DNA of 64,000 nucleotides from Amaurobius ferox (lineage: Eukaryota > Arthropoda > Arachnida > Araneae > Amaurobiidae): the NCBI GenBank assembly GCA_951213105.1, contig OX578140.1, positions 123,993,649-124,057,648 on the forward strand, in the 5' to 3' direction. Position numbers and translations under genes: made by a program. The notes under the pieces are model-generated. The model made no database searches. It worked only from the letters and a program-made list of their open reading frames with translations, and was not told the origin of the DNA. This document shows, piece after piece, positions 1 to 64,000 of the stretch; the first letter of the stretch is position 1; each line of letters begins with the position of its first letter.

Positions 1-539
1 CCTCTTTTTCTGAAAGCTGGCTGGAGGACGCAAACATGGACATATTTACATTGGATCACAGATGAAGAAGCAGCTTGGCAAATTAAAGCCCCGGTGTTTT
101 TGTGGCAGGACTGGAGTCCTGGACGACAACTTGCTCCGAGCCTACTTAGGAGGGTTGTGATTGGCCAGGTGGGAAACTGGTGAAGCTGTGAGGATGATGA
201 TGATGAAGAAGATGATGATGATGACGATGATGGGGTCAGCGCAAGCTGTCCAAAATTTTTGTGACGTCCGTGGCTTCTGAGGCGTGTCCTGGCGTCCTGT
301 TTCTGCTGCATTTGCATCCTGCACGCGAGTATTTTTTTTTCTTTTTTTTACACCTCCCTTTTTTGTTCTTGGCAACTCGTTAGTCCCCGCCGAGTTTTGC
401 TCTTTGGATGTGTTCCTGCTCTTTTACATAACTGACGTGAATTTCAGGAGAATTTTTTCTCTTCTCTCTCTCTCAGTAGACAAATGTGTTTAAATGTAAA
501 TTTTTTCTTTTGTGACATGAAGTGGTCACTTGTTTTAAG

Positions 540-1030
540 TTATTTCAGAGAGTTTTTGTTGAAAGTAAAGTAAATTGAAATATTTAAGATAAATGGAATA
601 ATGTAATTATAAATGAATAATTTAAAGTAATATGAAAGTTGAGTCAGAATGAGAAAATTCTGAATTGTTTTAATGACAAAAATAAGTTGAATTAAAGTTA
701 ATGTTGAATATGTTGAATAATTGTTGAAATGTTGAAAATTTGAAAGCAAATGTAATTTAAAGTTAATATGTTGAATTTGAAAGTAATTTAAAGTGAAAGT
801 TAAGATTTAAATGAAAGTTTTTGAATTGAAAAATTGAATTAAGAAATTGAAAGTTGAAAGTGACTTTGTTCTCAAATAGTGAGACAATTTTTGAATGAGT
901 AAAAGAATCTCATTACCTGAGTATGACAAATTTAATTTAAAAATTAATTTTCAAAATATTTAACCTTTTGATGAAAATTAAGAATTGTTTTGTGTCACTT
1001 ATGTGTTTTGAAAGTGAAAACTGTTGAAGT
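540..1030. repeat. Low-complexity TTGAAAGT/AATTTAAAG-rich tract
   Basis: The tract is dominated by short recurring words such as TTGAAAGT, AATTTAAAGT and GTTGAA with little C. No fixed period is visible. It looks like simple-sequence drift, not coding DNA. Confidence 0.55.
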
Positions 1031-1464
1031 TTCGAAATTTTCAAATTGTTTATATTGTGTAAGTTGTAGATTCATATCATATCATGTTTTTGTTTCACAT
1101 CACCTGGTTGATCTCAATGTTGTTGATTGAGATATTGTGTTGTCAGGCAAAGTGCTTTGACAATTGTTTTCTATTTGAGTGTAATTTTATGTGAATTTTT
1201 GTAAAGGTTCCTTTAAGATGTGGTGACACCTTGTCATCCTTTTGGTTTTCTTTTGGTCTTTACCTGTGGTGATGAATGGCAGGGCCCGTCATTCAGATCT
1301 GCAGTGTTGTTGTCTTGAAAATGCGATGACGTCTCGTTTTCTCGCCCAAAATTTTGTTTTAAATTATTTTTACACTTAAAGGTTCCTAAGACTCTTTGTA
1401 AATTTTTGTGTTTTTGAGTGAGAGAAAAATTTTCCTCACTGTGTTCGGAAAATTTTTGCCTCCC

Positions 1465-1476
1465 AGGAGGGGAGAG
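1465..1476 (+). other. Candidate polypurine tract
   Basis: The 12-nt purine run AGGAGGGGAGAG lies one base before TGTCATG, the expected position for the plus-strand primer of an LTR element. Confidence 0.4.
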
Positions 1477-1477
1477 C

Positions 1478-2701
1478 TGTCATGTCGCATTTCTGCGCCA
1501 TGAGCCTTTTCGTATTTTGCCGTGAGAGAAACATCCTTCTCTTCGTCCGTGCCTGTGCTGTGTTTTTTGTTAACACTTGTCTGTATTGAAATCGCATTGA
1601 AAAGCGCATTTGGTCGTGAATTCGTTGGGAATGTCTAGGTTTTACGTCTGGCCGAGATGCGTGACGTATGCTCGCCTGTTGCTAGGAGCGGCGCGCCTGT
1701 CCAATCAGGAAGAGGCGCAGCGGAGGAGAATTTTCTTTGCGTGGGCCCGAGCGACCCACAGTTTGCTCTCTTCGAGCTGGTGATCCCGACTATGAGAGTC
1801 GCATGAAGGATTTGTCTAGAAAATAGACAAAGGTTTTGGCCGAAATGGCTAAACTGGCGGAGATGGGCATTTGGTTCTAAAGGAAACCGCCCCTGCTTTT
1901 CTGGAGATGATTGAAGAAGAACCTGGAACCTACATTAACTCTTCTGTACTTTTTTTCTAAAATCTATATTTTTTATTCCAGGAACTCTGACATAGAAGTC
2001 CGGTTTTGGAGTAGTTATTCCGCTAATGGTTCACGCTGGTGCATGATAGACTGATGTCCTGTACCTAAATTTTTGGACGACTATATCCCTCATCTTTCCA
2101 TTTTTGAGACTTGTTTGATACCGCCTTAAACTGTGCTCATCTGATGAGAATCTTTTTCTGCAAAATTTGAAATTTATAGGAGACCAGGTAACCTTTTCTT
2201 TTCGGGAAAATTTAGTGCCGTACAGCACTGGCATAACGAGGACTAATTTCTATAAATATAATTGGCTCATGTTAAGATTATATTGTGATTAATTTAGATT
2301 CCTGATTAAATCAGATGATTATTGAATATCTTAATTATTGTTTGTTATATTATTTTGACCAGAGCATTAATGTTGAATGTGTTCATAATAGATGAAGCTC
2401 TGAAGTCTCTGATTTAAAATTTGAAGCTAAAATGCATATATTCAATTTTGAAAATATTAAATAAATATTAATTTGTGTGATAAATGAGCCTGATTATTGT
2501 GTTGCCTTTGTGTTTTCCTCACTGTAATCATTTAGGATTTAATTCTCCTAAACTGGGAACTCCCTTGAGTTTTGAACCTGGTGTTTATTGTGGTAATTAT
2601 GATAAAATTAATAGTTCTCTTTTGGTATATTAAAATTACGTTTCACGGTGTTGTGTGTAGTGGAGTCAGTAGATACTGTTGGTACTGATTCCGCTCCCAC
2701 A
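1478..2701 (+). mobile_element. Putative 3' LTR of a truncated LTR element
   Basis: The segment opens with TGTCATG after a polypurine tract and closes with CCCACA, giving TG...CA ends. Inside is a GC-richer promoter-like block (about 1600-1800) with a CCAAT box in GTCCAATCAG, and an AATAAA near 2460. The sequence right after 2701 matches the 3' part of a repeat found elsewhere in the window (about 17585-17830), so 2701 behaves as an insertion boundary. The matching 5' LTR and most of the internal region would lie outside the window, so no second LTR or target duplication can be checked. It could instead be an unrelated promoter-bearing repeat. Confidence 0.4.
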
Positions 2702-2955
2702 GTACAGACTGGACTGTATTGCTTATTGAGGATGCTAACAGTAATGATGATTGTCAGTTTAGAATTCCGCGAAATATAAGTTAATTCGGTACTTTGAAAT
2801 AATTTTACATGTTGTCATTCGGAAAAATGCACATGAGCAATTCAACATTAAAAACATTAGAGCATGGATCTTATGCATTATTTTTCTCTTGTGAAAGAAG
2901 TACATTTATTGCATTATATAGGGAAATACATCTGCTGCCCACATAATATTCTTTT
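2702..2955 (+). repeat. HINE-B 3' fragment
   Basis: From about 2716 the sequence parallels 17588-17825, both starting near CTTATTGAGGATGCTA. It ends with GGGAAATACATCTGCTGCCC, a decayed form of the family's 3' terminal hairpin. The putative LTR upstream seems to have inserted into it. From 2956 to 3222 there is another decayed 3' end near 3150-3195 and nothing else. Confidence 0.6.
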
Positions 2956-3222
2956 GCTTAGTGAATGCTATCCATTTTCCTAAATGTCCAGTTGGATTTG
3001 CTCAAAATGTAAGTTAATTTTGTATGCAGAAATATATGCTGTCTCCCAGAAAAGTACGAAATGCTATTGCAGCGTTTAAAGTCAAAAATATTACGCCGTA
3101 TACCTCATTAATTATTTAGCTGTGAAATAATTTAAAGTCATTGCATAAAGTAGGGAAAGAGATGTGCTGCTGTTGCTGCCCACATCAGATACTTTTTGTT
3201 GCCTCTGTCACACCATATCGAA

Positions 3223-4009
3223 TTTTTACTTTCTCTGCAATACATGGTAATGTATAGGGAAAGTATTGGAATCATGCTGAAAATCGCAACTGGAGTTTTC
3301 GACGAATCTACACGTTTCGAGACCTCTAGAATACGATAAACTGTTTTTAGCGTGACGTCTGTGTGTGTGTGTCTGTGTGTTTGTGCAATGTATGTATCCA
3401 CTCTAACTCAAAAACTTATGGACTGAATTTCATAAAATTTGGTAGGTAAGTCACTTGGGTATGACCCTGGTGCTGATTAGGTTTTGGAATGATTCGTGAA
3501 AGCAAACCCCGCCTTTTTTTGCGAAATGGCCCTCAAAAATTTCATGTATCCACTCTAGCTAAAATACTAATTGATCAAATTTCACAAAATTTGGTAGATA
3601 AGTAACTTGTATCTGGTGCTGATTAGATTTTGGTATTAATCGGACAAGAGCAACCTGCCTTTTTTTACGAAATGGCCCTCAAAAATCGCTAAATCTAAAG
3701 AAAAGTTACGTATGTTCAAATATATCAATTAAATGCTTGTTTTATACGTAATTTTTGATGAGGAAAAGAATAAGAACAACTCTATTACTCTAGGACTAAC
3801 CGTTCTCGAGATATTTGAGATGTTTCGCATTTAGTTATGCCACTTTTGGAAAAATGTCCAATTACCAAATAAAAACAGAAATTGAATTAAAAATGCAAAT
3901 TTAGTGTTATTTTGTGCAATTAAACTCAATTTAATGAATTATTAAAGAAATAAAGAAAAAATGAATTTGAGTCTGCAGGGAAAGTCATGTGCTGCCCACA
4001 TCAGATTTT
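3223..4009 (+). mobile_element. HINE-A: Helentron-like non-autonomous element
   Basis: The copy starts in a T tract with ACTTTCTCTGCA, followed by a short palindrome (...GTATAGGGAAAGT). It has a (GT)n tract near 3360 and two internal imperfect repeats containing ATTTCATAAAATTTGGTAGG-like words. It ends with TGCAGGGAAAGT, the near-exact inverse of the start, followed by the hairpin ATGTG-CTGCC-CACAT and CAGATTTT. Subterminal inverted repeats, a central microsatellite, a 3' hairpin and T-tract insertion are the architecture of DINE-1/Helentron-derived elements. No protein is encoded. Confidence 0.6.
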
Positions 4010-4432
4010 ATCATTTGTAGGAAAAGTATTGTGTAGGACAAGCAAGATGTTTTCGTAAAATGAAATCCATTACAGTATTTAAATAGAAAAAACACCTTTA
4101 AATCATAAAAAATATTGAACGAACACGTGCGTTTAGGGGACTGCATCAAGGTGAAATGGAAAGTTCCTGATATATAGAATGTTCTTGAAATGAAATTTCC
4201 GCCTCCTGTCAAACCTATCCGATGAAAACGCATGATATGCGCCATAAAACCAGGGAAAGTGCTTTATAAGAACATGTTGTTTTTAGGTACATTATTAAAA
4301 TTTAATGTTATGTACTGACTGAAACAGTTTTTAGTTTGGATACTGTTAGTTAAGGTGCAAACGGATTGTTTTGAGAACAAATATTTAAGATTGATTACTA
4401 CTTTGAGTGTGAAATTAATTTTATGTTTTACT
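4010..4432. other. No feature seen
   Basis: AT-rich sequence without a recognisable gene or repeat boundary. Open frames on the minus strand here run into repeat sequence and show no family resemblance. Confidence 0.4.
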
Positions 4433-5891
4433 AGCGGTATACCCTTTCTTCGTACGGAATCTATATAAATAAAATTGAAAATCTGTTTGTCTGTATGCAT
4501 GTCTGTCTGTCTGCCTGTTTGTCCCGTCATCACGGGGGAACGGCTGAACCGAATTTGATGAAATTTTATGGGTAGCCTAGAAATAGTTCCCACTTAAAAT
4601 TTAGTCTATGTTTGGAGTTTCTACGATCAGTGGTTCTCGAGATATTAGTAAAAAACGAAATTTTCGTTTGTCTCATCATCACGGGAGAACGGCTTAAGGG
4701 AATTTGATGAAATTTTGTGGATAGCCTTGAAATAGTCCCCCGTAAATTTAGCCCAAGTTTCGAGTATCTAAGACCAGGGGTTGTCGAGATATTATTGAAA
4801 AACGAAACTTTTCCCTAGGGGGTTCTACTCTCTAACTCCGTGGTTTATCCAAACGAAAAGTTTGAAAATCGTTTGAAAATGAATTAAAACTTTATCTCTG
4901 AGTTTAATGCGAAATTTTTTGCGCTAATTAGTCATTTTCTAAAAACATGAATTGTTTGAAACATGATTTAAATGGGAAATCTATCTCCATGGTTTATTTT
5001 TCACAAGCTTTTACTGAACAATGAAAAGTATAAAGAAATCAAAATGGTTATTTAATTTCGCAGTTTATGAGGAAGATTCTACCTTATGTCATATTGCTCA
5101 GAAACGCAATTAAATTAAATCTGTCTGTTAATTTTAATTATTATTTTTTCGATTTGAATAATAAATAAATGGATACAAAAATATATTTTAGAAAAGAAGG
5201 ATTTGATTTTTCTTAAAGCATTTTGATTGAATAATATCAATTTCGGTCTTCAGGTTTAAACGTTATTATTATTGATATTTTTGGCGATTATTAATTCAGG
5301 GATTATTGATATTTTCAAGTTATTATGCCATTGTTTTATTACAACAAAAATTGTTTAAACTCATATATTGTACGTTGTACGAGTAATCATCTACAAATAC
5401 ACTGGTATATCTTCTAATCTACGAGAATATGAGTAGTACAGGTATATTGGCATATGTTTTGATATATATTGGCATATATTGGAATCAATTACGACCTTCT
5501 GGTATAAAGAGTACCGGGATTATTGATATTTTCAATGTATTACGTCATCTCTTTTATTTTGGCAAAGATTGTTGAGACCCCTATTGTATTACGGGTAATC
5601 TTCTACTAACACACTGGCATATTTTCTAATCTGCAACAATATAAGTAGTACGGGGTTGCATATATTGATTCAAATCCCTTTTTTTTTTTGTAAATTTGCT
5701 TACAAAAGGGGCCAGGATGTTTTATTTTTCAGATCTGCCCGTGAATATAATTTTGCATAGTGAGAACAGATATTCTTAAACTCCTCATTAGGAGCAATAA
5801 ATTTAATATTTTAACAGAATTTGCACATGATTGTGAATTATAAGTTTCTTTATATTATATACTCCGTACGAAGAACTGGTATGCTGCTAGC
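4433..5891 (+). mobile_element. TIR element, family H (full copy)
   Basis: The left end reads CTAGCGGTATACCCTTTCTT and continues with CGTACGGA. The right end is its imperfect inverse, TCCGTACGAAGAACTGGTAT then GCTGCTAG. The interior is non-coding, with a CTGTCTGTCTG tract near 4500, two tandem segments built on GAATTTGATGAAATTTT, and repeated AATATCAATAATCCC-type words. Related copies lie at 48329-49746 (opposite strand) and 49786-50690. The ends suggest a non-autonomous DNA transposon; no transposase is present and I found no clear target duplication. Confidence 0.55.
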
Positions 5892-6179
5892 AAGTAATAA
5901 ATATAAAATACTAGATAGATTATACCCGTGTATTAGCAGAAATACCCGTACTATAATAAAAGGGTTTGAAAAATCGTTGCCAAAATAAAACAGATGAAGT
6001 AAGAACTTGAAAATATCAATAATCCCCCTAATCTTTAAACCGTAGACTGTAATAATCCAATCAAATATTAATTCCTATAAAATTTATTTATATATACGTT
6101 TCTTTATTATTTAAATCAAGAAAGATTTATTTCTGCATTCACTTATTGGATTAATTCCGTTATTTGGCAACGTGAAATA
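5892..6179. other. AT-rich spacer with family H-like words
   Basis: Contains phrases shared with family H (for example GAAAATATCAATAATCCCC) but no end sequences and no coding potential. Confidence 0.4.
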
Positions 6180-6370
6180 ATTTTTTTAATTTCCCTGCAA
6201 TACATTAATGTATAGGGACAGTATTGGAATCATGTCGAAAATCGCAACTGGAGTTTTCGACGGATCTACACGTTTCAAGACCTCTAGAATACAAAAAACT
6301 ATTTTTAGCGTGACGTCTGTGTGTGTGTCTGTTTGTGTGTCTGTCTGTCTGTGTGCCTGTGCAATGTATG

Positions 6371-7265
6371 TGTAATGCCAGAAATGTAAAGTAATAAATA
6401 TTTGGAAGGATTAAAAAATAATGGAACCAGGAATGCGGGCGGATTATCCCCACGCTAAGCAGATGAGCGATAATATACAGGTGGCCCCATATCTTACATA
6501 CCACGCCCATGTTTACATACCACGTTAAGCCGTTTGGCGGCAACCGAGACGGCGACGCCATGTCTACGGATTAGCCCTCAGCTCTAGATTTCAGCACGTG
6601 GACCGCTGACCGAAAAAGGGATATAAGTGAGAGTTGCTCGAAGTGGGGGTCAGAATTGGTCAAGGCAGGCTGTTGGAGTTAGACTAGTCAAGAAGAAGCG
6701 ACGGTAGCAGAGTTAAGAGTTGTGTGTGCGTCTCTGATATAGGAATTCGAAGGAGAGCTCATGTTCATCTGGTATTGCAAGTGTAAAGTGTGACAAAGCA
6801 TCGGTGTTACCCAAGTTATATGAAAGAAGATCAGGTACCGTTCAATTAAACTATATGAGGATAACCTCTTTGTCTAAATTGGTGTTTTTAAGGAAAAGCT
6901 AATTAATGCATCCCACCACGTGCTCCAACCAAATATCAATTCATCTGGCATTACACCCCCCGAACTACCATTGAGATGTATTCCACTATGTGTGATATTT
7001 ATTTAATTTGTAAAACTAAAGAGTGTAAATTGAGTATGTGATAAATAAATGTTTGTTCCTTTACTATTAACCTTAATTTTTAGTTTGTTAACTTAGTATC
7101 CCGTTAAGCACAAATAGGTGGGTTTTGCGGCCACCAACGCAATGTACACAGCAGTAAGTTAGAACAGATTACATGTATAATTAATATACTAATAAATAAT
7201 TAATTTAATGTAAAATGCATTTTTGACAATATTAATTTTAATCAACAAAAATAATAATCGGCACA
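6371..7265 (+). repeat. 5' LTR
   Basis: Begins TGTAATGCCAG and ends CGGCACA. A TATA-like ATATAAG lies at 6621-6627 after a GC-richer block, and AATAAA lies at 7044-7049. These positions fit a promoter in U3 and a polyadenylation signal in R. Confidence 0.95.
6621..6627 (+). promoter_or_regulatory. TATA-like box in the 5' LTR
   Basis: ATATAAG lies about 250 bp into the LTR, repeated at the same place in the 3' LTR (13949-13955). Position fits a U3 promoter; the start site cannot be seen from sequence. Confidence 0.45.
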
Positions 7266-7267
7266 TT

Positions 7268-7280
7268 TGGTGCTCGTGAC
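7268..7280 (+). other. tRNA primer-binding site
   Basis: TGGTGCTCGTGAC lies two bases after the 5' LTR. Starting with TGG, it complements a tRNA 3' end reading GTCACGAGCA plus CCA. I cannot name the tRNA from memory. The following leader (to 7529) has two upstream ATGs (7464, 7469) that open short frames; the second overlaps the gag start. Confidence 0.75.
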
Positions 7281-7529
7281 TTTAGCAGTAACGGGAATAA
7301 AATAAGGATTTATGAAATTAATAAAAATAAAAGGAATAATAATAATAAGAAATAAATATTGATAAGGTTGGACAACTGGTGGCGACATAGATGATTGTGA
7401 AAATATTGTGCACAATTCTCATTTCTCCTTATGTTATATGTATGATTATGTAAAGTTTTATCAATGAAATGGAAAAAATGGTTCTTCTAAATGAGATCGA
7501 AGGTATAATTAGAAAAATGGGATATAGGA

Positions 7530-8669
7530 ATGGGACCAGTTAAAAAAGTGGTGAAAAGTTCAATTATAACAAGGAGTTCAAGTTTGAAAGAATATTCAAA
7601 AATATCAAATAAAAATTATAGTAAATTGGATAGAAATAATAAAAATATGGATATTCCAGTAATGCAGATCCTGCCATTATTTAGTGGGAGTAAGGAGGAA
7701 GATATAAATTTCTTTATAAAACAATTTGATGAATTAGCGGAGTTAGCAAGTTGGAAGGAAGAGCATAAAGTGGCTATCATTAAAACCAGATTAAAAGATA
7801 AGGCTATGCAGTTTTTAATTCAAAACCCTGAATTACAAAACGAAAAGGAGTTTGATAAAATAAAAATATTACTAATAAAAAAATTTTCAAACAGAATAAC
7901 GATAACGCAAGAACAGGACGCTTTCAATAAAATAAAACAAACGCCTGATATGTCAGTGGACGAGCTTGTGCTAAAAATAAAAAACGCAGCGCGTAAATAT
8001 TTGAACCTTAAGGATATAACAGATGGAGAGGTAGAGAAAATAACCAATAAAATAATGTTGGGAAAATTCATTAGCGCATTACGCCCTGATTTGGCAATTG
8101 AAATGAAGAAAAAAGATCCGCAGCGGTTTGAAGATGCCATAAAAGATGCCGAACTGTTTGAAATAATTCTTAATGATAGGACTCCAGAAGAATCACATAA
8201 CGAACTGAAAGAAATGTTACTTACAACACAGGTTCAAGATTTGACTTTAGAAATTAATAAATTAAAATTGCAAAATATACCAAATCAATTCATGGAACGA
8301 GCTGTTTTTTGCATAGGGTGCGGAAAAAATGGACATTATTTCTCAGATTGCTGGTACAATGAGTGTAATACTGCATTTGCAAGGAATCCCAAACGAATGA
8401 ATTATCAGCAATATGGGTTGGAGCAAACAAATTATATCAGAGGAAACAGAAACGAAAATCTCAGAAATTTTGAACGAGGAGGATATAATAGAAATAATAG
8501 GGAATATCAAGGAAATAATAATGATCAAAGAAATTATTACGATCAATTAGAAACCAACGTAGAAAATAGAGAGAGGCAAAGTATAAGAGGAAATTTTAGG
8601 GGGCGCAACGGAAGAAATATAAGATCAAACACATATGAGAGAAACAATAATAATAGTAATTTAAACTAA
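7530..8669 (+). CDS. gag: Gag-like nucleocapsid protein
   Basis: The 379-residue protein is the structural polyprotein that would package the retrotransposon RNA in cytoplasmic particles. Residues about 45-235 are a helical, charged region typical of the retrotransposon capsid domain, including a long stretch rich in Lys, Glu and Asp. One CCHC zinc knuckle is visible: C261-x2-C264-x4-H269-x4-C274. The C-terminal 90 residues are Asn/Arg/Gly-rich and would bind RNA. I kept the ATG at 7530 as the start because it opens the long frame; two earlier ATGs in another frame precede it. The stop TAA at 8667-8669 directly follows a slippery heptamer, so most ribosomes would stop here and a minority would continue into pol. 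Frame and domain order leave little doubt. Confidence 0.9.
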   Translation: MGPVKKVVKSSIITRSSSLKEYSKISNKNYSKLDRNNKNMDIPVMQILPLFSGSKEEDINFFIKQFDELAELASWKEEHKVAIIKTRLKDKAMQFLIQNPELQNEKEFDKIKILLIKKFSNRITITQEQDAFNKIKQTPDMSVDELVLKIKNAARKYLNLKDITDGEVEKITNKIMLGKFISALRPDLAIEMKKKDPQRFEDAIKDAELFEIILNDRTPEESHNELKEMLLTTQVQDLTLEINKLKLQNIPNQFMERAVFCIGCGKNGHYFSDCWYNECNTAFARNPKRMNYQQYGLEQTNYIRGNRNENLRNFERGGYNRNNREYQGNNNDQRNYYDQLETNVENRERQSIRGNFRGRNGRNIRSNTYERNNNNSNLN

Positions 8670-8733
8670 GAGCTGGAATTTGGGACCAAGGAACGAATCG
8701 TACAAATTCCAGAGAAATAAATAAATTCGGTTC
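8660..8733 (+). promoter_or_regulatory. -1 ribosomal frameshift signal (slippery site, stem, possible pseudoknot)
   Basis: The heptamer TTTAAAC (8660-8666) reads T TTA AAC in the gag frame, just before the gag stop. A 6-nt spacer (TAAGAG) leads to a perfect 10-bp stem: CTGGAATTTG (8673-8682) with CAAATTCCAG (8703-8712). Loop bases GAACGAAT (8691-8698) can also pair with ATTCGGTTC (8725-8733), leaving one bulged G, which would make an H-type pseudoknot. The pol frame opens exactly at 8660 (TAA in that frame at 8657-8659), so the frames overlap by only 10 nt and a -1 slip is required. Confidence 0.85.
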
Positions 8734-11700
8734 ACAAACATATAGAAATAACAAAAATGGAGATGACTGGCAAAACTATACAAATTTGGAGAGAGGACAA
8801 TATTATGAAAATAATGATAAAGCAAAATATGATACCAAAAGTATCCTTTCAAGCGAATGTGAGAACGTATCTAGCCCACAATTACCGATGGTAGAAATAG
8901 ATTGCAAAGGAATAAAAATAATAAGTGTAATTGATAGTGGGGCTCAAGTTAGTATCATAGATTTGGAAACATTTCAAAAACTAAAACAGAATAGAAATGT
9001 AAAAATAAAATACATAACCAGAAGAGTAATACTTCAGACGTTTACTAAAGAAAATATAAAATTTTTAAATTGCATTCAATTTTCATTTAGAATTGGGGAA
9101 AAGGCATGCAAAAATTATTTTTTCGTGACAAAACAGAACTTTCAGGGGCAATATAAAATGCTTTTAGGCTACGACTTTTTATCCTCACATAAAGCAATTT
9201 TAAATACAAAAGATAACGAAGTACAATTTGGGAATACTGCGATTAAATTGTATAAAAGTGAAAATACAAACCCAATACAGAATTCAAAACAAAAACCACA
9301 AAGCCAGGGAATTCGCGATGAAAATAGATATAATAGTAATTATGAAAATTATAATACTGATGACGACGAATATGAGGAAATAAATAGTTGTTATAATGAA
9401 TCCAATAATGAGAATGAAGATAGAATAAGCGATGATAATGATGACGACGAATATGAGGAAATAAATAATTGTTGTAATGAATTCAATAATGAGAATGAAG
9501 GTAGAATAAGCGAGGATAATGAAAGCGAGAACGATAGAAAAAACGCTAATATGCAAAATTGTAGCACTCGCGATAATGTAAATGATGAAAAATGGTTACC
9601 AAGTTCTAATGAAAGTAATAAGAATAAGAATGTTAAAAAGAAAGAGGAAAAGCAGATTTTCGCTAAATTGAAAAGAAAAATAACATTAAAGCCAGGGGAG
9701 TCAGAAATAGTCCAATTGATTTTGTCACAGGAATTAAATGAGGGACAGGATGTTTTATTTTCTCCAATAAAAATGGCAAGAACATTAATCACGGATGAAG
9801 CGATCCAAAGTATAGAAAATAAAAATAACATTAGAATGTTGTTATACAATGAAAAAAATTGCCAAATTACACTTAATAAAAATATGAACGTGGGTATAAT
9901 AACAGAACAAATCGAAATTGTTGATACAAAAAATAAAAGCAGTAAACCCACGTTGGAAATTAATAATATTCAAAATTTAAATAAAACAGATTATCAACAA
10001 ATTCGGGAATTAAGAAAGAAAGAAATATCTCCAGACGATTTTCAAGTACAGCACTTAAATAAGGAAGATAGAAATAAAGTTATTGCATTAATGATGACCA
10101 ATACAGAGGTTTTTTCAAAGTCATATGCTACCCTAGGTAAAACATCAGCAATAGTACCGAAAATCGAACTTATGCACAATTATCCTATTCAGAGTCGACC
10201 ATACCCAATTCCGAGAGCAGTACGAGAAATTGCGCAAAAAGAAATTAGGGAATTATTGGAAAATGACATTATTGAAAGTTCACAAAGCACGTACGCTAGT
10301 CCCATTATTCTTGTAAAGAAACCAAGTAAACCAAATGAAGAACCTAAATATAGACTTGCTATTGATTATAGGGCCATAAACGCGTATTTACCACTTTTGC
10401 CAATAAACTTACCAAAGGTGAAGGATATATTACAAAATATCGCTGGTAGTAAAATTTATACAGTTATGGATTTGAAGGCGGCGTTTTTTCAGATCGAACT
10501 AAGAAAACAAGATAGAAAGGCCTTAACGTTCACAACTTTTATGGGAAATTTTAATCCTAAAAGAATTCCGTTTGGTCTTAAAAACTCAGGAGCATATTTT
10601 CAACTTTTAATGAACAAAGTGTTAGGAGATCTATCAGAGTTAAAAATATACTTTTACTTAGATGACTTAGTCATATGCGCACAAAATAACGACGAAATGT
10701 TAGAGAAAATCAAAATTGTTTTCCAAAGATTGAAAGAAAATAATTTAACACTCGACCCGGCGAAGTTACAGATATGCAAATCGCAAATTGAATTTTTAGG
10801 ATATAAAGTAAATGCGAATGGTATAAGCCCATCAATAAAAAACTGTGCAAAAGTGCAAAATTTCAAACAACCCCAAACGGTTAAACAAGTAAAAAGCTTT
10901 CTTGGGACAACAAACTATTTTAGAGGTCTGATAAAAAATTATGCACAAATTGCAGAACCGTTGGTAAATTTGACAAAAAAGAATGTTAGGTTCGAGTGGA
11001 ATAATGAATGTAGAAAAGCTTTTAAAAAATTAAAAAATGCAATTTTTAAAGAACCAGTTGTAAGACAGCCTGATGAAGTAAACCCGTTTGTCTTAACTAC
11101 GGATGGCTCAGGTAAGGGAATTAGTAGTATTTTGATGCAAAGGGTAAATGGAGTCGATCATGTTATCGAATTTTATTCAAGACCTGTGAACCCGGCAGAG
11201 AAGCGTTATCCTGCAATAAAGCTAGAATTGCTAGCTATACACGCATCCTTACAACACTTCAGAGAATATCTGTTCGGAAGGAGTTTCACCTTGCTGAGTG
11301 ACGCAAAATCCCTTATGTACCACATAAAATTAGATAAAATGCCAAATATCATATCGAGGTGGCTAATTGACATAAGTCAGTATGATTTTAAATTCAAATA
11401 TCAAAAAGGTGAAAATAACGCAAGTCATTATTGCTCGAGATATGTATTTGACAATGATAACCAAATCAAATATGTAAATACTTTAATTAAAAATGATGAG
11501 ATAAATGTGGAGAAAATATTAGAGCAACAAATGGTAGATGAAAAATTAAGTAAAATTAGAGAGGAATTACAAAAAGGAAGAAACCGATATCACAATAACA
11601 AGGTATACTATATTGATAGCCAAAATAAACTGTTAATGGTAAAGAAGGAAAATAAAAGACAAACGTATAGGAAAATAAATGAGAATAAGATTGTAATACC

Positions 11701-13015
11701 GCACTCGCTAAAGGGAAAGATAATAGAGATAGCACATTTCCCTCATTTCGGAGTAAAAAAGACATACCAATTACTTTCAAGAAAATATTTTTGGATAGGG
11801 GCTTTCCAAGACGTGGAAAATTTTTGTAAGTCTTGTAATCAATGCTTATTAGTAAAACACAAAAATATACCACCAGCCAGACTTCAGGCTATGCCAGAAA
11901 TATTAAAACCAGGAATATATTTACAACTGGATTGCGTAGGAAAACTACCGCGCAGTAATGGAGGAAATAATTTTGTAATTACAATTGTAGACATGTTTTC
12001 ACGATACTTTGAGGCCTATGCAGTCAGAGACATTACTGCTAAAACAATAGTGAATAAGCTAACAAACTTCGTGACAACTTATGGAGTTCCAATTATTATT
12101 CAAACCGATAATGCTCAAATTTTTAAAAGTAAAGAATACATAGATTTTACAAATGGATTAAATATTGAAAGGCGATACAGTTCGGTTTATTTCCCAAGTT
12201 CTTTAGGTCGTTGTGAAAGAATACACAGAGACATGAAACAATGTATAATGTGTTTGTCAAAGACTACGTTTGAATGGGATGAATCTTTAAAATGGTTTAA
12301 GTTTTATGTGAATAACACTATTAACAGTAATACAGGATTTGAGCCTTCATTCCTGTTCTATCTTAGAGATTTATCATTGCCATTTGAAAATATTAAACAA
12401 ACAAACATACCAAGTAAGGAAGAAATAGATATAATGTATAGTGATGTAAATAATTATAAAAATTATGTGGCACAGCATTTAAAAAATATAGATAAAGTCG
12501 TGAAAGACGCATCGGAACAACAAAAGCTGATAAATGACAAACAAATAAAGAAATATAAAATAGTGAGAAAAAACGATATATTTATAGGAGCGACAGTGTA
12601 CCTAAAAAAGTTCCTAAAACCAAGGGTATTAGAGGATCGATATGATGGACCATTTAGAATTACGAAATTAGTCCGAAATAATAATGTTATAATATGTCTT
12701 AAAAGTGATGAAAATAAAACTTATAAAGTGCACATAAATAAACTATACATGGCAGCGGAGCGAAAACAATATTTGAAAGATAGTGACGAAAGCGAATCAA
12801 ACCACGCACACACACAGGACAAAGAAAAAAATCAAAATGAGAAAGTGATTAGAAATAATGATCAAAGTCAGATTAAGGAAGGGAAGGTCACTAAAGAAAA
12901 GCAATTAAACTGTGAAAATAATAGAAATGATGATGAGGTTTGTTATAATGCCAGAGGGTATAATTTTCGCCCTCGAATTGTTGTAAATAGTAATTTCATA
13001 AAACAAAGAATATGA
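8660..13015 (+). CDS. pol: Pol polyprotein: protease, RT, RNase H, integrase
   Basis: This frame is entered by -1 frameshift from gag; no ATG begins it. Residues are counted from the TTG at 8786. Aspartic protease has DSG at 50-52. A linker (about 190-265) is acidic and Asn-rich, with a 27-residue segment duplicated in tandem (period 81 bp at 9359-9520). Reverse transcriptase shows YRLAIDYR and the catalytic YLDD at 624-627. RNase H starts with a DGS motif at D773. Integrase has a zinc-binding part (H984, H987, C1014, C1017; the His pair is closer than usual) and the triad D1049, D1108, E1144 with 35 residues between the last two. A GPF motif (1288-1290) lies in the integrase C-terminus. All key residues are present, so the enzyme set may be active. 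The lysine- and glutamate-rich tail after about 1330 has no recognised domain. Confidence 0.93.
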   Translation, partial: FKLRAGIWDQGTNRTNSREINKFGSQTYRNNKNGDDWQNYTNLERGQYYENNDKAKYDTKSILSSECENVSSPQLPMVEIDCKGIKIISVIDSGAQVSIIDLETFQKLKQNRNVKIKYITRRVILQTFTKENIKFLNCIQFSFRIGEKACKNYFFVTKQNFQGQYKMLLGYDFLSSHKAILNTKDNEVQFGNTAIKLYKSENTNPIQNSKQKPQSQGIRDENRYNSNYENYNTDDDEYEEINSCYNESNNENEDRISDDNDDDEYEEINNCCNEFNNENEGRISEDNESENDRKNANMQNCSTRDNVNDEKWLPSSNESNKNKNVKKKEEKQIFAKLKRKITLKPGESEIVQLILSQELNEGQDVLFSPIKMARTLITDEAIQSIENKNNIRMLLYNEKNCQITLNKNMNVGIITEQIEIVDTKNKSSKPTLEINNIQNLNKTDYQQIRELRKKEISPDDFQVQHLNKEDRNKVIALMMTNTEVFSKSYATLGKTSAIVPKIELMHNYPIQSRPYPIPRAVREIAQKEIRELLENDIIESSQSTYASPIILVKKPSKPNEEPKYRLAIDYRAINAYLPLLPINLPKVKDILQNIAGSKIYTVMDLKAAFFQIELRKQDRKALTFTTFMGNFNPKRIPFGLKNSGAYFQLLMNKVLGDLSELKIYFYLDDLVICAQNNDEMLEKIKIVFQRLKENNLTLDPAKLQICKSQIEFLGYKVNANGISPSIKNCAKVQNFKQPQTVKQVKSFLGTTNYFRGLIKNYAQIAEPLVNLTKKNVRFEWNNECRKAFKKLKNAIFKEPVVRQPDEVNPFVLTTDGSGKGISSILMQRVNGVDHVIEFYSRPVNPAEKRYPAIKLELLAIHASLQHFREYLFGRSFTLLSDAKSLMYHIKLDKMPNIISRWLIDISQYDFKFKYQKGENNASHYCSRYVFDNDNQIKYVNTLIKNDEINVEKILEQQMVDEKLSKIREELQKGRNRYHNNKVYYIDSQNKLLMVKKENKRQTYRKINENKIVIPHSLKGKIIEIAHFPHFGVKKTYQLLSRKYFWIGAFQDVENFCKSCNQCLLVKHKNIPPARLQAMPEILKPGIYLQLDCVGKLPRSNGGNNFVITIVDMFSRYFEAYAVRDITAKTIVNKLTNFVTTYGVPIIIQTDNAQIFKSKEYIDFTNGLNIERRYSSVYFPSSLGRCERIHRDMKQCIMCLSKTTFEWDESLKWFKFYVNNTINSNTGFEPSFLFYLRDLSLPFENIKQTNIPSKEEIDIMYSDVNNYKNYVAQHLKNIDKVVKDASEQQKLINDKQIKKYKIVRKNDIFIGATVYLKKFLKPRVLEDRYDGPFRITKLVRNNNVIICLKSDENKTYKVHINKLYMAAERKQYLKDSDESESNHAHTQDKEKNQNEKVIRNNDQSQIKEGKVTKEKQLNCENNRNDDEVCYNARGYNFRPRIVVNSNFIKQRI

Positions 13016-13698
13016 AAAATATGTAAAAAGTTTGTAATTAATGTCATAAATAGAAAGTGATAATTGAGTGTATATGTATATGTTTTATGTTTTAAATTGT
13101 GGATATAAGTATATTTCAAAAAGTATGTTATGTATTTCTGACATTACATATATGGCAAGTTCAAAAAAAAAAAAAAAAAAAAAGTGAAATAACAAAGTAA
13201 TTTATAAATAATATGGTGGTATGGAATTCAACCATAACCAAGAATCGGAAGTTGATAGTTGCACTACTACAATATGTTACAAAATGAAATGATAACAAGA
13301 AAATGTATAATAATAATAAAGTAATGAATGCTGTTATGTAATGATATGTCGTATGTAAATAATTATGTAAAAGGAGAAATGAAAATTATGCATTGCAAAT
13401 AATATATATCAAAATTTACAATTTAATAATAATGTGAATGTTGGTAATCCTCATGTAATTTATGGTACATTATGTCAATTATGAATAATGGACTAACTTG
13501 ACAGGGAACTATCAAGAAACTACAACGAACTATCAAAGCTATGACTTGTACGAGGCTAAAAAGTGGAACTCAGCCTTTCTCACGATGGATGAACTTATGT
13601 GTTTGCGAGGAACCATTGTGAACTTAATTTCTTACCACTGGGGTGAAACTGTGGGAGAGTAACTTTTGGACTTTTTTTTTTCGCGGGGGGGGTGAGAA
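13016..13698 (+). other. Retrotransposon 3' non-coding region and polypurine tract
   Basis: About 680 bp without a gene, including a 19-nt A run near 13164 and, at 13684-13698, a G-rich purine run (GGGGGGGGTGAGAA) ending exactly at the 3' LTR. That run is the likely plus-strand primer. The short minus-strand frame at 13632-13889 runs into the LTR and is not a gene. Confidence 0.75.
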
Positions 13699-14593
13699 TG
13701 TAATGCCAGAAATGTAAAGTAATAAATATTTGGAAGGATTAAAAAATAATGGAACCAGGAATGCGGGCGGATTATCCCCACGCTAAGCAGATGGGCGATA
13801 ATATACAGGTGGCCCCATATCTTACATACCACGCCCATGTTTACATACCACGTTAAGCCGTTTGGCGGCAACCGAGACGGCGACGCCATGTCTACGGATT
13901 AGCCCTCAGCTCTAGATTTCAGCACGTGGACCGCCGACCGAAAAAGGGATATAAGTGAGAGTTGCTCGAAGTGGGGGTCAGAATTGGTCAAGGCAGGCTG
14001 TTGGAGTTAGACTAGTCAAGAAGAAGCGACGGTAGCAGAGTTAAGAGTTGTGTGTGCGTCTCTGATATAGGAATTCGAAGGAGAGCTCATGTTCATCTGG
14101 TATTGCAAGTGTAAAGTGTGACAAAGCATCGGTGTTACCCAAGTTATATGAAAGAAGATCAGGTACCGTTCAATTAAACTATATGAGGATAACCTCTTTG
14201 TCTAAATTGGGGTTTTTAAGGAAAAGCTAATTAATGCATCCCACCACGTGCTCCAACCAAATATCAATTCATCTGGCATTACACCCCCCGAACTACCATT
14301 GAGATGTATTCCACTATGTGTGATATTTATTTAATTTGTAAAACTAAAGAGTGTAAATTGAGTATGTGATAAATAAATGTTTGTTCCTTTACTATTAACC
14401 TTAATTTTTAGTTTGTTAACTTAGTATCCCGTTAAGCACAAATAGGTGGGTTTTGCGGCCACCAACGCAATGTACACAGCAGTAAGTTAGAACAGATTAC
14501 ATGTATAATTAATATACTAATAAATAATTAATTTAATGTAAAATGCATTTTTGACAATATTAATTTTAATCAACAAAAATAATAATCGGCACA
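13699..14593 (+). repeat. 3' LTR
   Basis: The same 895 bp as 6371-7265 with three base differences seen by eye. AATAAA lies at 14372-14377. It is followed by the target duplication GTATG and the rest of the interrupted HINE-A. Confidence 0.95.
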
Positions 14594-15367
14594 GTATGTA
14601 TCCACTTTAACTCAAAAACTAATGGACCGAATTTCATAAAATTTGGTAGGTAACTCACTTGGATGTGACCCTGGTGCTGATTAGCTTTTGGTACGATTCG
14701 TAAAGACAGAACCAGCATTTTTTTGCGAAATGGCCGTTAAAAATTTCATTTATTCGCTCGTGCTAAAATACTAACCTACCAAATTTCACAAAATTTGGTA
14801 GATAGGTTACTTGATGGATACTCTGGTGCTGATTAGAATTTGGTATGATTCGGAAAAGAAGAACCCGCTTTTTTTACGAAATGGCCGCAAAAATTTCATG
14901 TATCCACCCTAGCTAAAGTACTAATTGACCAAATTTCACAATATTTGGTAGATAAGTTACTTGTGGGACCCTCTGGTTCTGATTTGATTTTGGTACGATT
15001 CGGAAAATAACAACCTGCCTTTTTTTACGAAATGGGCCGCAAAAATCGCCAAAATAATAATAAAAAAAAGACTACGTATGCTGAAATGTATCAATTAAAT
15101 TCTTGTTTTATATGGAATTTTTGACGAGGAAAGGAATATAACACACTCCATTATACTTTAGGACTAACCGTTCTCAAGATATTTGAGATTTCTTGCATTT
15201 TTGTTACGCCGCTTCAATGACCAAATAAAAACAAGAATTAAATTAACAATGCACATTTAGTGTTATTTGGTGCAATTAAACTCAATCTAATGAATTATTA
15301 CAGAAAAAAGGAAAATATGAATTTAAGTCTGCAGGGAAAGTCATGTGCTGCCCACATCAGATTTTTT

Positions 15368-16122
15368 CAAATAACTTTGCTGAAGGAATATCGTCTGAAT
15401 TATATCTCAATGGAAGGTTTAATACTGCATTTTTTATTAATATTTCGATAACCTTGATACTAGAAAATCGAAACATGGACAAATTTTAATTGGGGCTCTT
15501 TCAAATCTACTCCGAAAATGCCATCAAATTCGGTGCAGCCATTCTCACGTCATGATGAAACACACACACACACATACACACACAAATAAACAGACATATT
15601 TTCAATTTCATTTATATAAAAACATCTACAAGTACACATGGTGTTGCTCGTATTTAAAATAAGTACATATTTTAGTAGTAACGTAATCAATATTGTTCTT
15701 CAAAAAATTTTATTAAAATATCTCTTTAAATTTCCTCGAGAGGAATAAGAATCCCTGTCCTTCCTATATAAAATTACCTGGAATGGCAAATCTGATAAAT
15801 AAGACATCCTAGTTATGTTTGTAAACCGATTTATAAAATTTGGATATTTGGCAAACACGCGGCCAAATAAAAACGCGAAAATGTTAGTGAAAGTTATACC
15901 TGTGCTATTTTAATGCTGTTGCAATAATCGGTTAAACACAGTAGAAAATAGAAAATACATGAATTTGAAAAATCTTTGCCAAAATAAAGCAGGTCATTTA
16001 AGAAATTGAAAATATCAATATTTCCCCTTATATTGTATTTCAAAAGCGTAATTGATATAACGCAATCAAATATATTATACCGCTAATTTATAAAATTTAT
16101 TTTTATATTAATTTATTTATTA
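15368..16122. other. Decayed repeat-derived spacer
   Basis: Contains a (CA)n run near 15548-15585 and phrases resembling family H in reverse (ATCAAATTCGGTGCAGCC, AATATCAATATTTCCCC). No gene seen. Confidence 0.4.
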
Positions 16123-16467
16123 TTACTTTCCCTATATGATTGGTATAATGCATAGGGAAAGTATTGATTCGAATTCGAATTTTTGACGGAGGAACACGTT
16201 TCAAGCTTACATGAACTCAAATCGAACGTTTTTGAGATGATGTCATTCTTTCTCTCTCTGTGTCTATGGATGCGATATCTCACAAACGAATGGAGCGTTT
16301 CGAATAAAAATTTGGTAGAAATACAATCAGTGACTACTTGAACCCTATTGATTTTAAACGCTATCGAATGGTCTGAAGATCTCTAAAATTTTTAATAAAA
16401 TTTTGAAAAAATGATTAAAGAGTTAGAAATCTCAATAATGCTTCGTAGATGATCATTTAATATGTAA
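16123..16467 (+). mobile_element. HINE-B 5' fragment
   Basis: Starts TTACTTTCCCTATATGATTG with the mirrored GCATAGGGAAAGTA, followed by the family's TTGACGGAGGAACACGTTTC-like core, a short TCTCTCTGTGTC tract and AATGGAGCGTTTCGAATAAA. It stops where the next copy begins, with no 3' hairpin. Confidence 0.6.
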
Positions 16468-17830
16468 TTTTTTACTTTCCTTATATACTTATAATGTATA
16501 AGTAAAGTTATGTGACGGGATCGGAAATTCGAATGCAAATTTTCAACGGGGGAGCACGTTTCAAGCATTCCTGATCACGAATCGAACACTTTTGAGGTGA
16601 TGTCTGTGTGTGTGAAAGTATGTGTGTGTGTGTGTGTTAGTGAGTCTGTGGAGACCATAACTGACAAACGAATGGCGATTCGAACGAAATTTGGCACAGA
16701 AATTACAAACCATGGAAGCCTATTGTTTTTATACGCAATCGAATGCTCAGAACCCCCCTAAATTTTCGAGTGAAATTTTGAAAAAAATCATCAAAAAATT
16801 AAAACCTTTAATAAAGTTATGCAAATAGTCATTTCTTATGAATTCTTTTCTAAAAATATCACCTATTGTGAAATATGTTCACTTTTCATAAGTAATGTCA
16901 TGCGATAAATTTGATAACATCATTCTCATGGATCTAGCTAGTTCCATTCATGAGAAAAGATACTTTATGTAATACTTTTGTATTTGGACGCCGAAAGTTA
17001 CTTATCTGCTACAAGTATAACACATATTTCCGTCCATAACGCTTGGCGAGATATTGGCGGAATGTTGCCACCTTGGCGACTTTTAAATTTTGCCAAATTA
17101 ACGAAAATGTCGCCAAATTGATAAAAATGACCCTAAAATCAATGAAAATGATGAAAGTTCAATATTTTGAAAAGAACATAAACACAGACTATTAGAATAA
17201 CACATTTCTCCGTCCGTCCATCTCTAACACTTGGCGAGAAATTTAGCGGGACGTCGTCAACTTGGCGACTATTTTAACTATTGTTAAAATGACAAAAATG
17301 AAGCCAAATAGATAAAAATGCCGCCAAATGGGAAGTAATGCCTCATAAAGTCTGATTTCCGTCCTAAGACGGGCATAGCTTCTAGTACATGAGAAATATT
17401 CTTCTTGCCATTTGTCTTGTAACACTTGGTGATGCATTTGGCTAACTTAGGGAATAATTTAGCAAAGTATTGCCAACTTGGCGATATTTCGTCCCAGATT
17501 GACAAAAATATCGTCAAAATTGCGAAAATGACGTTATATTAATGAAAATTACGCCTAATTGATGAAGTAAGGTATTTTAATATATGGACTATACGCTTAT
17601 TGAGGATGCTATCAATATTGATGATTGTTTATTTAGAGTTGTGCGAAGTTTAACTTAATTGAGTATTTTGAAATAGGCTTACATGCTGTTATCCGGAAAA
17701 TCTCCAAATGTACAATTCAGCGATAAAAACACAACGCCGTGGATCTTACACATTATTTTTTGACTGTCAAACTAGTAAATCCATTACATGATATAACGAA
17801 AGTTATATGCTGCTCACATCAGACTTTTTT
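16468..17830 (+). mobile_element. HINE-B with amplified internal segment
   Basis: Starts TTTACTTTCCTTATATAC with the mirrored TATAAGTAAAGT, then the core and a (GT)n tract near 16605-16640. It ends AAAGTTATATGCTGCTCACA plus TCAGACTTTTTT. The section built on CTTGGCGA and GCCAAAT words occurs about three times in tandem (about 17035-17200, 17215-17370, 17420-17575), against once in the shorter copies. No protein is encoded. Confidence 0.65.
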
Positions 17831-17930
17831 ATTAGAAAACTAATAACACACATTTTAGAACCCTAACATGAACAGTTCTCGTTATTGTACATTTTTCAAA
17901 TAAATTTATTAAAATAATCACATAAAATTA

Positions 17931-18811
17931 AAAAATCTGAGGGGGGTAGCACATGACTTTCCCTACATAATGCAAGTACTTTACTTCTTTTAATACGAAA
18001 CAATAATGAACATGATCCACAACACTGATTTTAATGTTAAAAAGCACACTCACATTTGGCGCTTTCTTGATGACAACATGTGAAATTATTTTGAAGTTCC
18101 AAATTAACGCATTAGTTCGCGCAAATAAAACAACTTCACAATTGGAAGTATTGCTAACATCTGTTAAGCAATATACTCCATTACATTATATTATTACATT
18201 ATATTAATTATTATTAATTCATCAATTTGGTGTCATTTTAGTCACTTCAGAGACATTTTCGCCCATTTGCGGCATTTTGGTCAATTTGATATCATATTGA
18301 AAAGTCGCCAAGTTGGTGATATTTCGTCAAATTTATCACCAAAATTTTCGACGAGTGTTGCATATTTGATGATACTTTTTAATGTAAATTTCTAGATATA
18401 TTTATTTGAAAAAATATACACTATCTCGATAATGGTTTATGTTAGCGTTCTAAAGTTCCTGTCATTCGTTTCAGAAAAAAAAATTAAATACAAAAATGAT
18501 TATTTATTTAGCATTATTGAATGTCCTGATTCTTCAAAAATCTATTCGAAAATTTAGAGGTCTTTCAACCGTTTGATCGCATTTAAAATCAATTACTCAC
18601 GGATTGTAATAATTGTGCCAATTTACGTTTGAAACGCTCCATTCGTTTGTCAGATATCGCACCCACAAACTCACTGGCACATACACACACAAACACATAT
18701 ACACACAAACATCAGCTCAAATACGTTCGGTTCGAGTTTAAGGATATCAAAACATGCTCTTCTGTCGAAAACTTGAATTCAAATTTTCAAACGTGCCACA
18801 CCCTATATATT
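17931..18811 (-). mobile_element. HINE-B, reverse copy
   Basis: Starts (on the plus strand) AAAAATCTGAGGGGGGTAGC, the inverse of the family 3' end, and ends in the inverse of its 5' core near 18770-18811. A (CA)n tract lies near 18683-18710. A SINE has inserted at its 5' end. Confidence 0.6.
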
Positions 18812-18812
18812 A

Positions 18813-19101
18813 GGGGCGCGGTAGCCCATTGGTTAGCGCGCTGGAGTTGCACTCGGTAGGCCCGGGTTCGACTCCAGCCACTGCCAAAAACTGCCGCCGT
18901 GTTCACGCGGAGTACGATCACGTTAAACATGTGGGTCCGTAAGTCCTTCCGAGAGGTTGGTGGTAGGGGAAGGAGGGTACGGTCCCTGTGGATGCCTCCC
19001 CCACTGGGTTCCGGTCCAAATTGGGTGGCACTTCCCGGCCGTCCAAACAGTTACCTTACACCTTTCTGGTAGGTCGGACGGTCTGGGTCTCAACAACAAC
19101 C
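18813..19101 (+). mobile_element. tRNA-derived SINE, intact copy
   Basis: About 289 bp with a tRNA-like head: an A-box-like region (GCGGTAGCCCATTGGTTAGC) and a B box GGTTCGACTCC near 18865. A GC-rich body follows and the tail is (CAA)n. It is flanked by a perfect 12-bp duplication CCCTATATATTA (18801-18812 and 19102-19113), which proves retroposition. Other copies lie at 27753-28020, 52435-52697, 55285-55574, 63324-63606 and 63655-63933. Confidence 0.9.
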
Positions 19102-19113
19102 CCCTATATATTA

Positions 19114-19406
19114 TACTATGCATGCATGGAAAGTATAAAGTATTCACTATTGTGTAATATAGTCACTTTCCGTAGGCAATATTATGCGACAAATATATTA
19201 ACGTCATTCTTGTAGATATAGTTGGTTTCATTCACGAGAGAGGATATTTGGGTAATATATTTGTGTTTTAAGTACTAACAATTCGTCAGTAGTGATTTAT
19301 ATATAAGAACAACTCTTCCCGTTTGTATGTAACGTTTAGCGATAAATATGGCGAATTTGGCGACTCATGTAGAGAAATATCGCCATCTTGGCTATATTTC
19401 TCTTCA
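19114..19406. repeat. Diverged HINE-B internal fragment
   Basis: Resembles the middle of HINE-B (AATATTATGCGACAAAT, CATTCACGAGAGAGGATA, GGCGAATTTGGCGACTC), with no ends. Confidence 0.45.
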
Positions 19407-19857
19407 TAAAGAGTGTTTATGACTTTGTACATTCTGTCTGTCTGTCCGTTCGCACGATAACTTCCGTAAAATGGCTTTATCAAAATGAAATTTTAGTATG
19501 CTGTTGAGACGGTCTGTGGAACATACGGGAATGTAAATTAATACTATCACCCAATTAGTTTTGGATTGAACTCGGGTTGAAAAAGTGAAATACATAGAAC
19601 CCTATGGGACCTAATTTTTCAAACATTTTTTAAGCGAAGTTAAAATTCACAAATTGCTTCGAAAATTTTAGGAAATATTCAAATTATCCCATAAAATGTA
19701 TAAAAATTAATTTAGCAAAATCTGTTCGGTTGTTTTTTAAATAAAAATTAAAATGATAGTTACACCCATGTTATATGAAGAGATCACGTGACCCACTTCA
19801 AAATAAAATATGACATCCATAGTTTTTTTTCCAATGTAGAAATCGTGATTTTAAAGT

Positions 19858-20009
19858 TCTTACTTTCCTTATATACATAATGTATAAGGAAAGTATTGTG
19901 ACGGGATCGAAAATTCGAATTCGAGTTTTCGACGGGAGAGCACGTTTCAAGCATCCCTGATCACGAATCAAACATTTTTGAAGTGATGTCTGTGTGTGTG
20001 TGTGTGAAA

Positions 20010-20062
<53 letters not shown>

Positions 20063-20836
20063 TGTCAGTGGGCCTGTGGAGACGATAACTGACGAACGAA
20101 TCGACCGATTCGAACGAAATTTGGTACAAAAATCACAATCCGTAAACACTGGAAGCCTATTGTTTTTATACGCAATTGAATGTTCAGAACCCCCTAAAGT
20201 TTCTGAAATTTTGAAAAAATCTTTACAAAATCAAAACCACTAATAAAGTTACGCAAATTGACATTTCTTTCGTAATTTTTCATCAGAAAACGATTGAGAT
20301 AAATTTTAATACGCTAACATGAACCGCTCTCGAGATATTGCACATTTTTGAAAAAAATTATCAAAATGTCATATAAAATAAAAAAAATATATTTCCTACT
20401 GAGAAACATGTTCACTTTTCATATGTAATACCATGCGATAAATTGGGTGACATCATTCTCGTGGAACTAGCTCGTTCATTCATGAAAAAAAGATACTTTT
20501 ACTAATACTTTTGTATTTGAACGCCAATAGTCATTTATCTGCTATAAGAATAACTTATTTTTCCGTCCATAACGCTTGGCGATATTTGGGCGACGAATTT
20601 GGCGGAATGTCGCCAACTTGGTGGCATTTTTAACTATAGCCAAATTAACAAAAATCTCGCCAAATGGATAAAAATGACGCTAAATCACTGAAAATGACAA
20701 CTCATTGAAGAAAATTAAATATCTTGGAAAGAATATCAGTATCTACTATAAGAATAAACAATTTTTTAACTGTAAAAGTAGAAAATTCATTGCATTATAT
20801 AAGGAAAGTCATGTGTTGCCCACATCAGATTTTTTT
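19858..20836 (+). mobile_element. HINE-B, intact copy
   Basis: Starts ACTTTCCTTATATACATAAT with a perfect mirror TGTATAAGGAAAGT. Then come a conserved core, a long (GT)n tract, conserved words (CGAACGAAATTTGGTAC) and one GGCGA/GCCAA block. The end is ATATAAGGAAAGT, the exact inverse of the first 13 bases, followed by a hairpin ATGTG-TTGCC-CACAT and CAGATTTTTTT. It sits in a T-rich site in a HINE-C copy. No protein. Confidence 0.7.
19984..20072 (+). repeat. (GT)n microsatellite inside HINE-B
   Basis: Nearly pure GT/TG with a few A interruptions. Other copies of the family carry shorter tracts at the same place, so the tract belongs to the element. Confidence 0.9.
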
Positions 20837-21470
20837 ACATTTATATTTAGTGTCGCATCTATTCTAAAACAGCTTTATTTTTGCGTATTATCAGTGTATC
20901 TAAATTATGTGATAACGCAATTACAATATTTTTTATTTTAAATGATCACTAAATTTTGATTATTTCTACATCGAAGCCTACTTTTATTAGATGCAGAATA
21001 TAAACAAGTGATTGTAAGATGAGTTATACTCGTATAATAAAAGCTGATTATTTTTCATGCAAAATTATTTAGCTCCGGAGTCTGGAATAAAAGTGATATG
21101 AATGAAATATTCATTGCTTTTGCGTAGAGAGCCAGACGATTTATATTTCGATGACGTCATTTGATTAAAGTTCATTTTTTTCGACGAAGATTGAAGTTTT
21201 CAAATATAATAAATTACTGTAGTGCTGTGATAATTTAAAATATATCAGTGCTGAATGTACCGCATTTTAGAGATGTTTAAATAAAATTGTATTTCAGCTA
21301 GAAGTGTTTCATAATCAATGCTTTCTGCATGATTGATCTTTCTTGTTTAAATTGGATTGATTAAATGAAAATCGTCCGAACATTTGAATTAATTTCGCTG
21401 CTAAGAGACTTGATATCATGTCCTTTAAATAAAGTTTCAGTAAATAATCGTTTGCAATTTACTAAGCGAT

Positions 21471-21785
21471 TTTTTACACTTTCCAACATAGTTGAAAAGT
21501 GTTTATAATTTCGTTCATTCTGTCTGTCTGTCCGTTCGCACAATAACTTTCGTAAAAGTGACTTTATCGAAATGGCATTTTAGTATGTTGTTGAGACAGT
21601 CTGTGGGATGTTTGGGAATGAAAATGAATATCATCTAATTAATTTAGGATCATCCAATTAGTTTCGCGTTTTAAGATTAATTTGTCGATGGCAATATTTG
21701 AAGCAGCTTAAAATGTGAATGAAATTGCGTTTTAGTTGGAAAATGTTTCATAATCAATGCTGTATGCTTGACTTATCTTTCTCGT
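21471..21785 (+). mobile_element. HINE-C, internally deleted copy
   Basis: Starts ACACTTTCCAACATAGTTGA with its mirror AAAAGTGT and the CTGTCTGTCTG tract, then jumps to the 3' end (GTTGGAAAATGTTTCATAAT, AATCAATGCTGTATGCTTGA). Most of the interior is missing. Confidence 0.6.
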
Positions 21786-22355
21786 TATTAATATCTCGAC
21801 CACCACCACTGTGTCTACAAACTCGAATAATTTCACAAACTCCAGTGGTTCTATCTGTTATAAGTTGTAACCTTTTACCAATAACTCGATTAGTTAACCC
21901 CTTCATCTTATTAAGAGTAATTATAGGCTTACATTGATTTTACCGTCTGCCTTTATTAATATGAATCAATAGCCTCCTTTGCATAATTATTATAAAAAGT
22001 ATAATTAAATTTTATCTTATAAGCATAAAGGATTTTAGTTCGATATGTTCATGCATTAAATTTTAAAACAATTGTAGTTTTTTGACTTTATCATTCAACT
22101 GTTTAGGAATATTGCAATGTCAATGTTTTTAGCTATGTTCTTTTTGAAACTTAATATAACTACATTTGATTATTTGAGTTGTCATACATTGATGTTGTGG
22201 CCTGTTCATTTCTGCCAGCATTGAGAATATGCTTTCGCAGAATACAGAGCTGCAACAAATATTTTACAATTTACCCCTAAACTATAAACAGTAATAAAGT
22301 ATCTTTTCATTACCTATAACTTTTCAAAGTATAGTCATTACTTTCCCCAACTTAA
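21786..22355. other. No feature seen
   Basis: AT-rich sequence, no recognised repeat ends and no coding frame with family resemblance. It ends at the TTAA (22352-22355) flanking the piggyBac element. Confidence 0.4.
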
Positions 22356-23480
22356 CACTAAACGTACGGAGACTTAATATATACCTATTAGTGCTGTAAC
22401 CAATCAAATGACTGGTTTTTAGATAAAAACTTTATTTTTACTGATTGAATACAGGTAACATTAATTTTAGTAAGGAAATATTAAACAAACTTTAAGGTAA
22501 TAGACTCCATTGGGTTCCTAAAACTCGATTTGCTTCTTCTATTGTGTATGTTCTTACATGTTTCATAATACGGTGGTCAATTATCAACGAAAATGAAGCC
22601 TTCACTTTACCCTGTATAATATTATGTTTTCGTATATCTCGTTGGACCAGATTCTTCCCTGAAAATGTTATAAAGTGCAGCTCTATACCAGATGTAGCAT
22701 CTATTTGCATTTCTTCCCAAACAGTGCCATCAATCGAAATATACTGCTCATATTTTCATTCTCATCTTCTGAAATTGAGAGCAATCTCATTCTTTTCCGT
22801 CTTCTACGAATTATATTCACAAAATTCTCCTCTTCATCGTCCGTATCTGTAAGGCTCACACTCAGTGTCTGATAGATCATTATCATTTTCAAATAATATA
22901 TCTTCACTTTCAGAAAGTTCACCTTCATCGATTTCCGAAAAATCTTCGCCTATGTTATTTATTTCTTCTAAGAACTTGGTGTGTCTTGAACGTTTCGACA
23001 TTTTTTCAGGGTGAAGATTAGGAATGGAGTAACGCTGTAAAAACAAAATATAAACTAACTAGTAATACTTTTTAGTTTTCGTCACCTTTTCTTGAAACTT
23101 GAAATTTTACGAACTTTATTGAAGATTTAATGCACAGTTATTTTAAATTGAACTTCAGCAGTCTTTGTAGAACTTCAACAGTCTTTGTAGAAATGTGCAG
23201 GAAACTGATGAAAAAATATGGAATATGACTGTACATCATATTTTTTGACCTGATAACCTTATAAGAAAATAAATTTTTCTCCCGGTCAAATAACCAGTCG
23301 GTGTATATAACGGTTGATTATATATCTTTTCATATAAACACAAGAAGAAGAAAAATAAATATTGAAAAATTGATGGCATACATTTAATAGAAAAAGTCAT
23401 GAAGTTAAGGGAGAAAAAGCGATAACATTATATGCGGATTTTCAATCAAAAGTTTACAACCGGTCTTGGTAAGTTTAGTG
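22356..23480 (-). mobile_element. piggyBac element, internally deleted
   Basis: The ends are CACTAAACGTAC... and ...GTTTAGTG as inverted repeats (8 bp perfect, more with mismatches), each flanked by TTAA (22352-22355 and 23481-23484), the piggyBac target. At 1125 bp it is about half the family's usual length. It retains only the N-terminal part of a transposase on the minus strand; the catalytic core is missing. CTGGTT/AACCAG-type words lie near both ends as possible subterminal repeats. Confidence 0.85.
22492..23001 (-). pseudogene. piggyBac transposase N-terminal remnant
   Basis: Reading right to left, a frame starts MSKRSRHTKF (ATG at about 23001) and runs through an acidic Ser/Asp/Glu segment typical of piggyBac N-termini. 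It then shifts frame twice (near 22860 and 22720). The last section, ending at 22492, has HNIIQGKVKASFSLIIDH and TIEEANRVLGTQW, which resembles the conserved start of the piggyBac transposase domain (DDE_Tnp_1_7 type). The aspartates of the catalytic core are absent because the element is deleted after this point. Frameshifts and truncation make it non-functional. Family assignment rests on the motif pattern together with the TTAA ends. Confidence 0.75.
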
Positions 23481-23484
23481 TTAA

Positions 23485-24177
23485 GGGCCTGGGCAGCCCA
23501 GTGGTTATGACGAGAGGATGGTAGGAGCAAGATCTGTATTTTATTCTATCGCGTCTATGAGGACACTAATCGGTGTACGCGGAGTATAGGTGCACTCTGG
23601 TATGGTGGAAAATGGTCCACGCTTTGGCTGCTATATATGCGAATATGCCTGGCTATTGAAAAGAAAAAAATCATCAACTTTTTGTAAGATAACGTAGAGT
23701 GCATGGAGATTAAGCGGAGGAGTTTAAAGTCTATGTCGGAAAAACGCCAAAATTGTTTGAGACAATAATTCAGGTGGCGCTGGGGTAAGATAAATGAATG
23801 TATTTCTATGGCGAAAGACTAGTATCGAATTAAATAATATTTATTTAAACTGATAATTATGCAAAAATAAAATATGAGTGATATGAGTGAATATGATTAT
23901 GAGTGCAAATTATGAGTGCAAATGATGACTTGAATAATAAAGAACATAAAAATCTCTAAAATCTACCTGAAAGGGACGTTCATTAAATTTTGGAACATGC
24001 TCCCATTGTAAATAATATCATTCATGGACTACTTTCGCGCCTGTTATGCATTCGTCAGTATGGAATAAGCAGTTATCTATAATAGTGGGTTTTGCTATAT
24101 GACGCAATTTTGCAAACTTCTATGGGAATTAACACTTTTAGTCCTTCTCCGTAGCCTGCATCAAATTCAGATACAAA
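23485..24177. other. Possible old SINE-like fragment and spacer
   Basis: About 23487-23660 has a tRNA-like opening (GGGCAGCCCAGTGGTTATGA) and GTGTACGCGGAGTATAGGTG, which recalls the SINE body, but it is too diverged to be sure. The remainder shows nothing. Confidence 0.35.
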
Positions 24178-24477
24178 TTAGTTAAATGTTGTACAGATAA
24201 AAAATATCGCAATCAAAATGATGAAAGTGGCAAGAAAATCTGCTGCAGTGGAGATGATTTTAGAGCTTCCTGTTCCGAAGTGGTTATCTAGAAACCAAAT
24301 TTTAGCAAACATACATACGTTTAATAGAAAAATTATTAAATTTACATATGCGTAACCACAGAATTCTTTTTGCATACAAAATGCATGTTCCCAATCATCA
24401 ATAATAACACTTAGTGCAGGCAAAGTCCATAATAAATTTTTAATTTCCCATACTATAGAATATAGTATAAAAGAAGT
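24178..24477 (-). other. Possible membrane-protein exon or relic, unrecognised
   Basis: A minus-strand frame stays open from about 24477 to the stop at 24178. It has no ATG near its start; the first usable one is internal (CMQKEF region). It shows two hydrophobic stretches (NLIIFLLNVCMFAKIWF and FLATFIILIAIFFIC) separated by about 20 residues, as in multi-pass membrane proteins. I do not recognise a family. It could be one exon of a receptor-like gene, a relic, or chance. Confidence 0.25.
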
Positions 24478-25139
24478 ACAGTTTTCACGTAAAACTTCGA
24501 TTTCTAGATTTTAATGCATATATATATTTTAGGACTTTCTGAACACGCTTTGACAATTTTTAGAGCGAAATCCGTCTGTCTGTCATCAGTACGTGCTCGA
24601 TTTCTTGTGTAAGCTGCTCAAAATCATTGGATTTTCCTATAACTTTTATCCAGATTTGTTAATATAAAACATGGAACTAGATTTTTTTGAAATTCGAGTG
24701 CAAACTTCGAAAGTTACTCGAAATTTCATATATTTTTTAGCATGGCAGCATAGAACAAAATTTGACATAATTATGCACAAAAGATTTTTTTTTATGATCC
24801 AATGATCACGAATCTAAACAGTTTCAATTATTGTAGTGAAAAATAGCCGCGATATAATTTTTGTAGTAGTGATGTCGTTAGCCACCTGGATGGGGGGGGG
24901 GGGGGGGGTGCAAGTTACCCTCTGAGGGGGTATATTGTCAAACTTGGTAGAATCAGTCGAAAGATTTTTTTCAAACCCTTTTAAATGAAGGATAACGTGC
25001 TATAATTGTGACAATTTGGACAAATGATATAGATTTTTAAAAGATTTTCTCGCAAAATTTGCGGATAAAAAGCCACAAGCTATTTAAAAACAGATTCTGG
25101 TATGGGAGAGTTGAGTTGAGCTGCACTGCAGTTAATTTT
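24478..25139. other. Non-coding spacer with G homopolymer
   Basis: No gene seen. A run of about 18 G lies near 24892-24908. Confidence 0.5.
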
Positions 25140-25560
25140 TTTTTATGAAATTAGTAATTAAAGAAATTGTTATTTAAGGTCGTGTGAAAAATGAATATCT
25201 TGACTATTATGTGCGTAACAACGGATTTAATGAATGAAATAATATACGAAATAAATAAAAAGGAGTTTACGATCCTATGGAAAATGAATTTATTAGTTAT
25301 TATGTGCAATAAAATAGATTTTAAAGTATAAAACTTACGAAATAAAGAAAAAGTAATTTAAGGTCTATGTAACTTAGTTAATAGGCACAATAAAAAGTAC
25401 TTTAATGTAAAAGATTACTAAATAACGGGTTTAAACGAACAGAAATTACGAAATAAAGAAAAACGTAATATAAGGTCGTATGGAAAGTAATATACTGTTG
25501 TCCACAGAAGATTTTGTACAATGTAACAAATTACAAATATGATTAAAAATGTATAAAATA
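25140..25560 (+). repeat. Degenerate tandem repeat, about 90-120 bp unit
   Basis: About four diverged units, each with ACGAAATAAA followed by AAAAA, then GTAATTTAAGGTC and ATGGAAA (starts near 25150, 25247, 25337, 25449). Not coding. Confidence 0.55.
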
Positions 25561-25659
25561 TTTTTCATTTACATGTGCGCATAAATGATAAAGTTGATTT
25601 CAATCGTTTTATTACAGTTATTTTAACACATTAAAATTTGTTTCTATGTGTAAATAGTG

Positions 25660-26055
25660 AATATTTCAGTTTTCTCAAACTATCTGTTACCACTTGAAAA
25701 TTCGTCCATCACTGCAGAGTGCGTGTTGTTTACATTGACGTTAAATTAGCGATCATATGATTGAGAATAGACGTGATTAAAATAAAATTTAAATGTTGCG
25801 GGTTATTTCCTCGTTCTTTATGATTATACATTCTATTTTCATGTCATATTTGATGTGTTCTACAAGATGGTCTTGGAGATAACGGTAGGCTCATAAATAA
25901 GGGACGCAAACTTCCAAAAGTGATTAGTCATTCAGCGACAAGCAGTTGTCACTTCTGTTAGATTTAGTGACATGTTTTCCACTTTGCATATGTTTAAGTC
26001 GCAAAGAAAAGGAAATATGTTGCTTTTACTTGATCTTGCCTTTGTTGTACAGGGT
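25660..26055 (+). repeat. Dispersed repeat J, copy 1
   Basis: Parallels 29370-29785 over most of its length (CATCACTGCAGAGTGCGTGT, CACTTTGCATATGTTT, AAGTCGCAAAGAAA). No ends or coding sequence can be defined. 26056-26403 downstream holds nothing recognisable. Confidence 0.6.
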
Positions 26056-26403
26056 GTTTTTCGACACAGCTGACCTTGCTTTTCAAGCTTCAGCAATTGG
26101 TTTTGTTCACATATTTCCAGTTTGAAAATTTGCTAAAATCAAATGCGAAATTTTGCTATGTCTCTTAATCAGTGCGTGGAATTTTCATGAAAATAGGGAT
26201 CTAAATGTGTTAGGGTCCTTGAACAAAAAAAGTCCAATTAAAAGAATTCTCGCTGTACAGTAACTAAAAATTTTGAAATTTTGTTTGCAGCGTGTTACTT
26301 TAAAGAGCTTGAAAAAAATCTTTTGATTGATACCATACTAGACAATGCACCTCCTGAGGGGGAAGGGGGACTTGTCCTGGAGGGGACTAATGCCGTCACG
26401 AAC

Positions 26404-27353
26404 AAAAAAATCTGATGTGGGCAACACATGACTTTCCTTGTATAATGAAATGAATTTACTACTTTTACAGTAAAATAAATAAGTTTTTCTTCTAGTAGAT
26501 ACTAATATCCTTTCCAAGATATTGAATTTTCGACAATTAGTCGTCATTTTTATTGATTTATCGTCATTTTTATCCATTTGGTGAGATTTTCGTTAATTTT
26601 GCAACATTTCAAAAAGTCGCCAAGTTGGCAACATTCCACCAATTTCGTCGCCAAAATCTCGCCAAGCGTTATGGACGAAGAAATAAGTTATTCTTACAGC
26701 AGATAAATTGGCGTTCAAATGCAAAAGTATTACTCAAAGTATCTTTTTTCATGAATGGAACGAGCTAGATCCACGAGAATGATGTCACCCAATTTATCGC
26801 ATGATATTATATATGAAAAGTCAACATGTTTCTCAATAGGAAATATTTTTTGTTCTATTTTATATGACTTTTTGATAATTTTTTTGAAAAATGTGCAATA
26901 TCTCGAGAACGGTTCATGTTAGCGTTCTAAAATTTATGTCAATCGTTTTCTAATGAAAAATTACATAAGAAATGTCTATTTGCGTAACTTTATTATTGGT
27001 TTTGATTTTTTGACAATTTTTTCAAAATTTCATTCGAAAATTTAGGGGGGTTCTGAACATTCGATTGCGTATAAAAACAATAGGCTTCCAGTGTTTATAG
27101 ATTGTGATTTTTGTACCAAATTTGGTTCGAATCGGTCCATTCGTTCGTCAGTTATCGTCTCCAAAGTCCCACTGACACACACACACACATACTTTCACAC
27201 ACACACACACACACACACAGACATCACTTCAAAAATGTTTGATTCGTGATCAGGGATGCTTGAAACGTGCTCTCCCGTCGAAAACTCGAATTTGAATTTT
27301 CGACCCCGTCACAATACTTTCCTTATACATTATGTATATAAGGAAAGTAAAAA
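26404..27353 (-). mobile_element. HINE-B, intact reverse copy
   Basis: Plus-strand start AAAAAAATCTGATGTGGGCA with the 3' hairpin inverted, and end CTTATACATTATGTATATAA then GGAAAGTAAAAA. A (CA)n tract lies near 27177-27220. Structure and length match 19858-20836 in mirror image. Confidence 0.7.
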
Positions 27354-27752
27354 TTGTATTGGAGGTTTACAGTGATAATTCAAACTATGAAGTCTCGTTA
27401 TAATTGCGATATAAATAAACTCTTTTATGGATCATTATGTAAAATTTTGTCCTACGCTTAAATGTTAAAGAAATGTAAAATTTCGAGTAAATATCGAAGT
27501 TTTTGCTTGAAATTAAAACAAAATTCTATTTGGTTCTAGATTTTTTGATCACAGAAGCGGATATAAAGCCTCGTGAAAATTCATTAATATCTGTGGCCGC
27601 TATCGTGTACATCGACCACAGATATACAGACAGACAGATATCACTCTAAAAATAGTCGAAACGTGTTCAGGAGGTCTTAAAACATATGTTGGCATCCAAA
27701 TATCGAATTCGAAAATTTTCGTGAAAACAATACTTTCTCTATATTATATGTG
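27354..27752. other. No feature seen
   Basis: AT-rich, with a tract near 27620-27640 of alternating CAGA. No gene. Confidence 0.4.
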
Positions 27753-28140
27753 TTGTTGTTGTTGAGACCCAGACCGTCCGACCTACCAGTAAGGTGTAAG
27801 GTAACCGTTTGGACGGCCGGGAAGTGCCACTCAATTTAGACCGGAACCCAGTGGGGTAGGCATCCACAGGAACCGTACCCTCCTTCCCCTACCACCAACC
27901 TCTCGGAAGGACTTACGGACCCACATGTTTAACGTGATCGTACTCCGCATGAACACGGCGGCAGTTGTGGCAGCGTGCAAATTCAGCGTGCAAACCACCG
28001 GGCTACCGCGGCCGAAATGTGCCAACAGCACGCGGAGTTCCCAGGTGGTCACCCACCTAAATACTAACCGCGCCCGATGCTGCTTGACTTCGGTGATCTA
28101 GCAAGAACCGGTGTTTTCAGCACGGTCGAGCCGCTGGCTG
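27753..28140 (-). mobile_element. Composite SINE: 5S rRNA-derived head plus tRNA-type SINE body
   Basis: Read on the minus strand, the element starts with a 5S rRNA-like segment (28137 to 28021). It continues with the GCGGTAGCCCGGTGG tRNA-type SINE used elsewhere in the window and ends in (CAA)n at 27753. It is flanked by an 11-bp perfect duplication TATTATATGTG (27742-27752 and 28141-28151), so the 388-bp composite moved as one unit. The B-box region of its tRNA part has decayed, so the 5S internal promoter may have replaced it. Confidence 0.85.
28021..28137 (-). other. 5S rRNA-derived SINE head
   Basis: On the minus strand the sequence follows metazoan 5S rRNA: GATCACCGAAGTCAAGCAGC, then CGGGCGCGGTTAGTATTTAG, GTGGGTGACCACCTGGGAA and a GCTGTTGGC end. 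It covers most of the 118-nt gene but carries changes (AAAACACCGGTTCTTGCTAG) and is fused to a SINE body, so it is a promoter module, not a working rRNA gene. Confidence 0.85.
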
Positions 28141-28394
28141 TATTATATGTGTGAGAAAGTAACAAGAAACCTGGTGTAATTATCTGCAATAGTCGTCTTT
28201 TTGAAATATCGGAATTTTTCGTCCTACAAATCCGGGGTTAACTTCAAATAAAATTGCGCAGACATGTTTCAAGCGAATTCTGGTTTTAATTTGCAGCCCT
28301 CGCAGCACGAGTTAAAGTCAAGAGAAAACCTAATTCCAATTTTCTAATTGCGGCTTACTTTGCTAATATTTCACATTTATACTATTGTAAATAT

Positions 28395-29352
28395 CTTCCT
28401 GAATATTGTAGCTAATAACACAGTTGTAAAGTGTTTATGACTTCGTTCATTCTGTCTGTCCGTTCATACGATAACTGCGGTAAAAATGACTTTATCAAAA
28501 TGAAATGTTAGTATGTTGTTGAGACGGTCTGTGGGACATACGGGAATAAAAATGAATAATATCACCCAATTAGTTACATATTTAACCCGGGTTGAAGATA
28601 TGAAATACATTGAACCCCAGGGAACCTCATTTTTCAAACATTTTTTAAGCGAAGTTAAAATTCACAAATTGTTTCGAAACATTTAGAAAATATTTAAATT
28701 ATCACATAAAATGTGTAAAAGAAATTTCAGAAAAATACGTAAGGAAGATTTTTAATTAAAAATTGAAATAATAATTGCACTCATATTATATAAAAAGATC
28801 ACGTAACACATTTCAAAATAAAACATGGCATTCATTTTTTTCATCCGTGTAAAAATCGTGATGTTTAAAGATCATTTACATTTATATTTAGTGTTGCATC
28901 TGTCCTAAAACCGCTAAATTTTTCGTATTATCTGTTTATCTACATTCTGTGCCAACGCAATTACAATATTTTTTATTTCAAATGATCACTAAATTTTGAT
29001 TAATCGTACAATGAAGAATTCCAGAATGAAAACAAATCAAACGATTATAAGATGAGTTACATACGAAGTGCTGAATAATTTTCAGGCATAATTATTTAGG
29101 TCTGGAGTCTGAAATATAAATGATATGAGTGAAATTATCATTGATTTTACATTGAGAAGCAGATGATTTACAGTATTGCCTTTTTTAAAGAAGTTTTAAG
29201 TTTCCACGTGTAATAAATTATTGCAGTACTGTGATAATTTAAAAATATCGGTGCTGAAATATTGTATTTTAGAGATGTTTAAATAAAATTGAATTTCAGA
29301 TGGAAAATGTTTCATAATTAATGCTTTATGCATGATTGATCTTTCTTGTTTT
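28395..29352 (+). mobile_element. HINE-C copy
   Basis: Begins near AACACAGTTGTAAAGTGTTT with the CTGTCTGTC tract, runs through ACATTTATATTTAGTGTTGC and ends GGAAAATGTTTCATAATTAA and a hairpin around GCTTTATGCATGATTGATC. It aligns over nearly its full length with 51005-51975. Confidence 0.6.
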
Positions 29353-29369
29353 TACTTAACTATGACGAA

Positions 29370-29785
29370 ACATCCCGTATATTGAATCTTTGATTTTCTT
29401 AAACTCTCTGTTGTAACTTGTAAATTCATCCATGACAGCGCGTGTCTTTCATACTGAAGCTAAATTAGCTACTTTATGATTAAGAATATACGTGATTGAA
29501 ATAAAATTTACGAGGTTGCACATCATTTCCTGGTCTTTTACCCCATCATTAGTCATTCTACTATCTTGTTTGACAGATTTTACGTGTTATATAAGGTAAT
29601 ATCTTTAAGATAGTGGTATATTTACAAAGTGGCCGACGCTACTAAGTGATTAGTGTTTTAGCTACAGGCAGTTGTTACACCTGTTGGATCTAGCGCCATG
29701 TCTCTCACTTTGCATATGTTTTAAGTCGCAAAGAAATGGAAATGTTTTTTTACTCGATTTCGCCTTTGTTATACACATCCAAACG
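29370..29785 (+). repeat. Dispersed repeat J, copy 2
   Basis: Parallels 25660-26055 (GACAGCGCGTGTCTTTCATA, CACTTTGCATATGTTTTAAG, TCGCCTTTGTTATACA). Between 29786 and 30027 nothing else is recognised. Confidence 0.6.
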
Positions 29786-30027
29786 TCTGTAAATTTAAAG
29801 ATTTGGTACGATCAGCAGACTGGATTTGATTCTACACAGAGTACACTTAGACGACTAAACGTTGGGATCTTGTCCCAGTTGTTCAACGGTTAGAGCAGTG
29901 GTTATTACTTCTCCACATCCTCCTTTCTCACTTAAAAACAACAGAGGACCCACCGCACCGGGTGGCTGTAACTGATAACAAAAAAACATTTTTTGTAAAA
30001 CAGTTCACATTTCACTCTTCACATTAC

Positions 30028-30543
30028 TGTTAGGAACTTGTAAAATGCTCAGGAGTTTCTTCCCCCCCTCTCACTTTCGTCTTTTTGGAAGACCAGACGG
30101 AGAAAACAGCCGTACAAGCAACCTTCCCTATAACGTGAATATAGGGTTGTCGGATACTGAAGTTCAGAAGGGGGTTACTAGATTTGACAATTTATCGGCA
30201 ATTTGGCGACTTTTCGAAGGTTCGAGAAACACCTCGAAATAACCGATATTCTATGAAATTTGAGAGATTGCCAGAAGTTTCCCTAGAGAGTCTATAAAAG
30301 AAGTCATCATTCAGTTGCAGGTCAGTTGATGTGATACGAGCTACATTGGACTGTGATTTTGTCAATGTTTTCAGAGCAGTATCGGTTGTTTTATGAAATT
30401 GGTGGAGCATGTAAGTGCCGTTTGGTTGTATATTGTTCCTGTTTATGCTGGGTTCATAAATAAAAGTGTTAGGCATCCAGAAATTTTGACTCATACTTGT
30501 ACCCTGAGCGTACACCCACGATTCCAGAGGATACGCCATAACA
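30028..30543 (+). mobile_element. Solo LTR
   Basis: Starts TGTTAGGAAC and ends CATAACA, flanked by TTAC (30024-30027 and 30544-30547). A TATAAAAG box lies near 30293 and ATAAATAAAAG near 30457, in the order expected for promoter and polyadenylation signal. Related copies lie at 53997-54561 (same strand) and about 47740-48065 (opposite strand). No internal region is attached, so it is a solo LTR left by recombination. The 115-residue minus-strand frame inside it is not a gene. Confidence 0.7.
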
Positions 30544-30776
30544 TTACTAACAAATTTAATAGCAATATATAGAGTACTAGCAAATATAATATTTAATTTA
30601 AATTAAATACTCATAATTTTTATTACTAACATATTTTATTTTTTACATAAAATACAACTTTTATAATAAAAATTAAAAACCTATCTTTGGTATATGTTTG
30701 GATAAAATAAAAATAAATAGAAAGAATCATCGTAAACTAGAATTTAAAATTTACAAAAGTAGTTGAAGCAGTAAAT

Positions 30777-31095
30777 TCAATGAAACGGATGAGATTGCTC
30801 ATTTTGGCGTAATAAATTAAACCTTGGTTTAATTTTTGCCAGTGCAGATCTTATAGCGATTTCTACTCGTGTATTTCTAAGACGGAAGTGGCGTTTTATT
30901 TTTATGTGAATCATTGCCGAAAATGCTGATTCACATAAATAAGTTGTTGCAAATGATAAGAGAATTGCATTGACAATTCAGAGAGTAGTGGATATAATGT
31001 TTTCACATTATTCCAAAAAGTATTCAATGTTTACTTGTCAAACTCAATTTTAAGTTTTTTATCACCGCTAAATTTGAAAAATTCTTCTTTGCAGT
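30777..31095 (-). pseudogene. hAT-family (ZBED5-like) transposase C-terminal remnant
   Basis: The minus strand encodes the conserved C-terminal dimerisation region of hAT transposases: a segment with FWNNVKTLYPLLSELSMQ, then after a one-base shift LSFATTYLCESAFSAMIHIK, then a basic stretch, RSALAKIKPRF and a QSHPFH end with stop at 30777-30779. The pattern FATTYLCESAFS...IK...R...LR.AL..I is diagnostic for the ZBED5/SCAND3-type hAT-derived family. An in-frame stop near 31040 and the frameshift near 30962 disable it. No upstream catalytic domain was found. No ATG opens it. Confidence 0.85.
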
Positions 31096-31447
31096 TAGTT
31101 CAGTGGGAGATGTTTTGCATTTGCCATTTGTACATATTTAAGTTTTGTAATTTTGAGGAACTGAAAATGGTTTTTACTGTAGCGAAAATACTAGTTGATG
31201 CGATTTTTTTAAACTTGGTAGTTACGTCTCTTGAGGGTTACTCTGATACTGATTAGATTGTGGCATGATTTGGAAAAATATAACCGACTTTACTTTACGA
31301 AATGGCCGTAAAGATCCTGAAAACGTGAAAAAAAGGATTAAAATTGCTGATATATATTAATAAAATATCTGATCTTCATATAATTTTTGACAACACAGTG
31401 AAGAAGAGTAACCACGTGACTCTAGGATGAATCGCTCTCGAGATATT

Positions 31448-32199
31448 ATTTTTTTTACTTTCCCTGCAATACATGGTAATGTATAGGGAAAGTATTGGAA
31501 TCATGCCGAAAATTTCAACTCGAGTTTTCGACGGATCTACGCGTTTCGAGATCTCTAGAATGCAAAAATAACTATTTTTAGCGTGACATCTGTGTGTGTG
31601 TCTGTCTGTGCAGGTTTTGTATCCACTCTAACTAAGAAACTAATCGACCGAATTTCATAAAATTTGGTAGGTGAGTCACTTGTGGGCGAATCTGGTGCTG
31701 TTTTGGGTACGATTCGAGATAAAGGAACCCTCCTATTTTTGCGAAATGGTCCGCAAAAGCTTGTATCCACTCTACCTGAGAAACTAATGGACCGAATTTC
31801 ACAAAATTCGGTGGATAAGTCCCTTGTGGATTACCCTAGTGCTGATTAGATTTTGGTACGATTCGAAAAAATAACCTGTCTTTTTGTGCAAAATCCCGGC
31901 AAAAATCGTTGAAATCTAAAATAAGAAAACTACGTATGCTCAAATATATCCATTAAATGTTTGTTTTATACGTAATTTTTAACGATGAAAGGAATAAGAC
32001 CAACCCCATTACACTAGGGCTAGCCGTTCTGGAGGTATCTTAATTTTTTCATATTTTCTCTACGTCATCTTTGAAAATAAGTCCAGTTACCAAATGAGAA
32101 CGAAAATTGAATTAAAAGTGATTTAAATTTAATTAAAATAAAGTGAACGTGGATGTAAGTCTACAGGGAAAGTAGTGTGCTGCCCACATCAGATTTTTT
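31448..32199 (+). mobile_element. HINE-A copy
   Basis: Starts in a T run with ACTTTCCCTGCAATACATGG, has the mirrored AGGGAAAGT, and a GT tract near 31590. It ends TCTACAGGGAAAGTAGTGTG plus CTGCCCACATCAGATTTTTT. Two internal ATTTCATAAAATTTGGTAGG-type repeats are present. Between 32200 and 32399 there is one more decayed 3' end (GAGAAAGTCATGTGCTGCCT). Confidence 0.65.
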
Positions 32200-32399
32200 A
32201 TTTTGAAGAGTTGAAGACTTTAAAGTGCATGAAGTTGCCAAATGAAACGAACATGAATTTAAACTGTAAATTGGATGTAATATCAGGAAATTATCCACGT
32301 TATTTTCTGCAATTAAACTCAGTTTAACGCATTATGACATAAAAAATAAGAAATTGAATTTGAATTTGCAGAGAAAGTCATGTGCTGCCTATATCATAT

Positions 32400-33156
32400 A
32401 TTTTTACTTTCCCTGCAATACATGGTAATGTATAGGGAAAGTATTGGAATCATGTCGAAAATCACAACCCGAGTTTTCGACGGATCTACACGTTTCAAGA
32501 CCTCTAGAATACGAAAAACCATTTTTAGCGTGACGTCTGTGGCGTGTGTCTGTCTGTGTGTGCAGATCTTGTATCCACTCTAACTAAAAAACTAATGGAC
32601 CGAATTTCACAAAATTTTGTAGGTAAGCCACTTGTCAGCGAGTCTAGTGCTGATTAGTTTTGAGTACGATTTGGAATAAAAGAACAGGCCTTTTTTTGCG
32701 AAATGGCCCGCAGAAGCTTGCATCCACTCTAACTGAAAAACAAATGGACCGAATTTCACAAAATTCGGTAGATGAGTCAGTTGTGGGTTACCCTGGTGCT
32801 GATTAGATTTTGGTATGATTCGGAAAAAAATGACCTGCCTTTTTTTGCAAAATGGCCCACAAAAATCGTCCAAATCTAAACTAAAGAACTGGGTATACTC
32901 AAATATATCCATTAAATGCTGATTTAATACGTAATTTTTAACGACGAAAAGAATAAGACCAACCCATTACACCAGGACTAGCCGTTCTCGAGATATTTTA
33001 GTTTTTCGTACTTTCCCTACGCCACCTTTGGAAATAAGCCCGGTTACAGAATGAGAACGGAAATTGAATTAAAAGTGAAATAAATTTAATTAAAATAAAG
33101 AGAACGTTAATATAAGTCTGCAGGGAAAGTCATGTGCTGCTCACATCAGATTTTTT
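32400..33156 (+). mobile_element. HINE-A, best-preserved copy
   Basis: First bases after the T tract: ACTTTCCCTGCA. Last subterminal bases: TGCAGGGAAAGT, the perfect 12-bp inverse, followed by the hairpin (ATGTG-CTGCT-CACAT) and CAGATTTTTT. Same interior as 31448-32199. Confidence 0.7.
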
Positions 33157-33159
33157 ATA

Positions 33160-33297
33160 TTGTATTTGTCATGTAGAAAACATCGATTTTTTAAAAGGCA
33201 GTCAAAATTCAATATCCAGGGTCAGTTCTGGCACATCCTGGGATTCATTAGACCTGGCCCTTTAGCTTAAAATGGATTTTGAACTACTACAGACATA
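33160..33297 (+). repeat. Repeat F, left part (split by the palindromic element)
   Basis: Matches 57440-57590 (CAATATCCAGGGTCAGTTCT, TTAGACCTGGCCCTTTAGCT). It continues at 45384 (CATATAGCCATGCAGG, CATGCGGGGATCGGA), as in the uninterrupted copy. This proves that 33298-45383 is an insertion. Confidence 0.75.
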
Positions 33298-33900
33298 AGT
33301 AGTTATAAAAGGGGCGTTCTGCGGCGGATCGGGGAGGTGGCTCAGTGTGGCTCAGGAGGAGAGGCCCTCTTTGGGAGGGAATTTCCCTCTTTGGAGTGGA
33401 TCCTCTTTGGGAGGATGCCTCTTTGGAGTGTCTTCCCTCTTTTGAGAGGAAGCTCCTCTCAGAGGGTCTTGAGACCCCCAGGAGGGAGGATGCCCCCCTC
33501 CCCTCTTTTGGAAGTTTGGTGAGGCGGCACAACACCGGATGCCTCTCTTGGGAGGATGCCTCTTTCCTAGTATTGCGAAAGATGTCAAGAGGGCAATTGC
33601 GAAAGTCTTTCAGAGAGGCCTGATGACTCATACGGAGTGAGTTTCACTCTTGAGAGTGAATGTCACAATCGCTGACTGACCCTTGACCTGAGGAAGAAGT
33701 TTCAAGGGATGTCGCAATCGATGACTGAGCATCACACAATCTGGAAATGACGTGTGGCAATCAGCGATTGATAACCTTAGAAGTGACCTTTGACAAGAAC
33801 ACACGTCCTCCCTCTCTGCTGGTCAGCGACAGACTGAAAGATCTTATCAGCGTGAAGTAGTTAAAGCGCCCTCTGGCGAATTTTGATGAAGTGCTGCCAT
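33298..33900 (+). repeat. Left terminal zone with CCTCTTTGGGAGG-type repeats
   Basis: The tip carries TATAAAAG (33304-33311) pointing inward. From about 33355 to 33580 there are many variants of CCTCTTTGGGAGG and its relatives in both orientations, able to form small hairpins. The left arm has an extra 10-nt tandem duplication (two TGTGGCTCAG-like units near 33340) absent from the right arm. Open frames here exist on several strands at once and follow the repeat, so I do not call a gene. Confidence 0.7.
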
Positions 33901-33951
33901 CTATCGGCATTTTTTTTTTTTTTTTTTTCCAAAAGAAATTAATGTTTCACT

Positions 33952-34024
33952 TGTCAGGAGCTGGATTCGATCTTGGGTCCAACTGATTAGAAGCCGCGCG
34001 TCTTACCGCTGTGCCAAAGCACCC
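33952..34024 (-). other. tRNA-like sequence, left arm
   Basis: Mirror of 44668-44740. Read on the minus strand it has an A-box-like TGGCACAGCGGTAAGACG, a CTTCTAA segment like the anticodon loop of tRNA-Arg(UCU), and a B-box-like GATCGAATCC. The T stem does not pair, so it is not a functional tRNA. An A tract (about 18-20) follows, as in a small SINE. Confidence 0.45.
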
Positions 34025-34414
34025 GTGCTTTATAGGCAGTTAACTTCGAAGTGTACCTTATCAGTGGAAGTTAGATTATTTTTCAAAGTTCATTCGAATA
34101 GCGATGCAAGGGTGCGTTTTAAAACAGAATGTTACGGAGTGAATATAAATATGTATATTATAACATTATGATTTTTTTTTTAAAACAAATGTATACACAA
34201 ACTTTAAAAACACGAATGTAATAATTAGCTAAAATTGTATTCAGTGGATTTTTTTTTTTTTTAAATAAATCAATACGATTTTTATAATAATAACGAAATG
34301 ATTTCGAATGTTTAAAAACAAATTGATTACGGATTTCCAATGAACACACAATTTGTGTTCAGTGGACACACAAATTGTGTTCAATGAATACGATTCGACC
34401 ATTTTAAGTGTTGT

Positions 34415-34910
34415 GTATCTAAAAACAAATGTATACACAAACTTTAAAAACACGAATGTAATAATTAGCTAAAATTGTATTCAGTGGATTTTTTTTTTTT
34501 TTTAAATAAATCTAACTATCAATATAATTTTTTTTAAAAATGATTTGAATACACCCAAGTATAGTTACGCATTTTCAAAATGGTGTTAAGTGAATAGCAT
34601 TCGACCATTCTGAGTGTTGTGTATCTAAAAACAAATGTATACACAAACTTTAAAAACATGAATGTAATACATAGCTGAAATTATGTTTTGTGAATAGGAT
34701 TCGACCCTTTCAAGTGTTGTGTATCTAAAAACAAATGTATACACAAACTTTAAAAACATGAATGTAATACATAGCTGAAATTATGTTTTGTGAACAGGAT
34801 TCGACCCTTTCAAGTGTTGTGTATCTAAAAACAAATGTATACACAAACTTTAAAAACATGAATGTAATACATAGCTGAAATTATGTTTTGTGAACAGGAT
34901 TCGACCATTC
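34415..34910 (+). repeat. 100-bp minisatellite, left arm
   Basis: Units starting TTGTGTATCTAAAAACAAAT at 34618, 34718 and 34818 are nearly identical with a period of exactly 100 bp. A more diverged unit starts at 34411 and a partial one near 34180. The right arm has the mirror image. Confidence 0.85.
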
Positions 34911-34974
34911 TAAGTGTGTGTGTGATTTTTAAAAAATAAATCTAACAGTATATAAAAATAATAATGAAAATTAG

Positions 34975-35100
34975 AACTCACGGAACGACGTCTTCACTAC
35001 CCGCTGGTCAAACTTCAAATGAGTGATACACTCTCATTACGCTATTAAAAATTAGATATTATCTATAATGACGTCAGCAGTATGAGGTGTTGCCACCTAT
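34975..35100 (-). promoter_or_regulatory. Promoter-like module A, left arm
   Basis: Contains TGACGTCA (35069-35076), TTATCTATAAT, and a GTATCACTCATTTGAAGT-type word (minus-strand sense). Closely similar to module B and loosely to module C upstream of the gene. A regulatory role is inferred from the repetition. Confidence 0.4.
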
Positions 35101-35842
35101 TTTTTCTAATAATATATTTTAATAGTTGGATACTTCAAGGGTCTGATTTGGTACACCTAATCTGAAATACATCATTTTAATGATATTACGCATTGAATAT
35201 GATTCGGCCATTTTTAAAATGGTGGATGTAATTGAAATATCGAAGTTTAGAATTTAACAAACTAACGAATTTTCACCCCCAAAAATTTTAGCATTCAGTT
35301 TAAATAAAACCCAATGAATATGATATCACCATTTTAACATCGTAATTTTACTACCATTATAGAACTTAGAAGTGAGTGTACATTATTTTTTTCAGGACAC
35401 CAACACATTTTAAAATCTATTGAATAGGAATAGGAATATTGAATAGGAATAGGAACACCAGGTATTAAAACCTGCTAAACATGAAACGAGTAAGTATTGT
35501 GTGAGATTTTATCACACTAACTTTCAAACTTTTTAAATTTTTAAAAATGTCCGAAATAGTTGTATTTCATCGGTAGACATAAATTGTATGGAACACATTT
35601 TTATGAAAAAAATATCTGTTTCGACAGCTTTTAAAAATAGATTTCTACAGTTGCACACTACGGTTCTAGAATTTTCTAAATACGAATCGACTGTTTGAAC
35701 TACCAATGGTGGTTTTACCGATGCAAATATTTACAGGACAAATATTTCAATGAAACCGAACTTACTTGAAGCTTCTAAGTTTGAATATTTAGAATCATTT
35801 CATATAATTTTTATATTCACATTGAAAATAGTTAACAAAATT

Positions 35843-35962
35843 GGAACTCACAGAGCGACAACTTACTGTCCACACTCCAAATGAGTGATACACTCTTATT
35901 ACATTATTAAAAATTAGATCTTATCTATAATGATGTCATTATGTTGCCATACTGCCACCACA
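35843..35962 (-). promoter_or_regulatory. Promoter-like module B, left arm
   Basis: Shares TTATCTATAAT, AGAGTGTATCACTCATTTGG and a one-mismatch TGATGTCA with module A. In the right arm the same module is followed at 42912 by a consensus splice donor GTAAGT in a context like that upstream of the gene (CTT.AAGTAAGTT.GGT). Confidence 0.4.
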
Positions 35963-36663
35963 CAATTATTCTTTCCAAATTATGCATTTTTTTTTCTTTT
36001 TTCTTTTTAATAACTTGCTACTGTCTTATGCTATCCATTTTTTTTTTCATATAAGCAGATATTCCATATACCTTCTAAATGTTAAGTTGTAATTTAAAAA
36101 AAAAGCATTAGAGGTGTATTTTACGTCTGAATTCGTCCAAGTGGAAATCCGACAATTGCAAATGCATGATTGCATCCTCACATTTCAATAGACACCACTA
36201 AAATGTGTGGATCTTATTTTGAAAAAGCTGCTCTCAGAAAGAATATGTATATGAATACATATTTTTCATAAATATACCCCCTCCCCCCACAATACACACA
36301 TCATGCAGGCCAAACACTCACCCAGAATACATTCCAAATCGGCTCTATAGCTTATCGCGCTTATCAGTGTAACAGATAGTGACCCAAAGTTCATGTTCGC
36401 AAAGCGAGTTAATTGCAATGTTATTGTTTTAAGCAGTTCCCATATTTAAATGAAAAATTTATCAAATTATACAATACATACAAGAGCTGGAAGATCTTAG
36501 CATATCAATATTATAGAATACTCACGAATGTTTTTTTTTTTTCCCCATTTAAAATTATCAAATTTTAATGCAATTTGACAAAAATTGCACAATACTTAGT
36601 GTATGACTATCAAATAAGAGCTAGGTTTTATTGTTACAACAACGTTTAAGATCATTAAACGAG

Positions 36664-36694
<31 letters not shown>

Positions 36695-37293
36695 AGAAGA
36701 ATAGTATATAACTTACTGTTTTTAAGGATAGGTGATTGTTAACATTGAATTTAAATGAATGAGTGACCCTCTGAGACAAGTACAGTACACTGCAATAACA
36801 TTAAAAAATATGAAAGATATGCAATTAACACCTTAAAAGAAACATGTAATGAGTTTTGATATCTTAATACGAGACATTATTGACATGCACATAGAAATGT
36901 CACAATTTTGTGGCTGTAGGCGCTCCATAAGACCCCTCTGCTCTTAATAAATGATCCCATTTGAATGTACATATTTAACAACACACAGAAAATGACAGGA
37001 CCACAACAAAATTTTACACCTATTACAGAATAACTCCCAACTTCGTAGATTTTTAAGAAACTACAGTCGAATTTTCACCGATTCTTAGAGATTGAAACAC
37101 AGCATTGTTTATGAATCTTCATACTTTAGAGAATGGAACATAAATTAGCATTTATTTTGAATGAATTCAGAATTTTGACATTGATTATAAATTTATGATT
37201 TAAACTCTGTAAAGTGTAAATATCTTTTGTCATGAAACTCACACTGTAGACATTTGATATGATTCGAATAAACCTATTTTTAATTTTTTATAT

Positions 37294-37299
37294 TTTATT
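37294..37299 (-). terminator. Polyadenylation signal, left gene
   Basis: AATAAA on the minus strand about 220 bp after the stop codon; mirror of 41380-41385. Confidence 0.5.
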
Positions 37300-37516
37300 T
37301 TAAAAAGTGAGATTAGTAAACCTGTTACACTTGAATGCATAGATACATAACTCACAACAATATAACATTTCTTAAATGGAACATGCTAAAAAAAAAAAAA
37401 AATTAGCTAATGAGTATAAATAAGGAATTCAATTTGAAAGATAAAAACCATTTAATGAATCTATTATTAATGAAATACACATTAACCATTATCACTTGTA
37501 CATTTAAACAAATAAG

Positions 37517-38632
37517 TTAAAATAATTTCCTTATCGCACTTTCATAGTCCTCTGATTTGAATGACTCGAAAAAATTTCTATCATAGCAGTAAAAGACTTC
37601 TTCACCACGCAACAAAACTTTCTTAGCAATGTTATTAATGTCAAGATTTAGAAGTACTTGTTCAGACACTCTGTCAAACATTTGTAATGGAGTGCTGTAA
37701 AGACATTCATGGTAACTTAAATCTTCAACTTGACCAACACAGCCAACACATTTGAAAAGTTTTCTTACATGACACATGACGTTGTCATGAATACAAGAGA
37801 TTAATTGTTCGAATGCAAAATTTTTGTCACAAATAAGTGATGGTAGAAAGGTTATAGTGTTCTTTATTTTTAATATTTGAGCAGGAAGCCACTCTATAAA
37901 TATACTTTCTCGAAGATGTATACTAATGTTGTTAACACTATTCTGTAAACATGCTATTTGATTTTTATCTAAGGTAATATGACACTGTGTTAGACAAAAT
38001 TTTGAATCATATAATTGAATTATTTTCTGCAGATGCAATTTTCCGTTGTCATTGAAACAGAACAACTCATTGCGACTGACGAAAGAGGTATCTGCATATA
38101 GAATATTGAACGACCACAATTTTTGAGAAAATTCACTCCATGTAGCCGGTGACAGTGTAACACCTTCACGCGTAGGCTGTAATTCATTTCGATCGTTAGA
38201 GATATATTTCCATATATACACTTTTAACTTCCCATGACGAAGTTTCAAATACACATACACATTAGAACCTAAATGCCAACGACGGAGTGCATCTTGCATA
38301 AAATCTGAAGAAGTAGATTCAGTCGAAACTGATTCTGCATTGGAAGATAACAGTCCACTATGTGTTAGAGCACAAGAAAGCAGATCATGAGTTGAGTTTT
38401 CAACCTCGGTGAGAACTTGTGAATTGACAACGGTAGATGTTTCTGCTGGGGTTTTGGAAGACATAAGATAGGTTTCTAACCAATCCACAGCAAATTTTTG
38501 TGAGGGTGAATTAATCACATCTGAAACAATGTCCACAGATTTTGTTTCTTCTAGGGCAGGAACAGTCAACTCCGCACTATTTACACTAGAAATTATTTGC
38601 TCGAGTGATGGCATACTTTGAATTTTAGACAT
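37517..38632 (-). CDS. PC4/SUB1-like ssDNA-binding domain protein, left copy
   Basis: 371-residue protein identical to the right-arm copy (40047-41162), transcribed away from the element centre. Numbering below follows the 383-codon open frame; the first ATG is its codon 13. Codons 122-186 match the PC4 (SUB1/p15) pattern: alternating hydrophobic strands with basic residues (LKLRHGKLKVYIWKY), then LQPTREGVTLSPATW, the typical Gly-x-x-Leu turn before the final helix. Codons about 204-250 may be a second, diverged PC4-like unit (KLHLQKIIQLY...ITLDKNQIACLQ). The C-terminal part has C307-x2-C310 and H320, C322, a possible zinc site. PC4 proteins bind single-stranded DNA and act in transcription or replication; a role in the element's own expression or replication is inference. 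Confidence 0.8.
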   Translation of the reverse strand: MSKIQSMPSLEQIISSVNSAELTVPALEETKSVDIVSDVINSPSQKFAVDWLETYLMSSKTPAETSTVVNSQVLTEVENSTHDLLSCALTHSGLLSSNAESVSTESTSSDFMQDALRRWHLGSNVYVYLKLRHGKLKVYIWKYISNDRNELQPTREGVTLSPATWSEFSQKLWSFNILYADTSFVSRNELFCFNDNGKLHLQKIIQLYDSKFCLTQCHITLDKNQIACLQNSVNNISIHLRESIFIEWLPAQILKIKNTITFLPSLICDKNFAFEQLISCIHDNVMCHVRKLFKCVGCVGQVEDLSYHECLYSTPLQMFDRVSEQVLLNLDINNIAKKVLLRGEEVFYCYDRNFFESFKSEDYESAIRKLF

Positions 38633-39105
38633 TCTTTTTAGATAGTAACATCCAACTACGACATTCACAGTATAAGATTTATTTTTAAAACACTAACATC
38701 TTAAAACATTATAATTCTGTCACAGCTATGAGCGAAGCAAACCTATCCACACAACGTCCAAAGTTGAAATGACTTATCAAACAACTTCATAAGTATAATC
38801 ACGTAACCTAAATAGAGTGTCGTGTGCAAACAGATCACATAAGATATGAAGTGATTAGAACTTATAATTTTTAATGAATCGTACAACATTAGATTGTGGT
38901 AAATACAATTGTTATCTACATGAGAAAATTTCTATATTATTTCATTCAGCTTCGAAATCATAGAGTGAAAATATGTACCAAACTTACTTAAAGTTCCGAA
39001 TTTTAAATCACATTAACATTATATACTTAGAAAAATTTTATATATATTTTTATAACTTTAGGTGATATGTATCACGCGGAATATACAAGAATAACTACCA
39101 AAAAC

Positions 39106-39250
39106 ACGAAAATAACTAACAGTATGAGGCCTTCACAAGTCGGCATCCAAACTAGAAATGAACGATAAACACACTAATTGCAACAATTAGATGAGAGCTT
39201 ATCAGTTCTTATCTTATCTAAGATTCCACATAAAATGACGTCATCACTCC
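39106..39250 (-). promoter_or_regulatory. Promoter-like module C, left gene
   Basis: Lies about 470-620 bp upstream of the left ATG. It carries TGACGTCA (39236-39243; a second one at 39264-39271) and TTATCTTATCTAAGAT. Mirror of 39429-39573. Likely part of a shared bidirectional promoter region between the two genes. Confidence 0.45.
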
Positions 39251-39300
39251 AAAGTTCACAAGATGACGTCATTGGTCCAAGGTTCGCAAGATAGCCATTT

Positions 39301-39378
39301 AGCCTTTTAAAATTAAGAAGTAATTAAAAATCGATAGTAATTAAAAACATTTTAATTACTTCTTAATTTTAAAAGGCT
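39301..39378. repeat. Centre of symmetry of the palindromic element
   Basis: Arms meet as ...AGTAATTAAAA (ending 39329) and TTTTAATTACT... (from 39350). The 20-nt centre ATCGATAGTAATTAAAAACA holds a second AGTAATTAAAA (39336-39346) that can also pair with TTTTAATTACT, leaving a 3-nt loop. This direct duplication at the fold is what a template switch would leave. Confidence 0.9.
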
Positions 39379-39428
39379 AAATGGCTATCTTGCGAACCTT
39401 GGACCAATGACGTCATCTTGTGAACTTT

Positions 39429-39573
39429 GGAGTGATGACGTCATTTTATGTGGAATCTTAGATAAGATAAGAACTGATAAGCTCTCATCTAATTGTTGCA
39501 ATTAGTGTGTTTATCGTTCATTTCTAGTTTGGATGCCGACTTGTGAAGGCCTCATACTGTTAGTTATTTTCGT
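39429..39573 (+). promoter_or_regulatory. Promoter-like module C, right gene
   Basis: TGACGTCA at 39436-39443 (another at 39408-39415), TTAGATAAGATAAGAAC, and GTTTATCGTTCATTTCTAGT, in the same order as modules A and B. About 470-620 bp upstream of the right ATG. Confidence 0.45.
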
Positions 39574-39691
39574 GTTTTTGGTAGTTATTCTTGTATATTC
39601 CGCGTGATACATATCACCTAAAGTTATAAAAATATATATAAAATTTTTCTAAGTATATAATGTTAATGTGATTTAAAATTCGGAACTTTAA

Positions 39692-39962
39692 GTAAGTTTG
39701 GTACATATTTTCACTCTATGATTTCGAAGCTGAATGAAATAATATAGAAATTTTCTCATGTAGATAACAATTGTATTTACCACAATCTAATGTTGTACGA
39801 TTCATTAAAAATTATAAGTTCTAATCACTTCATATCTTATGTGATCTGTTTGCACACGACACTCTATTTAGGTTACGTGATTATACTTATGAAGTTGTTT
39901 GATAAGTCATTTCAACTTTGGACGTTGTGTGGATAGGTTTGCTTCGCTCATAGCTGTGACAG
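39692..39962 (+). other. Probable 5' UTR intron, right gene
   Basis: A consensus donor GTAAGT lies at 39692-39697. Acceptors CATAG (ends 39953) and GACAG (ends 39962) follow a T/C-rich stretch. Splicing would shorten the leader before the ATG at 40047. An identical mirrored arrangement serves the left gene. Predicted from consensus only. Confidence 0.4.
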
Positions 39963-40046
39963 AATTATAATGTTTTAAGATGTTAGTGTTTTAAAAATAA
40001 ATCTTATACTGTGAATGTCGTAGTTGGATGTTACTATCTAAAAAGA

Positions 40047-41162
40047 ATGTCTAAAATTCAAAGTATGCCATCACTCGAGCAAATAATTTCTAGTGTAAAT
40101 AGTGCGGAGTTGACTGTTCCTGCCCTAGAAGAAACAAAATCTGTGGACATTGTTTCAGATGTGATTAATTCACCCTCACAAAAATTTGCTGTGGATTGGT
40201 TAGAAACCTATCTTATGTCTTCCAAAACCCCAGCAGAAACATCTACCGTTGTCAATTCACAAGTTCTCACCGAGGTTGAAAACTCAACTCATGATCTGCT
40301 TTCTTGTGCTCTAACACATAGTGGACTGTTATCTTCCAATGCAGAATCAGTTTCGACTGAATCTACTTCTTCAGATTTTATGCAAGATGCACTCCGTCGT
40401 TGGCATTTAGGTTCTAATGTGTATGTGTATTTGAAACTTCGTCATGGGAAGTTAAAAGTGTATATATGGAAATATATCTCTAACGATCGAAATGAATTAC
40501 AGCCTACGCGTGAAGGTGTTACACTGTCACCGGCTACATGGAGTGAATTTTCTCAAAAATTGTGGTCGTTCAATATTCTATATGCAGATACCTCTTTCGT
40601 CAGTCGCAATGAGTTGTTCTGTTTCAATGACAACGGAAAATTGCATCTGCAGAAAATAATTCAATTATATGATTCAAAATTTTGTCTAACACAGTGTCAT
40701 ATTACCTTAGATAAAAATCAAATAGCATGTTTACAGAATAGTGTTAACAACATTAGTATACATCTTCGAGAAAGTATATTTATAGAGTGGCTTCCTGCTC
40801 AAATATTAAAAATAAAGAACACTATAACCTTTCTACCATCACTTATTTGTGACAAAAATTTTGCATTCGAACAATTAATCTCTTGTATTCATGACAACGT
40901 CATGTGTCATGTAAGAAAACTTTTCAAATGTGTTGGCTGTGTTGGTCAAGTTGAAGATTTAAGTTACCATGAATGTCTTTACAGCACTCCATTACAAATG
41001 TTTGACAGAGTGTCTGAACAAGTACTTCTAAATCTTGACATTAATAACATTGCTAAGAAAGTTTTGTTGCGTGGTGAAGAAGTCTTTTACTGCTATGATA
41101 GAAATTTTTTCGAGTCATTCAAATCAGAGGACTATGAAAGTGCGATAAGGAAATTATTTTAA
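40047..41162 (+). CDS. PC4/SUB1-like ssDNA-binding domain protein, right copy
   Basis: Same protein as the left arm. The frame is open from after TAG 39984-39986, but the first ATG is at 40047 (MSKIQSMPSL), with A at -3, so I start there; twelve earlier in-frame codons (from a GTG at 40011) may be leader. The N-terminal 115 residues are Ser/Thr/Glu-rich and probably disordered. The PC4-like domain and Cys/His cluster follow as in the left copy. The total is longer than a plain PC4 protein (about 100-130 aa), so the C-terminal half is extra. The two reading frames are identical although the surrounding arms have drifted, which suggests selection or recent gene conversion. Function unproven; family call rests on motif pattern. 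Confidence 0.8.
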   Translation: MSKIQSMPSLEQIISSVNSAELTVPALEETKSVDIVSDVINSPSQKFAVDWLETYLMSSKTPAETSTVVNSQVLTEVENSTHDLLSCALTHSGLLSSNAESVSTESTSSDFMQDALRRWHLGSNVYVYLKLRHGKLKVYIWKYISNDRNELQPTREGVTLSPATWSEFSQKLWSFNILYADTSFVSRNELFCFNDNGKLHLQKIIQLYDSKFCLTQCHITLDKNQIACLQNSVNNISIHLRESIFIEWLPAQILKIKNTITFLPSLICDKNFAFEQLISCIHDNVMCHVRKLFKCVGCVGQVEDLSYHECLYSTPLQMFDRVSEQVLLNLDINNIAKKVLLRGEEVFYCYDRNFFESFKSEDYESAIRKLF

Positions 41163-41379
41163 CTTATTTGTTTAAATGTACAAGTGATAATGGTTAATGT
41201 GTATTTCATTAATAATAGATTCATTAAATGGTTTTTATCTTTCAAATTGAATTCCTTATTTATACTCATTAGCTAATTTTTTTTTTTTTTTAGCATGTTC
41301 CATTTAAGAAATGTTATATTGTTGTGAGTTATGTATCTATGCATTCAAGTGTAACAGGTTTACTAATCTCACTTTTTAA

Positions 41380-41385
41380 AATAAA
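41380..41385 (+). terminator. Polyadenylation signal, right gene
   Basis: AATAAA about 220 bp after the stop, in an A/T-rich context with a following T-rich stretch near 41400. Confidence 0.5.
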
Positions 41386-42716
41386 ATATAAAAAATTAAA
41401 AATAGGTTTATTCGAATCATATCAAATGTCTACAGTGTGAGTTTCATGACAAAAGATATTTACACTTTACAGAGTTTAAATCATAAATTTATAATCAATG
41501 TCAAAATTCTGAATTCATTCAAAATAAATGCTAATTTATGTTCCATTCTCTAAAGTATGAAGATTCATAAACAATGCTGTGTTTCAATCTCTAAGAATCG
41601 GTGAAAATTCGACTGTAGTTTCTTAAAAATCTACGAAGTTGGGAGTTATTCTGTAATAGGTGTAAAATTTTGTTGTGATCCTGTCATTTTCTGTGTGTTG
41701 TTAAATATGTACATTCAAATGGGATCATTTATTAAGAGCAGAGGGGTCTTATGGAGCGCCTACAGCCACAAAATTGTGACATTTCTATGTGCATGTCAAT
41801 AATGTCTCGTATTAAGATATCAAAACTCATTACATGTTTCTTTTAAGGTGTTAATTGCATATCTTTCATATTTTTTAATGTTATTGCAGTGTACTGTACT
41901 TGTCTCAGAGGGTCACTCATTCATTTAAATTCAATGTTAACAATCACCTATCCTTAAAAACAGTAAGTTATATACTATTCTTCTTTAAAAAAAAAAAATA
42001 TATATATATATATACTCGTTTAATGATCTTAAACGTTGTTGTAACAATAAAACCTAGCTCTTATTTGATAGTCATACACTAAGTATTGTGCAATTTTTGT
42101 CAAATTGCATTAAAATTTGATAATTTTAAATGGGGAAAAAAAAAAACATTCGTGAGTATTCTATAATATTGATATGCTAAGATCTTCCAGCTCTTGTATG
42201 TATTGTATAATTTGATAAATTTTTCATTTAAATATGGGAACTGCTTAAAACAATAACATTGCAATTAACTCGCTTTGCGAACATGAACTTTGGGTCACTA
42301 TCTGTTACACTGATAAGCGCGATAAGCTATAGAGCCGATTTGGAATGTATTCTGGGTGAGTGTTTGGCCTGCATGATGTGTGTATTGTGGGGGGAGGGGG
42401 TATATTTATGAAAAATATGTATTCATATACATATTCTTTCTGAGAGCAGCTTTTTCAAAATAAGATCCACACATTTTAGTGGTGTCTATTGAAATGTGAG
42501 GATGCAATCATGCATTTGCAATTGTCGGATTTCCACTTGGACGAATTCAGACGTAAAATACACCTCTAATGCTTTTTTTTTAAATTACAACTTAACATTT
42601 AGAAGGTATATGGAATATCTGCTTATATGAAAAAAAAAATGGATAGCATAAGACAGTAGCAAGTTATTAAAAAGAAAAAAGAAAAAAAAATGCATAATTT
42701 GGAAAGAATAATTGTG
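41386..42716. other. Non-coding arm interior, right arm (mirror 35963-37293)
   Basis: No gene found on either strand; an (AT)n run lies at about 41998-42013. The mirrored left-arm segment is the same. Confidence 0.55.
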
Positions 42717-42836
42717 TGGTGGCAGTATGGCAACATAATGACATCATTATAGATAAGATCTAATTTTTAATAATGTAATAAGAGTGTATCACTCATTTGG
42801 AGTGTGGACAGTAAGTTGTCGCTCTGTGAGTTCCAA
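42717..42836 (+). promoter_or_regulatory. Promoter-like module B, right arm
   Basis: Mirror of 35843-35962. Followed by a consensus splice donor GTAAGT at 42912-42917. No gene follows it up to the next module, so a gene may have been lost. Confidence 0.4.
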
Positions 42837-43591
42837 TTTTGTTAACTATTTTCAATGTGAATATAAAAATTATATGAAATGATTCTAAATATTCAAACTT
42901 AGAAGCTTCAAGTAAGTTCGGTTTCATTGAAATATTTGTCCTGTAAATATTTGCATCGGTAAAACCACCATTGGTAGTTCAAACAGTCGATTCGTATTTA
43001 GAAAATTCTAGAACCGTAGTGTGCAACTGTAGAAATCTATTTTTAAAAGCTGTCGAAACAGATATTTTTTTCATAAAAATGTGTTCCATACAATTTATGT
43101 CTACCGATGAAATACAACTATTTCGGACATTTTTAAAAATTTAAAAAGTTTGAAAGTTAGTGTGATAAAATCTCACACAATACTTACTCGTTTCATGTTT
43201 AGCAGGTTTTAATACCTGGTGTTCCTATTCCTATTCAATATTCCTATTCCTATTCAATAGATTTTAAAATGTGTTGGTGTCAAAAAATATAAAATATGAA
43301 AAAAATAATGTACACTCACTTCTAAGTTCTATAATGGTAGTAAAATTACGATGTTAAAATGGTGATATCATATTCATTGGGTTTTATTTAAACTAAATGC
43401 TAAAATTTATGGGGGTGAAAATTCGTTAGTTTGTTAAATTCTAAACTTCGATATTTCAATTACATCCACCATTTTAAAAATGGCCGAATCATATTCAATG
43501 CGTAATATCATTAAAATGATGTATTTCAGATTAGGTGTACCAAATCAGACCCTTGAAGTATCCAACTATTAAAATATATTATTAGAAAAAA

Positions 43592-43717
43592 TAGGTGGCA
43601 ACACCTCATACTGCTGACGTCATTATAGATAATATCTAATTTTTAATAGCGTAATGAGAGTGTATCACTCATTTGAAGTTTGACCAGCGGGTAGTGAAGA
43701 CGTCGTTCCGTGAGTTC
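43592..43717 (+). promoter_or_regulatory. Promoter-like module A, right arm
   Basis: TGACGTCA at 43615-43622, then TTATAGATAATATCTAATTT and GAGTGTATCACTCATTTGAA. Mirror of 34975-35100. Just before it, right-arm sequence near 43283 carries about 14 bases (ATATAAAATATG-type) not present in the left arm. Confidence 0.4.
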
Positions 43718-43781
43718 TAATTTTCATTATTATTTTTATATACTGTTAGATTTATTTTTTAAAAATCACACACACACTTAG

Positions 43782-44277
43782 AATGGTCGAATCCTGTTCA
43801 CAAAACATAATTTCAGCTATGTATTACATTCATGTTTTTAAAGTTTGTGTATACATTTGTTTTTAGATACACAACACTTGAAAGGGTCGAATCCTGTTCA
43901 CAAAACATAATTTCAGCTATGTATTACATTCATGTTTTTAAAGTTTGTGTATACATTTGTTTTTAGATACACAACACTTGAAAGGGTCGAATCCTGTTCA
44001 CAAAACATAATTTCAGCTATGTATTACATTCATGTTTTTAAAGTTTGTGTATACATTTGTTTTTAGATACACAACACTCAGAATGGTCGAATGCTATTCA
44101 CTTAACACCATTTTGAAAATGCGTAACTATACTTGGGTGTATTCAAATCATTTTTAAAAAAAATTATATTGATAGTTAGATTTATTTAAAAAAAAAAAAA
44201 AAATCCACTGAATACAATTTTAGCTAATTATTACATTCGTGTTTTTAAAGTTTGTGTATACATTTGTTTTTAGATAC
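43782..44277 (-). repeat. 100-bp minisatellite, right arm
   Basis: Mirror image of 34415-34910, with the same three near-identical units. Two open frames at 44239-44534 are products of the repeat and not genes. Confidence 0.85.
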
Positions 44278-44667
44278 ACAACACTTAAAATGGTCGAATC
44301 GTATTCATTGAACACAATTTGTGTGTCCACTGAACACAAATTGTGTGTTCATTGGAAATCCGTAATCAATTTGTTTTTAAACATTCGAAATCATTTCGTT
44401 ATTATTATAAAAATCGTATTGATTTATTTAAAAAAAAAAAAAATCCACTGAATACAATTTTAGCTAATTATTACATTCGTGTTTTTAAAGTTTGTGTATA
44501 CATTTGTTTTAAAAAAAAAATCATAATGTTATAATATACATATTTATATTCACTCCGTAACATTCTGTTTTAAAACGCACCCTTGCATCGCTATTCGAAT
44601 GAACTTTGAAAAATAATCTAACTTCCACTGATAAGGTACACTTCGAAGTTAACTGCCTATAAAGCAC

Positions 44668-44740
44668 GGGTGCTTTGGCACAGCGGTAAGACGCGCGGCT
44701 TCTAATCAGTTGGACCCAAGATCGAATCCAGCTCCTGACA
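44668..44740 (+). other. tRNA-like sequence, right arm
   Basis: A-box-like TGGCACAGCGGTAAGACG and B-box-like GATCGAATCC, with CTTCTAA between, as in tRNA-Arg(UCU). It is followed by a 19-nt A tract at 44764-44782. The cloverleaf does not close. It could be a small SINE captured before the arm was duplicated. Confidence 0.45.
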
Positions 44741-44782
44741 AGTGAAACATTAATTTCTTTTGGAAAAAAAAAAAAAAAAAAT

Positions 44783-45383
44783 GCCGATAGATGGCAGCAC
44801 TTCATCAAAATTCGCCAGAGGGCGCTTTAACTACTTCACGCTGATAAGATCTTTCAGTCTGTCGCTGACCAGCAGAGAGGGAGGACGTGTGTTCTTGTCA
44901 AAGGTCACTTCTAAGGTTATCAATCGCTGATTGCCACACGTCATTTCCAGATTGTGTGATGCTCAGTCATCGATTGCGACATCCCTTGAAACTTCTTCCT
45001 CAGGTCAAGGGTCAGTCAGCGATTGTGACATTCACTCTCAAGAGTGAAACTCACTCCGTATGAGTCATCAGGCCTCTCTGAAAGACTTTCGCAATTGCCC
45101 TCTTGACATCTTTCGCAATACTAGGAAAGAGGCATCCTCCCAAGAGAGGCATCCGGTGTTGTGCCGCCTCACCAAACTTCCAAAAGAGGGGAGGGGGGCA
45201 TCCTCCCTCCTGGGGGTCTCAAGACCCTCTGAGAGGAGCTTCCTCTCAAAAGAGGGAAGACACTCCAAAGAGGCATCCTCCCAAAGAGGATCCACTCCAA
45301 AGAGGGAAATTCCCTCCCAAAGAGGGCCTCTCCTCCTGAGCCACCTCCCCGATCCGCCGCAGAACGCCCCTTTTATAACTACT
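44783..45383 (-). repeat. Right terminal zone
   Basis: Mirror of the left terminal zone, ending CCCCTTTTATAACTACT. The inward-facing TATAAAAG lies at 45370-45377 (minus strand). Lacks the 10-nt duplication seen on the left. Confidence 0.7.
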
Positions 45384-45790
45384 GACATATAGCCATGCAG
45401 GGGGTGACCCTTCTCATGCGGGGATCGGACTCGATACCATGGAACGGCCGACAAGCTTCAACTCCATTGGGGTGGGCTTTTGGAGCATCTGGCGAATGAG
45501 GGCGTATCTCCAGGATGAGAATTGTGAATCTGAACTCTGAAATTACTGAAATTGCTCCATTGCAGAAGGGGATGAGATATTTAATAATTTGAAGTTTTAT
45601 GCTGGCAAAGGCGGAAAAGTGAGAATGAGAGTTATTAGTCAAGCGCCAACGCGGTTTTCGAAACTTTTACGATCTAAGGAAACTTCGGTGTCCAATCGTC
45701 GTTTTCTTGCATTACTTGACTGACCTAGCCAAGGTTTAGGGATTCATATCCATTAGTAGAACCCATATTCAGTACTATAATTAGGAGTTC
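45384..45790 (+). repeat. Repeat F, right part
   Basis: Continues from 33297. The CATGCAGGGGGTGACCCTTC section parallels CATGCAGAGGGTCAACCTTC at 57595-57615, and the GTCCAATCGTCGTTTTCTTG region also matches. 45791-45956 then contains only a short perfect palindrome, GTGCCACCTAGTGGCAC near 45883-45899. Confidence 0.65.
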
Positions 45791-45956
45791 CTTAAGGTAA
45801 AAAGTCTGGAACTAAACGTCCAAATAAATATAACGCAATGGCGGCCAAAGTGAAATAGCTAAACGAGATCATAATATAGCGGTGCCACCTAGTGGCACGA
45901 AATTGAAATAGAACAATAAGGAAACAAAAAAATATGAACATGAGGCGCAAATAAGG

Positions 45957-46880
45957 AAAAAAACTCTTATGTGGGCAGCACATGACTTTTCATATATAAT
46001 GCTTAATGCAATGTATTTACTACTTCTATAGTAAAAGCAAAATAGGTTATTCTTATAGTAGATACTTATATTTTTCCTAAGATATTGAATTTTCATCAAT
46101 TAGTCGTCATTTTTATTGATTTAGAGTCATTTTTATCCATTTGGCGAGATTTTCCTTAATTTGGTAAAATTTAAAAAGTCGCCAAGTTGGCAACATTCCG
46201 CCAATTTCGTCGCCAAAATCTCGTCAAGCGTTATGGACGGAAAAATTATTTATTCTTATAGCAGATAAATGACTATTGGCGTTCAAATACAAAAGTATTA
46301 CTCAAAGTATATTTTTTCATGAATGGAACGAGCTAGATCCACGAGAATGATGCCACCCAATTTTTCGCATGATATTACATTTGAAAAGTGAACATGTTTC
46401 TCAGCAGAAAATATTTTTTTTATTTTATGTAATTTTTTGATATTTTTAAAAAAAATGTGCAATATCTTGCGAACGGTTCATGCTATTGTTCTAAAATTTA
46501 TGTTAATCGTTTTGTAATAAAAAATTACATAAGAAATCTCTATGTGCGTAACTTTATTAGAGGTTTTGATTTTGCTGATTTTTTCAAAATTTCACTCGAA
46601 AATTTAGGGGAGTTCTGAACATTCGATTACATATAAAAACAATAGGCTTCCAGTATTCACGGACTGTAGTTTTTGTACCAAATTTCGTTCGAACCGGTTT
46701 ATTCGTTCGTCAGTTATCGTCTCCACAGACTCACTGACACACACACACACACAGACATCACCTCAAAAATGTTCGATTTGTGATTAAAGATGCTTGAAAC
46801 GTGCTCTCCTGTCGAATTCGAATTTTCGACCCCGTCACAATACTTTCCTTATGCATTATTGTATATAAGGAAAGTAAAAA
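45957..46880 (-). mobile_element. HINE-B, reverse copy
   Basis: Plus-strand start AAAAAAACTCTTATGTGGGC and end GTATATAAGGAAAGTAAAAA, with a short (CA)n tract near 46740-46753. Same order as 26404-27353. Confidence 0.68.
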
Positions 46881-47145
46881 TAAAATGCAGAGAATATGAA
46901 CTCAAAGAAACAAAAAATTTGACGTGGTCGGAGAAATGGAGTCATTGACAAATCATTAATTGTACTGGAGTTTTTACTTAAATGAAAAGATTCAAAGAAA
47001 TCCAAATTGAAAACTGAAGAGCACTTTTGAATAATGGAGTCAAAGGAAAGTCGGTGACAAAAAATATCTAACAATGATTAGTGATGGAAAAATAATTAAT
47101 TACTTGTTTTTTGTACATAATTTTGATGCTTTTTTAAACAGTACT
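46881..47145. other. No recognised feature
   Basis: AT-rich. It may be 3' flanking sequence of the Penelope-like relic that follows on the minus strand, but no motif proves it. Confidence 0.35.
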
Positions 47146-47418
47146 TTAAGGCTCTTTATTTTGACCTATGTACGATAGTCCGTATTGACAAGGAATTTGA
47201 TAAATGCCCCACTTATTTGAGTTTGTCAATACATTCTTAAGCGATGAAAATTTAATTTTATTGGTAGGGGTGAATATTACTTTGAAGTCAAACTTATTTA
47301 GAATTTTAGCAATTTTATGGTTACTTTTAGGATAGAAAGGAAGACATACAATATCGCTAAACGTTTTAACTGGAACTTCTTTGCTCTGACGAGGCTCTGA
47401 AAATTTGGAAAAAAGCAC
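47146..47418 (-). pseudogene. Penelope-like element, GIY-YIG endonuclease fragment
   Basis: A 90-codon minus-strand frame contains PFYPKSNHKIAKILNKFDFK, then VIFTPTNKIKF, and ends NKWGIYQIPCQYGLSYIGQ: the GIY...YIG motif of the endonuclease domain at the C-terminus of Penelope-like retroelement proteins, with the usual preceding segment. It stops right after YIGQ, so the rest of the nuclease (Arg and Glu residues) is missing, and no RT domain is found upstream. A second fragment with the same order lies at 48260-50845. Truncated and inactive. Confidence 0.85.
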
Positions 47419-47739
47419 AAATTTACAATATTCTCCAATATCAACGATCTAAGGCACCAGCTATTAAATAATCCAACTCAGACTTTAATAAAATTACGAC
47501 GTCTCTTCTGGAATTGTGAGTATGCTGTCAGGAAACAAAAATGAGTCCAAATTTCTGGATAACAAACCCGCATTTACAAGCACAGAGTAAATAGGAACAA
47601 TATACAGTTAGACAACACTTAAATTCTCCACTAATGTCACAAAACAGATACTATTTTCACAATAATGACGTATCATATTTCACAAAAGAGCAGCTATTAT
47701 TCTCAAAACATTGAGGTATGTCACAGTTCATTGTAGCTT

Positions 47740-48065
47740 GTATCACGTCAACTAGTTTCCAATGAGTGATGACTCCTTTTATATTCTCTCTGTGTACACT
47801 TATAGAATGGGCTCGTATTTCGTAGAATTTTCGTTATTTTGCGGTGGTTGTCGAACCTTCGAGAAGTCGCTAAATATCTCCAAATTGAGGATAAATTGAC
47901 AAATCTGGCAACCTGTTTCCGTAATTCAGCATTTGGCAATCCGAGATTCATGTCATAGGAAAAGTTGCCTGTATGGATATTTTCTCCGTCGGGTTTTTAA
48001 AAGAGACTCCATTGAGGACATTTTATATGTCTGTAAGAGTAAGTTAGACCATTGCTTACCGTAAG
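47740..48065 (-). mobile_element. LTR fragment, same family as 30028-30543
   Basis: On the minus strand it shares ACTTTTCC..TATGACATGAAT-type and TCGAAGGTTCGACAACCACC-like words, and a TATAAAAGGAGTCATCACTC box near 47780. The R/U5 part is absent. Confidence 0.5.
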
Positions 48066-48328
48066 TATTTTGTCGTTACATTACCCCCTTATTATAATTT
48101 TTATCATCCCCCTATTCAAAAGATTACTGCATTCAAAACTTATATCTACTATGCATTTAAATTATGTTCTACTTTTGACTGATTAAGATCGGGACTGGAT
48201 TATTTAAAAGCTGTCGCCTTAGATCGTAAATGCTGGCTGAATATTGTTGATTGAGCTGTTTTCAAATTTTCTAAGCCTCCCCAGAGAAAAGAAGTTCCAG
48301 TTAAAACTTTCAGCAATATTGTATGACT

Positions 48329-49746
48329 AGCAGCATACCCGTTCTTCGTACTGAGTATATAATATAAAGAAACTTATAATTCGCAATCATGTGCAAATTC
48401 TGTTAAAATATTAAATTTATTGCTCCTAAAGAGAAGTTTAAGAATATCTGTTCTCACTATGCAAAATTATCTTCACGGGCAGATCTGAAGAATAAAACAT
48501 CCTGGCCCCTTTTGTAAGCAAATTTACAAAAAAAAAAAAAAAAGAATTGAATCAATATATGCAATCCCGTTCTACTTATATTGTCGCAAAATAGAAAATA
48601 TGCCAGTGTGTTAGAAGATTACCCGTATTACAATATGAGTCTCAAAATTCTCTGCCAAAATAAAAGAGATGACGTAATACATTGAAAATATCAATAATCC
48701 CAGTACTCTTTATACCAGAAGGTCGCAATTGATTCCAATATATGCCAATATATATATCAAAACATATGCCAATATACCTGTACTACTTATATTCTCTTAG
48801 ATTAGAAGATATATCCGTGCACTTGTAGAAGATTACTCGTACAACGTACAATATATGAGTTTAAATAATTTTTGTCATAATAAAGCAATGGCATAATAAC
48901 TTGAAAATATCAATAATACCTGAATCAATAATCCCTGAAAATATCAATAATAATGACGTTTAAACCTGAAGACCGTAATTAATATTATCCAGTCAAAAAT
49001 GCTATAAGAAAAATCAAATCGTTTTTTTCTAAAATATATTTTTATATCCATTTATTTATTATTCAAATTGAAAAAATAATACTTAAAATTAACAGACAGA
49101 TTTAATTTAATTGCGTTTCTGAGCAACATGATATAAGATAAAATCTTCCTCATAAACTGCGAAATTAAATAACCATTTTGATTTCTTTATACTTTTCACT
49201 GTTCAGTAAAAGCTTGTGCAAAATAAACCATGGAGATAGATTTCCCATTTAAATCATGTTTCAAACAATTCATGTTTTCAGAAAGTGACTAATTAGCGCA
49301 AAAAATCTCCCACCAAACTCAGAGATAATGTTTTAATTTACTTTCAAACGATTTTCAAGCTTTTCGTTTGGATAAACCACGGAGTTAGAAAGTAGAACTC
49401 CTAGGAAAAAGTTTCATTTTTCATTAATATCTCGACAACCCTTGGTCTTAGAAACTTGAAACTTAGACTAACTTTATGGGGGGCTATTCCAAGGCTATCC
49501 ACGAAATTTCATCAAATTCTGCTAAGCCGTTCTCCCGTGATGATGAGACAAACGAAAATTTTGTTTTTTACTAATATCTCGAGAACCACTGATCGTAGAA
49601 ACTCCAAATATGGGTTAAATTTTAAATAGGACTATTTCCAGGCTATTCACAAAATTTCATCAAATTCGGTTCAGCTGTTCTCCCGTGATGATGGGACAAA
49701 CAGATAGACTGTCAGACAGACAGATTTTCAATTTTATTTATATAGA
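48329..49746 (-). mobile_element. Family H element in the Penelope fragment (first insertion)
   Basis: Plus-strand start CTAGCAGCATACCCGTTCTT, which is the inverse of the right end at 5891. It ends at TTTTATTTATATAGAT without the second CTAGC end. The interior is the mirror of 4460-5870. Confidence 0.6.
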
Positions 49747-49785
49747 TTTCTTTTCTATCCTAAAGTTAGTCATAAAATTGCTAGA

Positions 49786-50690
49786 AACTATATAAACAAA
49801 ATTGAAAATCTGTGTATATATTTGTTTGTTTGTGTGTTTCATCACGGGAGACTTACTGTACCGAATTTGATGAAATTTTCGAGGTAGACTTGAAATAACC
49901 ACACTTAAAATTTAGTCCATGCTTCGAGTTTCTAGGACCAGGTGTTATTGAGATTTTAATAAAAACGCACTATTAAACCTCCCATTGAGATAGCATTACG
50001 CAGACTATATTTGTTCCGCAAAGCTATTTGAAAAGAAAAATTGTATCATATTGGTAAACAACGGGATTCAATACAATGAATTAATACTGCAGTAAATCTT
50101 TTTTTGATTTAAATAATAAAAAAATGTATATAAATAAATTTTACTGAAATTTCAATTTTGGTGGGATTATATCCATTACGGCCTTTGGGTTTAAATATTA
50201 TTGATATTTATTTATAATTGGGATTATTGACATTTTCAAATTCTTACGTCATCTGCTTTTTATTTTGGTGAAAGATTTTTCAAATCCATATATGGTAGTA
50301 CGGGTATATATATCTTCGAATACACGAGTATAATCTTCTAATTACGAAAATTTAAGTAGAAGGGTATATCTTCTAATGCACGAGAATATAAGAAGTACGC
50401 TTATATCTTCTAATACAATTTTAGCGCTTTTATTTTGGCATGTATTGATTCGATTTCATATTTTCTTTAAATTTGTTTAAATACGGGATCAGGATGTTTT
50501 ATTCTTCAGTCTGTGAAGTTAATTTTGCATGGCGAGAACAGATATTCTTAAACTTTGTCTGGAGCACAATTTAAATATTTTAATAGAATGTTTTGAATAA
50601 CAATGCTATTTAGAATACTATAGGAATGTGCACATGATTGTGAATTTTAAGTTTCTTTAAATTGCACATTTCTTACGAAGAACAGAAAAA
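49786..50690 (+). mobile_element. Family H element in the Penelope fragment (second insertion)
   Basis: Starts ACTATATAAACAAAATTGAA (also lacking the CTAGC end) and ends TTTCTTACGAAGAAC. More diverged than the first. That both insertions in this gene stop at the same internal point suggests the start near CTATATAAA may be the family's true end. Confidence 0.55.
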
Positions 50691-51004
50691 CAACTAGATT
50701 TAAACAAGTTTGGCTTCAAAGTGATTTTCTCCCCTATTAATAAAATTGAATTTCCTTCGCTTAAGGATCCTATTGAAAAGCTCATGAATTGGGGCATTTA
50801 TCAAATTCCTTGCCTTTGCGAACTATCATATCATACATAAATTATCGTACATACGAACTATCATACATACCGTAAGTTGAAGTAGTAGTATCACGCGCCT
50901 CTACGTCCCAATTAAAAAGTAATGGTGGCGATATTGGTTCCTGATATGTTGTGCGGTTTGACAGAAAGTTGAGAAGAAAAATGAAGTGTAAACCTTCGTT
51001 TTTA

Positions 51005-51975
51005 ACACTTTCCAATATAGCTGGAAAGTGTTTATGAATTTGATCATTCTGTCTGTCTGACCATTCGCAAGATAACTGCAGTAAAAATAACTTTATCAAA
51101 ACAAAATTTTAGTATGCTGTTGAGGCTGTCGTTTTTTTTTCTTGAATAAAAATGAATAATATGATCCAATTGGTTTTGGATTTTACTCGGGTTGAAAAAA
51201 TGAAATACTTTAAACCCTGTGGGATTTACTTTTTTCAAATGTTTTTTAAGCGAAATTAAAATTCACAAATTGCACAAATGTGTAAAAAAAAATTTAGCAA
51301 AATAGGTTGGGTAGTTTTTTTAAATAAAAATTGAAATAATAATTACATCCATGATATGTGATCAGGTGTCTCAGTGCAAAATAAAATGTGGCTTCCATTT
51401 TTACGGCAGATGTTTAATGATCGTTTAAATTGATTTTTATAATGTTGCATCCGTAATAAAATCGCTTTATTATTGCGTAAGATCTATGTATCAAAATTCT
51501 GTGCCAACGCAATTGCAATATTTTTTATTTTAAATGATCAACTTTGATTATTCCTACAACAAAGCCTAATTTTAATGATAAGCAGAATGTACATACAAAA
51601 TGTAAACAGATCAAATGAGTGTAAGATGAGTTTTATAAGAATTGCTGAATTATTTTCACGCAAAATTATTTGGCTCTGGAGACTGGAATATAAGTGATAT
51701 GAATGAAATATTCATTGATTTTACATAGAAAGGCAGACGATTTATATTTCGATGACGTCATTTGAATAAAGTTCATTTTGCGTACCATAACTTTTTTCGA
51801 TGAAGTTTTAAGTTTTCAAGCATAATAAATTACTGTAGTACTGTGATAATTAAAAAAATATCAGCGCTGAGTGTATCACATTTTAGAGATGTTTAAATAA
51901 AATTGCAATTTAGTTGGAAAGTGCTTCAATGAGGATGTAATCAATGCTTTATACATGATTGATTTTTCTTGTTTT
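51005..51975 (+). mobile_element. HINE-C, full copy
   Basis: Starts after TTTTTA with ACACTTTCCAATATAGCTGG and its mirror AAAGTGT, has the CTGTCTGTCTG tract, and ends AGTTGGAAAGTGCTTCAATG and a hairpin-forming AATCAATGC...ATGATTGATTTTT. Subterminal inverted repeats CACTTTCCAA/TTGGAAAGTG are perfect. Confidence 0.65.
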
Positions 51976-52434
51976 TCCATGCATCTATTCGTTGGATAAT
52001 CAAAGAATGCATAAAGATATGTAATATTATTACTTTTTTCGAGTTGACCTTTCGGTGAGCCTTTTCGAATAATTTCCCCGTTTGTTATTATCTTGAATTT
52101 CTTTAAAGTTGTTTTGGAATGCATTTGTTTTGAGGCATTTAATATGTAATTGCTTTTAAAGTATCATATATTACTGTGTAGGATTTTTTATAACTGAATA
52201 TAATTCACGATAATTTTGCTAAATCGGATACGAATATAGCTATAAGATTCTTCAATTTATTTCTTTAATTATGATTTCATGATATACGAAAGCGAATTAA
52301 AAATATTACTTACTCTTATTCCGTATTATTTATCTGTCCTTTACTTAATTTCTCTATTCATATATATATTTTTGAAAAATTATATGTATCTAAATTTCAG
52401 CACTATTGAAAACAATTTCACAAACAAGAATCTC
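51976..52434. other. No feature seen
   Basis: AT-rich. An 82-codon minus-strand frame (51876-52124) overlaps the HINE-C end and shows no family motif. Confidence 0.4.
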
Positions 52435-52697
52435 TTCGGGCGCGGTAGCCCGGTGGTTTGCGCACTGGATTTCACGCTGCCACAACTGCCGCCGTGTTCA
52501 TGCGGAGTACGATCACGTTAAACATGTGGGTCAGTAAGTCCTTCCGAAAGGTTGGTGGGAGGGGAAGGAGGGTACGGTCCCTGTGGATGCCTCCGCCACT
52601 GGGTTCCGGTCTAAATTGGGTGGCACTTCCCGGCCGTCCAAAAAGTTACCTTACACCTTTCTGGTAAAGTCGAACGGTCTGTGTCTCAACAACAACA
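52435..52697 (+). mobile_element. tRNA-derived SINE
   Basis: Starts GGGCGCGGTAGCCCGGTGG and ends (CAA)n. Flanked by a 15-bp perfect duplication ACAAACAAGAATCTC (52420-52434 and 52698-52712). Its B-box part is deleted (TTTCACGCTGCCACAACTGC), as in the body of the 5S-headed copy at 27753-28020. Confidence 0.9.
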
Positions 52698-52712
52698 ACA
52701 AACAAGAATCTC

Positions 52713-53125
52713 ATATTATAATCATGTAGCCAGATGGGAATGCTGCACTAGAAGGATTAAATAAAACTATTCTGCTGTGTTAGTTCATTTGCTTACTTTT
52801 GAACATATCCCAAGTATTTACATATGTAAGCAAAATGCAATCGATTCCTAGGATAATCGAAAGGAGGAAGCCACCCCACCCGAATGTATTTGGGTGACGA
52901 CACGTGATCACAACAACAATCCTAGGTCACTCGGCACAACGCCAGGCTCCGTGGCAGGGGCCTGGCCGTGCGCCCTGACAGCGGCCCATCACGCCCAAGT
53001 CCAACCCCTCCGATCACAGTCGTACCCGCGACCGTCAGCAACGGCGGACCAATACCGAGACCAAAATGCGAGACAAAACATAGCACCAACCACCACACAA
53101 CCGCCGCCAGAAGAGGTTTATTGAT
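52713..53125. other. GC-rich island of unknown nature
   Basis: From about 52865 to 53115 the composition switches to GC- and C-rich, with a 77-codon plus-strand frame (52894-53124) full of Ala, Pro, Gln and Thr. It might be a fragment of an LTR element leader, a 5' end of a LINE, or an exon. No family is recognised. Confidence 0.3.
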
Positions 53126-53996
53126 AACAAAAATATAAAGAGATATCGCTTCAAAGACAAGCTTGACATAGCGCCACTTTTAAAATGGCAATGAGAACTT
53201 GAAGTGCATACTTCCGTACAATCTTTGTGGACAACAGATAGCAAACAATGCAAGAAGAGTGATGAGGTAATTCTTCAAGGCATGGGGTATGTTAACACCA
53301 TAAAATAACAGGTATTCAAAGATGTAATGAATTTAAAAACTTCAATATGCGCAAAATAATTAGCTAAATTTAAGATACAATACTCAATGTGCGAAAGTAT
53401 AAGGAAACATGAGCAATATACGAGTAAATTAAGCACAAATAAAAAAATAATCTCTTTATTTGTGCTTATATACGCTGCTCAAGTTTTCATGATTTATATC
53501 TGCGTGCAATTAAAATGAGTTCGCATAATATACATAAATTAAATAACATACATAAGTACATCAATTACTGTGTTGAAGGCCCAGACCACACGACCAACCC
53601 AGAGGGTTTATGGTAACAAGTTGTGTGGCCATCAATTACTGTGTGTGATTATGTATATTTTTTTCTTATGATCGTGCTAAATATTCATATAATATGTTCG
53701 TCTTTGCTTTTGGTGTTATTAACTGTGTCATTAAGTTATCAAAATTACATGTTAATTGCATAGTTACATTTTGAGGAAAGTGTTAAAAAATTGCATTTAT
53801 TTACAATTTTCAATGGAAACTTACACCATTTTATTCTTGTACTAAATGTGAATTTATTTGCTATAATTCTAAGAAGTGAGTGAGGTGAAGCTTGGATTAC
53901 ATTTGAACAGTCATTTTAATTCCTGAAAGAAATCCTTTCCAACTATGAGACACGGAGCATACCAGAAGTTCTCAGGAATCTTCAACGTCGTGGTAT
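53126..53996. other. Spacer with an imperfect hairpin
   Basis: AAGCACAAATAAA (about 53433) and TTTATTTGTGCTT (about 53456) form a near-perfect stem flanked by weaker symmetry (ATGAGCAATATACGA against ATATACGCTGCTCA). No gene. Confidence 0.45.
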
Positions 53997-54561
53997 TGTT
54001 AAAACTTGGAAAACGCTTCCGAGTCTCTTTTACCCCCTTCTCATTTTCGTTTCTTTCAAAGACCAGACGGTGAAAACACTCGTATAGGCATCCTTTTCCA
54101 TGACGTAAGTCCAGGGATGCCACATGATGGAGTTCGAAGTAATGTCGCCAGATTTGACAATTTATTGCTGATTTGGCTACATTTGGTGATTTTCCGAAGC
54201 TTCGGGAAACACCTCGAAAAATCCAGTATTCTACGAAAGATGAGAGATTTCCAGAAGTTCCAATAGAGAGTCAATAAAAGGGCTCATCATTCAGTCGGTG
54301 AGCAGTTAATAAGATACGAGCTACATTGACCTGTGACTTTCGCCAATGTTTTGAGCATAGTTTCTGTCGTGTGTTGTGAAATGACTTATGCCAATATTTT
54401 GAGAGCAGTATCAATTATTTTGTGAAATGAGTGTAACATTTTGCAGGTTAACTGCATATTGTTCCTGTTTACGCTGCGCTTGTGAATAAACGTGTTAGTT
54501 ATCCAGAAATGTGAACTCATTCTTGTATCCGCACACCCACGATTTCAGAAGATACGTTGCA
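53997..54561 (+). mobile_element. LTR copy, same family as 30028-30543
   Basis: Starts TGTTAAAACTTGGAAAACGC, contains AATAAAAGGGCTCATCATTC near 54275 where the other copy has its TATAAAAG, and GTTCCTGTTTACGCTGCGCT, and ends near GATACGTTGCA. A target duplication was not found. It has a short internal duplication (CCAATGTTTTGAG and CCAATATTTTGAG). Confidence 0.6.
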
Positions 54562-54924
54562 GCAGGATAATGTACCACATAACAAATGGAGATTTTTGAA
54601 AACCCTGAAAAGCCGTTGTGATATTTTAGCGCATGTCACAAACTGATGCTATTAAAATCACATTTACAGAATATTAACCTTTTATTCAAATGGGCAACAG
54701 TTACATTTTACACAATTTTAATACAGTGCAAAGCAAATTCTCTTTCGTAAAGCAAATCTCACTCTATCGTTCAATCTTTTTAAATATAAATTTGAATCTG
54801 CTGACATCACTCAAAAGAAAAAAAAAGAAGAAAAACAAACAGAACAAAACAAACAAACAACAACAACAAAAAAGAACCACGTTCAAGCAAAAATTTAATT
54901 AGCTAAGAACTTTCCGGTTTTTAA
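54562..54924. other. No gene; A-rich low-complexity tract
   Basis: 54815-54885 is dominated by AAAAC/CAAA words. Nothing else seen. Confidence 0.5.
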
Positions 54925-55045
54925 TATGAACGCAGAACTCAAGCAACAGTGAACTTGAATGCAACAGTGCAACAGTGAACAGCAATATTGAACAGTGAAC
55001 AGCAACATTGAACAGTGAAGCAATAGTGAACAGTGAAAGTCAATG
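54925..55045 (+). repeat. Short tandem repeat (CAGTGAACAGCAA-type)
   Basis: Irregular units of about 19-20 bp such as CAGTGAACAGCAATATTGAA, in five to six copies with decay at both sides. Confidence 0.75.
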
Positions 55046-55284
55046 GGTGGTCGTAAAAATTGAGTGTCCACGCAGAGGGTTATGAAAATGTTGGGTAAGT
55101 ATCTAAATTGAAATATTTATTCGTGATTGAAACACGTTTGGCAACATTTTGTAGCAGCGTTACCCAGAGATAGATGGATAAATACAGATAAATCAAGGTG
55201 TTTATATTATTAATGTGCGAGCGGCTAGCTTTATGCTCCAGAATATAGTGGAGCTTGTGATTCTCTTCCATTTACAAAAGGCTG

Positions 55285-55574
55285 TTGTTGTTGCTGAGAC
55301 CCAGACCGTCCGACTTACCAGAAATGTGTAAGGTAACTGTTTGGACGACCGGGAAGAGCCATCCAATTTAGACCAGAACCCAGTGGGGGGGAGGCATCCA
55401 GAGGGAGCGCACCCTTCTTCCCCTGTCACTAACATCTCGGAAGGACTTACGGACTCACATGTTTAACGTGATCGTACTCCGCATGAACACGGTGGTAGTT
55501 TTGGCAGCGGAGGAAATCGAACCCGGGCCTACCGAGTGCAATTCCCGCGCGCTAACCGCTGGGCTACCGCCCCC
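55285..55574 (-). mobile_element. tRNA-derived SINE, reverse copy
   Basis: Plus-strand start TTGTTGTTGCTGAGACCCAG; the head on the minus strand has GGTAGCCCAGCGGTTAGCGC and the B box GGTTCGATTTCC. Flanked by TTACAAAAGGCTG (55272-55284 and 55575-55587). Confidence 0.9.
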
Positions 55575-55587
55575 TTACAAAAGGCTG

Positions 55588-56163
55588 TGTAACCACTAGT
55601 TTTCTGCAGCTGTGATGCAAGCATTCAGTAATGGTTCCTTAAGACATGCAGAAAAGTTGATAAAGGGTGGAAGGGGCGATTTTAATCTAAGCCGCTGCCA
55701 AGAAATCGCAATTCCTATGGCGAAAAATGGAGGGAGCCTAGTTAGACAATGTCTATACCCCATAACAATCAGCTACGGAATAATTTTTATTTTAATTGGA
55801 CATTATTCGAAATATGTACATCAAATATTTCGAATAACGCAGCTATAAAGGGACTTTAGTGATATTGTCTAGTGCAAATTCAGTTTGGTCGACTTGCTTT
55901 GCGTCTCTTAACGGGGTTAAGAGTCACAAAGGGCTTCGAAAATTTTAGAAAATATTCAAATTATCACATAAAGTGTGTAAAAAAATTTCAGCAAAATATG
56001 GAGAGATTTTAAATAAAAATTGAAATAATAATTGCATCCATATTATATGATGAGATCACGTGACTCATTCTGACAACAAACGTATCAACGTAACAGTTTT
56101 TATGTAAAATAATTTTTTATGGAAATCGAACATAAATTTGTTAACCTTTTTACAAACACAAAA
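55588..56163. other. Spacer with HINE-C scrap
   Basis: About 55925-56075 repeats an internal HINE-C stretch (AGAAAATATTCAAATTATCA, AAATTGAAATAATAATTGCA). No gene. A 78-codon frame at 55612-55848 has no recognisable motif. Confidence 0.45.
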
Positions 56164-56288
56164 TCCACCTATAAGGGCGATCCCAAAACGCCCCTTACAG
56201 GCGGCGTCTCTAAAAAGTCACTTACATGCGGCTTTCCCGGAACTCCCCGTCTAGGCGGTGTTCCCAAAACGCTCCTTATAGGCAGTGT
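56164..56288 (+). repeat. GC-rich 27-bp tandem repeat
   Basis: About five diverged units with the core CTTATAGGCGGTGTTCCCAA AACGC (written here in two parts). It directly abuts the AT-rich minisatellite, so two unrelated arrays lie back to back. Confidence 0.75.
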
Positions 56289-56289
56289 C

Positions 56290-56812
56290 ATGTAATGTAA
56301 ATGCAATTCACGATATAAATATAATTATGTAAATGTGATTCACGATGTAAATATAATTATGTAAATGTAATTCACGATGTAAATATAATTATGTAAATAT
56401 AATTCACGATGTAAATATAATTATGTAAATATAATTCACGATGTAAATATAATTATGTAAATGTGATTCACGATGCAAATGTAATTATGTAAATGTAATT
56501 CACGATGTAAATATAATTATGTAAATGTAATTCACGATGTAAATATAATTCACGATGCAAATGCAATTATGTAAATGTAATTCACGATGTAAATATAATT
56601 ATGTAAATGTAATTCACGATGTAAATATAATTATGTAAATATAATTCACGATGTAAATATAATTATGTAAATATAATTCACGATGTAAATATAATTATGT
56701 AAATATAATTCACGATGTAAATGTAATTATGAAAATGTAATTCACGATGTAAATATAATTATGTAGATGTAATTCACGATGTAAATATAATTATGTAAAT
56801 GTAATTCCGGAA
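56290..56812 (+). repeat. 32-bp AT-rich minisatellite
   Basis: About 16 units alternating ATGTAAATATAATT and ATGTAAATGTAATTCACG, period 32 bp. Small variants (TGTGATTCACG, ATGCAAATGTAATT) recur in a pattern suggesting higher-order duplication of several units. Non-coding. Confidence 0.95.
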
Positions 56813-57420
56813 TTGTAATTGACTATGCCTCTCGTCTCTCGCTGTCGCCCGGGTCGTTTGCCCCCTTATATTCATTCTTGTGTAATCTCTTTTTGTGGGA
56901 TTCTACTTGTAACTTTTTATGCTCAAATTTCTCTTCTTTCTTTTCCATTCCATTATTTTTTGTCTAATATCAGCCATTTTAGTAACATCCATTATACTCC
57001 TCAAGCTGTAGATCATAAGACAATAATTGTGCCTGCATACTTTTTTATTAAAAGACACAAACAATTTCATATAAATTTTAATATTCAAATATATTCGAAA
57101 TATTTATTATTAATTATTCGTAATATGTATATTCACCAAAAATTATGTTTATAAATTATGCATTTATATTCATGACAAATTATCATATTTATATTCATAA
57201 AAAATATGACAAAAAACAGCTGTTAAATTTAACACCATTCGATGCAGCTGCATCTAATACATCGATATACAAATTTTCGGTTTTATCCGTGCAATATTGA
57301 GTGTGCTGTCAAATTTTATTTAAAATTCACGTGCGTTCCAAAGTGTCGAAATAAATTACTCATATATATAAATTAATAAATGGATAAATGAAGCTGAATT
57401 CAATATGAATTTAGGAGTTT
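56813..57420. other. No feature seen
   Basis: A 111-codon frame at 56819-57154 is open by chance in T-rich DNA and lacks any motif. Confidence 0.4.
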
Positions 57421-57744
57421 TGCCAGTTTTAAAAATGTTTTTGTATTTTATATTGTGTTTGTCGTGTTGAAAAGATCTATTTTTTAAAGGGCAATTAAAA
57501 TGCGATATCCAGGGTCAGTTCTGGAATATCCTGAGATTAATTAGACCAGTGTCTTTAGTTTAGAATGGATTATGACCCACTGCAAACACCCAACCATGCA
57601 GAGGGTCAACCTTCTCGTGCGGGAATCGGATTCGACTTCAGCAGAATGCCCAATGCAGACTTTTGCGATCTAGGAAACTTCAGTGTCCAATCACCGGTCT
57701 CTTGCATTCAGTGGCTGTCTTAGCCACCTAAGTTTACGGAGCTA
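57421..57744 (+). repeat. Repeat F, uninterrupted copy
   Basis: Runs across the site that holds the palindromic element in the other copy: GGATTATGACCCACTGCAAA then CACCCAACCATGCAGAGGG. This gives the empty-site sequence. Its right side is cut by the Tc1-like element at 57745. Confidence 0.75.
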
Positions 57745-59361
57745 CAACTCCGAGTCAAAATATTAGAATAAGGCATTTCATTTGTAATGTGAAATGCATT
57801 TAGCTTCATTTCAGCGTAGTAAATTTGAAAAAGAACAACTTTTGATGATTTAATAAATTTACAAGTTATTAAAGTAAATTAAAACTTTAAAAGATTTAAT
57901 TTCGAGTAAATATTGTAGTTTTTAACAATGGTTTTTATTGTTCAAAATATTAAAATACTAAAATAGGTGGTTCAAATAATCAGAATACTTCTGAATTTTC
58001 CGGAATGGTTCCCAAAGTTGCATACATTAAGCATAAAATTAGCTTCTGTTCTTTCATGTTTTTTTTGTTCATTTTGTGTAAAACATGGGTCGTTCGTCTG
58101 ACATAACGGCGTTTACAAAGAATCGTATTATTGATTTGCATAAACAAGGCCGTAATCAGCAATATATCACCAGTTACTTAAAATGTTCTCAATCAAATGT
58201 TAGTTGAGCAATAAAGCAGTATTTTAAAGATGGATATTTTGAAAACAATCGTCTGAATAGTGATCGAAAGCCACAAACTACTCCGAGAGATAATAGAAAG
58301 CTAAAGAATATTGCTAAGAAAAATCGTTTTAGAAGTGTAAGGTATTTGCATCGGAAGTGGAAAGAACACGACGTTGATGTGTATAAATCCACAACACTAA
58401 GGCGTCTGCATAAACTTGGATTTCATTCTCGTGTACCAAAGGTAAAACCTCTCATGACTAGTAAACAGAAAAGGGACAGAGTGAAGTGGTGCAAAAAAAA
58501 CTTTTATGGAGGTGTGGATGATTGGAAAAAGGTATTTTTCAGTGATGAGTGTATGTTCTGTGTATCATATGGTGATCAAGGTGTTTGTGTAAGGCGAATG
58601 AAGCAAGAAGCATATTACAAGGAATGCATGAAGCGGTCAGTGAAATCAGCAGCCAGCTGGAAGGCTATGTGTCACTTACGAAAGGATTAACTCTCAGATA
58701 TATCAAGAAATCCTTAATTTATTTCATGATACCATCGTCGGAAGATTTGTGTGATGACGATTGTTTCTCAACATGATTTAGCATCTTGCAACAGGTCATT
58801 TTCCATTATGAACTGGCTTACACAACACCAAATTAACGTACTTCCCTGGGTGGCTAATTCGCCGGATTTAAATCCATTCGAGAATTTGTGGGGAATAATG
58901 AAGAAAATACGTCAAGAAATTGCGCCATAAAACAAAGTTGATCTTATTTCCAGCATAACATTGATATGGTCATGTCTGGGCAGAAAATATTGTGAGCCAC
59001 TTTAACTAACTTGCCAAATAGAGTTGATGCTGTTATAAAATATAAAGGTGATGCTACGAAATATTAAAAAATCACTGTTTTTGATTTTAAAAAAAAAAAT
59101 AGCGTGATTTACAAAGCATTATTCTAATATTTTGAACAGGGTAAATGTTATTCTACTATTTTGATTTTGTTCCAAGTGTGAATAATCATTTTCATTTTTG
59201 TATTATTTCCGTTAATTTTTATGCTAAAATATTCAACAAATTGTGTAAATTCTTACATTATGAAATTTTCTCGTGTTTTACTTTTTGTATAAGCGATACA
59301 TAAAAAGCCATTTTTTAAAATTCATTGTTTACGATTATTCTAATTTTTTGACTCGGAATTG
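57745..59361 (+). mobile_element. Tc1-like transposon, both ends present, dead
   Basis: Ends CAACTCCGAGTCAAAA and TTTTTTGACTCGGAATTG are inverted repeats (about 28 bp, with TTAGAATAA/TTATTCTAA), flanked by TA (57743-57744 and 59362-59363). The 1617-bp length fits a Tc1 family element. The single transposase gene inside is broken. Confidence 0.9.
58085..58990 (+). pseudogene. Tc1-like transposase (DD34E type), degenerate
   Basis: Starts MGRSSDITAFTKNRIIDLHK, the N-terminal helix-turn-helix of Tc1 transposases. Codon 41 is TGA where neighbours suggest Trp. The frame continues through TTLRRLHKLGFHSRVPKVKP and WKKVFFSDECMF, holding the first catalytic Asp. After 58640 a deletion and frameshift destroy the VMVWG region. 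The second Asp region is decayed (QHDLASCN in place of a QDNAPCH-type motif), while LPWVANSPDLNPFENLWGIM with the catalytic Glu is still readable. At least one nonsense codon and two frame changes make it inactive. Confidence 0.9.
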
Positions 59362-59363
59362 TA

Positions 59364-59932
59364 TACTATCTTTTTCTATGGAGAATTAGCATGGGCGGAA
59401 CTAGGGAGGGTGTACATGCCCCAGGCACAGCAGGTACGTGGCTCTGATTTTGTGAGAAAATTGACACCAAACTCTGGCTTTGCTCCGGGTAAGAAAACAT
59501 TCTAACTTCGCCATTGGGATAAGAATCCTTAAATTTTAATAATTTCTTAATTTCTTTGAAATTTCACTCTATAAATACTGTATTGAAATCCTAAAATTGA
59601 TATTACAAACAAAACATAGAAGATTTAAACACAAAATATTTACTTTTTTTAAACATCATTTATAATGCAGTGATTAAAACATGGCAATTTTTTCTTAACA
59701 AGAAAGGTATGTAAATGAGTAATAACATCGTTCTAAATCAAATATGAAGTCAATAATGAAATATCAAATTTTGGGCAAAAGTTTTACCTTTACTACATCG
59801 CTGTTTGAAGAAGACCTTGGATGTTTTTTTAAATCCATCTATGAGCAAAAATATCGAACACCACCACACCTAACGCATCTGAGTTTCAAAACTAACAACT
59901 ATCTATTTGTAACACTAAAATAAAGCTCCTCC
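59364..59932. other. No feature seen
   Basis: Flank of the Tc1-like element; contains GGGCGGAACTAGGGAGGGTG near 59395, otherwise AT-rich and without a gene. Confidence 0.4.
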
Positions 59933-59991
59933 AAAATGTAGATAAAGGCGACAGAACATTAGTAATGTTCTGTCGCTTTTATCTACATTTT
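59933..59991. repeat. Long near-perfect hairpin 1
   Basis: Two 29-nt arms around a single base: AAAATGTAGATAAA... and ...TTTATCTACATTTT, with 28 of 29 positions complementary. Could be a tiny MITE-like palindrome or a hairpin RNA source. Confidence 0.85.
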
Positions 59992-60017
59992 CTTTATTGT
60001 TATTTCTACATTGTTCC

Positions 60018-60046
60018 GCAAGATGTAATGTTACATTACATCTTGC
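60018..60046. repeat. Perfect hairpin 2
   Basis: GCAAGATGTAATGT and ACATTACATCTTGC, 14 bp perfect around one T. Lies 26 bp after hairpin 1. Confidence 0.85.
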
Positions 60047-60179
60047 AGAACTGGACTATCGGATCGGATTTCGTCCTTCATGCTGCAGAGTTAAATTTTT
60101 AGGAGCACCCTTAATGACTTTCCTGACTTCAAATATCTGTCTCACTTCAGAGTTCTGACTGGGCATTTTTCGTTTATTT

Positions 60180-61260
60180 AGTCAATTAAACATTTAAGTG
60201 AGCGGCACCCCTAAAGTAGCAAATCTTATAAAAACTGAAATTATATACTTTCTTCCTATATACCGATCTATCAACCTTGAACCAATTTTAAAGTCTCGTT
60301 ATCATTGCAAAGTGCGTTTTTCTGTCATTTCACATTTCGAACGTTTTGGTGTGGAGCACCCATTAAATAAGCATTTTTGAAAAATACGTTTTTTCCCGAG
60401 GTTTTATCTATTGATTGACTCGTGCATCAAATTTCAATTCTTCATCTCTTATTTCACCTTTCGAACGTTTTGGAGTGGAACATCCCACTCTATAGAATAT
60501 TTTAGAAAAATTCTATTTTTTATACGACTTTACGATTGACACGTGTATCAAGTTTCAATTCCATATGCCATTTAAAATAAAACGTTTATCATTTATTTCG
60601 CAAATAGAACATTTTGGTGTGCGGCACCTCTAAAGAAGTAAATATTGGAAAACCGAAATTGTGCACTTTCTTCGTTTCGAACTATCTACCCTCGCATTCA
60701 ATTTATAATCTATATCTGATCGTAAAGTATATTTTTCTATCATTCACATTTCGAACGTTTTGGTGTACAGCATTCTTTCTACTAAAATTTTTTTGATAAA
60801 TTCGATTTTTTCTGAGTATCGTATTGGATAATTGACCTCTGTAAAACATTTGAAGTCTCCATTTCACGTAAAAGAAGACGTTTCTCCTTCTTACGGAAAA
60901 TCGAACATTTTGGCGTATATTACAAACCCTAACGTAGGAAATGTTGAAAAACAGAAATTGCGCACTTTCTTTCGAACTATCAACTCATGCATGGAATTTG
61001 AAGTCTCCATCTCATCACTAAGAATGCTATTCTACCGTTTCACATTTCGATGTTGAGTTCTCTACGGAACATTTTTTTTTAAAATTCGATTTTTGCAGTG
61101 GGTTTTAGTGAACGATTGACTCATGTACCAAATTGCAAAACTCTATCCACTTAAAAAGGCGTTCTTCAGTTATTCAGCAAAATGAATATTTTAGCGTGCA
61201 ACAGCCCTAAAGTATCAAATAATGATAAACTGAAATTATACACTTTCTTCTTTTTGATAT
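60180..61260 (+). repeat. Degenerate tandem array, about 145-bp unit
   Basis: The word TTTCGAACGTTTTGGTGTG and variants recur near 60338, 60462, 60607, 60755, 60903, 61041 and 61190. A second phrase (CTAAAG..AGTAAAT...CTGAAATT..ACTTTCTTC) appears at every second unit, suggesting an older 290-bp dimer. Short open frames here are by-products. Confidence 0.7.
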
Positions 61261-61293
61261 ATTTACCTTTATATTAAAATTAAAGTGTCTACT

Positions 61294-61890
61294 TCATTTC
61301 GAAGTTTGTTGGTAAAAGAAATCTGGGCTGGTAAATGGGATCTTAGGCATAGCAATAGGCTGCAGAATATCGTCGGCGTACAAGCGAGTCGTCAGATTGG
61401 CTTGCATCACAAGTCGAGAAGATCGATTGTCCCACGAGATGGCTCCCCAGACTGTCACACCACGTATGATGGCCATGTGCTGCTTGGCAACAAATGCGGT
61501 ATTGAAACATTGACCAGTCTTCCTTCACATACGTATGTGGTGGCTATCAGCACTGAGAGAGAAGCTGGATTTGTCGCTAAAGGCTTTTGGACGTAGACAA
61601 CATAGGCAGTCCCTCCAATCGGACACTGTCCAGGCTGACAAAGCTCGGCATCAATCCAGACGGCTGTACCTATGGTGAAGAGTCAGTGGTAGGCACCTTA
61701 ATGGACATAGACACATAATTCTACCTTCTGCCAGTCGACTCCGAATAGTATCCCTTAGTACAGGATGCATGGAGGATGGCAAATGCTGTTGTATGGCTGA
61801 TAGTGACGCCACTGATGTGGAAGCGGCTCTTCTTCTGATTGCACGATCCTATCGAGCAGGTTGTCTGTCCTGAGTCTCTGAGACGGTTAC
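61294..61890 (-). pseudogene. Tc1-like transposase relic (second family)
   Basis: On the minus strand, in broken frames, one reads TIRSRLAEGRI (N-terminal domain), WTVSDWR, FSDKSSFSLSADSHHIR (first catalytic Asp), FNTAFVAKQHMAIIRGVTVW and GAISWDNRSSRLVMQANLTT, then YADDILQPIAMP. This is the order of Tc1-type DDE transposases. It differs in sequence from 58085-58990. Stops and shifts interrupt it, and the second Asp and the Glu are missing beyond 61294. The plus-strand frame over the same bases (61285-61596) is a shadow. Confidence 0.8.
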
Positions 61891-61973
61891 ATGTGCCTTT
61901 TCTGAATGAACGTACAGTTCTGAAATTTTACATATAGACTAATATGAGATGTGCAAGAAGGTTTCTTTTCTTT

Positions 61974-62340
61974 TCTTAAACCCAGATCGTCCAACTTATC
62001 TGAAGGTCGTAAAGTAACTGTTTGGACAGTCGGGGTAGTGCGGCGGATCGAAAGAGCTCTGGAAGTCCCCGGCGTTTAGTAAGTGACAGCGAATAGGGTA
62101 TGAAATATCGAGCTTTGGGGGTTGGCGACCATCAGGAATTTGAGGGCATGGGAAGGGAGAGTGGCCGCCAGCATAGAGGGTGGGGTGACAAGGCTCGCGA
62201 AGCGAATTCCGGAGCAAGCTATTGGAAAGCGATCGCCGGCTCTGTGACTAGGGCCTATCAGGGCCCCATCCCGTCCTGGTTGTAACTAAATTTTTCTCTC
62301 ATTGCCCGGCTGGGCTCTCCTTGAAGGAGTAAGTAAGGAT
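61974..62340 (-). mobile_element. Diverged SINE tail and GC-rich unknown
   Basis: 61979-62040 matches the reversed SINE tail (AACCCAGATCGTCCAACTTA, GTAACTGTTTGGACAGTCGG). The GC-rich part to about 62340 does not match the other SINE copies and may be another family fused to the same tail. Confidence 0.45.
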
Positions 62341-63323
62341 CACTTCTAATTTAGAAATAGATATAATCGTCTGGATAACTCAATAGTGGGTCGTATGGCC
62401 AGTCGGAGATCTGTGGTTGGGTCCTCAGGGGAGATAGCAGTTTATTTGTGATGAACAAAATACTGCGTATTAAGGAAATAGTAATTCAAATCAAAATGCA
62501 TTTCGAAATAAAGTGTGACGCATTTTAAAATAAAATAAAACATGGCATGTTTTATGGGAAAAGCACCGTATAAAGGCTATCTATTTTGAAAAAAGATTTA
62601 TAAATCTTTCCTGAAGTCAGTTAGTTGCAAGTATATATCCTTCACGTATTTTTGGATGCGTCGGAAGTGCGCAAATGGAGCTACATATGCAAGAACCTGT
62701 TGATGGATATGAAACAGTCTTGTAGTTTTGACTACTATCTTTATTTCTTCTACCGACATGTAAGTTAACATATGTGGAATTAACGTTCGTTCCGGTTTGG
62801 AGACTTTGTTCGATTGATGTTTTTCTCAAGGTTTGATAGAATGTGTAACAGCAGAGGAAAAAAATCTAGATAGTAATGTTTCAGTTAACATTATCATGCA
62901 TTTTATCACATATATTGATCGTTTAGGTTTACTTTTCTCATAATTCGTAATGGAATGAAAAATACATATATTTTTTCGTGAGCTTTCATGCAGAAGATTT
63001 TCTTTTAAAATAATTCTTTAAAAATCTTTAAAATTTTGCTTTTTTATGTTGGTAACAACTTAGTGACACCGATGAATTAGATGCATTTGCTAAATCGTGT
63101 CATTTTATGTATCTTATAATAATTTAATTTATTTTTAATTTGCTAGACCCTTTTGGAAGTCCTAAAAGATTTAAACTTTGTACATATAGTATCAACCATC
63201 GAACGTAATGTAACAGAGGTGTATTTTCTATTGCTCTATAGGGGCGAAAAATGGGTTTAAAAAAAAAAAAATTCCAGGTCTTCCTGAAGCCCACGGTGAT
63301 CAAGCAGGCTGAATATTTCACTA
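62341..63323. other. Mostly featureless; one unassigned frame
   Basis: A 70-codon minus-strand frame at 62617-62829 (RKTSIEQSLQTGTNVNSTYV...) is Cys/Ser-rich and unrecognised; a pyrimidine tract precedes it on that strand, so it could be an exon, but nothing else supports this. Confidence 0.3.
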
Positions 63324-63606
63324 GGGCGGGACAACTCAGTGATTACAGCACAGGGATTGCACTTGGAGGATACGAGTTCGATTCCCGGCTCTGCTCAAAC
63401 TGTCCCAAGGTTCACGTAGAGTACGGGCACGTTAAATTTGTGGGCCTGAAAGTTCTTCCGAGAGGTTGGTGGTAGGTGAACGAGGGTACGCTCCCTGTGT
63501 ATATCCCCTCTTGGCTCCGGTCTAAATTGAGTGGCACTACCCAGGCCGTCCAAACAGATATCTTACATTTTCGGGTAGTTCGGACGATTTGAGTAAAAAA
63601 AAAAGA
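63324..63606 (+). mobile_element. tRNA-derived SINE, diverged subfamily
   Basis: tRNA-like head with ACTCAGTGATTACAGCAC and a B box GAGTTCGATTCCC (about 63376), then the shared body and a poly-A tail instead of (CAA)n. Distinct from the other copies in the head. Confidence 0.75.
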
Positions 63607-63654
63607 AAGTATCGTTCACTGGATTGAATCTAATTTTCATTTCTTCCCCTAGGG

Positions 63655-63933
63655 TTGAGACTCAGACCGTCCGACCTACCAGAAAGGTGTAAGGTAACTA
63701 TTTAGATGGTTGGGAAATGCCACCTAATTTAGACCGGAACCCAGTGGGGGAGGCATCCACAGGGACTGTACCGTCCTTACCCTACTATCAATCTCTCGGA
63801 AGGACTTACGGATCCACATGTTTAACGTGATCGTACCCCGTATGAACACGGCGGCAGTTTTGGCAGTGGCTGGAATCGAACCCGGGCTTACCGAGTGCAA
63901 CTCCAGCGCGCTAACCACTGGGCTACCGCGCCC
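63655..63933 (-). mobile_element. tRNA-derived SINE, reverse copy
   Basis: Flanked by a 13-bp perfect duplication TCTTCCCCTAGGG (63642-63654 and 63934-63946). The minus-strand head carries GGTAGCCCAGTGGTTAGCGC and the B box GGTTCGATTCC. The 63947-64000 end shows nothing. Confidence 0.9.
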
Positions 63934-64000
63934 TCTTCCCCTAGGGTGGAGAAAATTTGAGGAGGGGGTTAAAATTCTTCCTCCACCGTTCAGAAGTTAT

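Follow-up and report, generated by a model that had tools for sequence, protein, structure and literature searches.

The window (i.e., the whole 64,000-nt stretch of DNA analyzed) contains a 12.1-kb element that is one palindrome from tip to tip. Two 6.03-kb arms surround a 20-nt center, and the gene in each arm encodes a PC4-like protein, an assignment suggested by weak sequence scores and by homology to a protein of a related element type. The features are as follows:

33292..33297, no strand: target-site duplication (TSD) GACATA, left copy (flank comparison)
33298..33314, + strand: left tip, AGTAGTTATAAAAGGGG (sequence; 418 exact genome copies)
33298..39329, + strand: left arm (self-comparison and alignment)
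33298..35420, + strand: outer arm, ~2.1 kb, with homology to the A and B terminal inverted repeats (BLASTN against L013/L014, L018/L019, and L023/L024)
34372..34917, + strand: ~100-bp tandem repeats within the terminal repeat (self-comparison)
37517..38632, − strand: PC4-like gene, left-arm copy, 371 aa (P0001), stop included
39330..39349, no strand: asymmetric center, or loop (self-comparison; compared with other copies)
39350..45383, − strand: right arm (self-comparison and alignment)
40047..41162, + strand: PC4-like gene, mirror copy, 371 aa, stop included
43774..44320, − strand: tandem repeats, mirror copy (self-comparison)
45367..45383, − strand: right tip, AGTAGTTATAAAAGGGG read inward (sequence)
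45384..45389, no strand: TSD GACATA, right copy (flank comparison)
57446..57635, + strand: diverged, insertion-free copy (79%) of the flanking host repeat (match to joined flanks)

When the mirrored arms are aligned (MAFFT), 6,018 of 6,059 columns are identical. Among the 41 mismatched columns are the central loop, an indel of 10 nt (33337–33346), and one of 14 nt (43283–43296); homopolymer indels and five substitutions outside the center are further differences. An initial annotation, made from the letters alone, had described a giant palindrome with identical tips, tandem repeats near those tips, and a flanking 6-bp duplication, all of which are borne out. It had also placed an empty copy of the host repeat at 57421–57744. 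The joined flanks do match this region across the insertion point, but the match is to a diverged copy, at only 79%.

The C family across the genome

We refer to elements of the window element's type as “C”, and to two other types as “A” and “B”. A search of the genome for the exact tip, as the initial annotation had suggested, found 418 copies, compared with 0 for the same pattern read backwards. Our sample consists of 39 tip-to-tip elements. For 10 of these, most of the sequence was retrieved, and one more was added later; the rest were only sampled, mostly at the midpoint. Using BLAST rows >60 bp, the sampled elements were typed as 24 C, 10 B, 4 A, and 1 palindrome of B's end. The C-type palindrome center was seen in 14 of the 24 C elements; nine were sampled off-center, and one of these, L053, matches C over only ~310 bp. 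In L070 most of one arm is gone but the center persists, and L073 is rearranged. Own TSDs are present in all six C elements checked. Across types, a 6-bp TSD flanks 10 of 11 elements (the window element, E1–E7, E10, and L080); the flanks of the 11th, E9, show TATATATA, which is ambiguous as a TSD.

The C gene is free of stops in all 110 scored copies, which are near-identical. These include 30 pairs in −/+ order, at 30 separate places, with a gene spacing of 2,519–2,528 bp in 22 of the 30, making chance or mis-assembly an unlikely source. Self-inverse repeats of at least 1.5 kb occur at 10 of the 12 best-hit loci, i.e., in 8 of 10 elements, the window's element being among the 10. Most C copies that were read share one center, with minor loop variants. 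A single-arm form was considered as the ancestor and rejected: E4, the sole single-arm C element read through the center, retains that center and ~30 nt of the lost arm. Among the elements read through, none is a non-palindromic C parent. The initial annotation had pictured a lone defective genome, and had named a palindrome confined to this contig as grounds for dropping its reading. The many other palindromic loci exclude the latter, and the former gives way to an abundant family with a mostly shared center and open gene copies.

A and B elements and their genes

A elements (12.5–13.1 kb, four measured) carry integrase, capsid, protease-like, and ATPase-like genes, and B elements (13.6 kb in E6) carry a DNA polymerase B (PolB). 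All three types have a PC4-like gene near one end, a different one in each. A C arm consists of a terminal repeat and a PC4-family gene pointing to the tip, the same layout as the left ends of A and B. The A/B/C terminal repeats are homologous but diverged, at roughly 70–94% in aligned stretches (BLASTN rows >150 or >250 bp). In E3, terminal repeats lying >9 kb apart, and not palindromic, are 99.7% alike over 1.56 kb.

At the loci fetched, the A proteins other than the PC4-like one match A loci only, and PolB matches B loci only. We found PolB on neither the window element nor A, the rve integrase on neither the window element nor the B loci examined, and the double-jelly-roll capsid gene on neither the window element nor B. 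Genome-wide, we scored the best candidates for each gene: 51 of 8,602 for PolB, 97 of 2,718 for the capsid, and 114–116 of 11,849 for the integrase. None of the 51 PolB rows lies within 12 kb of any of the 116 integrase or 97 capsid rows, compared with 88 of the 116 integrase rows that have a capsid row within 5 kb. Against this partition, one PolB and one capsid copy are 19 kb apart. The initial annotation had suggested looking for a complete element that pairs PolB with integrase; none turned up among the 39 tip pairs and the scored rows, where these genes lie on two element types. Most frames are open (92 of 97 scored capsid copies; the PolB query stretch in 49 of 51), and many of the best-scored copies are near-identical (97–100% identity for the capsid and 99–100% for PolB).

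A copies beyond those listed by exact tip carry variant tips or tips that could not be recognised. For 10 further A copies, terminal-repeat homology was present in nine of 10 left and nine of 10 right windows, with both tips recognised in two. For four further B copies, the end on the oxygenase-gene side was found in every case: two with tip and repeat, one with the repeat alone, and one with the tip alone at the edge of its window. On the PolB side, a search reaching 250 bp around the predicted position found the end in 0 of 4.

The B polymerase matches a PHROG DNA polymerase (E = 5.9e-15) and contains the catalytic motifs DANNLY, KDFFKLMNNAVYG, and TDTDS; it has no match to Pfam PolB, PDB sequences, or phage records. 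The same frame contains C2H2 fingers and an endonuclease VII match, with no Pfam match to an OTU-like domain, an N-terminal feature of adintovirus PolB. The A integrase matches both rve (PF00665, E = 1.4e-11) and Chromo (E = 1.7e-8). The A capsid resembles double-jelly-roll proteins, judged on a structure model (pLDDT 77) of its closest homologue, P0004 (79% identical), for which Foldseek returned iridovirus, PBCV-1, Sputnik, and mavirus capsids (E = 7e-15 to 6e-12, TM ~0.5–0.6). Pfam has no match for the capsid or a penton-like protein, and a PDB sequence search has none for the capsid. The protease-like and ATPase-like labels come from Pfam scores below the cut-offs (E = 0.046 and 0.0033, respectively), with no PHROG match for either. 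Modeling the structure of the C protein gave no usable fold (pLDDT 34). A large protein set contains only two relatives of the C protein, with 55% and 50% identity and on ~2-kb contigs, and a viral contig search matched neither this protein nor the capsid. A PC4-like protein would be expected to bind single-stranded DNA.

Relation to known systems

Polintons are thought to lie near the root of several groups of eukaryotic DNA viruses, and a 6-bp TSD is one of their hallmarks. The initial annotation had proposed that the window element is related to Polintons. In agreement with this, beyond the 6-bp TSDs, related tips and terminal repeats are found both on PolB elements and on elements with a chromodomain integrase and a capsid. 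Taken together, A, B, and C contain the full Polinton gene set, with a putative protease and ATPase. Among the loci fetched and rows scored, they combine related termini with complementary genes, as segments of a multipartite virus do. Given their related terminal repeats and 6-bp duplications, a common set of proteins probably replicates and integrates all three types in trans; A would contribute the integrase, capsid, protease-like, and ATPase-like genes, B the polymerase, and C its PC4-like protein. The divergence of the repeats and the variant A tips weigh against such shared recognition.

Jointly, A and B share with Polinton/Maverick elements (including adintoviruses) the TSD, terminal inverted repeats, PolB, a chromodomain rve integrase, a double-jelly-roll-like capsid, and protease- and ATPase-like genes. 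A Polinton/Maverick is described, however, as a single 15–20 kb element carrying polymerase and integrase together (PMC4028283), whereas here the genes lie on separate ~12–14 kb elements and a one-gene, full-length palindrome. Adintoviruses are defined, in one account, as including an rve integrase with a C-terminal chromodomain (PMC11071296). An integrase of this type is on A and absent from the window element. The bidnavirus-like Drosophila Vesanto virus is described as multi-segmented, with PolB and many segments that have similar terminal inverted repeats (PMC8363768). It has single-stranded DNA and segments of 3.3–5.8 kb, and in the relevant passages of that source there is no mention of an integrase or of a segment that is palindromic (PMC8363768). 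The spider elements, by contrast, encode an integrase with a chromodomain and a capsid of double-jelly-roll-like type.

In adenovirus, whose replication is protein-primed, one end can be copied as an inverted dimer to give snap-back or palindromic defective genomes; to our knowledge, these neither integrate nor form a stable family. Foldback transposons have very long terminal inverted repeats, and we know of none with a Polinton gene set or tips. AAV is a parvovirus with hairpin ends. Its snap-back subgenomes are described as fold-back copies of one genome end, containing regulatory or capsid sequence, that may act as satellites (PMC8235507). The AAV molecules are described as subgenomic particles (PMC8235507), whereas the spider palindrome sits integrated in the genome, is inherited, and forms a family of many copies.

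A split or palindromic Polinton appears in none of the titles and abstract openings among the literature matches listed, in which subscription literature is thinly covered. The spider elements would be the first multipartite Polinton. If true, a split Polinton would show a route from a linear genome to a multipartite one, in which snap-back copying of an end readily supplies new segments.

Origin and propagation of the palindrome

We consider it likely that the window element belongs to a multipartite Polinton as its segment C, which began as a snap-back copy of one end and spreads in palindromic form, probably through a hairpin. A strand copied from an A- or B-type left end would fold back on itself and prime synthesis back to the terminus, yielding a hairpin with one tip. 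Copying round this hairpin would produce the full palindrome, with a tip at each end, and the integrase would insert it like any other element. The initial annotation had likewise suggested that one end was copied as an inverted dimer, and two observations agree with it: the A/B left-end layout of the C arm, and the existence of rarer palindromes with other centers, built from the left end of B (L080, 99.8%; L111, 99.2%) and the right end of A (L102, 98.2%, tips unrecognised). These comparisons used BLAST rows >250 bp, or >300 bp against A references only. We lean only slightly toward the fuller account, in which PolB, capsid-plus-integrase, and palindromic segments integrate separately, with their own PC4-family genes beside the ends, and C passes through a 6-kb hairpin. 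If that hairpin is re-templated from one arm every cycle, the two C gene copies could not drift apart during replication.

The arms of individual elements bear on this reading. Divergence between arms is 0.03% in the window element, 0.13% in E1, 0.78% in E2, 0.03% in E7, and 0.35% in E10, compared with 0.5–4.0% between the same five elements. In four of the five, the two arms resemble one another more than they resemble other elements; both arms agree in all five elements at 168 of 212 variable columns, and FastTree pairs the two arms of each element (support 0.74–1.0). Against this, the E2 arms differ by more (0.78%) than the E2 left arm differs from E10 (0.54%), and at 44 of the 212 columns the arms disagree in at least one element. 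If the arms are identical at birth, a heritable palindrome provides a clock for each insertion and a testable trace of hairpin replication. Gene conversion between arms after integration, as known in Y-chromosome palindromes, also predicts arms that are more alike within than between elements, but we think it an unlikely substitute for hairpin replication. That genes are near-identical at many loci suggests a recent spread, which probably left the C arms little time to diverge, and the non-palindromic repeats of E3 are also 99.7% alike; neither point is decisive. The idea that C palindromes arise independently, each from a C parent that is not palindromic, draws on the palindromes with other centers. 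It is improbable, since those centers differ while most C copies that were read share one, no such parent was seen among the elements read through, and E4 and L070 retain the center.

A, B, and C might instead be non-autonomous deletion families of a complete Polinton elsewhere in the genome, with C merely the palindromic one. Deletion derivatives are common among mobile elements, and only the best candidates were scored in the PolB, integrase, and capsid searches, which may have passed over a diverged complete element. We nevertheless give this explanation a minor share of the probability, hardly different from that of gene conversion: derivatives riding on a helper need not keep their genes open, whereas the A and B gene sets are complementary, non-overlapping, mostly open, and near-identical in many copies, and neither the tip pairs nor the scored rows include an element with PolB and integrase together. 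Least probable by far is an assembly artefact in which a fold-back chimera, of a kind that exists in long-read data, duplicated one arm. The palindrome ends at its tips and TSD, its arms differ by the 10-nt and 14-nt indels, and it recurs at many loci, with separate TSDs wherever C elements were checked.

Relative to the window copy, the C gene has too few changes in E2 (pN/pS 0.40) and E10 (0.80) to weigh. The ratio is 0.49 in E7 (p = 0.10); the values that speak for the favored reading are 0.39 in E4 (Fisher p = 0.005) and 0.27 in E1 (Fisher p = 5e-4).

The window element and its palindromic relatives

The mobile element at 33298–45383 of the window is 12,086 bp long and forms one palindrome over its whole length. 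Its arms are identical in 6,018 of 6,059 aligned columns, with the differences including a 10-nt and a 14-nt indel, and there is one long open frame per arm.

39330–39349: asymmetric centre of the palindrome, 20 nt
37520–38632 plus stop, minus strand: long open frame of the left arm, 371 codons from ATG
40047–41159 plus stop, plus strand: long open frame of the right arm, 371 codons from ATG

GACATA is duplicated outside both ends. The giant palindrome, 20-nt centre and duplication described in the initial annotation are thus confirmed. The empty copy of the flanking host repeat is likewise present, at 57446–57635, but it is diverged (79% across the junction).

We refer to palindromic elements of this kind as type C, to elements with an integrase and a capsid gene as type A, and to elements with DNA polymerase B (PolB) as type B. 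Further copies with the same terminus, which the initial annotation had proposed to look for, do exist: the 3.56-Gb genome contains 199 forward and 219 reverse exact matches to the 17-nt tip, and none to the pattern read backwards. Among 100 tips listed, 39 pairs are arranged “+ then −”, 7–26 kb apart. All 39 were inspected, ten over most of their length, one more later, and the rest by samples, mostly at the midpoint. They comprise 24 C-type elements, ten B, four A and one palindrome of B's end, although this tally is no unbiased census because exact tips favour C. The palindrome centre was observed in 14 of the 24 C elements.

E1, E2, E5, E7 and E10: individual C elements with the centre observed
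L029, L031, L033, L034, L037, L039, L044 and L054: fetched loci whose C elements have the centre observed
C4:142573562 (contig C4): C element of 24.5 kb with the centre observed

Nine of the 24 were sampled off centre, and in one of these, L053, the C match covers only ~310 bp. E4 keeps the centre, with most of one inner arm gone. When the C protein was used as query and the best 110 of 4,419 first-look candidates were scored, all 110 gene copies were 99–100% identical, full length and without stops. Sixty of them form 30 “−/+” pairs, with a spacing of 2,519–2,528 bp in 22. The 12 best loci, taken with flanks, represent ten elements, the window's among them; ten loci (eight elements) are self-inverse over at least 1.5 kb, including elements whose mirror copy lies outside the scored list. 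L070 keeps the centre alone, L073 is rearranged, and E10 consists of palindromic, partly deleted pieces arrayed head to tail over 25.6 kb. The C element at L016 (C1:159116577–159124381) has an internal 1,194-codon frame, presumably LINE-like.

Distribution of genes among the three types

E3, C1:125418385: type A example
E9, C2:716270: type A example
E6, 13.6 kb: type B example
E8: type B example

Type A elements carry an rve integrase (E 1.4e-11) with a chromodomain (E 1.7e-8), a capsid frame of 446 codons, a frame of 271 codons, which we take to be penton-like from its position and the usual Polinton layout, weak matches to an adenovirus-type protease (E 0.046) and an A32-type ATPase (E 0.0033), and a PC4-like gene. 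We call the 446-codon frame a capsid because its homologues bear the name F54H12.2-like and because a structure model of its closest homologue (79% identical; pLDDT 77) resembles the capsids of iridovirus, PBCV-1, Sputnik and mavirus (TM about 0.5–0.6). Its closest named relatives are from spiders, Stegodyphus mimosarum (74%) and Araneus ventricosus (70%), which points to a spider as the probable host. With its nine frames, E3 cannot accommodate a PolB frame of 3.9 kb between the terminal repeats. Two A copies beyond the exact-tip list (12,471 and 13,083 bp) have variant tips and target-site duplications (TSDs) CATGTC and GTCCAT.

In type B, PolB matches a PHROG DNA polymerase (E 5.9e-15); no polymerase match was found in Pfam, PDB or phage records. 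C2H2 fingers precede the polymerase, which has three catalytic motifs, and a frame of 1,293 codons is open at 42 of 51 scored copies. A second gene fuses a 2OG-Fe(II) oxygenase (PF13532, E 2.2e-21) to PC4 (E 7.1e-7, over the Pfam cut-off) and lies within 8 kb of PolB in 35 of 51 PolB rows (i.e., scored candidates). At C20:61532217–61548497, a PolB copy is accompanied by three same-orientation oxygenase-PC4 copies, 7.39 kb apart.

In tblastn against 15 subjects (the window element, four A pieces, three B pieces, the B-end palindrome L080 and six C pieces), A proteins except the PC4-like one matched A loci only, and PolB matched B loci only. The sole protein common to A, B and C belongs to the PC4 family (24–30% identity, E 4e-16 to 6e-28). 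Among rows scored genome-wide, a capsid lies within 5 kb of 88 of 116 integrases, and an integrase lies within the same distance of 86 of 97 capsids. None of 51 PolB rows has an integrase or capsid row within 12 kb, and one has such a row within 20 kb, at C2:24.64 Mb; this fits an adjoining B and A, provided that the two have their ends at the places expected from E6 and E3. For A-type PC4 genes, the best 81 of 125 rows were compared: a capsid row lies no more than 6 kb away in 69, and a PolB row within 12 kb in none.

Polintons are described as 15–20 kb long, with PolB, integrase, ATPase and protease (PMC4028283). No single element here has the Polinton gene content; A, B and C have it jointly, with protease and ATPase weakly supported. 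A diverged complete Polinton may exist elsewhere in the genome, since the top candidates alone were scored. We consider it fairly likely that the window palindrome is one segment, inherited and successful, of a multipartite Polinton, a reading in which the divergence between the arms of E2 (see below) slightly lowers our confidence. Two rival readings, a complete helper Polinton elsewhere and gene conversion between arms, are given a little more weight. Segmentation has a parallel in Vesanto virus, with similar terminal repeats on up to twelve segments (PMC8363768); segmented bidna-class viruses, and the definition of adintoviruses, are covered in PMC11071296. The portions of PMC12220804 and PMC11071308 consulted make no mention of split Polinton genomes.

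Persistence and origin of the palindrome

Compared along 3.7 kb of their inner part, left and right arms differ by 0.03% in the window element, 0.13% in E1, 0.78% in E2, 0.03% in E7 and 0.35% in E10, and the same five elements differ from one another by 0.5–4.0%. Arms are mutually nearest in four of the five; by raw distance the exception is E2 (0.78% between arms versus 0.54% from its left arm to E10's). FastTree pairs both arms in every element (support 0.964 for E2 and 0.74 for E10), and 168 of 212 variable columns agree between arms in all five, with 44 disagreeing. One centre, with several loop variants, is common to most C copies read. The shared centre and this agreement within elements suggest that the palindrome is inherited as such, with its arms renewed from each other. 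Replication round a hairpin would renew them in every cycle; the main rival is gene conversion within the chromosome, which would keep them alike. Relative to the window copy, pN/pS of the C gene is 0.27 in E1, 0.39 in E4, 0.49 in E7, 0.40 in E2 and 0.80 in E10 (Fisher p 5e-4 for E1, 0.005 for E4 and 0.10 for E7), in comparisons that are non-independent and include few changes in E2 and E10. By this sequence measure, the C gene shows constraint.

The PC4-family gene of A, B and C lies within the terminal repeat, 3–5.3 kb from the tip and oriented toward it, so the layout of a C arm is that of an A or B left end. Palindromes with other centres show that A and B ends do get mirrored.

L080, C5:125441107–125450886: 9.78-kb palindrome of the B left end, 99.8%
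L111, C11:75.23 Mb: palindrome of the B left end, 99.2%, loop 52 nt; 2.9 kb around the centre read
L102, C16:123.33 Mb: palindrome of the A right end, 98.2%, centre within the capsid gene

L080 has a 519-codon frame on each arm and TSD ACCGTA. The centre of L111 is within the finger part of PolB, further in than that of L080. No tips were recognised in L102, whose right end is outside the fetched sequence. Loops span 10–95 nt in seven palindromes under strict 20-bp pairing. The original reading of the window element, as a defective Polinton-like genome with one end copied into an inverted dimer, was partly right; the palindrome looks like an inherited multi-copy segment. In AAV, snap-back subgenomes are described as regulators (PMC8235507). 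L101 (C5:42643000–42652999) is an A copy with its left end apparently swapped for an inverted right end, perhaps an asymmetric copy-back product.

PC4-like proteins and minor observations

PC4 proteins are single-stranded DNA binders. The C protein scores 18.2 bits against Pfam PC4, under the 25-bit cut-off, as does the A protein (20.5 bits); the best PDB match of the C protein is PC4 (E 6e-4). A putative role in single-strand coating or end handling is plausible, since strand-displacement replication exposes long single strands, and that each segment has its own paralogue may point to tasks specific to the segment.

At C19:13.76–13.92 Mb, capsid copies recur every 14.1–15.6 kb across much of this interval and are accompanied by integrase and PC4-like copies, suggesting a head-to-tail array of A-type units. 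Diverged A-type PC4 genes with stops (69–71% identity) cluster in a matching pattern at C2:26.20–26.22 Mb and on contig C275 (226–250 kb), perhaps as an unplaced haplotype copy. Within the window, 7509–13015 reads as a Gypsy-like retrotransposon, with long open gag-like (386 codons) and pol-like (1,451 codons) frames, and the 160-codon frame at 58208–58690 is presumably a fragment of a mariner/Tc1-type transposase.
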